From IMG/VR virus record IMGVR_UViG_3300032241_000833, positions 1-34,911 of that record: 34,911 bases of DNA; one strand, written 5' to 3'. The notes beneath the pieces are model-generated. The model ran no database searches. It was given only the letters and a program-made list of their open reading frames with translations, and had not been told where the DNA came from. This DNA comes from a virus. Below, piece after piece: positions 1 to 34,911 of this stretch; positions within the stretch are counted from its first letter, which is position 1, and each line of letters starts with the position of its first letter. The position numbers were made by a program, and so were the translations under genes.

Positions 1-652
1 TCAATGAGAACTGATCTTCGTCTGAGTTAGGAGTTGATGTAATAATTGCCTTACCACCTGTAGCCAGTGTAGGTGAGATAGAGGTCCAAAATTCTGTGGC
101 AATATTAGGTTCGACGAACGCAAACTCGTCAGCATATAGTAATGACAAAGACATACCACGACCAGTTGTTTCAGTTGTTGTCTGTGCTACAATACGCGAC
201 CCGTTATCAAATTCAATACTGTGTTTGTTATAACTTGTAACACCACAGCGAATAATATCGGGACATAGTTCGTACGCATAACGCACACGACCCATAATTT
301 CCATAGCACCTGATCCCTTATGCGCGGCAACAAGTATAGTGCTGTCTGGTACAAACATAGCAAACCATAGCAAATATCCTGCGGCTGTTGTTGTCTTACC
401 TGTTTGTCGAGGTAGCAAATTAACATTTAATCTGTGATCGTGATAACTGTCAATCAACCTGCGCTGATAGTCATAAGGAACATATTTCAACTTGCCTTTG
501 GTAGGGTGTTGAATGTAAAAGAAATTGTCTAAAAAATAATGAGGGCCAATTTTAGGATCCTGGCATTTCAGCAGGTGTTCGATATCCTCCTCAGAAAATT
601 TCTGAGTTGTGTGTGCTTTCTTAATTAAATTACCGTCTAATATTTTTGCCAT
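1..652 (-). CDS. 17: Terminase large subunit gp17, N-terminal ATPase part (3' end outside window)
   Basis: This is the packaging motor ATPase, which translocates DNA into the prohead and cuts the concatemer. Only the first 217 codons are inside the window and the frame stays open to the left edge. Residues 79-89 carry the Walker A loop (LLPRQTGKTTT, as SRQLGKTT in T4 gp17). Residues 108-113 resemble the T4 'LAHKGS' stretch. Residues 171-176 (LLYADE) are Walker B with the catalytic Glu, and residues 205-208 (TSTP) are the coupling motif. The nuclease domain is not in view. Walker A lies about 80 residues earlier than in T4 gp17, so the N-terminal region is shorter. The ATG at 650-652 is the natural start: it lies just behind a terminator and has no Shine-Dalgarno sequence, but a late-promoter-like box ends five bases upstream. 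Two genes separate it from gp16, unlike T4. Confidence 0.95.
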   Translation of the reverse strand, partial: MAKILDGNLIKKAHTTQKFSEEDIEHLLKCQDPKIGPHYFLDNFFYIQHPTKGKLKYVPYDYQRRLIDSYHDHRLNVNLLPRQTGKTTTAAGYLLWFAMFVPDSTILVAAHKGSGAMEIMGRVRYAYELCPDIIRCGVTSYNKHSIEFDNGSRIVAQTTTETTGRGMSLSLLYADEFAFVEPNIATEFWTSISPTLATGGKAIITSTPNSDEDQFSL

Positions 653-657
653 ATTAT

Positions 658-664
658 TATTTAC
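658..664 (-). promoter_or_regulatory. Late-promoter-like box GTAAATA for gp17, predicted leaderless
   Basis: On the minus strand the sequence reads GTAAATA, then five bases (ATAAT), then the gp17 ATG. T4 late promoters (TATAAATA, about -13 to -6) start transcription about six bases past the box, which here is the A of ATG. There is no Shine-Dalgarno sequence. The box lies immediately downstream of a strong terminator, so gp17 needs its own promoter in these few bases. The box is an inexact match to the T4 consensus. Confidence 0.5.
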
Positions 665-694
665 TGAAAAAAATAGGCTCCGAAGAGCCTATTT
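664..694 (-). terminator. Rho-independent terminator with UUCG tetraloop
   Basis: On the minus strand there is a perfect 10-bp stem (AAATAGGCTC / GAGCCTATTT, plus-strand arms 671-680 and 685-694). It is closed by a C(UUCG)G tetraloop and followed by a run of T. It lies 13 bases past the stop of the gene at 708-2120 and before gp17, so it should end the transcript that comes from gp16 and its neighbours. Confidence 0.9.
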
Positions 695-707
695 GGAGTT
701 ATTGATA

Positions 708-2120
708 TTACCGTTCCATGCGAGCATCAAAATCTGCACGACGAGCGGCGTCATTCTTTTTTGCCTGCGCTAGTCTTGCCTTAGCATTTTCATCGCCGGC
801 ATCTGCTTTCTTTTTAAGTTCTGCTCTATGATGTGCTTTCGTATCACGGGCATGTTGTGCACTTACGTTATTTGGATTGTAGGCTTCGTCATACTTGTTA
901 TATTTGTCTCTAACTTTTTCTAAACTTTTACCTTCTTTTCCTGCTTTTGCCAATGCTTGCATACCGTCTTTGCCATACTTCATAACACCTTTTGCGGCCT
1001 TACTCATGGTTCTTTCTTCGGCTTCTTTGAAAGGATGTCCTGCCTTAGCCGCAGCCTTAGCACGTGATCCCCATACTTCATCTTTGTTAGTTTCAATTTT
1101 GCCATCGCCGTCGTAATCTTTCTTGGCTTTTTTTTCTTTTTTGCTTTCGCTCACAAATGCTTGATAGTCTGCAAACAATTTACTTGTTAGTTCTGTTAAG
1201 GAATCTGTAGGTTGAGCCTCAACACTTTCTCTCTTTAAAGGATTATCTGCTCTTGTAGCGGCTTTGGCTTGATCAATATCTTTAATTTTGTTAAACATCT
1301 GAGCAAAGTCATTTGGATTGTAATCACGAGTCTGTTCTTTAGGGCTTGTATCCCATACTCTCATGTCTTCTGCCATGTTTTCGTCTTCTAATGAACTGCC
1401 CATTGCACCGCCTGCCATAGCACCTAATGGTCCGCCTAATGCGGCACCGATGCCTGCACCAACTCCGCCACCAACTATACCTTCATCTTTTGCACCGCCG
1501 TTGACAGGATTAGTTGTTTTAACCTTGACTGGCATATCTGTTTTAATCTTAACTGGTTGTCCAGTCTTCAATTTGTTCACAAGATCGGCAAGTTCGTCAC
1601 CGCCCATCGGACCACCACCTAATTCATCTCCACCGCCCATATCAGGCTCTTCCATTCCCATTTCTGGTTCTGCGGCCGTATCCATTGCAACACCGTCCAT
1701 GTCACCGTCATGATCCAAATCCATAGGAGCAGGCATTTCATTGCCCATTAGTGCATCACCATGAGGCATTTCTGCACCCATACCTGACATACCAGAGTGC
1801 GAAGCACCACTAGCAATATCTGCTAATCCACGCATCATGGTAACAATTTCGTTAGCATTACCCGCTGTCATACTTAAACTTGCTGGAGTATGTGGCATAG
1901 GCATAGGAGCACCCATACCTGGCATACCACATTCTTGGATACTTTCTTTTAAGACACCTGACAGTTTTCTTAAATCGCCAATACCTGGTTCAGGCATGCT
2001 GATGTCTAATTGTTTGATACCATCACCTAGTACAGGAGTTTCAGTGATTCTAGGTCTTTCAACTCTAGGATTTTGTCCGTCTAGTTCTGCTAGACGTTGT
2101 AATACGTTGATCATTTGCAT
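708..2120 (-). CDS. Met/Gly-rich phage protein with glycine zipper and calcium-loop-like motif, probably virion-associated
   Basis: I do not recognise a defined family. The 470 residues have a mosaic layout. Residues 64-172 are very rich in Met, Pro and Gly and include an Asp-rich loop at 134-143 (DLDHDGDMDG). Residues 214-241 form a glycine-zipper-like hydrophobic stretch (GxxxG and GxG spacing). Residues 333-350 hold a dockerin/EF-hand-like half loop (KDYDGDGKIE) followed by 'DEVWGSRAKAAAKAGHPF', a motif I associate with structural proteins of aquatic T4-like phages. The last 100 residues are Lys/Ala/Arg-rich, helical and basic. The start is supported by AAGGA seven bases before the ATG, and the upstream stop codon is two bases away, so it is co-translated with the gene at 2123-2740. 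Its position between gp16 and gp17 suggests a late protein. DNA-binding or membrane-contacting roles are guesses. Confidence 0.7.
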   Translation of the reverse strand: MQMINVLQRLAELDGQNPRVERPRITETPVLGDGIKQLDISMPEPGIGDLRKLSGVLKESIQECGMPGMGAPMPMPHTPASLSMTAGNANEIVTMMRGLADIASGASHSGMSGMGAEMPHGDALMGNEMPAPMDLDHDGDMDGVAMDTAAEPEMGMEEPDMGGGDELGGGPMGGDELADLVNKLKTGQPVKIKTDMPVKVKTTNPVNGGAKDEGIVGGGVGAGIGAALGGPLGAMAGGAMGSSLEDENMAEDMRVWDTSPKEQTRDYNPNDFAQMFNKIKDIDQAKAATRADNPLKRESVEAQPTDSLTELTSKLFADYQAFVSESKKEKKAKKDYDGDGKIETNKDEVWGSRAKAAAKAGHPFKEAEERTMSKAAKGVMKYGKDGMQALAKAGKEGKSLEKVRDKYNKYDEAYNPNNVSAQHARDTKAHHRAELKKKADAGDENAKARLAQAKKNDAARRADFDARMER

Positions 2121-2122
2121 AA

Positions 2123-2740
2123 TTATTTCCTTCTAGGATCTGGGGCTTGCATTAAGTTAGCCTTTGTGTTGTACGATGTATTATCGTTTGAAGTTACTCC
2201 AGGATTTTTATAAACTTCATCTGACACAGCGTTGGGGATTTGTTCTCCAAGGTCTGCTCTACGTTTTTTAGAATCAGCACTTAAAGATTTAATAAGATTT
2301 TCGTTGTATTTGATGCCCCAACTATCATCCCAATTAGCATTAGGAGATTCTTTGTAGTCAGGATCGTTAAGTAGAGCAGTATCTCTAAACTCTCCGATAG
2401 GCTGTTGATATTCTTCTGTTGGTTCATAAGGAGAACGAACTACTAGTTCTTCGTTTGTTCTACCTAAATTTGAACTTAGGTATTCTGTTAATTCGTTGGC
2501 TGTTGTGGGATAGTCTAATGTTACTTCCCATACATTAACATTACGATTTCTGATTTTAGGAAAGTCTAGAGGAAATGATTGTACTGGAGTTTGACCTGTT
2601 TTTTTGAAGTCGGCTATGCCGTATCGATCTAATAGTCCGTGTAGTTTAGTCTCATCCTCTGTAGTGACATCACCGGCTACCTTTACTCGAAAGGTATAGG
2701 TTTTCTTGGATTCGGTAAGGTATTCTTTAAGTGATTTCAT
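2123..2740 (-). CDS. Unknown late protein with internal-protein-like N terminus
   Basis: A 205-residue protein I cannot assign. The N terminus MKSLKEYLTES resembles the capsid-targeting sequence MKTYQEFIAEA of T4 internal proteins IPII and IPIII, which is removed by the gp21 prohead protease. If the similarity is real, this protein could be packaged in the prohead. Residues 14-95 (YTFRVKVAGD onward) look like a small alpha/beta domain. The rest is polar, with repeated Asn/Asp/Pro and probably little structure. It sits between gp16 and the Met/Gly-rich protein. It has no Shine-Dalgarno sequence; a GATAAATA box overlapping the gp16 stop codon lies seven bases before the ATG. The targeting-signal reading is inference from a dozen residues. 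A plain structural or regulatory role is equally possible. Confidence 0.7.
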   Translation of the reverse strand: MKSLKEYLTESKKTYTFRVKVAGDVTTEDETKLHGLLDRYGIADFKKTGQTPVQSFPLDFPKIRNRNVNVWEVTLDYPTTANELTEYLSSNLGRTNEELVVRSPYEPTEEYQQPIGEFRDTALLNDPDYKESPNANWDDSWGIKYNENLIKSLSADSKKRRADLGEQIPNAVSDEVYKNPGVTSNDNTSYNTKANLMQAPDPRRK

Positions 2741-2746
2741 AGTAAT

Positions 2747-3229
2747 TTATTTATCCATCTTTTTCAGTTTCTCAAGGAGGCTATTACGGTCTGTAATTAG
2801 GTATCCTTCTGCTTCTATAGCCTCTGGATCTTGATTTCCTTGTTTTTTATCAATACCGTATTTCTTGATTTGTAGATCAATCATCTTGAGTTTTTTATCT
2901 ATTTTGTTAGATTTGGCAGTAATAGCGGCATTCATCATTTGTGCGGCAACTTCAAACATACGGGCACCGTAACGTGCTTCTACATTCATTCCTAAATCCA
3001 TTAAGTCATTGTATGCTTGTTCTGCTTTGTTGGCAAGATTATCTAATTCTGCATCACTAACATCGCCTAGTCCTTTTACTCGAGGGAGGGCGGCGGCAAT
3101 TTTATCAAACTGTTCTAGTTTATCTTCTAGACTAACCACTGTTTGTTCAGTAGATTCAACAATAGGCTCAATAATAGGTTCTGCTTCTGTGGGAGCCACA
3201 TTAAAAAGTTCTTCAAGTTTTTTTGTCAT
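2747..3229 (-). CDS. 16: Terminase small subunit gp16
   Basis: This is the DNA-recognition and regulatory subunit of the packaging terminase, and it assembles into rings that stimulate gp17. The 160-residue length fits T4 gp16 (164 aa). The central helical hairpin at about residues 59-125 (NLANKAEQAYNDLMDLG ... ARMFEVAAQMMNAAITAKSNK) follows the pattern of gp16 proteins, which have a conserved 'PRAYEV/MEVFATL'-type helix followed by a long Lys-rich coiled coil. The N terminus is acidic and flexible, and the C terminus is charged. The assignment rests on pattern and on location beside gp4 and near gp17. The ATG at 3229 is eight bases after the gp4 stop. It lacks a clear Shine-Dalgarno sequence, but a degenerate GATAAGTA box lies five bases upstream, the same spacing as before gp17 and gp13. 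Confidence 0.8.
   Translation of the reverse strand: MTKKLEELFNVAPTEAEPIIEPIVESTEQTVVSLEDKLEQFDKIAAALPRVKGLGDVSDAELDNLANKAEQAYNDLMDLGMNVEARYGARMFEVAAQMMNAAITAKSNKIDKKLKMIDLQIKKYGIDKKQGNQDPEAIEAEGYLITDRNSLLEKLKKMDK
2748..2755 (-). promoter_or_regulatory. Late-promoter-like box GATAAATA overlapping the gp16 stop codon
   Basis: On the minus strand the sequence is GATAAATA, seven bases (AATTACT), then the ATG at 2740. The box is one base from TATAAATA. The gp16 stop codon TAA (2749-2747) overlaps its end. The spacer predicts a transcript with at most a few leader bases, and no Shine-Dalgarno sequence is present. The same 7-base spacing precedes gp14. Confidence 0.45.
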
Positions 3230-3237
3230 ATCTTTAC

Positions 3238-3675
3238 TTATCGTTTTGGCCCGGTATGGAACAAATCTTGTTCACTTACTACTCTAAAACGTAATCCTAT
3301 TCTTTTACACCATGCTTGAGCCGCTTGCCATTTAGCCATATTTTTTACATACTGGGCTTGGTTGTAAGGATTTTTTCCTACTGATTCTAGCATGGCTTGA
3401 TTTTTAGGTTTAATCTCTATTAGTTCAGCATGTTTTTTCATATTCTTGTCAACATACACAATTAAAAAATCAGGCACATAGACAGTATTTTTTCCAGTCA
3501 ACGGATCTTGATAAGGTATTTTAACACTTTCACTTGCCCATTGTTGTACTGACGGGTTATTATCACAAAACATCATGAAAGTTAATTCCCAACTTGATCT
3601 GTATGTAGGAGTTTTACCGCCTACATATTTTTCAGGGAACTTGGGCTGAAATTGGCCTCGTGCTGTTGCTCTCAT
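3238..3675 (-). CDS. 4: Head completion protein gp4 (TnsA-nuclease-like fold)
   Basis: T4 gp4 (formerly gp50/gp4) acts after packaging, at head completion and tail joining. The 145-residue protein has the hallmark motifs. YRSSWELTFM at residues 25-34 and the following 'NPSVQQWASESVKIPY' match the T4 sequence 'YRSSWELTFMKWLD...EQWGSETVVIPY'. YVPDFLIVY at about 66-74 and ELIEIKPK at about 84-91 supply the Asp and Glu-x-Lys of a PD-(D/E)xK nuclease core, and a C-terminal 'KWQAAQAWCKRIGLRFRVVSEQDLF' matches T4. The start overlaps the stop of the upstream gene by four bases (ATGA), so the two are translationally coupled. The acidic core residues are kept, so nuclease activity is possible but not shown. 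Confidence 0.93.
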   Translation of the reverse strand: MRATARGQFQPKFPEKYVGGKTPTYRSSWELTFMMFCDNNPSVQQWASESVKIPYQDPLTGKNTVYVPDFLIVYVDKNMKKHAELIEIKPKNQAMLESVGKNPYNQAQYVKNMAKWQAAQAWCKRIGLRFRVVSEQDLFHTGPKR

Positions 3676-4040
3676 GGTAATATATTACGTTTAACAGTAT
3701 CAACTGGAATTACAGTTTGAATGACACCTAATGTGCTAGATTTGTATCTATTATTATTTAGAATCTCTGCAACTAGCGCACTCAACTCTGCCTGATTTAA
3801 TCCTCGAACTGTTTCTACAATTGCCATTGCATTGTAGCCGTCTTTTTTTGCTTGGGCCAAAATGGCGATAGCAATATTTTCTGCAGAGTCTTCGCTAAAT
3901 CCTCTTGTTTCTAAAAACCCTCGCATTGCTATAAGGGTATTATTATCAAGTTGGGTTGGTCTTGAATAAAAATTATTAAAAGTCTGAAGTGTTTTATCAC
4001 TTGACGATGTTGGTTTTTGAATTGGAATATTTGTGTACAT
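3672..4040 (-). CDS. Small conserved phage protein, unknown function
   Basis: A 122-residue protein placed between a baseplate-like gene (2-base gap) and gp4 (4-base ATGA overlap), in the same operon. The centre (residues 36-92) is a helical bundle: 'LIAMRGFLETRGFSEDSAENIAIAILAQAKKDGYNAMAIVETVRGL' followed by 'AELSALVAEILNNNR'. I associate this pattern with unnamed virion proteins next to gp4 in aquatic T4-like phages, but I cannot name it. The N terminus is polar and the C terminus short and hydrophobic (VIQTVIPVDTV). There is no signal peptide or membrane segment. No Shine-Dalgarno sequence precedes the ATG, so translation is probably coupled to the upstream gene. Likely a minor structural or assembly protein. 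Confidence 0.7.
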   Translation of the reverse strand: MYTNIPIQKPTSSSDKTLQTFNNFYSRPTQLDNNTLIAMRGFLETRGFSEDSAENIAIAILAQAKKDGYNAMAIVETVRGLNQAELSALVAEILNNNRYKSSTLGVIQTVIPVDTVKRNILP

Positions 4041-4042
4041 GT

Positions 4043-5764
4043 TTAGGCAAAATCTGTATAGTCAGAAGAATCACTGCCACTATCGGCATATTGTGTTTCG
4101 TTCGAATCTTGATTATCTTGGTCTTCTATTGAACTTATTTCTGGATCTGGTTCACCATCTTCTGGAGGAAGATCAGGAGGATCAGTTGCTTCTACTTCAT
4201 CTTCTGATTGTGCATTATCATCAAGTTGTTTCTGAACCAAGTATGTGTTTTGTGCATCGGCTACCGCGGCTTCTGCCGCTCCTATTTGGTCAGCAAGAGA
4301 CTCGGGACTTGTGTATCCTGACGAATCCATCTTACCCATTATAGAATCAATTTCTGCTTGATCTCCGGCTGCTTTTGCGGCCGCTAGTTCTGCATCATAT
4401 TGTTGTTGAGCCAGTTCTGCATCTGCTTTTTGTTTTTGTAAGGCATCAAGTTTAGCCTGTTGCTCTGCAACGTATGCCTGAGCATCGGCTAATGATCCTG
4501 TACCACTGCCACCTAATAAACTTCTTGTTGTTGCACCACCGGCAGTAACATTATTAAGCAATCTGTTTACTCCGCCGGAACCGGCAGTTGTGTTTCCATT
4601 AGTAGAAGAATTACCGCCTAAGAAATTGTTAAACACCTTACCTAATCCTCCTGCAGATCCTGCAACAACATTAGACAAATTAGAAGTTATTCCCGGTATA
4701 CCGCTTGTACTAAGTCCCTTACCAGATGCTAGATTTCCTAATAAACCACCAGCAATACTATATGCTTCTGCTCCTAAACTTGCTTTACTAACATTTTTTA
4801 GATTATTGGCCAAATTTACAACACCTCTGGCTAACTGTAACGGGTTCAAACTTTTTGCACTCAACGGGTCATCTGTTGAGCCACCTAACGGATACGCAAA
4901 CTCTGCTCCGCCATTTTGGCCTCCCATTAATTCAGTAACACCTGCTACAATACCCCCAGGACCTAAAATACTGTTGTTTCCGCTACCAAGAATACTAAGT
5001 GGACTAGGTTCTTGATCATAATGTATTGTAGCAAAACCTGCAGGGTTGTTTCCTTTATCTACACGACCAGTAGCATACTGAACCATTTCGTATGCGACTG
5101 TCATTTTATTTTCTAGTAATTTACTTTCTGCCTGATTCATTGTATCGTGAGCCCAATCTGTTATGATAGGATTAATAATACTGAATGCTGTAAACTGTGC
5201 TCTATTAAGTTGAAATATTTCTATACTATCAAAAAATGGTGCTGGAGTTTTAATTCCATTGTTTAGACCATAACTAAATGCATCAGTTGGTTCTGCCACT
5301 GAGTACGGTGTGTCCATATATTTTGAAGGCGGTAACGGTCTGTTTAATTGTGTATTATCTATGTCATCTGCAAAATAATATCTATAATATGCTTCCCATA
5401 ATGCAGTTGATGTATTATTATGGTCATCATGAAATGTCATCGAAATCGGTTGATATTCTATTTTACTTTGAACATACGCTTTTCTGTTGTATTGATTTAA
5501 TACTTCTGTAGCCATTCTAAATTTAGGAAGTTCAGTTTGTTTAACTAACATTCCTATAGTCTGGCCATTGGTATTAACAAATTGCTCTACCAATGGAACT
5601 TTCCTTGCATTTTGACTAATATTGATTACAACATAGTATAAGAATCCAATCTTAGGAACATACTTGTAATAGTCGTCTAGATACAATCTAGAGGCGTGAG
5701 CGTAACTCTTTAATTGATAAGGAGAATTAAAAACTTGTCCGAGAAAATTGTCAAATATACCCAT
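4043..5764 (-). CDS. Baseplate / tail-tube-initiator-like protein (gp48/gp54 type)
   Basis: Residues 1-250 look like a tail-tube-type beta domain: 'FLYYVVINIS', 'GMLVKQTELPKFRMATEVLNQYNRK', 'YQPISMTFHDD', 'LWEAYYRYYF', 'FFDSIEIFQLNRAQF', 'INPIITDWAHDTMNQ' and 'MTVAYEMVQYATG'. Tube-like baseplate proteins (T4 gp48 and gp54) use this scheme of a long beta-sheet core with a 'P-x-F-x-x-E-x-x-NQYN' loop. Residues 255-420 are Gly/Ser/Asn-rich linker. Residues 425-510 are an Ala/Gln/Lys coiled coil. Residues 520-573 are a strongly acidic tail ending in DSSDYTDFA. At 573 residues it is far longer than gp54 (320) or gp48 (364). It follows gp19 and shares an operon with the unknown gene and gp4. The ATG lies 13 bases from the upstream terminator stem and has no Shine-Dalgarno sequence. 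The exact T4 counterpart is uncertain. Confidence 0.6.
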   Translation of the reverse strand: MGIFDNFLGQVFNSPYQLKSYAHASRLYLDDYYKYVPKIGFLYYVVINISQNARKVPLVEQFVNTNGQTIGMLVKQTELPKFRMATEVLNQYNRKAYVQSKIEYQPISMTFHDDHNNTSTALWEAYYRYYFADDIDNTQLNRPLPPSKYMDTPYSVAEPTDAFSYGLNNGIKTPAPFFDSIEIFQLNRAQFTAFSIINPIITDWAHDTMNQAESKLLENKMTVAYEMVQYATGRVDKGNNPAGFATIHYDQEPSPLSILGSGNNSILGPGGIVAGVTELMGGQNGGAEFAYPLGGSTDDPLSAKSLNPLQLARGVVNLANNLKNVSKASLGAEAYSIAGGLLGNLASGKGLSTSGIPGITSNLSNVVAGSAGGLGKVFNNFLGGNSSTNGNTTAGSGGVNRLLNNVTAGGATTRSLLGGSGTGSLADAQAYVAEQQAKLDALQKQKADAELAQQQYDAELAAAKAAGDQAEIDSIMGKMDSSGYTSPESLADQIGAAEAAVADAQNTYLVQKQLDDNAQSEDEVEATDPPDLPPEDGEPDPEISSIEDQDNQDSNETQYADSGSDSSDYTDFA

Positions 5765-5769
5765 ACGAA

Positions 5770-5776
5770 TATTTAG
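5770..5776 (-). promoter_or_regulatory. Late-promoter-like box CTAAATA, predicted leaderless start
   Basis: The minus strand reads CTAAATA, TTCGT, ATG: the box ends exactly five bases before the start codon at 5764. The box abuts the terminator stem behind gp19, so the promoter for this gene can only lie in these bases. No Shine-Dalgarno sequence is present. CTAAATA-type boxes also precede gp13 and gp18. Confidence 0.55.
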
Positions 5777-5777
5777 T

Positions 5778-5812
5778 CGTAAAAAAAGGCCTGGATTACA
5801 GGCCTTTTTACG
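5778..5812 (-). terminator. Rho-independent terminator after gp19
   Basis: The arms GGCCTG (5788-5793) and CAGGCC (5798-5803) flank a 5-base loop (GATTA on the plus strand) and are extended by A/T tracts and CGT/ACG ends. On the minus strand the stem is followed by a run of T. It lies ten bases past the gp19 stop codon and directly before the promoter of the next gene. Confidence 0.88.
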
Positions 5813-5822
5813 AAGTTATATA

Positions 5823-6476
5823 TTAACCTCCAGTGCCACTTGAACCAGTTGCACTGTCTTGAGCAATACTTCTTCCGACATTTGCTCCTAATCCTACAGG
5901 GTTGCCACTCTTATCTACTTGGATTGCATTATCAAATTCAATTGTTAATGCAATTTCCATCGGTGTGCTTTCAGCGTATGCTAATTCATTGTAGTTAACT
6001 GTTTGTAGGTAACAACCAACACATTCCCATGTTTCTAAAACTCCAGCATCAAATGCACCGTTGCCACCGTCTAACATTTCAATTCTTGTTAAGAATTTAT
6101 AATCAGCGCCAGCATAAGCACTTGCTTGTTCGAAGAAATCAAATTGTTTCTGTAATTGTTCGCCAACTACTTTTGTAACATTACCGCCGACATCATCTCT
6201 AACTGAAATTGCTAGCGATTGCCATGTTGGTTTACCAGCGTATTTAATTTGACTGTTGTACACATGGATAATTTGGTTTTCAAACTGAACCTGTGGACGA
6301 GCCGCAGTAACTACTTGCTTCGTTAATTCGGTAACAGGTTTAGTAATTCCAAAATTTTCTAATGTTACTCTAAAACGATATTTTAATTTTGGCATCAACA
6401 AACCTTGAACGGTTGATGATTGTCCGCCACCCGCTCCCGGTACTGTATATCTGCTTAAACTTGATAGTGCCGCCAT
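5823..6476 (-). CDS. 19: Tail tube protein gp19
   Basis: The inner tube of the contractile tail is built of stacked gp19 hexamers. The 217 residues fit the family, although T4 gp19 has 163. Core features: 'LKYRFRVTLENFG' (residues 31-43) as the first strand; 'ARPQVQFENQIIHVYN' as the loop-strand that precedes 'YAGKPTWQSLAISVRDD'; 'QKQFDFFEQA' helix; 'TRIEMLDG'; 'LETWECVGCYLQTVNYNELAYAESTPMEIALTIEFDNAI', which matches the T4 end 'GLWPTNVGELQLDWDSNNEIQTFEVTLALDYW'. The last 30 residues are a Gly/Ser-rich extension absent from T4. The start has a strong AAGGAG Shine-Dalgarno sequence. It follows gp18 by 23 bases and is followed by a terminator, so gp18-gp19 form a transcription unit. Confidence 0.93.
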   Translation of the reverse strand: MAALSSLSRYTVPGAGGGQSSTVQGLLMPKLKYRFRVTLENFGITKPVTELTKQVVTAARPQVQFENQIIHVYNSQIKYAGKPTWQSLAISVRDDVGGNVTKVVGEQLQKQFDFFEQASAYAGADYKFLTRIEMLDGGNGAFDAGVLETWECVGCYLQTVNYNELAYAESTPMEIALTIEFDNAIQVDKSGNPVGLGANVGRSIAQDSATGSSGTGG

Positions 6477-6499
6477 TTTATTACTCCTTGTCCTTTATA

Positions 6500-9400
6500 T
6501 TATAGTCCTGCCTTGATTGCGCCTGTGTTCTTTATACGCAATGGGATGTAGATAAATTCCACTGCCTTAATTGGCTCAATAGCGATATCCAACCAAAGTT
6601 CAGAACGATCGATTCTCGTTGGAGTGTTATTGCTTTCATCACAGACAACTGCGAAGTCGTTCAATGCTCTTTTGTTTACTAATTCTAGTAAGAAACTCTG
6701 TGCCGCACCTTTGATCTCGTTACGTGTAACTTTATCATTAGGTTCAAACAAGAATGGTTTCGCAAGAATTGCTAATTGTCGACGCATGTAACATACTAAA
6801 CGTGCTACATTAATTCTGTCTAATGCACTAGCATTTCTAGCACGAGTGTACTGGCCGAAGTTAACAATTCCTGCACCCGATAAAGTTGCAATAGGATTAA
6901 TCTTAACACCTGCTAATACATCTCTTAAACTGTTTGGTAGAGTAGTGCTCTTGAATTCGCCGTCTAGGATGTAACCAACTGCTGTAGCATTGTCAACACC
7001 ACCGCGTCTTGTTCCTGCTGGAGCAAACCATTCGTAACTCTTTTGATCGCTTACTGCAATTGTACGTAGCATCATATGACTTGGAGGAACAACAATGTAG
7101 TTGCCTGTGTTGTCATTTGTGTAACCACTTGGGTAGAACATAGCCATGTACTCGTCATAACTTACTCCACCGGTGTCATTATTGTCAAATGCACCGTTAG
7201 TGTTGTTACCCCAAGCCGCTAAATCAGTACCTGTTGGTTGTAAGCGGAATGGTGTGTCACCGACTACGAACGCAGTCTGTCCACGATCAACGTTAAATGC
7301 AATCATATTTTGAATTGCTTCAGGATAACCTGGGCAAGCAATTAAGTTGAATATAACAGAGTCTGTATCACGGATTGCTTGGTTAGTGTCTATTTGTGCT
7401 TTCATACCAGCAACAACAAATCCTCGTTGTGCATGGCGTCCAAATGCTCCACTGCCGTCTGCATTATTAGGACTTACAGAAATCCAACGATCTGCATTAT
7501 ATGTCAATCCGCCGTTAGCACCGTTCATAACTTCGTTACCATAACGTGCATTTTCGCCATTATTAGAATTAATGTTGATGTAACTTGTTACATACTTCTT
7601 AACATTAAAACCAGAACGACGTAGATTCCATAGTCTCATACCTTTTGGATATAGTGCAGGATCTGGTGCATCTGGGTCTAGATAGTTACTGCTTAGTAGA
7701 TCAACAATTGATGCTGGATCTACATCAGTTCCCATTGTACCCCAACGTGCATCAGCAAATAACCAACCAGTCGGAGTTGTTTGATCTGTAGGATCTTGTG
7801 CTACCCATTTAAGGTTAGAGCCGTCCCACACATAAATGTTTTGACCGTAACTATCGACGTCTGATGTATCAATCCAAATATCGCCATTTACTAATGGAGT
7901 ACCGTCACTTTGTGTAGTTGGTGCTACTGCGGCTACTAATGGCCCCATTGGATCTGATGTTGGGAATGCTGTTGAATCTTTATATCCAACCCATGTTGTA
8001 CCATTATTGTATAATACATCAACTTCGTCAACTACTGAACTATACCACAATGTACCATTTGCTGGATTTGTGTATGGAATTTCGGAAGTTGGCTCGTATA
8101 CCAATGGTTTCCATGTACTTGCGTAGTATTGATATCCGTCATTTTCGTACTCACCGGCGGAATAGAAGTTTTGTGTTCCACTCTCAGTTCCGTCAGTTGC
8201 ACGAGACCACGGAGTTAATTGCAAATAAGATGCTAACGGAGTATGAGTGCCATCTAAGAATTTAATTTCGCCACCTGCTGAGTGCTGAACTGTTAAACTT
8301 GTTGCGTTTCCGCTAGAATCATATGATGCCGCACTTGCTGAAACATAAGTTAATCCTGCGTTGTTAATATGAGAAATAACTGTGTCCATTGTATCGCCAT
8401 TGCTTAAACTAATTGTTACACCAGAACTATAATCTGCAACACCACCTGTTAATGTGCCTAGTCCTTCAATAATGTTAAATTGTGAAGAAGTAGTTACAGT
8501 TAAACTTGTTACAGTTGATGTAACCTGTGTTGGACCGGTTGTTGTTCTGCGGAAGATGTCAAATTCTGCGTATTGTGTATTATCTGATGCAGTACTCCAT
8601 GCACCTGTACCTTTGTCATAATTTACTTCAACATAAATTGATCCTGTTGCAGGACTAGCAATTGTGTTAATAGCAGTTTGTCCGTCCGGATAAACTGGAG
8701 CACTTACACTTGTAAATGCGGCAGTAGCGGCACTATAAACTTTAACTGCCCAGTTAGCACCTGAATTAGGAACTGTTGTTTTGACATAAACAGAACCTGT
8801 TGGATTTGTACTAAAATCTGGATATTTGGTATGTGGCCCTTGGAATAGTGCAGGAGCCGCATTTGATCCTGCTGTAAATCCCATTGCTAGTACCATAGCA
8901 TTTCCGCCAGTACCAGTACCTTGGATATTAATGCCGCCGTCTGGTGTTGTACCATTAGATTTTGCAGAGCCGTCGGCATAAATTTCTAGATAACCACTTG
9001 AATTAACTTTGGCATTAAATCCGTGAGTGTATCCGACTGTGTTAATTGAACTTGCTAAAGCAATAAAAGTAGTTCCACTTAATGTAATAGTCTGACCATT
9101 AATAACAAATGTCTGACCATTGTAAGCAGTCATATTTTGATTAGCCTTAGTACTTGTAACTACTGGCCATGAACTTTGCCATGCGCTAGATTTCCATGTA
9201 GAAGATGCACTAAAGTTTTCTTCAACATTGCTACCAATTTGTACCCAATTACCGTCTTTATTTTTATACCAGTAATGCACTTCTGTTGTTAGTGCAACAA
9301 CAGCATAAGAACCGTTAGTACCAAAACTTGCCTTTGGTGTAAAGTTATCAGAAGTGGCAGTTGCTAAATTTGTATTGTCGATTACTAAAGGAACTTTGTT

Positions 9401-9871
9401 TGTAAATGCCTTGTTAGTATTGCTCCATTCAAAAATACCCCATTTAGTATTTGAAGTATCTAACCAGTATGTTCCATCTACTGGATCACCTTCTGGTCTA
9501 GAAGATTGAGGCAATAATGAACCTAAATCTAAGTCAGCGCGGACAACATAGGCTCTTGAACTAACACCTAGTAAACTATATGCGGCTTGTAATCCGTATT
9601 CGTTCAATTCTCCACCGTTGATTGGATTGCCACTTGCATCTGTGTAGAACAGTGGAGTTCCAAATGTGTCTGTTAAATCACGTTGGCTAGTGATTAGATA
9701 TACTTTACCAGCATTTGACGGAATAGTACCTTGAGCAGTACCAGTTCCACTTGCATTTTCTTTATTACTCGCACTCGCTACGAATATCATAGGAGTCGTC
9801 GACGGAGCCGCTGGTAGGTAAAAACTCTCGTCTATAACTTGTACTTGTACGCCTGGTGAATTTAGAGCCAT
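6500..9871 (-). CDS. 18: Tail sheath protein gp18, with a large inserted region
   Basis: The contractile sheath protein. Residues 1-120 are the N-terminal part ('SPGVQVQVIDES', 'AAYSLLGVSSRAYVVRADLD'). Residues from about 702 to the end are the conserved core and C-terminal handshake part ('MRLWNLRRSGFNVKKY', 'IACPGYPEAIQNMI', 'APAGTRRGGVDNA', 'GIVNFGQYTRA', 'RINVARLVCYMRRQL', 'AVEFIYIPLRI'). Between them about 580 residues are inserted, giving 1123 in total against 659 in T4. The insertion has Trp-containing modules (133-150, 604-630, 662-690) and two units resembling flagellar-cap-type beta-alpha folds (250-335 and 480-550). A GGGAG Shine-Dalgarno sequence eight bases before the ATG supports the start, and a CTAAATA box lies further upstream. 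It is the first gene of the gp18-gp19 unit. Confidence 0.95.
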   Translation of the reverse strand: MALNSPGVQVQVIDESFYLPAAPSTTPMIFVASASNKENASGTGTAQGTIPSNAGKVYLITSQRDLTDTFGTPLFYTDASGNPINGGELNEYGLQAAYSLLGVSSRAYVVRADLDLGSLLPQSSRPEGDPVDGTYWLDTSNTKWGIFEWSNTNKAFTNKVPLVIDNTNLATATSDNFTPKASFGTNGSYAVVALTTEVHYWYKNKDGNWVQIGSNVEENFSASSTWKSSAWQSSWPVVTSTKANQNMTAYNGQTFVINGQTITLSGTTFIALASSINTVGYTHGFNAKVNSSGYLEIYADGSAKSNGTTPDGGINIQGTGTGGNAMVLAMGFTAGSNAAPALFQGPHTKYPDFSTNPTGSVYVKTTVPNSGANWAVKVYSAATAAFTSVSAPVYPDGQTAINTIASPATGSIYVEVNYDKGTGAWSTASDNTQYAEFDIFRRTTTGPTQVTSTVTSLTVTTSSQFNIIEGLGTLTGGVADYSSGVTISLSNGDTMDTVISHINNAGLTYVSASAASYDSSGNATSLTVQHSAGGEIKFLDGTHTPLASYLQLTPWSRATDGTESGTQNFYSAGEYENDGYQYYASTWKPLVYEPTSEIPYTNPANGTLWYSSVVDEVDVLYNNGTTWVGYKDSTAFPTSDPMGPLVAAVAPTTQSDGTPLVNGDIWIDTSDVDSYGQNIYVWDGSNLKWVAQDPTDQTTPTGWLFADARWGTMGTDVDPASIVDLLSSNYLDPDAPDPALYPKGMRLWNLRRSGFNVKKYVTSYININSNNGENARYGNEVMNGANGGLTYNADRWISVSPNNADGSGAFGRHAQRGFVVAGMKAQIDTNQAIRDTDSVIFNLIACPGYPEAIQNMIAFNVDRGQTAFVVGDTPFRLQPTGTDLAAWGNNTNGAFDNNDTGGVSYDEYMAMFYPSGYTNDNTGNYIVVPPSHMMLRTIAVSDQKSYEWFAPAGTRRGGVDNATAVGYILDGEFKSTTLPNSLRDVLAGVKINPIATLSGAGIVNFGQYTRARNASALDRINVARLVCYMRRQLAILAKPFLFEPNDKVTRNEIKGAAQSFLLELVNKRALNDFAVVCDESNNTPTRIDRSELWLDIAIEPIKAVEFIYIPLRIKNTGAIKAGL

Positions 9872-9904
9872 TTCAAATCTCCCATATAATGGTTTTCTTG
9901 CTAA

Positions 9905-9911
9905 TATTTAG
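9905..9911 (-). promoter_or_regulatory. Late-promoter-like box CTAAATA for gp18
   Basis: On the minus strand CTAAATATT lies 33 bases before the gp18 ATG. Predicted initiation near 9899 gives a leader of about 28 bases that contains the GGGAG ribosome binding site. This is the conventional arrangement, in contrast to the boxes five bases from an ATG elsewhere in the window. Confidence 0.5.
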
Positions 9912-9934
9912 CGGATATGGGTGAAAAACACCGG

Positions 9935-9942
9935 CTTAAATA
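9935..9942 (+). promoter_or_regulatory. Possible late-promoter box CTTAAATA for the HNH-type gene
   Basis: CTTAAATA on the plus strand, 31 bases before the ATG at 9974, with AAGGG between box and start. It differs from TATAAATA at two positions. It is suggested mainly because the plus-strand gene needs a promoter inside this 102-base divergent gap. Confidence 0.25.
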
Positions 9943-9973
9943 CCTATGAAAAGGGCACCAAAAAGGGCGGTAT

Positions 9974-10309
9974 ATGCGTAATACTTGTAAAAAATGTCAG
10001 CAAAGGCCGGTAGCAGTTAACTACCGTAAAGAAGGACGAATCTATTATAGATCTGTTTGCGATCATTGTGCAAAAGGATTCTTAACAGACCAACCTGCTT
10101 GGGCAAAATTAGGATATAAGAAAAAGAATTCTTGTGACAAATGCGGATTTAAAAGTCCGCATCGAGAAGTGTTTAGTGTTTTTCATGTTGACGGGAATTT
10201 GCTAAATGCTAATCCTGCCAATCTAAAAACTATTTGTTCTAATTGTTCTGTAGTGATTCGAAAAGAAGGGGGTCGATGGCGTCAGGGCGATCTCCGACCA
10301 GATTTCTAA
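9974..10309 (+). CDS. HNH-endonuclease-like zinc protein
   Basis: 111 residues with eight ordered cysteines: C5-x2-C8 and C29-x2-C32 form one probable zinc site, C54-x2-C57 and C88-x2-C91 another. Between the second set lies 'VFHVDGNLLNANPANLKTICSNC' (residues 69-91), the His-x-Asp ... Asn ... Asn-Leu-x-x-x-Cys arrangement of HNH nucleases. HNH proteins of this size in T4-like phages are homing or packaging-associated nucleases; without a catalytic assay either is possible. It is the only plus-strand gene between gp18 and gp13. Its last 71 bases overlap, tail to tail, the 3' end of the dNMP kinase gene, and no terminator is visible between them. The start has a weak AAGGG sequence 6-10 bases upstream. 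Confidence 0.75.
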   Translation: MRNTCKKCQQRPVAVNYRKEGRIYYRSVCDHCAKGFLTDQPAWAKLGYKKKNSCDKCGFKSPHREVFSVFHVDGNLLNANPANLKTICSNCSVVIRKEGGRWRQGDLRPDF

Positions 10310-10919
10310 TCTGATGAAACAATTCATCAATTGTACCATCGTTAGACAGTACATAATCAAACTTGGTTCCTACCCATGCTGTTTCTGAAGCATGAATCTT
10401 TAACTTGTCCATCCTTGTCTTAGCCAACATCCAGTTCATACGATGATTCCCTGCATTCATATCTATAGCATCTTGATACCAATCAGGTTCGGGTCCACGT
10501 TTTACACGAATAACAATACCGCCAGCATCTTTGATTGATTTAATTTCATTAGGAAAACGACAATCTGAAATAACAATATCGTCTTTTGAATTTCGAAGTT
10601 TATTTTCTAATGCGGCAATCCACATGTCATCATGGAAACCATTGCGGCAAACTTCTGTGCCCCAATATTGTAGGACCCAGCGTGGAGTCAAGTGTGGCAT
10701 ATTCAAACGTTCTGCCCACCAGGTATCTACTTCTTCTCGCCATTCACGGGCTTGTTTTGTGCGGCCTTCAAGCATGGTACGATCCCATCCGAACACCATA
10801 CTAACAGCATCTTTCAAACTATTGGCAAATGATTCTCGTCTAAAACCGTGGAAATTTGTAAGATAGTCAGCGATAGTATCTTTGCCTGAACCAATAAACC
10901 CGCACACCCCAATAATCAT
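10239..10919 (-). CDS. 1: Deoxynucleoside monophosphate kinase (T4 gp1 type)
   Basis: It phosphorylates dNMPs to dNDPs for phage DNA synthesis. The P-loop is at residues 7-15 (GFIGSGKDT, compare SGVKRSGKDT in T4 gp1). 'LTPRWVLQYWGTEVCR' (about 77-92), 'DDIVISDCRFPNEIKSIKDAGGIVIRVKRG' (about 111-140) and the late 'HASETAW' segment are family landmarks. I chose the ATG at 10919 because GGGGAG lies six bases upstream and the protein then starts with the beta-strand MIIGVCGF, as T4 gp1 does. An upstream in-frame ATG at 10943 would add eight residues but has only AGGA at 11 bases. The C-terminal codons overlap the HNH-type gene on the opposite strand. A metabolic gene inside a late operon is notable; it follows gp13 closely. 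Confidence 0.93.
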   Translation of the reverse strand: MIIGVCGFIGSGKDTIADYLTNFHGFRRESFANSLKDAVSMVFGWDRTMLEGRTKQAREWREEVDTWWAERLNMPHLTPRWVLQYWGTEVCRNGFHDDMWIAALENKLRNSKDDIVISDCRFPNEIKSIKDAGGIVIRVKRGPEPDWYQDAIDMNAGNHRMNWMLAKTRMDKLKIHASETAWVGTKFDYVLSNDGTIDELFHQIRNLVGDRPDAIDPLLFESLQNN

Positions 10920-10951
10920 AGTATCTCCCCAAGTTGATACCATAATATAAC

Positions 10952-11710
10952 TTATCCTATCACAAAAGTCAATGGTTGTTGGTTATCTTTGTTGTTAATT
11001 AGATCTTGTTCTAACATATCTAATTCTGCTTTACCCTCGCTCTTTAGTGAAGCACCATTTAATTGTGTGCCACCTTGTGGGCTGGCAATGGTAGCAAACT
11101 TTTCACGAGCTTCGCCGAGAATAATTTTGGCGGCCGCTGTAGCATAATCTCTAATCCAAATTCCTGCCCATGTATCTTGGAACAAGATAAAATCTGGTTT
11201 ATAGTTATACATCCAAAGTAAAACGTTTTCTTCACCGCGTGGACGTTGTGTAATTCTTAACTTTTTGGTGACTGAATTCCAGTCAAAGTTAATGAATGAG
11301 CCAAACATTTTACCAACAAGATTTTGGTATTGTGAAAACATCATGTATGTTGCTAAACCGCCCATGTTAGAACTGCTTAACAAATATGTGTTTGAATAGG
11401 CCAAGTTAAACGGTTCAAATAATGTACCGCCGTCACCTCCGCCCGATCTTGAACCAATGCTACGACGGAAGATCTGTCTAACCTGCATAACTTCCGGCGC
11501 TAACTGATATTCGTTAACATCTGTCTGTAGTGTTAGATATCCAAAACTTTCTTCTACAGAATTTTGACTGCGTTGTCTGTACTTACGCAGGGCTTTATCT
11601 ATAGCAAGATCGTAATGCTTAGGATCCAGCTCAACATCAATCATACCGTCACCTAGAGAGGTTTTGATATAATCAACCACTTTTTGTTTTTCGGATTCAG
11701 TTTCGTTCAT
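10952..11710 (-). CDS. 13: Neck protein gp13
   Basis: gp13 forms the head-tail connector collar with gp14 after packaging. The 252 residues begin with a helical segment (residues 8-48) and then a beta-rich core ('FGYLTLQTDVNEYQLAPEVMQVRQIFR'). The C-terminal half carries the conserved features: 'TKKLRITQRPRGEENVLLWMYNYKPD' followed by 'WAGIWIRDYATAAAKIILGEAREKFATI', then 'GGTQLNGASLKSEGKAELDMLEQDL', the typical end of gp13 in T4-like phages of aquatic bacteria. T4 gp13 has 309 residues. The ATG at 11710 has no Shine-Dalgarno sequence; a CTAAATA box ends five bases upstream. It diverges from gp14 with only 28 bases between the two start codons. In T4 these genes are co-directional. Confidence 0.85.
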   Translation of the reverse strand: MNETESEKQKVVDYIKTSLGDGMIDVELDPKHYDLAIDKALRKYRQRSQNSVEESFGYLTLQTDVNEYQLAPEVMQVRQIFRRSIGSRSGGGDGGTLFEPFNLAYSNTYLLSSSNMGGLATYMMFSQYQNLVGKMFGSFINFDWNSVTKKLRITQRPRGEENVLLWMYNYKPDFILFQDTWAGIWIRDYATAAAKIILGEAREKFATIASPQGGTQLNGASLKSEGKAELDMLEQDLINNKDNQQPLTFVIG

Positions 11711-11715
11711 ACCAA

Positions 11716-11722
11716 TATTTAG
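11716..11722 (-). promoter_or_regulatory. Late-promoter-like box CTAAATA for gp13, predicted leaderless
   Basis: The minus strand reads CTAAATA, TTGGT, ATG. Box and spacer nearly repeat the arrangement before the baseplate-like gene (CTAAATA, TTCGT, ATG). Predicted +1 is the A of the start codon. The box is one base away from the oppositely directed gp14 box. Confidence 0.55.
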
Positions 11723-11723
11723 C

Positions 11724-11731
11724 CATAAATA
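11724..11731 (+). promoter_or_regulatory. Late-promoter-like box CATAAATA for gp14
   Basis: CATAAATA differs from the T4 late consensus at its first base only. It is followed by TACTACT and the ATG at 11739, so the expected transcript has two or fewer leader bases. There is no Shine-Dalgarno sequence. The 7-base spacer also precedes the gene at 2123-2740, and both spacers end in TACT. Confidence 0.55.
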
Positions 11732-11738
11732 TACTACT

Positions 11739-12971
11739 ATGCCAAGACTATCTATGTATCGTCCCGAAAAGGGAAATGATTTTCGCTTTCTAGATCGTGT
11801 AATTAACGAAGAATTCCAAGTGGGCGGAGTTGATGTTTACATCCACAAATATACAGGTCCCGTAGATCCTGCTACAGGTGATGCTACCCCGTCAACTCCT
11901 AATGCAAGTTCGGCGGGAGTTTTAGGAATTCAAGATGTTCTGTTTATGGAAAACAGAGATAGAAATTACGATCCTGATGTATATATAACTCGCGGAATTT
12001 ATACAATGCAGGACATAGATTTTAACTTGATGCAATTTGGTTTTTTTCTATCCAATGACAATGTTATGATTACTTTCCATCTACGTAATATTGTAGAAAC
12101 TCTAGGTCGTAAATTAATGGTCGGAGACGTATTAGAATTACCACACTTAAAAGATGAATACAGTTTAACAGATACCATGATGGCATTGCGAAAGTTTTAT
12201 GTTGTGTCGGAAATATCTCGTGCCGCAACAGGATACAGCCAAACTTGGTATCCTCATTTACTGCGTGCTAAATGTGAGCCAATGGTTAACGCTCAAGAAT
12301 TTGCGCAGATCCTTAATCAAGAAGTATCTGCTGATCCTAATGCAGGAATCCCAACCGGAGTACCAGAGGGAACTACATTGGCAGATATATTTTCAATGTA
12401 TAATCAAAATATTTCTATTAACAATCAAAATATTGCGCAGGCAGAACTCGATGCTCCGTTAAGTGGGTACGATACTGATCAATTTTATGTGTTACCAGTT
12501 CGAGATGATCATTCATTAGATTTGCAAGATGCGAGTGACGAAGAAAGAGATGCTAGTGAAGACGATCATACTGTTGATGCTAGTTCTGTATTTGTAAATC
12601 CTGATAAAACTGTTTATGTAGGATACTTAACAGATGACGGAATACCTGCAAATGGTGCTCCTTATTCATCAGGTGTTGATTTTCCTTCTAATCCTTATAA
12701 AGGTGCATTCTGTTTAAGGATAGATTACATGCCTAACAGATTGTTTAAGTTTGATGGAAAAAATTGGGTATTCCAAGAAACAAATGTTCGAATGACAATG
12801 ACCAATACTCCAACTGATAGTAAACCTGCAGATAATTCTGTTACAAGACAAACAGAAGTAACAGGATTTGTTAATAACAATACAACATCGACTATCAATG
12901 GTAAAGTTATACCAGAACGCCAGTCATTAAGTAAAGCGTTAAAAACTAACAAACCAAAGGCAGATAATTAA
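11739..12971 (+). CDS. 14: Neck protein gp14, with extended C terminus
   Basis: The gp14 collar protein acts in head-tail joining. Recognisable parts: 'DFRFLDRVINEEFQVGGVDVYIHKY' (residues 14-38), 'SAGVLGIQDVLFMENRDR' with the following 'DVYITRGIYTMQDIDFNLMQFGF' (59-102), 'MITFHLRNIVETLGRKLMVGDVLELPHL' (110-137) and 'LRKFYVVSEISRAATGYSQTWYPHLLRAKCEP' (150-181). This is the layout of gp14 in T4-like phages. Length is 410 residues against 256 in T4. The extra C-terminal region contains an acidic stretch (255-282) and, at 314-346, a module with FPSNPY and FDGKNW that resembles the N terminus of the fibre at 23276-29095. The start has no Shine-Dalgarno sequence. It overlaps gp15 by one base (TAATG). 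Confidence 0.88.
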   Translation: MPRLSMYRPEKGNDFRFLDRVINEEFQVGGVDVYIHKYTGPVDPATGDATPSTPNASSAGVLGIQDVLFMENRDRNYDPDVYITRGIYTMQDIDFNLMQFGFFLSNDNVMITFHLRNIVETLGRKLMVGDVLELPHLKDEYSLTDTMMALRKFYVVSEISRAATGYSQTWYPHLLRAKCEPMVNAQEFAQILNQEVSADPNAGIPTGVPEGTTLADIFSMYNQNISINNQNIAQAELDAPLSGYDTDQFYVLPVRDDHSLDLQDASDEERDASEDDHTVDASSVFVNPDKTVYVGYLTDDGIPANGAPYSSGVDFPSNPYKGAFCLRIDYMPNRLFKFDGKNWVFQETNVRMTMTNTPTDSKPADNSVTRQTEVTGFVNNNTTSTINGKVIPERQSLSKALKTNKPKADN

Positions 12972-14428
12972 TGGAACATTTTTACGACGGGCAAATTCGC
13001 CGATATCTAACTCAGTTTATGCGACTAATGAGTAACTTTAGTTACACAAACAATCAAAATGTTCCTGTGCAGATTCCTGTTCGTTACGGTGACATGAGTC
13101 GGCAAGTTGCAAATGTGTTAACGCAAAACAGTGAAAACATAATGAATTCGGCTCCGTTCATTGCTTGCTATATCAAGAGCCTAGATCTATCTAGAGAACG
13201 ATTACAAGATCCATCATATGTGAATAAAATGAATATAAGAGAGCGTCAATGGGAATATGTAGACGAAAACCCTGACAGTCCTACTTATGGTGAAACCATA
13301 CAAGACTATGCTAACACGCAAGGAGAAAATTATACTATTGAAAGATTAATGCCTACTCCTTATACTATTCAATTTAATGCGGATATATGGAGTACTAATA
13401 CTGAACAAAAACTTCAAATACTTGAACAAATTTTAGTGTTGTTTAGACCTGCTATGGAAATACAAACTACTAGCAACTATATTGATTGGACTAGTTTAAG
13501 TTATGTCGAACTATCAAATATATCTTGGTCAAGCAGGACTGTAGGCCAAGGTGCTGTAGGTGAAATAGACATTGCTACATTGTCGTTCAATTGTCCTATA
13601 TGGATAACAACTCCTGCCAAAGTTAAGAAGTTAGGCATAATCACCAAAATTATTGCTAACATTTATACAGAACCTACAGGAACTATAGGTAATGGAGATT
13701 TAGTATTTGCCAATCCAAATGCTCAAACTATTGTAACACCCGGTGAATACAGTGTGCTAGTAACTGATGGTACTGCAAGGTTAATGAGTGTAGGAGAAAA
13801 TACAAGTAATAACGCTATAGATGAAGTACAAATTAAGAATGGCATCAAAATTCAATGGAGTAGATTGCTTGATATGTATCCAGGCAAATTTAGATCTGGG
13901 TTAAGTTATGCGGCTTTTGCAAGACCTGACGGCAAAGAAGTTATAGCATATCTAACAATAAATCCATTAGCAGAAGATGAAGCAGAATTGTTAAATTTAT
14001 CGTATGACGGTGAGACATTACTAAACACTGACTTACCTGATTTAAATCATAATTATATTCGAGGAACAGTAAATGCTATCATTAATCCACAAACATTTAA
14101 TCCTGGAATAGCACCCGATGCAGACACTCGTTATTTAATTTTAGAAGATATTAATACCAATCCTAAAGTCTTAGTAGATGATGCACCGAGAGCATGGTTA
14201 AAGTATGGTCAGACAGGTGCTAGTGATGTACGATTAGTTGCACATGCTAATGATATTATACAATGGGACGGAACACAATGGAATGTTATATTCGATACTA
14301 CTGTGTCTCAACCTGTTACATACATAACTAACTCATATACGAATACACAATACAAGTGGGACGGTACTGAGTGGAGTAAATCAGTAGACGGAGTATATCA
14401 TCCAGGAGATTGGCGATTAGTGTTATGA
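12971..14428 (+). CDS. 15: Tail sheath stabiliser / tail completion protein gp15
   Basis: gp15 caps the tail tube and sheath and docks to the neck. The first 230 residues match the family: 'YDGQIRRYLTQFMRLMSNFSY' (5-25; compare 'YNSSFRRYATLMGDLFSNI' in T4), 'VQIPVRYGDMSRQVANVL' (32-49), 'LMPTPYTIQFNADIWSTNTEQKLQILEQILVLFRPAM' (125-161) and 'IDIATLSFNCPIWITTPAKVKKLGII' (198-223). With 485 residues it is much longer than T4 gp15 (272). The extra C-terminal region (about 235-485) ends in Trp motifs (IIQWDGTQW, YKWDGTEW) like those in gp14, the sheath insertion and the fibres. AAAGG lies a short way before the start, which overlaps the gp14 stop by one base. Its own stop overlaps the Nudix start (ATGA). 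Confidence 0.88.
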   Translation: MEHFYDGQIRRYLTQFMRLMSNFSYTNNQNVPVQIPVRYGDMSRQVANVLTQNSENIMNSAPFIACYIKSLDLSRERLQDPSYVNKMNIRERQWEYVDENPDSPTYGETIQDYANTQGENYTIERLMPTPYTIQFNADIWSTNTEQKLQILEQILVLFRPAMEIQTTSNYIDWTSLSYVELSNISWSSRTVGQGAVGEIDIATLSFNCPIWITTPAKVKKLGIITKIIANIYTEPTGTIGNGDLVFANPNAQTIVTPGEYSVLVTDGTARLMSVGENTSNNAIDEVQIKNGIKIQWSRLLDMYPGKFRSGLSYAAFARPDGKEVIAYLTINPLAEDEAELLNLSYDGETLLNTDLPDLNHNYIRGTVNAIINPQTFNPGIAPDADTRYLILEDINTNPKVLVDDAPRAWLKYGQTGASDVRLVAHANDIIQWDGTQWNVIFDTTVSQPVTYITNSYTNTQYKWDGTEWSKSVDGVYHPGDWRLVL

Positions 14429-14853
14429 TAGATATAGTGTGCAGTGGCGGATTTTTTGTAGCAAAAGATACTAGACGATTTTTATTTTTACTTCGTAATC
14501 AAGGACGTACAGCAGGGTCTTGGGGTATTGTAGGCGGCAAAAAAGAACCATTAGATACAACTCCTTATCAAGCACTAGAACGCGAAATTAGTGAAGAAGT
14601 AGGAAAAACTCCTGCAATTAAAAAAGTTATTCCACTTGAATTATTCACCAGTGAAGACCAGCATTTCTTTTATAATACCTACATATTGCTAGTTGAGAAA
14701 GAGTTTATTCCTACACTCAATGAAGAACACGTGGGTTATGCGTGGTGTGATTATAGTCAATGGCCTAAACCATTACATCAAGGTGTGAAACGTAGTCTTT
14801 CTAATAAGACCAACAGAACTAAAATTGAATTACTTTTAGAGATGTTGTCCTGA
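14425..14853 (+). CDS. Nudix hydrolase
   Basis: A 142-residue Nudix-fold protein, expected to cleave a nucleoside diphosphate derivative; the substrate cannot be read from the sequence. The Nudix box runs from G37/G38 (GGKKEPLD) to REISEEVG at residues 53-60. The two catalytic glutamates and the REx2EExG core are intact. Compared with MutT (GGKIEMGETPEQAVVRELQEEVG), the first part is one residue longer and has Asp where the consensus first Glu would be. I chose ATG 14425 because it overlaps the gp15 stop (ATGA), indicating translational coupling. A TTG at 14410 would lie directly on an AGGAGA and is too close to it. The gene ends exactly where the convergent gene ends (14854). T4 itself carries NudE, but elsewhere in its genome. 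Confidence 0.9.
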   Translation: MIDIVCSGGFFVAKDTRRFLFLLRNQGRTAGSWGIVGGKKEPLDTTPYQALEREISEEVGKTPAIKKVIPLELFTSEDQHFFYNTYILLVEKEFIPTLNEEHVGYAWCDYSQWPKPLHQGVKRSLSNKTNRTKIELLLEMLS

Positions 14854-15186
14854 TTACCAAGGACGTGGTAGATTTGCAACCGTTGGTTGTATCTGTTGTG
14901 CAATTTGATTTGCTAAAATTTGTTTAATTTCTGTTACAGTATCATCGCCTAATGCTGAGGTTACCATTTGCTCTACAGCAGGTTGTGTAAGTTGATTGAA
15001 CGGAATAAAAGTAAGAGGATCAGGTTCGCCTAATCCCACATTACCAAAATATTGAGAACCATGACCGTCTTGGTCAGTGACAGATAGAATGTATTCTACA
15101 TTATAAACAACATTTGTTAAATCATTTAGTGCAGGATGCGCTAAAAATCTGCCAAACTCCCAAGTGTAAGTTAATATTACATCCAT
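14854..15186 (-). CDS. Small tail-region protein, paralogue family member A
   Basis: 110 residues. It starts with 'LTYTWEFGRFLAHP', continues with 'NVVYNVEYILSVTDQDG', and has the family signature 'DPLTFIPFNQLTQPAVEQMV' (about residues 56-75), ending in 'NLPRPW'. The neighbours at 15190 and 15837 share the TYTW / VV...V.W / DP.TF.PY..(L/V/I)T pattern. I associate such 100-140 residue proteins with fibre regions of aquatic T4-like phages, but their role is not known to me. GGTGG eight bases before the ATG could serve as ribosome binding site. It is the last gene of the minus-strand fibre cluster and its stop codon abuts that of the Nudix gene. Confidence 0.75.
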   Translation of the reverse strand: MDVILTYTWEFGRFLAHPALNDLTNVVYNVEYILSVTDQDGHGSQYFGNVGLGEPDPLTFIPFNQLTQPAVEQMVTSALGDDTVTEIKQILANQIAQQIQPTVANLPRPW

Positions 15187-15189
15187 TTA

Positions 15190-15528
15190 TTAACCACCTG
15201 AATTTGTGCCGGTTGATATACCGCCGGTAGGATCTGATGTAAAATGTTGTGTAAATGTATTAGGTATTAATGAACGTTCTACTGCTGGAACATTTACCCA
15301 AACTTTAACCCAATCAATAAGTTGATCTTTAGTAACTGATTCATAAGGAACAAAAGTGTCAGGGTCGAGATTATTAATATTGAGATCTTGAACTCCACTC
15401 ATTGATTTTGTATTTGTACCGTCATCTGCTGTACAAGTCCAAACTACACGACTAACAACATTAGTATTAGTGTTGTATTCAGAAATTACGTCAATAGATT
15501 GAATGTCCCATGTGTAAGTAATAGCCAT
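15190..15528 (-). CDS. Small tail-region protein, paralogue family member B
   Basis: 112 residues: 'AITYTWDIQSIDVI', 'NVVSRVVWTCTADDGT', then the signature 'LDPDTFVPYESVTKDQLIDWV' at about residues 54-74. The C terminus is Gly/Thr/Ser-rich and lacks the 'LPRPW' ending of member A. The closest similarity in the window is to member A and, more weakly, to the protein at 15837-16253. AGGGA lies upstream of the ATG. A late-promoter-like AATAAATA inside an inverted repeat lies 21 bases before the start. The function is unknown. A fibre-associated or decoration protein fits the position, but this is inference. Confidence 0.75.
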   Translation of the reverse strand: MAITYTWDIQSIDVISEYNTNTNVVSRVVWTCTADDGTNTKSMSGVQDLNINNLDPDTFVPYESVTKDQLIDWVKVWVNVPAVERSLIPNTFTQHFTSDPTGGISTGTNSGG

Positions 15529-15539
15529 TTTTGTTCCCT

Positions 15540-15567
15540 GTCAATGTATTATTTATTTCGCATTGAC
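15540..15567 (-). repeat. Inverted repeat around a late-promoter-like box
   Basis: Perfect 7-base arms GTCAATG (15540-15546) and CATTGAC (15561-15567) enclose 14 bases that contain AATAAATA on the minus strand (15550-15557). The box includes the stop codon of the gene at 15553-15786. There is no T run, so a terminator is unlikely; an operator or a promoter-proximal hairpin is possible. Confidence 0.5.
15550..15557 (-). promoter_or_regulatory. Late-promoter-like box AATAAATA before gene 15190-15528
   Basis: AATAAATA on the minus strand, overlapping the TAA stop of the upstream gene. Predicted initiation leaves a leader of about 16 bases containing AGGGA before the ATG at 15528. Confidence 0.45.
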
Positions 15568-15786
15568 GTTAATGCCGTCGGGCCTAACAGTTGCTCCGGG
15601 TTGTTGTGCTGATTGAAGTTGTTGGATCTGTGCAGATGCCTGAGCTCTAACTTTTTCAACTACTGGGGCAGAAGTTTCATAAGGTAATTTTACTAAACCC
15701 ATAATAATAACATTAACTTCGTCAATAGATAAGTTTGTTAAATTAATTGTAGGTTGTTCTTGTCCGTTTGGTTGTGTTGGTTGCAT
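15553..15786 (-). CDS. Small protein of the fibre cluster, unknown function
   Basis: 77 residues. Residues 14-60 (INLTNLSIDEVNVIIMGLVKLPYETSAPVVEKVRAQASAQIQQLQ) form two or three predicted helices with the pattern 'L(S/T)xxEVNxIxxxLxxLPYE', which I recall in short proteins near tail genes of aquatic phages. The rest is Gln/Pro-rich and probably disordered. It has the best expression signals in the window: an exact TATAAATA box (15806-15813) and AGGAG seven bases before the ATG. This suggests a highly expressed late protein despite its size, perhaps a capsid or tail accessory subunit. That role is inference. Confidence 0.75.
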   Translation of the reverse strand: MQPTQPNGQEQPTINLTNLSIDEVNVIIMGLVKLPYETSAPVVEKVRAQASAQIQQLQSAQQPGATVRPDGINVNAK

Positions 15787-15805
15787 AATAATCTCCTAGT
15801 TGAGT

Positions 15806-15813
15806 TATTTATA
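15806..15813 (-). promoter_or_regulatory. Exact T4-type late promoter TATAAATA
   Basis: TATAAATA on the minus strand, identical to the T4 late promoter core, followed by ACTCA and a 14-15 base leader with AGGAG. It drives the 77-residue gene and those after it. It is the reference example for the other, more degenerate boxes in the window. Confidence 0.8.
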
Positions 15814-15836
15814 TAGGTATATAACGGAAGAAAAAA

Positions 15837-16253
15837 TTATGATACAACTACTTGAGTAGAAGTATTCCAAGGAACTGCTTGTGCTCTAACGGTACTAGGC
15901 ATATTTTGTAGTCTCGAGCCTAATGCAACTACAACATCATTAAACCCTGGATCACTTTGAGCCCATGTTAGTCCAATATCTTCAGTAATGTTGTCATAAG
16001 GAATAAAAGTTTCGGGATCAAAAACTCCTGGATACGTTGTCTGATTTCCTGTTAAACTATCTGTATGAATAATGCTACCTAGTTGAAATGGTAGGGTTCC
16101 GCCTGAGTTAACACGATTACCTGTAGAATCTTCTGCTACCAATTTCCAATGAACGTGTGAAATAACGTCTGTCCATGTTCCATGGTTAGTAGTATTAACC
16201 TGAGTAACACTTAGCGTGTATGTAGCAGTTGTAGTTGTAAACACGTATGGCAT
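15837..16253 (-). CDS. Small tail-region protein, paralogue family member C
   Basis: 138 residues, a longer relative of the proteins at 14854 and 15190. It has 'TATYTLSVTQVNTT', 'DVISHVHWKLVAEDSTG', an extra loop of about 25 residues, and the signature 'FDPETFIPYDNITEDIGLTW' (about residues 77-96). The C terminus has 'AVPWNTSTQVVVS'. The ATG overlaps the TAA of the large fibre gene by one base (TAATG), so it is translationally coupled to that fibre. This favours a role in fibre assembly or attachment, as small chaperones often follow fibre genes in T4-like phages. The sequence does not resemble known T4 chaperones gp38 or gp57A. Confidence 0.75.
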   Translation of the reverse strand: MPYVFTTTTATYTLSVTQVNTTNHGTWTDVISHVHWKLVAEDSTGNRVNSGGTLPFQLGSIIHTDSLTGNQTTYPGVFDPETFIPYDNITEDIGLTWAQSDPGFNDVVVALGSRLQNMPSTVRAQAVPWNTSTQVVVS

Positions 16254-19200
16254 TATTTTTTACCTTTTAAATCTTCAATTTCTTTCTTTAACAATTCTAT
16301 CTGTTCTTTTTGTGCCATGATTAAATCATGAACATCTTTAAATGATTCAATAAACAATCCAGAGAAGTTACCATAACTTACTCCATACTCGTCTTTATCT
16401 TTGTTGTATGTAACAACTTCAGGAACGATTGGTTCTACTTCTTGAGCAATTACACCTAGATATTGTTGAGATGGATCCCAATTATTTTCATAATCATTAT
16501 CAATTGGGTTTTCTATACGTTTGTAGTAAACACCTCTAAGTTGTAAAACTTTATTTAATGCGTTATCAACTGTGATAATATCTTTCTTCTTCCTACGATC
16601 GGAATAAGCATAAACTTCAGACGTAGCGTATAGTGTACCAGCAACATAATGACTACCATTGGTGTATGCACGATAACTTGAACTTGTTCCAGATCCTCCA
16701 ATACCTAAAGATTGATTACCTCTACTCCAATAAAAATGCCAACCAGTAGACGTATCATAATCTCCACCATTGCCGCCAGTATCAAACATAGCACCCACTG
16801 TGTTACTAGCACTTAGATAATTAATGCCTGTGTAACTATTTCTATATCCTTGTAGGTCAAATCCACCATATGTATAATCATAGTTTGGATACCAATAAGG
16901 AACACCGCTATATGAACTAATAGAGAATCCTGGCCAATATAATCCATAGTTACCGTTAAATGCTAGCCATGTGTTAACTTGATAATAACTGTTACCCGCT
17001 TGGCTTAATACACGTGAACCCGAGTCATATAATGCTCCAGCATACAAACTTTGATTACCATTAGTACCAGTACCAACAATAACTGAACTTTGTGCAGTTG
17101 CTTGTAACGTTAATGAACCAGACGCAGAACTAACATCAGTAAATTTACCTATTGATCCTAAAATACCGTATGTACTACCACCATTAGAATAGAAGTTAGT
17201 TGCCCAAGAGTTAGCAGATAATATATCTGCGTTACCAGAACCGGCACTATTCAAAACTGTTAGTCTACTGCTTGTATCTATACTTAATTGTACGGCGTAG
17301 GTTGTTGCCCATTGCAATGCTAATCTTGGAGCAATAGATCCTGTGCTACCATTTAAACTATATTCGCGTAATTTTAGTGAAGCATACTGATAACTTGTAT
17401 TACTTGTATTACTTGCTAATGCCCAATCACCTGCGGTATAGTTAGCAATATAACCAGGACCGTTAGTTAACTGATTTAAGTTAGTTAAGTTACCGCTATC
17501 CCAAACTGTGTAACCACTGCGCTGTAATACTGCATTAAAGTAAAAGTAAGGTCTATCAGTATAGATATGTGCATAACTTGTGTTAGCAGGACCAATTGTA
17601 ATATAACCGTTTGATGTTGAGTTTGTGATACCCCATGTGTTAGTAGTACCTGCTACCCATGTACCCGCATTTGAACTTTGATCAAATCTAATACCATAAC
17701 CTGCGGTTGAATTAACGTGGAAGTTGGTATCACCACGTGCTGAATATAAATTCATGCCACTACCATTACCTGTAGCAAATGATCCACCACAAGTCCATGT
17801 TGTGTTAGTATATCCAGAAGGAACACTTCCAGCAGTTGTACTAGAAATTACAGTGGCATTACGTGCATCTTCTAAACTATAATAGAATGTGGCAGGAGTA
17901 GCACCTAGATATGGTATATATACTTCTAAGTATTGAGGATCGTAAGTAGTTTTTGTTAAAACTCGAACTTGAGTAATTGCGTTACCTGAATAACTAGATC
18001 CTGCAACTTGTGTAAATGTCAGTCCGTTGACATCATTGTATGCCCCAGCAATAATAAATTCTTGAGTACTATGTGGTCCACTGCTTGTACCGTCTTGTAT
18101 CAATACACGAGCATAAAATTGTGCGCCGCCTAAATTAGCAATACGATACCAACCTACAGAACTAGTAACAATAGTGCTATTTTGTGTACCTTGATAGTTT
18201 GTAGGAATAGTTATATAAGTTGTACTTCCGCCTGTAATTGAACTTGCAGATAAATTGTATGTATTATAAAACTCACCAGTGGATGCAGAATAACTGCTTG
18301 TTATACCTGTAAACGCTTTACCATTACCGTAAATATTGAACTGATAAGTAGTGCCATCATAAACTGTAAAGGCTTTACTAGCACCTGTTGCAACCTTAAT
18401 TAATTGACCGTTATCATTACCTGACTTATCAATGTATAAACCATAGTAACCGCTTGCACTCTGGTCTACAATCATTACAGTAGCGTTTGTACTACCAACT
18501 GTATACGGATTAGTTAGATAATAGAATATGTTTCCACCACCAGTTGTACCGCCACCAATTATACCTTTATTCGATGTAATAGTACCAGCAGGGGCAGTAA
18601 CTGCACCACCAAACTGTGCGGCATTGTTTGTAAGATCAATCTGTAAAGGCCAGTAACTATTATATTGAGTTAATGTTAAACTGTTGTTAGTCTGCGATGC
18701 TTCAATATAAAATTTGTTGCCTGAAGATACTAGAGCGGCAGTATAACCGCCAGTTGGTTCTAAGTATAAAGTAGGAGCGGCATTATTAATAACAATATTG
18801 CCACTGAATGTTGGGCTTGATCCAGTAACATATCCAGGACCATTAGTCAACTGGCTTAGGTTAGTTAAGTTTACACTACCCCAAACATTACCTGCTACTA
18901 AAGTGTTTAACACTCCACTAGCGTTTAAACTCATTAATAGTGTGTTAACAGATCCGTTGATTTGTCTCCACTTAAACGTACCACCGTTATCAAAGAACAA
19001 TGTACCGTCTTGTGCTACAGAAGTTGTAATACCGTCTGCTGATGTAATATCACCACGGAACATAATACCGTGATAGTTATCATACGAACCAATTCTACCT
19101 GATCCTGCACTGTTCCAGTTATTCAGATATAACGTTGTATTAGTACCACCGAATTGCGAGTTACCAGAAACATCAAGATAATAACCGGGAGATTTCTGAT

Positions 19201-22200
19201 TAATACCTACGTATCCGTTAATTGGATCGATAGTCATGCGTTCTAAAGGTATATCATTTCCTGATCCGCTACTACCTGTGCCGGGCTTAGTAGCAAAAAC
19301 TAGATAATCACGTTCAGATCCAGAAAAATCATAACTTCTTGTTCCAATCCATGCCTGAGGCGCCGCATTGTAACTGGTGTTATCACCGTTTAAAGTACCG
19401 CCTGAGTAGTTAAGCAAGTGGTTAAATGCAATACCGCCGTAGTAACTATTTGCAGTTGTTGATCTAGATTGTGCCGGACCAACTTGCATTGCGTATGTAC
19501 CTGAGTTAATCGTACTAGCACCTGAATTTCCAGAAGCAACCATGTGGCTACCACCGCGGAAATCAATTGGCGCAGTATAGTAAGCGGTAACAAAACTCAG
19601 ATTGTTACTTAGTTGGCTTAAGTTTGTAAGATTATAATTATTCCATGCTTTAGCCGCTGTCACTGGACCAGTTTCAATTGTAGGTAATGAAGTTACAAAA
19701 CTAATACCCCAGTTATTGATCCAAGAAGCAAAAGCGTAATTACTATAACCTGCATAAAATTCTGTAACAAATACCTGAGGGTAATTCCATACCGTGCTCA
19801 CTTCACCAATTGTAATACAGTTGTAAGTACCGTCATTACCCCAACGAATATTAATATCGCCGCCACCGTGGGTGCTTTGTGTAGCAAATACATTTAGCCA
19901 ACCACCCGCCGCAAGATTATATCCGCCTACTTCTATTGATCTACTTGTACCTGCGGTTGTTCCGTTGTATTCGTAGATTTTAATAACCATGTACATCATT
20001 GTACTGGTTCTGTACTGAGGTAATCTAATCTTAATAGCACCAGTAACTGTAGATAATTGTGTTACATAAGCACCACCACCTGGGAAGTTTTCGCGTAAAC
20101 CTGCAGAGTTTTCACCAATACCGCCACTAGTATCTAGTACGTTTAAGAATGATACAGACGAACCACTACTTACATAAGAAGTACCTGTGTTTTGTAATTG
20201 ACTTAAACTGGTTAAGTTACCAGAGTGATAAATTTGATAACCACCATAGTAAGGTTGATAACCAAATGTAAATCTACCTGTTGTAGCACTAACATCAAAT
20301 GCCGCATCTGGGCGAGCGGCAGTACTGCCTGTAAATCCTGATTTTAATAAAGCAAAGGAATCGTTATATGTAGGAGTATTTAATTTACCAATAAACCAAG
20401 CAGTTGTACTACCAGTTGTTAAGGGGAATACAACACCGGCATAACTATTACCAAAGTTAGGATTAATTCTTAAACCTTCAGTAAATGTTGTTGCTGTGCT
20501 AGAAGCAAGATTTGTATTAATTGTTAAGCCAGGATTACCAGCAGTAAGACCTGCTATTGTACTGCCCGAAGGTTGGAATGTTCCGTAATTGGTGATTGTA
20601 CCGCCGCTACCAGACCAACTTGTACCATTACCTAAATATATTGTTCCATTCTGTCCTTGAATAGTACCAGGATTATTAGCACCTGAACTATCTTGGTTAC
20701 CAATTAAGAATGTCTGTACACCGGTGTTATTTGTTAAGCGTAGATAATTTGTAATCTGTGCCGCCCCAGCAACATCTAATGGATATGTAGGAGTTGAATT
20801 AGAATTAACTTTAACGTAACCACCACCGCCTGCAAGAAGAACGTTACCCGGGTTATATTGATTAAGAGATACTACCGCAGTACTACTTGACGAGTCAATT
20901 ACAATATCGCCTTGCCCATAACCTTTGATATTAGCAGTTCCAGCCGCACGATCTAATTGTAGATAATCACTGCGTAAATCAGTTAAGTCATATATAGCGG
21001 CAGATGCCAAATACCAGTTAACAGGTGATCCTGAACTTGGAGTTGGACTACCGCTCAAAGAATAAAAGTGAGTCGTACTAAATGTGCCGGTACTTCCAGC
21101 AATAACAGCATAACTATATTCTTCCCATTTACCTGTACCTACATTATTTGTTAACCAATATCCAGTACCATCACTTCCTGTCGGATTACCACCAAAGTTT
21201 AATGTATATCCTGTAGGAATATAAGCACGGAATACACTGACTAAAATAGCATTTGCACGAGATTGTACACCATAATAGAAACCACCAAAGTTAGGACTTG
21301 CTGTATTAGCAGTATGTTTGATGTTTAATATATAACCTGATGTAGTTGGCGCTGTATTAATAGGATAAGAAGTGCTTGTAGTAAGAACTCTTGTTATTGT
21401 TACGGAACCAGATGCAAGATTATCATACACCTGAATACCATTTGTTGTGCTAACAAAAGTTTCATCAGGGAAGTTGATATTTTTACGACCGTGTCTTGCT
21501 GATGCAAAACTGATAGTAGGAGCGCCTGCATAACCTGCATCACCTGAAGTATACCAGTTTAATTTGTTATTAAACTTTAATCCACCGGCAGTATTTCCAA
21601 TGTTGACGTTTGTGCCATCATATGTAAATCCACTCGAACCAGCAAAACTGTTGCCACTGTCTTTGTAAATTACCTGATTAGCGGCACCTGCACCAATACC
21701 AGATCCTTGTTGTCCAGTAGCACCAATTTCGCCCATTGGACCAAATGCTACGTTGGTTAACGATGTGTTTGTTTCAAAAAATGATGAATCAAGATATAAT
21801 GGCGTAGATATTGAACGTGCTGTGGTTCTTAATAAGGTACCATTTTGCCAGTATCTAACATTGCCACCATCGTATGTAATAGAAAGTACATCATTAATTG
21901 TATATCCGCCGGCAGTATAAACTGATGCGCCACTTTCGTAAATTACAATAGATCCTGCATCAAAATAAATTGCGTAATCAATACTAGAATATGATGCATC
22001 TGTTGCAGGGTCTGAATTGAGACCAAACATAACACGATTAGCGGTAGAAGCACTTGATGCAGAAGCATAAACACCGCGCACATAGCCTTGTAAAGAATAA
22101 ACTTGTCCGTCCCAAGTGTTAGTGTTTCCCGAACTCTTTGTGAATGTACTGTTATTAGTTGTAGAAACACCACCGGTCATTACAGGCGTCCATTCATATG

Positions 22201-23233
22201 TTCCTGCAATACCCGTAGCGCCTGTGGCACCCGTAGCACCAGTTGCTCCACCAACACCGCTTGGTCCTGTAGCACCAGTTGCTCCACCTAAACCAGTGGC
22301 ACCAGTTGCTCCTGTGGCACCAGTATAACCTGTAGCACCTGTAACTCCGTTAACACCACTCGACCCTGCACTTCCTGTGGCGCCTGTCGGTCCAGTAGCA
22401 CCTGTAGCACCAGCATTTCCTGTCGGTCCAGTAGCACCTGTAGCACCAGTTGAACCAACAGTACCTTGTGTACCTGCCGCCCCTGTAGCACCTTGATATC
22501 CACTTGCACCAGTAGCACCAATATTGCCTGATACTGCAAAATACCAGTTTGTATATGGACCAGAACCGTTTGTCCCACCTATACTATCTACATTAACAGT
22601 AATGTTTAACCCACTTATATTAGAAATAACACCTTCTAAATAATTTGTAGGAATAACAGGGTAAATTACACGAACACGCTGTCCAACTACATAAGCGTTT
22701 GCAACATTAACTGTCCAAGTTAAACTTCCTGTTTGTAGTAAATTGCTTGAAACTGAAGTTACATAATATCCTAAACCAGTAGCACCAGTAGCACCTGCAC
22801 TACCTGCCGAACCAGCGGCACCTGTTGCACCAGTAGCACCTATAGGACCTGTACTTCCTGTGGCTCCAGTTGCACCTGTAGCACCTTGTGGTCCTGTGGC
22901 TCCTGTAGCACCTTGATATCCACTTGTACCACTCTGTCCTGTAGCACCAGTCGAACCGTATTGTCCTGTAGCGCCTGTGGCGCCAGTTGATCCCGCAGGT
23001 CCTGTAGAACCTGTGGCTCCAGTAGCACCTTGTGGACCAGTAGCACCAGTAGCACCTTGTGGGCCTGTAGCACCACTATTTGAAGGTATGAAACTTAAAA
23101 CACCTGTGCCATCTGTGGACATAACGTATCCACTGGATCCAGCATTTTGTGGTAAGGTTAAAGTAACCGTACCTGTTGTAGGCGATTTAAGTGTTATTTG
23201 ACCTTGTTGACTGGTATCTAAATTGATTGACAT
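16253..23233 (-). CDS. Giant collagen-like tail fibre with C-terminal S74 self-cleaving chaperone
   Basis: 2326 residues. Residues 1-53 are a short N-terminal beta region. Residues 54-154 and 237-345 are collagen-like Gly-x-y repeats, mostly GAT/GPQ/GST triplets. Residues 155-236 between them form a beta module ('VGQRVRV', '[19 protein letters not shown]') common in phage fibres. Residues 346-495 resemble a lectin-like beta sandwich ('[22 protein letters not shown]'). The long middle contains four copies of an NLTNLSQL motif. Residues 2211-2326 are an intramolecular chaperone of peptidase family S74: SDRRKKKDI with Ser2211 and Lys2216 as the likely catalytic dyad, '[17 protein letters not shown]', and a final coiled coil. 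This domain would guide trimerisation and then cut itself off before Ser2211. The gene is preceded by AATAAATA; no clear Shine-Dalgarno sequence. It is coupled to the gene at 15837. Confidence 0.92.
16256..16603 (-). other. Peptidase S74 intramolecular chaperone domain with Ser/Lys dyad
   Basis: Encodes the last 116 residues of the fibre. Ser in 'YSDRRKK' and the Lys five residues later match the Ser-Lys spacing in MYRF and in phage endosialidase-type chaperone domains. The following AQEVEP-x-x-PEVV segment and terminal heptads are typical. Autocleavage is expected from the family. Confidence 0.88.
22199..22525 (-). repeat. Collagen-like segment 2 of the fibre (Gly-x-y triplets)
   Basis: Encodes residues 237-345. 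A run of 9-base units gives GATGATG, GPTG and GSAG triplets. The near-repetitive DNA leaves long open frames on the opposite strand, which are by-products and not genes. Confidence 0.9.
22772..23074 (-). repeat. Collagen-like segment 1 of the fibre (Gly-x-y triplets)
   Basis: Encodes residues 54-154, with recurring [13 protein letters not shown] and GSTGATG units. [11 protein letters not shown]-type unit recurs in segment 2 (residues 245-251), so the two segments share sequence. Confidence 0.9.
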
Positions 23234-23254
23234 ATTCTACGACTTATAATCCAA

Positions 23255-23262
23255 TATTTATT
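23255..23262 (-). promoter_or_regulatory. Late-promoter-like box AATAAATA for the collagen-like fibre
   Basis: AATAAATA on the minus strand, followed by TTGGA and a predicted 16-base leader without a recognisable Shine-Dalgarno sequence. It lies in the 42-base gap between two fibre genes. Confidence 0.5.
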
Positions 23263-23275
23263 CTAACAAAATTCA

Positions 23276-26200
23276 TCAGTTTGTAACCTCGCTTGTTTGG
23301 ACATTTGCAACAAACCTTATAGTATTTGCTCCGTCCCCCTTACCTTGAATGATTAAACCGCCGTTTGATGAATCGGCTATAACCTGGCAATCCCAAGCCG
23401 AAACACTTGCCCAAATTTTTGTCTTGTTAACAACACGAAGTATTGTAGTTCCAGCGCCATTATATCGGCTAATTACACCGTCAAATTGCCAAGCACCTTC
23501 ATCTGAACTGGTTACTGACCTTGCACTTACTAACATAGTAAACGCATACGTTGAATTATCGGGCATTATCAGTTGATTAACTGTTACAGGACTACTATTA
23601 TCTGTAGTCAAATTAGTAAATGCAGACCCGGTAATTGATCTTCTCAATACATATATGCCTGCTTGCGCATCTCCTGGTGTAGCAAATGATCCGTTTGCAA
23701 ATATTTTAGAACCAACAACACCTCTAGTCGAAGCGCCGCTACCTGCGGTTACATCGTTGCCATTAATAAATGTATTTCCAGCAATGCCAACACCACCACT
23801 AACAACTAATGCTCCATTAGATGATCCAGTAGATACAGTAGTTGCCTGTACATAAGTGTTACCACCAATATGTGCGTTACCGCTGATACCAGCACCACCT
23901 GCTACTACTAGTGCGCCTGATCCTGTATCTAAACTTTCTGTCTTACTCTTAGCAAACAAGTTACCTGACAAATCTATAGATACTGCTATTGTACCAGTTG
24001 TTGGTGTACCTCTGCTGGTTATTGTAGCATTTGTTGAGAAGTTCAATCCACCGGATGAAAATACTGTGTTATAACTAGCACCTGCTGTCCATAATCCAAC
24101 ACCTTGTCCGAGATTGTTTGTTGTAATTTGTAATACTTGAGTACCACTAACGCCTTCATTGTAAATGCCGCCAGTTGTAGGCAAGTAAATTGTAGCGTTT
24201 GATCCAGCAATTACAGCACTAGTCGCAGTCAATGCACCACTAATAAACACATTACCGCCAATACCTGCGCCACCTGTAACTACTAATGCACCTGTTAATG
24301 AACTAATTGAATTATTTGAGTTCTGTGTAACTATTCTACCAGCGAAATAAGCATCACTACCAACACCTAAACCACCAACTACTTGCAATGCTCCGCTTGT
24401 TGGAGATATAGCATTAGTCGAGTTAAGAATTGTTATTATTTGATGAGTTGAACTTCCTCTGCTTGTAATGCTATCAAATGTAGAAGTATTCCAAATTGTA
24501 ATAACACCAGACGATGTGCTAACTGCTGTATCAGTACCTGCGACAATATTAGCAACATAACCTCCACCACCTCCACCACCACCGCCGGTAAGAACATTTT
24601 GTCCGTTAACGGTTAAGTTACCTGCTACATTGACATTACCGCCGACACCAACTCCTCCTGCAACAATCAGGTCTCCGGTAAATGTACTCGTAGATTGTGT
24701 TCCACCAACTAATGTTAACCCGCCAAATTTTGCAAGTCCAAATGTTCCTGTGTTGGCAAAACTTGGAGTGTATGTTTCTGTGCCACCAGGGTAAACATTA
24801 GTCTTATAGACCAATACCTGTGTAGCATTATCCATACCTAAGAAGGAATGGTTATCATATGTTGTATCTGCGGTAGAAGTTGTACTGTAATGTAAAATCA
24901 ATCCACGATCATACCCGTCATTAACTGATAATGCTGTATTTCCAACAGCACCGCCTAGTTCTATAACAGGATCAACAATATAAGTCTGTGTTGAATTTAC
25001 AAATGTCTGAGTACCAAATACCTGTAAGTTTCCATAAATGGCTGTATTGCCGCCAACAACTAAATTTTTGCTAATGCCAACACCGCCGCTAACAATCAAA
25101 GTTGCGTATGTGCTAGAAGTGGCGTCTTGACCATTATTAAGTGTAATGATTCTATCACTAATAGCGCCACGTGACGTAACACTTTCTAATGTGCTATTGT
25201 CCCAAACAGTAATATTTCCGGTTGATGTACTAACAACTGTATCAGTGCCGGCTGTTATACTTAATACACCAGTATTGTTGATGCTAAATGTAGCAGTTGT
25301 CCCTGTTGAACTTATAATTGTTACATTAGTTCCTGTACCAGCAGTCGGTAACACAGTAGTAACAACTCGTTGACCTCTGTCATATACGCCTTGTCCTGAA
25401 TAAATTGAACCGTTAACACCCAATCCGCCAGCAATAGTTACAGCACCGCTTAGTGGGGATGTAGCGGCTACAATACTTGTAAATGTTGCTGTACCGTTTA
25501 CAACTAATGTTCCGGTGTTTAGTATAGCCCCAGTTACGATAGCAGAGGATGTTTCTGTTCCACCAATAAACACAGAACCGCCAATACCAACGCCACCTAT
25601 TACAGTTAATGCACCTGTAGTTGTAGATGTGGCAGTCACATATGACCAAATGCCAATAGCATTAGTTGTAGTACTACCATTGTCTGTTACATTTTGTAAA
25701 GTAGCAATGCTTGTGATGTTTACTTGCCCAACACCACTCGAAGGACTAATAGAAATACCAGTACCTGTGGTAATTTTTGTAACACCGTATGATCCAATTG
25801 ACGATGTTGTTAGTACCTGTGCACCACCAGAGTAGACACTTGCTCCGTATATGCTACCAAATACATTTAACTGCCCTGATGGTAGTAAATCCATTAATAC
25901 TGTTGAAGTTGTTCCAGTCTGATATTGTCTCCATTCAAAAGATATTCCAGAACTGGTATTTAAATTTACAAAATCTACCTCGTTAGTTAGTCCACTAAGA
26001 TTTGTATTAATTCCTGCGTATGTGTTTACCAATAATCCATTATTAATAAATCCACCATTGCCGACATTTAATGATCCACCAATTCCAACACCGCCGGCAA
26101 CAACTAATGCACCTGAACTTGTTCCAGTTGAAATTGTAGAAGTATTAACTAATATAACGTTTGTTGTTGAGTTTCCTCTACCAGACACTGACTGTAATGT

Positions 26201-29095
26201 AGAAGTATCTGATACAACAACTATACCAGTTGTGGTGTTGACACTAATATCTGTGCCGGCTTGAACTTGAGTAACAACATATAGTACAGCCGTTTCTCGA
26301 GTAATTACTCTAGAATTATGATCGTATACAGCACCTGCGTAAATGTTTCCACTAACTCCCAGCCCGCCGTTAACAATAACAGAACCTGTATTAACTGCTG
26401 TACTTTCAACATTAGCATTGAAGTATACAGTTGAACTTGTGGCATTGCCTCGACCGGTTACAGTTGCTAAAGTAGAAGTATTCCATACTGTAACAACACC
26501 GGTATTTGTGTTTACTGCTGTGTCAGTACCTGCATATAATGCCGTTAAACCTTGCTGTCCTAATGTACCCTGGGTAATAACAGGGCTACCATTAGAATAT
26601 ATATTCTGCGCATAGATATTGCCTTGTATACCAGCACCACCTGTGACTACCAATGCACCTGTTGTGGTACTATAGGCCTGAGCAGTGCTATAGATATAGG
26701 TAGTAGCAGTTGTTAGTTGTAATCTAGGAGAATTGTCAATTAATAATGATGTAATACTACCGGTAGTTAATAATTTAAATCTAGAAATTAAACTACCATC
26801 TTGGAAATTTAAAACAAATGCAGGATGGAATGACGGTGCACCTGTTGAAGTATTTGTGTCTGTAATTGTAACTGTTGGATAATTACCAGTTAACGAAAGA
26901 TCTGCACCAGCAAAAATATTACCAAATAAATTTAAATCACCGCCGGCGCCTATTCCTCCGCCTACAACGAGTGCACCTGATGTTGTACTAATTGAAGTTG
27001 TAGTATTAACTAAAGTCAATCCGCCAAAAATAGCAGATCCATAATTGCCTAAATTTAAAAATCCGCTTGTACTTGGTAAGAATGGAACTCCTTGTAACAC
27101 ATTTGTCTTAAACATCAGTGTCTGTGTGGCATTGTCCATACCAAAGAACGCATTATTTGTGTAAGATATATTAGAAGTTGCTGTAGTACTGTAATGGAAA
27201 ACAATACCTCTGTCATATCCGTCGTTGGCTAAAATAGAGGTACCGTCTTTTCCGCCACCCAATTCTATGATTGGATCGGTAACATAAGATATTGTAGAAT
27301 CAATGTATGTTGCTGTTCCAAATACTTGTAGATTTCCAAATATTGCAGTACTTCCACCGACATTTAGATTGCCTGCAATACCAACACCGCCTGCAACAGT
27401 CAGTGCACCTTGAGTATATGTGTTACTTTGTAGTGTATTGTTGAATGCAATAACTTGATTTGTATAACTTCCACGTTGTGTGATGCTATCAAATGTACTT
27501 GTATTCCATACAATAACATCACCAGTTGCGGTGCTTACTACAGTATCTGTGCCTGCTCTTAACGAAGTTACTCCAAACGATCCAAGACTTGCTTGAGTAA
27601 TAACTCGACTACCTTGATCGTATATAGCATAACCATATAAATTGCCGCCAATACCAACACCACCGGCAATGATAACAGCGCCTGTTGTTGTAGAAATTGA
27701 TACCGCAGTACTTGAAACTGTAGTTGTACTTCCTACTAAGTTTATGTTAAAGCCGTTTGATCCAATCTGTACTAACGCATTTGGATTAATATTAACAGCA
27801 CCGTAACCTCCATTGCCGATAGACATACTGTTATCGCCACCGAGTATTAAATTACTACTTGGCAATAACGAAATATATGCGCTGTTGTTTCCAGCAAATA
27901 AATTACTCGAGTATAATGTACCGCCAATACCTACACCGCCTGCAATTGTTAGTGCACCGGAAGATGTACCAGTAGATGATGTTGTACTGTAAACATTTGA
28001 TTGAGGTAGTTGTAATACATTATTAAATGTAGTAATTGTTAAACCACCGATATCGATAGTACTTGAACTAATATATAATGTTCCCCATCGTTGGGTAGGA
28101 GATCCTAAATTATAATGTCCGTTAGACTGGGGTAAAATATTCCCCATAGTAGATGTACTATTAACATTCAAATTATAAGAAGTTAATAAACTGGCTGTTA
28201 CAGTGGTAGCATTTACAGTAACTGCATTTACTGAAACAACTGCTGTTACGGTATTCGCATTTATAGTTCCGCCAACATAAACATCTTGTCCAATACCAAC
28301 ACCACCGGCAACTACAATAGCGCCTGAATTTGTACTTGTAGAATTTACATTGTCAGTCGATGTAAAGATTGCGTTAACAATAAATGTATTAACTGATAAA
28401 TCTCTTACATAGCCAGTACCGGCAATAATATTTTCAACAGATGCTGTGTTATTAACGTATAAATTACCACCAACACCTATACCACCAGCAACTCGTAATG
28501 CACCCGAACTTGTACTATTCGATTGCGTTATGTTAGAAATTAATATTGTGTTAGTAGTTGAATTACCTCTGTCAGTTACTGTTTGTAGTGTGCTGGTATT
28601 CCATATAGTTACAGCACCTGTACTTGAACTAATTGCCGTATCAGTTCCAGCAGTTAAACTTGTAACTCCGTAATTTCCTAGTGTTTGTAGTGTAACAACA
28701 CGACTGCCTTGGTCAAATAATGAAGAAGCATACAATGCTCCTTGAATTCCAACACCACCAACTACGGTTAATGCCCCAGTTGTAGTGCTTGTTGAAGTAG
28801 CCGTTCCTAAAATGCTTACAACATTAGTAATTGTGAGATTATGATCTCCGTAGATATCACCACCAACATATAAATCTTCACCAATGCCAGCGCCCCCATA
28901 TACAATTAGACCGCCGCTGTTTGTACTTGTAGAATTAGTAGATGTAGTAACAATTACTCGATTGGCCGTTAACGGATCAAAACTTGTAATGCCGCTTTGA
29001 ATCTGCCAACCATTTCCGTTCCATATCCAGGTACGGTTACCGATTGTATAGGTTTGACCTACATATGGATTTGAGGGAAAGTTTAAATTAGCCAT
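23276..29095 (-). CDS. Giant repeat-built tail fibre / adhesin (19 GG-repeats)
   Basis: 1939 residues. The N terminus (NLNFPSNPYVGQTYTIGNRTWIWNGNGW) is a small Trp-containing module. The body holds 19 copies of a unit like GALVVAGGVGIGGNLYVGG. About seven copies of a second unit (AGTDTAVSTxTGVVTVWNTSTL ... TVTxRG) alternate with them. Two copies of a longer module contain 'YVTDPIIELGGG ... DGYDRG ... FHYSTT ... GMDNATQ', at about 27000-27370 and 24700-25060. A phrase 'Y(D/N)xGSRV(I/V)' often ends a repeat. The last about 150 residues (GDAQAGIYVLRR ... NTIRFVANVQTSEV) form a separate C-terminal beta domain that I recall from aquatic phage fibres. No enzyme motif is seen. The ATG lies 11 bases after the preceding stop, without Shine-Dalgarno. 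Probably a host-binding or whisker-like component. Confidence 0.85.
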   Translation of the reverse strand: MANLNFPSNPYVGQTYTIGNRTWIWNGNGWQIQSGITSFDPLTANRVIVTTSTNSTSTNSGGLIVYGGAGIGEDLYVGGDIYGDHNLTITNVVSILGTATSTSTTTGALTVVGGVGIQGALYASSLFDQGSRVVTLQTLGNYGVTSLTAGTDTAISSSTGAVTIWNTSTLQTVTDRGNSTTNTILISNITQSNSTSSGALRVAGGIGVGGNLYVNNTASVENIIAGTGYVRDLSVNTFIVNAIFTSTDNVNSTSTNSGAIVVAGGVGIGQDVYVGGTINANTVTAVVSVNAVTVNATTVTASLLTSYNLNVNSTSTMGNILPQSNGHYNLGSPTQRWGTLYISSSTIDIGGLTITTFNNVLQLPQSNVYSTTSSTGTSSGALTIAGGVGIGGTLYSSNLFAGNNSAYISLLPSSNLILGGDNSMSIGNGGYGAVNINPNALVQIGSNGFNINLVGSTTTVSSTAVSISTTTGAVIIAGGVGIGGNLYGYAIYDQGSRVITQASLGSFGVTSLRAGTDTVVSTATGDVIVWNTSTFDSITQRGSYTNQVIAFNNTLQSNTYTQGALTVAGGVGIAGNLNVGGSTAIFGNLQVFGTATYIDSTISYVTDPIIELGGGKDGTSILANDGYDRGIVFHYSTTATSNISYTNNAFFGMDNATQTLMFKTNVLQGVPFLPSTSGFLNLGNYGSAIFGGLTLVNTTTSISTTSGALVVGGGIGAGGDLNLFGNIFAGADLSLTGNYPTVTITDTNTSTGAPSFHPAFVLNFQDGSLISRFKLLTTGSITSLLIDNSPRLQLTTATTYIYSTAQAYSTTTGALVVTGGAGIQGNIYAQNIYSNGSPVITQGTLGQQGLTALYAGTDTAVNTNTGVVTVWNTSTLATVTGRGNATSSTVYFNANVESTAVNTGSVIVNGGLGVSGNIYAGAVYDHNSRVITRETAVLYVVTQVQAGTDISVNTTTGIVVVSDTSTLQSVSGRGNSTTNVILVNTSTISTGTSSGALVVAGGVGIGGSLNVGNGGFINNGLLVNTYAGINTNLSGLTNEVDFVNLNTSSGISFEWRQYQTGTTSTVLMDLLPSGQLNVFGSIYGASVYSGGAQVLTTSSIGSYGVTKITTGTGISISPSSGVGQVNITSIATLQNVTDNGSTTTNAIGIWSYVTATSTTTGALTVIGGVGIGGSVFIGGTETSSAIVTGAILNTGTLVVNGTATFTSIVAATSPLSGAVTIAGGLGVNGSIYSGQGVYDRGQRVVTTVLPTAGTGTNVTIISSTGTTATFSINNTGVLSITAGTDTVVSTSTGNITVWDNSTLESVTSRGAISDRIITLNNGQDATSSTYATLIVSGGVGISKNLVVGGNTAIYGNLQVFGTQTFVNSTQTYIVDPVIELGGAVGNTALSVNDGYDRGLILHYSTTSTADTTYDNHSFLGMDNATQVLVYKTNVYPGGTETYTPSFANTGTFGLAKFGGLTLVGGTQSTSTFTGDLIVAGGVGVGGNVNVAGNLTVNGQNVLTGGGGGGGGGYVANIVAGTDTAVSTSSGVITIWNTSTFDSITSRGSSTHQIITILNSTNAISPTSGALQVVGGLGVGSDAYFAGRIVTQNSNNSISSLTGALVVTGGAGIGGNVFISGALTATSAVIAGSNATIYLPTTGGIYNEGVSGTQVLQITTNNLGQGVGLWTAGASYNTVFSSGGLNFSTNATITSRGTPTTGTIAVSIDLSGNLFAKSKTESLDTGSGALVVAGGAGISGNAHIGGNTYVQATTVSTGSSNGALVVSGGVGIAGNTFINGNDVTAGSGASTRGVVGSKIFANGSFATPGDAQAGIYVLRRSITGSAFTNLTTDNSSPVTVNQLIMPDNSTYAFTMLVSARSVTSSDEGAWQFDGVISRYNGAGTTILRVVNKTKIWASVSAWDCQVIADSSNGGLIIQGKGDGANTIRFVANVQTSEVTN

Positions 29096-29106
29096 ATCTT
29101 ATTTAA

Positions 29107-32046
29107 TTACACACCTGTAAATTGTATCCAGTAAAAATTAGTTCCATCTTGAATCCATTGATACTCTACACCAATGCTTGGATCGATCCAAAAATCTCCT
29201 ATGTTGTTTGTAGCGGTTGTTGGTGGAGTTGTAGATACAGTAACTTTTATATTTGCTAACGGTTGTCCTTGAGCACTATAAACATTTCCGCCTACATGTA
29301 GATCTCCAGCAATACCTACACCACCGCCTACAACAATTGCACCTGTATTAGTGCTTGTTGATGCTGTTATATTTGTAACATCAAGAGCACCAGTAAATGT
29401 TAGTGCTCCGTTAACTTGTAATCCGCTTTCAATAATTGTTAAAGGACCTGATGGATTAATTCTTAGATCACCCGAAACAGTACCAATAGAATTTGATGCA
29501 AATAATAAAGAGCCTACTTGAATACTTGTTGGTTGTAAAATAGCGGCATTGATGCCATCGCTAATTGTTAAACTTGAAACAGGGCCTAATTTAAAGTTAG
29601 CAGTACCGAAGTCAACATTACCAGTACGCTGATTAATACGGAATTGATCCCCAACACGAAAATCTCCTAACTGATCTACAGTTTGATAATAAATCTGTGC
29701 GCCATTTAATTTTGTAATTTCTTGTGATTGAACTGCAAGATTAGGATCGTCAGTTAAATCTTTACCGCTTCCTACATAACTCATATTAAAGGCAATTAAT
29801 TTTAAATCAACACCTGCACCATCACCATAAACACCATAATTACCAAACACAGCCGCACTACCAATACAGCGTAGTTCAGCACCAAACTGATGATAGTCTG
29901 CTAAAATAATTTGTTTTGCTGATGCTATCTGAGGTGCGGTATATGTTCCTGTCGTTGAATATACAATCTGCGTTCCTAATCCGTCATCAGTAAACACTAT
30001 GCTTCCGTCAGATCCGTCACAATGCAGTAACAATACTGTTGATAAATCACTTGAAAATGCTTGAGATGGAGGAGTAAATGGTGCAGTATATCGATATGTT
30101 GTGCTTACACGAACTTCATCCATATAACCACTCATACTTAAACTTGCTGTTTGACTTTCGCCGCCAATTGTTAGAGGATCTCCGTTAGTAACATTATATG
30201 TAGATGAAGTAACAACTTCTAAATTTCCATCTAAGAAAATTCTAATATTATTATTAGGATCTCTACACATAGCAACATGATGCCATGTACCTGTAGATAC
30301 AGCATTAGTGCCTGTAAAAATTGTAAGGCCATGTTGACCTGTTAATTTATTGTTGGCATCAATGTATAAACCTAATGTGGTTAACGGTATTGAACCTTTA
30401 TTGAATAGTTGTTGTACTCTATTGTGGTCTGTTAGATAAATTTCTGATTCAAGAGTGTAAGCACCTACATCAAACTGTAAATCAGTACTGCTGATAACTT
30501 CTAATAAGTCGCCAGGAACTTGAAATAGTGCAGAACCTGTTCCAAATTTTCTTTCATATGAACTAACGTGAGTTGTACCATAAACGTTTACAACTTTGCC
30601 AGTACGATTGTTTGCTTGCTCAAATTCTGCGGCATTGCCTCTAATATAGATGTAACTTCCTGATACTTCATCAATTAATCCACTTGCCGCAACTGTGCCA
30701 GTTGAACTAATATAATAAAGAGTCTGTCCTGCGGCAAATGTACCTGTAGTATTTGCTAAAGAAATTCTTACACGACCTTGACCACCCCAACCTTGTTGAC
30801 CAGCATAGGCATAGATTGCTTTGTCAGCAAAATATGTAAATCCATTTAATAATTCACATCGTGTACCATTGGTTAAAACAATAGCGTTAGCATTTGGAGT
30901 AATAAATGTTGCTTCGTTGAATAAAATTGCTGGCTCAATACTTGCTGTAGTGATATATTGTCCATCAAAGAAACCACCGCCGCCTGCGTCTGCACTATTA
31001 TAACCGTATCTGTCGCTATCCGTTATAACACTTCCTCTTGTTAAAACAGTAAAACGTTCAACATAAGGAGAGCGTAAGTAAGAAGTCATACCTGGATCAA
31101 ATGCTAAGGCATAACCAGGTTTGTAAAAATTACCTACAGTAAAATCACTAATTGTTGTTCCGCCATTTAATAAAAATGCAGTTTGTGTGTTAGTAGCAGT
31201 AGTAGGTTGAACAAATACTTCACGTAATCCTGCTCCTCGAATACTAATACCTTCTCCTATAATTAATGGAAAGTCTTCAGTATAAGTTCCCGGCATCAGA
31301 TAAATTGTATCACCCGAACTAGCAACATTCAACGCATGTTTAAGTGTTTTAAACGGATCTATTTCTCTATGACCTGTGTAAGTATCATCACCAGTCTGAG
31401 GATCTACATACCATGTATTTTTATTGTAATGTAAAAGATCAATACCTTGTACTGTAGCAGTATTTAGAACAACTAAGTTTTGAAAAGTAGCAGTATTTAG
31501 AACTCCAACATTTTCAGCATACAAATTAGCCCAATAACTTGTAGTAGAACCAATACTAAATTTATTGTTTACTGTCGGAATTAAATCTGAATTGATTTCA
31601 GATTCAATAGTTAGTGTATCTGTACTTGTTGAATTTCCTAATACAATATTACCATTAGCGGTAATATTTCCTTGGGCAACAATGCTACCTTGAACATTTA
31701 AATCACCGCCAATGCCAACACCGCCTGTAACAACAAGAGCACCATTAGTTGATGTTGTCGAACTTGTTACATTATCAACATAGATATTTCCGCCTACACC
31801 AATACCGCCGCGAACTCGCAAAGCACCTGTTGTGCTACTTGTACTTAATGTGAGTGGGAGAACATCTACAGAACTAAATGCTGTAATTGTACCAGTAAAT
31901 GCTGATCGACCACCGATATTAACATCTTCAGTGATGCCAACACCGCCGTAAACAATAGCGGCACCCGAAACTGTACTGGTTGATGTCGCAGTTAGATGGT
32001 TAAGAACCGTCAGGCCGTTCTTAACGACGAAGTTACTTTGTGCCAT
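29107..32046 (-). CDS. Tail fibre / adhesin with pectin-lyase-like helix and inserted LamG-type domain
   Basis: 979 residues. Residues 1-200 contain three GG-repeats and a polar linker. Residues 211-420 look like a parallel beta helix of the pectin-lyase type ('TWYVDPQTGDDTYTGHREIDPFKTLKHALNVASSGDTIYLMPGTY', 'GISIRGAGL'). Residues about 495-680 form a LamG/concanavalin-like sandwich ('YTLESEIYL', 'TWHHVAMCRDPNNNIRIFLDGN', 'LTIGGES', 'GYMDEVRVSTTYRYTAPFTPP'). From about 715 the helix-type sequence resumes ('FGAELRCIGSAAVFGNYGVYGDG', 'LGDFRVGDQFRINQRTGNV'). A fourth GG-repeat lies near 915-935. The end (GDFWIDPSIGVEYQW) is a Trp module as in the sheath insertion. GAGGAG nine bases before the ATG supports the start, and CATAAATA lies upstream. 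Carbohydrate binding is the likely role of the LamG part. Confidence 0.85.
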   Translation of the reverse strand: MAQSNFVVKNGLTVLNHLTATSTSTVSGAAIVYGGVGITEDVNIGGRSAFTGTITAFSSVDVLPLTLSTSSTTGALRVRGGIGVGGNIYVDNVTSSTTSTNGALVVTGGVGIGGDLNVQGSIVAQGNITANGNIVLGNSTSTDTLTIESEINSDLIPTVNNKFSIGSTTSYWANLYAENVGVLNTATFQNLVVLNTATVQGIDLLHYNKNTWYVDPQTGDDTYTGHREIDPFKTLKHALNVASSGDTIYLMPGTYTEDFPLIIGEGISIRGAGLREVFVQPTTATNTQTAFLLNGGTTISDFTVGNFYKPGYALAFDPGMTSYLRSPYVERFTVLTRGSVITDSDRYGYNSADAGGGGFFDGQYITTASIEPAILFNEATFITPNANAIVLTNGTRCELLNGFTYFADKAIYAYAGQQGWGGQGRVRISLANTTGTFAAGQTLYYISSTGTVAASGLIDEVSGSYIYIRGNAAEFEQANNRTGKVVNVYGTTHVSSYERKFGTGSALFQVPGDLLEVISSTDLQFDVGAYTLESEIYLTDHNRVQQLFNKGSIPLTTLGLYIDANNKLTGQHGLTIFTGTNAVSTGTWHHVAMCRDPNNNIRIFLDGNLEVVTSSTYNVTNGDPLTIGGESQTASLSMSGYMDEVRVSTTYRYTAPFTPPSQAFSSDLSTVLLLHCDGSDGSIVFTDDGLGTQIVYSTTGTYTAPQIASAKQIILADYHQFGAELRCIGSAAVFGNYGVYGDGAGVDLKLIAFNMSYVGSGKDLTDDPNLAVQSQEITKLNGAQIYYQTVDQLGDFRVGDQFRINQRTGNVDFGTANFKLGPVSSLTISDGINAAILQPTSIQVGSLLFASNSIGTVSGDLRINPSGPLTIIESGLQVNGALTFTGALDVTNITASTSTNTGAIVVGGGVGIAGDLHVGGNVYSAQGQPLANIKVTVSTTPPTTATNNIGDFWIDPSIGVEYQWIQDGTNFYWIQFTGV

Positions 32047-32090
32047 TCAGATTCACTCTCCTCTTTCCGGCTGGATTAAATTGTATCTGG

Positions 32091-32098
32091 TATTTATG
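32091..32098 (-). promoter_or_regulatory. Late-promoter-like box CATAAATA for the LamG fibre
   Basis: CATAAATA on the minus strand, 44 bases before the ATG at 32046. It contains the TAA stop (32094-32096) of the preceding fibre gene. The leader would hold a strong GAGGAG ribosome binding site. Confidence 0.5.
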
Positions 32099-34911
32099 AC
32101 GATGTAATTGCTGTGCGTAACACTTGGATACTCATGTTTGTTGGAACATAGTTAGGAGTGAAAACTAAATTAATTAAACCACCATTGTAAACTGCATCAG
32201 TGTTACCTAAATTACCTGGTTGATTAGATATCAAACCGTACTCTGATATGTACGCACCATTAGTTTGTGCACTACCGTCATACGCAACCATAATTTCAGA
32301 CACTTGGAATAAGTTAGGAACATACCCTGAATCGATAATTTGTACAAGATATTTTGCTGTTCTAAAAGCACCGGCGTTCCATGTATCGATTGTAATTTGA
32401 CTGTTTGAGGCAATACCAGTTGTGCTTGTAGAAGCAATTTGATTGTTTACAATCTGAACTGTAACACCCTTAACTGTAGCACCCGAAGTAATACTTCCAC
32501 CTGCACCAATACCACCGCCGACTACAAGGGCGCCTGAATTTGTTGTGCCATTATTAACGTAACTTGAACCGATCTTAACCTGACCATTATTAACTAATAA
32601 TGCCCATTGGTTTGCCGCCTGTGCACCCCCAACAATATTCGGAGCATCTTCGATGAATAAAGTAGCGATATCTTTCCAAGTTGGGTTCAAACTACCAACT
32701 AAATTTGGTTTGTTGATACTATGGATTACTGCGGTACCTGCATTTAGACCAACTGATGTTAAATCTGTGTATGTACTTGTTGATAATTGTAATCCAGGAC
32801 CATTTACAGTCCATTTATTAGCCTGTATATCACCGACTCTCTTAACACTTCCGCCTACATACAATCCACCGCCAATGCCAACTCCGCCCCAAACTTCTAA
32901 AGATCCAGATCCTGTTGTACTATTAACTGTTGTAGTTGATACAATATGAGTATTTCCGCCAATCCATGTATCTAACCCAATACCGACTCCGCCGGCAACA
33001 GTTAAGTCACCAAATGCTGTTCCAGTAGATTGCGATCCGCTATTAATACTTGCTGTATCAATATTAATTCTTGTAGCATTGATTGTTTGAGCAACACCTA
33101 ATCCGCCAGCAATTGTAACAGCACCGAGGCTTCGTGATGCGCTATCTTCTGTACCATAAACAGTTATATTGTTATCAACTGATAAATCAGTACCAATTCT
33201 TGCACTTTGTCCTAAGTCTAATATACCGGCAATAAAGACATCTTGAGCAATCCCGACACCGCCGTCGACAGTAAATGCACCGCCGGAACTTGTAAATGCG
33301 TTTGTAGTGTTTACAAATGTAACTTGGCCGCCGACATTTAAGTTACCGCCAATACCTGCACCGCCTTGTACAACCAACGCACCGCTATAAGTATTGCTTG
33401 ATTGTTGATTACTCCAAACATAAGCAGTTCCTGTGGTTACAAAAGTACCACCCATGTTTAAGTTACCGCCTAATCCTAAACCTCCGTCAATAACAACAGC
33501 ACCTGTTGTTGTACTTGTTGATTGTGTTAAGTTAGTAAAGTGGAAACTTAATGTAAAGACACCACCAATTGTCCCGTTAACTGTTCCTGTTGTAAGAACT
33601 TGAGACCCATTAACGTATGCGGCCTGTTGTGCATAAATGTATTTTGCACCTAACCCACCATTTGGAATATAAACGGTATTGCCTGTTGTGGTTGTTAGAT
33701 TGTAATTATACCCTAAGAATGTAGTATCTGTACTAAAATAACTTGTTGCGCCAACACTAATACCACCGTTGACTTGTAATGCACCTGTACCTATTGCGCT
33801 AGAAGGTGTACTATTGTGTAATATTAAGGAACCTGCTTCTAGAGTTGACCAAGAGCCAGTAGTAAACAGTTGAGTTACATCTACTTGTCCTAGTGCATCT
33901 GGTAATATACCGCTCTTTAAGAAGAAATGCTGGCTAGTATGATCGATACCAACTATGGCTCTGTAATCTGTTAGAGTATTAACAGAGTTTTGATAGTGAA
34001 TTAATAGCCCTTTATCATAGACATCGGGTACCTGTAACATTGCTCCGTCAATACCACCACCAATTTCGATAACTGGATCAACAATATATGTATTTGTACT
34101 ATCAACAACAACCTGCTTACCGGTACCTAATAGTAGTAAGTCACCACGAATAACGGTGTTACCATTAACTGTTAGATCTTTTCCAATACTAACACCACCA
34201 GCAACTACAACAGCATTAGTTGCCGTAGTACCTGTTGAACTAATTGTAGAGCCAATGATTAAATTTTGGCCAATACCAACACCACCTGTAACAACCAACG
34301 GTGCTACACTATATGATTGTGCAACTGAGGGGTCTGCTACAACAATGTCCTGAGCCCATAATGTGTTGCCAATACCAACACCGCCGTTAACAATCAGTGC
34401 CCCAGATTGTGTATTTGAAGCATCTACATTTGCGTTGAATAAGACTTGTCCGCCAAAATAACCAGTTCCGCTAACACCTAAGCCACCGCCGTTGGTAACT
34501 TGTAAACTATTTCCGGTATAATTTGTTAGATTGAATGTACCTGAGGTAAAGAAACCGTTTTGAGCATATAAATCTTGACCAACACCTAAACCGCCTTGTA
34601 GAGTTAAGGCACCAGTACTTGTACTTGTAGCATTAACAGTACCTAAGAAGGTACCAGTCGTCATACCTACAATACGACCACCAACATAAATGTTACCTGT
34701 AATGCCAGCACCGCCGCCATTTCTTAATTGTAAGGCACCAGTACTTGTACTAATTGCTTGCGTAGCAGTTAATAAAATTAACTCATTAGGGAATTGTTGT
34801 TGTCCATTATTAGCAGTAGCACGGGTTAAGATTTCACTGTTATTAATGTTATAGGTGCCGTAAAAATTACCGCCGCCATTACCGTAAATTCCATTGTTAA
34901 ACCCAATACCA
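32094..34911 (-). CDS. Giant repeat-built fibre / adhesin (5' end outside window)
   Basis: The reading frame is open to the right edge, giving 938 visible residues; the start lies beyond the window. An internal Met at 34664 is not a convincing start because the same repeat type continues upstream of it (GALQLRNGGGAGITGNIYVGG). About 15 GG-repeats are visible. One copy of the long module 'TYIVDPVIEIGGG ... DVYDKG ... IHYQNS ... GIDHTSQ' lies at about 33850-34170. It is homologous to the two copies in the fibre at 23276-29095. The last about 120 residues ('FRTAKYLVQIIDS', 'FQVSEIMVAYDGS', 'YISEYGLISN', 'INLVFTPNY') form a C-terminal beta domain I recall from fibre proteins of aquatic T4-like phages. 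Probably part of the same adhesion structure as its neighbours. Confidence 0.85.
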   Translation of the reverse strand, partial: GIGFNNGIYGNGGGNFYGTYNINNSEILTRATANNGQQQFPNELILLTATQAISTSTGALQLRNGGGAGITGNIYVGGRIVGMTTGTFLGTVNATSTSTGALTLQGGLGVGQDLYAQNGFFTSGTFNLTNYTGNSLQVTNGGGLGVSGTGYFGGQVLFNANVDASNTQSGALIVNGGVGIGNTLWAQDIVVADPSVAQSYSVAPLVVTGGVGIGQNLIIGSTISSTGTTATNAVVVAGGVSIGKDLTVNGNTVIRGDLLLLGTGKQVVVDSTNTYIVDPVIEIGGGIDGAMLQVPDVYDKGLLIHYQNSVNTLTDYRAIVGIDHTSQHFFLKSGILPDALGQVDVTQLFTTGSWSTLEAGSLILHNSTPSSAIGTGALQVNGGISVGATSYFSTDTTFLGYNYNLTTTTGNTVYIPNGGLGAKYIYAQQAAYVNGSQVLTTGTVNGTIGGVFTLSFHFTNLTQSTSTTTGAVVIDGGLGLGGNLNMGGTFVTTGTAYVWSNQQSSNTYSGALVVQGGAGIGGNLNVGGQVTFVNTTNAFTSSGGAFTVDGGVGIAQDVFIAGILDLGQSARIGTDLSVDNNITVYGTEDSASRSLGAVTIAGGLGVAQTINATRINIDTASINSGSQSTGTAFGDLTVAGGVGIGLDTWIGGNTHIVSTTTVNSTTGSGSLEVWGGVGIGGGLYVGGSVKRVGDIQANKWTVNGPGLQLSTSTYTDLTSVGLNAGTAVIHSINKPNLVGSLNPTWKDIATLFIEDAPNIVGGAQAANQWALLVNNGQVKIGSSYVNNGTTNSGALVVGGGIGAGGSITSGATVKGVTVQIVNNQIASTSTTGIASNSQITIDTWNAGAFRTAKYLVQIIDSGYVPNLFQVSEIMVAYDGSAQTNGAYISEYGLISNQPGNLGNTDAVYNGGLINLVFTPNYVPTNMSIQVLRTAITSS

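What the first reader, a model, noticed from the sequence alone, without database searches (positions are those of the whole stretch)
650..664. Terminase large subunit appears to be translated from a leaderless late transcript
The sequence GTAAATA-ATAAT-ATG places a late-promoter-like box exactly five bases before the gp17 start. By T4 late-promoter geometry +1 is the A of ATG. A strong terminator ends only about 12 bases before the start codon, so no room is left for a normal leader, and there is no Shine-Dalgarno sequence. Leaderless late messages are not a feature I know for T4-like phages.
Basis: partly seen in the sequence, partly recalled or inferred. Interest (0 to 1): 0.72.

Follow-up and report, generated by a model that had tools for sequence, protein, structure and literature searches.

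The report
Leaderless late promoters in jumbo phages
In a group of giant phages, the switch that turns on many late genes sits so close to the start codon that the messages seem to begin with the start codon itself, so the ribosome would have to load without its usual docking site.

Summary
On the minus strand a terminator hairpin, T-run, box AGTAAATA, five bases and the terL (gp17) ATG follow each other with no Shine-Dalgarno (SD) motif. In 80 terL relatives (80 kept of 596) the box-ATG distance is 5 in 75, 4 in 4, one lacks the box; SD-like 0 of 80. Over eight large relatives plus the window (1119 ORFs) TAAATA lies 4-7 bases before 120 start codons (SD-like in 4, all upstream of the box), occurs 15 times at 8-16, and 80 times at 17-25 (SD-like in 55). 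One box thus serves two gene classes: leaderless, or SD-led. A divergent neck-gene pair has 27-29 bp between start codons and two back-to-back boxes; length changes fall between the boxes, not between box and ATG. A gp55-like late sigma is encoded in 7 of 8 large contigs. By the same count T4 and cyanophage S-CAM1 have none, PA5oct 1, XacN1 14, RAS14 7. No 5' end is mapped, so leaderlessness is inferred. Best reading: a genome-wide leaderless class of T4-type late promoters, not found in my paper searches.

The parts
671..694 (-). intrinsic terminator hairpin of the upstream unit; T-run to 667
   Evidence: a hairpin with T-run lies 12-19 bases before the terL ATG in 78 of 79 relatives with enough upstream sequence
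658..665 (-). late-type -10 box AGTAAATA of terL
   Evidence: TAAATA at distance 4 or 5 in 79 of 80 relatives
653..657 (-). five-base spacer, last base T (-1)
   Evidence: -1 is T or C in 62 of 62 distinct distance-5 junctions; 38 distinct spacers
1..652 (-). terL (gp17-like), 5' part, inferred leaderless; runs off the window end
5783..5809 (-). second terminator hairpin abutting a box
   Evidence: -18.5 kcal/mol, z -5.91 (the fold includes bases downstream of the stem)
5770..5777 (-). box ACTAAATA, distance 5
4043..5764 (-). 573-aa tail-tube-like protein, inferred leaderless
   Evidence: box at distance 5-6 in 8 of 9 family members
11716..11723 (-). box GCTAAATA, distance 5; one half of a 28-bp bidirectional promoter
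11724..11731 (+). box CATAAATA, distance 7; other half of the bidirectional promoter
10952..11710 (-). neck protein (head-tail adaptor Ad2, T4 gp13 homologue), inferred leaderless
   Evidence: distance 5 in 9 of 9 and 30 of 30 further loci with a start
11739..12971 (+). virion structural protein (phrog_11591), inferred leaderless or nearly so, distance 7
   Evidence: distance 7 in 27 of 27 partners found
2748..2755 (-). box GATAAATA, distance 7
2123..2740 (-). virion structural protein (phrog_14802); homologues are either leaderless-type or SD-led
29100..29107 (-). box ATTAAATA, distance 4, before structural ORF 23276-29095
9905..9912 (-). box of the tail sheath gene (ORF 6500-9871), SD-led class, distance 33
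   Evidence: 9 of 9 family members SD-led at distance 30-35
15806..15813 (-). box TATAAATA, SD-led class, before ORF 15553-15786
15550..15557 (-). box AATAAATA, SD-led class, before ORF 15190-15528

Best explanation
terL is expressed from its own T4-type late promoter, a lone -10 box read by a gp55-like sigma factor on the host RNA polymerase. The box is placed so that transcription begins at, or within about 3 bases of, the A of the ATG, just after the terminator of the unit before it. The message has no leader and would be translated by leaderless initiation (a ribosome binding a 5'-terminal AUG). This is one case of a genome-wide class in this jumbo-phage group: about 120 of 1119 ORFs, including the gp13-like neck protein, a baseplate wedge protein, a tail-tube-like protein and several virion proteins. 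Other genes with the same box (sheath, tail tube) carry leaders with an SD. Shown: anatomy, fixed geometry, absence of SD, bimodality, presence of the sigma gene in relatives. Inferred: that the box is the promoter, the exact +1, and the mode of translation.
For: (a) terL relatives: distance 5 in 75 of 80, 4 in 4, none in 1; SD-like 0 of 80; ATG 80 of 80. (b) Bimodal distances: 120 at 4-7, 15 at 8-16, 80 at 17-25; the gap is where a leader would be too short for an SD; opposite-strand motif TATTTA gives 4 at 4-7. One random member per family (503 families, mean of 200 draws): 37 / 4 / 32. (c) SD-like motif: 4 of 120 in the 4-7 class, all upstream of the box; 112 of 152 in the 17-45 class; 76 of 1108 in a distant control window. 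(d) Neck-gene pair: 27-29 bp between start codons; spacing between boxes varies 3-5 while box-ATG stays 5 and 7. (e) One family toggles: 5 leaderless-type without SD, 4 at distance 17-18 all with SD. (f) -1 is T or C in 65 of 67 distance-5 genes, against 600 of 1119 ORFs overall. (g) Terminator hairpin within 75 bases in 20 of 120, against 5 of 152 and 8 of 836 in the other classes. (h) gp55-like sigma in 7 of 8 large contigs. (i) The T4 late box lies about one helical turn before the start, with A(-13) at nine of fifty listed sites (PMC2988020, section 3 part 1); with the box ending at -6, +1 falls on the A of this ATG.
Against: No 5' end is mapped. The terL box differs from the T4 consensus at -13 and -12. 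Leadered promoters show no fixed pyrimidine-purine initiator at the predicted +1, so the -1 pyrimidine is a feature of the leaderless class only, and distance-4 genes lack it (11 of 23). 40 of 152 genes of the 17-45 class have no SD-like motif. terL of XacN1, Atu_ph07 and PA5oct follows a hairpin directly without this box; L070 has no box and L006 no hairpin. 45 of 120 leaderless-class genes lie within 30 bases of an upstream same-strand ORF, where coupling could act. Counts rest on a longest-ATG gene model, and homologous genes in the nine sequences are not independent.
Confidence: 0.83

Rival explanations
1. Near-leaderless: the promoter is real but +1 lies 1-3 bases upstream of the ATG, giving a stub leader. 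Mechanistically close to the best explanation.
For: Distances 4, 6 and 7 also occur (23, 12 and 18 genes). At distance 7, 16 of 18 have A at -3 and 14 of 18 T at -4, which could mark a 3-base leader; many of these 18 are one homologous family.
Against: The mode is at 5 (67 of 120), with a pyrimidine at -1 in 65 of 67 there, fitting a start at the A of ATG.
Confidence: 0.1
2. Read-through and coupling: terL is translated from a long message that reads through the terminator; the AT-rich box is incidental.
For: 45 of 120 such genes closely follow a same-strand ORF; no 5' ends are known.
Against: A hairpin with T-run stands before terL in 78 of 79 relatives; 39 of 120 have an opposite-strand gene upstream; divergent pairs have no upstream gene on their strand; an incidental box would not keep its distance.
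Confidence: 0.03
3. TAAATA is an SD-independent translation signal (A-rich, as recalled for Bacteroidota) and not a promoter.
For: It is AT-rich and sits where such signals sit.
Against: The same box occurs 17-45 bases upstream of genes with their own SD, sits after terminators and back to back between divergent genes, has the T4 late core, and a gp55 homologue is encoded.
Confidence: 0.03
4. The 5'-terminal AUG is made by nuclease cleavage of a longer message.
For: Cannot be excluded from sequence; PMC2988020 cautions that primer-extension ends do not distinguish initiation from processing.
Against: The conserved element is a -10-like box at fixed distance with a free spacer.
Confidence: 0.01

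Closest known systems
T4-type late promoters (gp55, gp33, gp45)
   Same: A lone -10 box with TAAATA core upstream of virion genes; a gp55-like sigma is encoded in relatives.
   Different: In T4 0 of 207 ORFs (at least 80 aa, longest-ATG model) has TAAATA 4-7 bases before the start. Positions -13 and -12 are relaxed here; the gp55 relative has an insertion of about 110 residues and lacks the T4 C-terminal end.
Leaderless genes of Deinococcus-Thermus and Actinobacteria (-10 box next to the ORF)
   Same: A -10 element directly upstream of the ORF stands where a ribosome binding site would be (PMC12340547 and PMC3160421, passages only).
   Different: Cellular genes there; here inferred phage late promoters, with a parallel SD-led class using the same box.
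Predicted leaderless promoters of Cluster O mycobacteriophages and of Adephagia gene 90
   Same: Phage promoters with +1 predicted at the first base of the start codon, including a divergent pair (PMC4351075, PMC11373665, passages only).
   Different: SigA-like promoters in Cluster O; a few promoters per phage; mycobacterial hosts, where leaderless genes are common (passage in PMC9031893 names M. tuberculosis).
Lambda leaderless mRNA
   Same: The classical leaderless phage message (passages in PMC9031893 and PMC3160421).
   Different: A single gene of a temperate phage (recalled).

Membership tests
T4-type late promoter | 8-base TATAAATA box at -13 to -6 | tested here: inconclusive
   TAAATA core in 79 of 80 relatives; T(-13) and A(-12) mostly not kept, A(-13) being a T4 variant
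T4-type late promoter | no conserved -35 element | not tested
   only the 8 bases before the box were profiled
T4-type late promoter | gp55 sigma factor encoded | tested here: met
   7 of 8 large contigs with an alignable core; G007, a 92-kb record, has none; not sought in the window itself
T4-type late promoter | gp33 and gp45 co-activation | not tested
   gp33 and gp45 were not searched; the T4 C-terminal end of gp55 is absent in 7 of 7
T4-type late promoter | late expression of the genes | not testable with these tools
   gene content is largely structural
leaderless mRNA | 5' end at the start codon | not testable with these tools
   no 5'-end data; promoter geometry only
leaderless mRNA | no SD in front of the start | tested here: met
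   0 of 80 terL; 4 of 120 genome-wide, upstream of the box in all four
leaderless mRNA | AUG start codon | tested here: met
   at distance 5: ATG 74, GTG 1, TTG 0, CTG 0; a weak test, since other start codons in leadered genes were not counted
SD-led gene | leader with SD | tested here: not met
   terL junction and 80 relatives

The most novel reading that the evidence does not exclude
These jumbo phages run their late programme in two translation modes set by the distance of one promoter box: leaderless for some low-copy parts (terminase, neck, a baseplate wedge protein) and SD-led for high-copy parts (sheath, tube, major capsid), possibly with a shift of the infected cell toward leaderless initiation late in infection.
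Probability: 0.3. Interest if true: 0.82.

Novelty: new variant of a known kind. Interest (0 to 1): 0.68.

Why it matters
Leaderless messages are known from lambda, from mycobacteriophages and from some bacteria, and T4-type late promoters are a classical system. Here the two appear joined across the genome: one late box, two distances, two inferred ways to start translation. If true, it gives a natural set of paired alleles (the same gene leaderless in one phage, SD-led in another) for asking when a ribosome accepts a bare AUG, and it bears on gene calling: a start codon 5 bases after TAAATA with no SD should be kept in these phages. It also raises the question whether infection changes the ribosome's preference.

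Tried and rejected
Global initiator test: I expected leadered promoters to show pyrimidine-purine at bases 5 and 6 after the box; they do not (YR 0.32 there; 0.39 at 4-5 and 0.35 at 7-8; 113 promoters), so this is not used as support for +1. The onset of SD motifs 5-6 bases after the box follows in part from the distance gap itself and is not counted as independent.

Phage translation factors: IF3_C (PF00707) 0 of 12 records; ribosomal protein S21 (PF01165) in 2 of 12, G001 and PA5oct; no link to leaderlessness could be made, since PA5oct has the S21 but only 1 leaderless-type gene.

Copy-number idea: terL, gp13-like and a baseplate wedge family are leaderless-type, sheath and tube SD-led, major capsid SD-like in 8 of 8 but with TAAATA upstream in only 1 of 8. 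Against it: portal (gp20) is leaderless-type in only 1 of 8, gp4 and gp15 in 0 of 9 each. Kept only as the novel case; T4 copy numbers are recalled.

AR9 as a precedent of leaderless jumbo-phage messages: rejected, its leaders are 26-491 bases (PMC5312081, passages).

Pfam gave no family for two gp55-like proteins or for T4 gp55, so the sigma assignment rests on the T4 protein search and the alignment. T4 without the ORF filter has 10 TAAATA-N5-ATG against 5 reversed, but none opens an ORF of 80 aa or more in my model.

Full report
What is there. The window is a whole IMG/VR-type virus record of 34,911 bases. On its minus strand the sequence reads hairpin AAATAGGCTCTTCGGAGCCTATTT, T-run, CAGTAAATA, ATAAT, ATG. 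The ATG opens terL: 217 residues to the window end, PHROG terminase large subunit E 2.6e-51; best cultured matches are jumbo phages of the PA5oct kind at 61%. The hairpin is strong (-13.9 kcal/mol, 0 of 200 shuffles as good). No SD-like motif precedes the ATG.

In these the distance from TAAATA to the ATG is 5 in 75, 4 in 4; one (L070) lacks the box; SD-like 0 of 80; ATG 80 of 80. A hairpin with T-run lies 12-19 bases before the ATG in 78 of 79 with enough sequence; L006 has none and L017 is too short. Of 74 distance-5 rows with 24 bases upstream, 62 are distinct; they hold 38 different spacers, but -1 is T or C in 62 of 62. So the length of the spacer is kept and its sequence is not.

Genome-wide. 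In eight large relatives TAAATA-N5-ATG occurs 92 times against 24 for the reversed pattern (sums). With a simple gene model (longest ATG ORF of at least 80 aa, overlaps removed; 1119 ORFs in these eight plus the window, G002 to base 220,000) TAAATA stands 4, 5, 6 and 7 bases before 23, 67, 12 and 18 starts, 15 times at 8-16 and 80 times at 17-25. SD-like 4-mers are found in 4 of 120 of the first class, in each case upstream of the box and so outside the predicted message, in 112 of 152 of the class at 17-45, and in 76 of 1108 distant control windows. Drawing one member per family (503 families) gives 37, 4 and 32 boxes at 4-7, 8-16 and 17-25. The opposite-strand motif TATTTA gives 4 at distances 4-7. 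Within most of the leaderless-type families that recur, distances differ between homologues but stay at 4-7.

Three natural experiments. First, the neck gene (T4 gp13 homologue) and a virion gene diverge in the window with 28 bp between their start codons, filled by two back-to-back boxes. Eleven divergent leaderless-type pairs were found in the nine sequences, all 28 or 29 bp. In 30 further neck loci (31 found, one lacking the start) the neck distance is 5 in 30; a divergent ORF start was found in 27, 27-29 bp away, at distance 7 in 27; three had too little sequence for the ORF test. The bases between the two boxes vary from 3 to 5 while both box-ATG distances stay fixed. Second, the family of window ORF 2123-2740 is leaderless-type in 5 of 9 (no SD) and at distance 17-18 with an SD in 4 of 9. 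Third, terminator hairpins lie within 75 bases in 20 of 120 leaderless-type genes against 5 of 152 and 8 of 836 in the other classes.

Mechanism. T4 late promoters are a lone 8-bp box about one helical turn before the start, recognised by gp55; A(-13) is a known variant (PMC2988020, section 3 part 1). With that geometry +1 is the A of the terL ATG. A gp55-like sigma is found with T4 gp55 in 7 of 8 large contigs (E 1.8e-8 to 1.8e-7) and in Vibrio phage 2.275.O and, weakly, PA5oct; a search with the G001 protein finds it in 11 of 11 isolates given. Translation would then be leaderless, which a review describes as binding of 70S ribosomes to a 5'-terminal AUG (PMC9031893, passages). Steps shown: sequence anatomy and statistics. 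Steps inferred: promoter activity, +1, translation mode.

Results against. Leadered promoters show no fixed initiator at the same offset. Distance-4 genes lack the -1 pyrimidine (11 of 23). 40 of 152 genes of the leadered class have no SD-like motif, and 45 of 120 leaderless-type genes could be coupled to a close upstream ORF. terL of PA5oct, XacN1 and Atu_ph07 also abuts a hairpin but without this box: either another box or another mechanism. Homologous genes are not independent, so the Fisher values are not quoted as probabilities.

Spread. With the same gene model T4 has 0 of 207 ORFs in the 4-7 class, S-CAM1 0 of 170, PA5oct 1 of 326, XacN1 14 of 472 (1 SD-like; two of the 14 are identical copies), RAS14 7 of 397, all at 5 (1 SD-like). 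Of six such sites looked up in XacN1 and RAS14 records, five are annotated gene starts. So the class exists in cultured phages, though weaker.

Novelty. Leaderless promoters have been predicted in mycobacteriophages, including a divergent pair (PMC4351075, PMC11373665, passages), and -10 boxes next to ORFs in Deinococcus-Thermus (PMC12340547, passages). Full-text searches joining leaderless with late promoter, jumbo phage, T4-like, gp55, huge phage or Cappable-seq listed no paper that I could recognise, from titles, abstract starts and the passages read, as describing leaderless T4-type late promoters; the library lacks most subscription papers. I therefore file this as a new variant of a known kind.

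Noticed in passing
L099:8823-9731 and six homologues: The gp55-like sigma of this group has an insertion of about 110 residues near the N terminus against T4 gp55 and lacks the T4 C-terminal end, which I recall as the sliding-clamp-binding epitope; it ends in an acidic tail.
   Followed up: partly
L082, L085, L089 (terL junctions of PA5oct, Atu_ph07, XacN1): A hairpin with T-run directly abuts the terL start also in these isolates, without TAAATA at 4-7; how terL is expressed there is unexplained.
   Followed up: partly
G001:347482-347634 and PA5oct 170985-171143: Phage-encoded ribosomal protein S21 homologues (2 of 12 records).
   Followed up: no
window 4043-5764: Besides the ordinary tail tube gene (5823-6476) there is a longer 573-aa tail-tube-like protein, and it is leaderless-type, whereas the ordinary tube is SD-led.
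   Followed up: no
Atu_ph07 terL, L085: terL is annotated as two adjacent CDS pieces.
   Followed up: no
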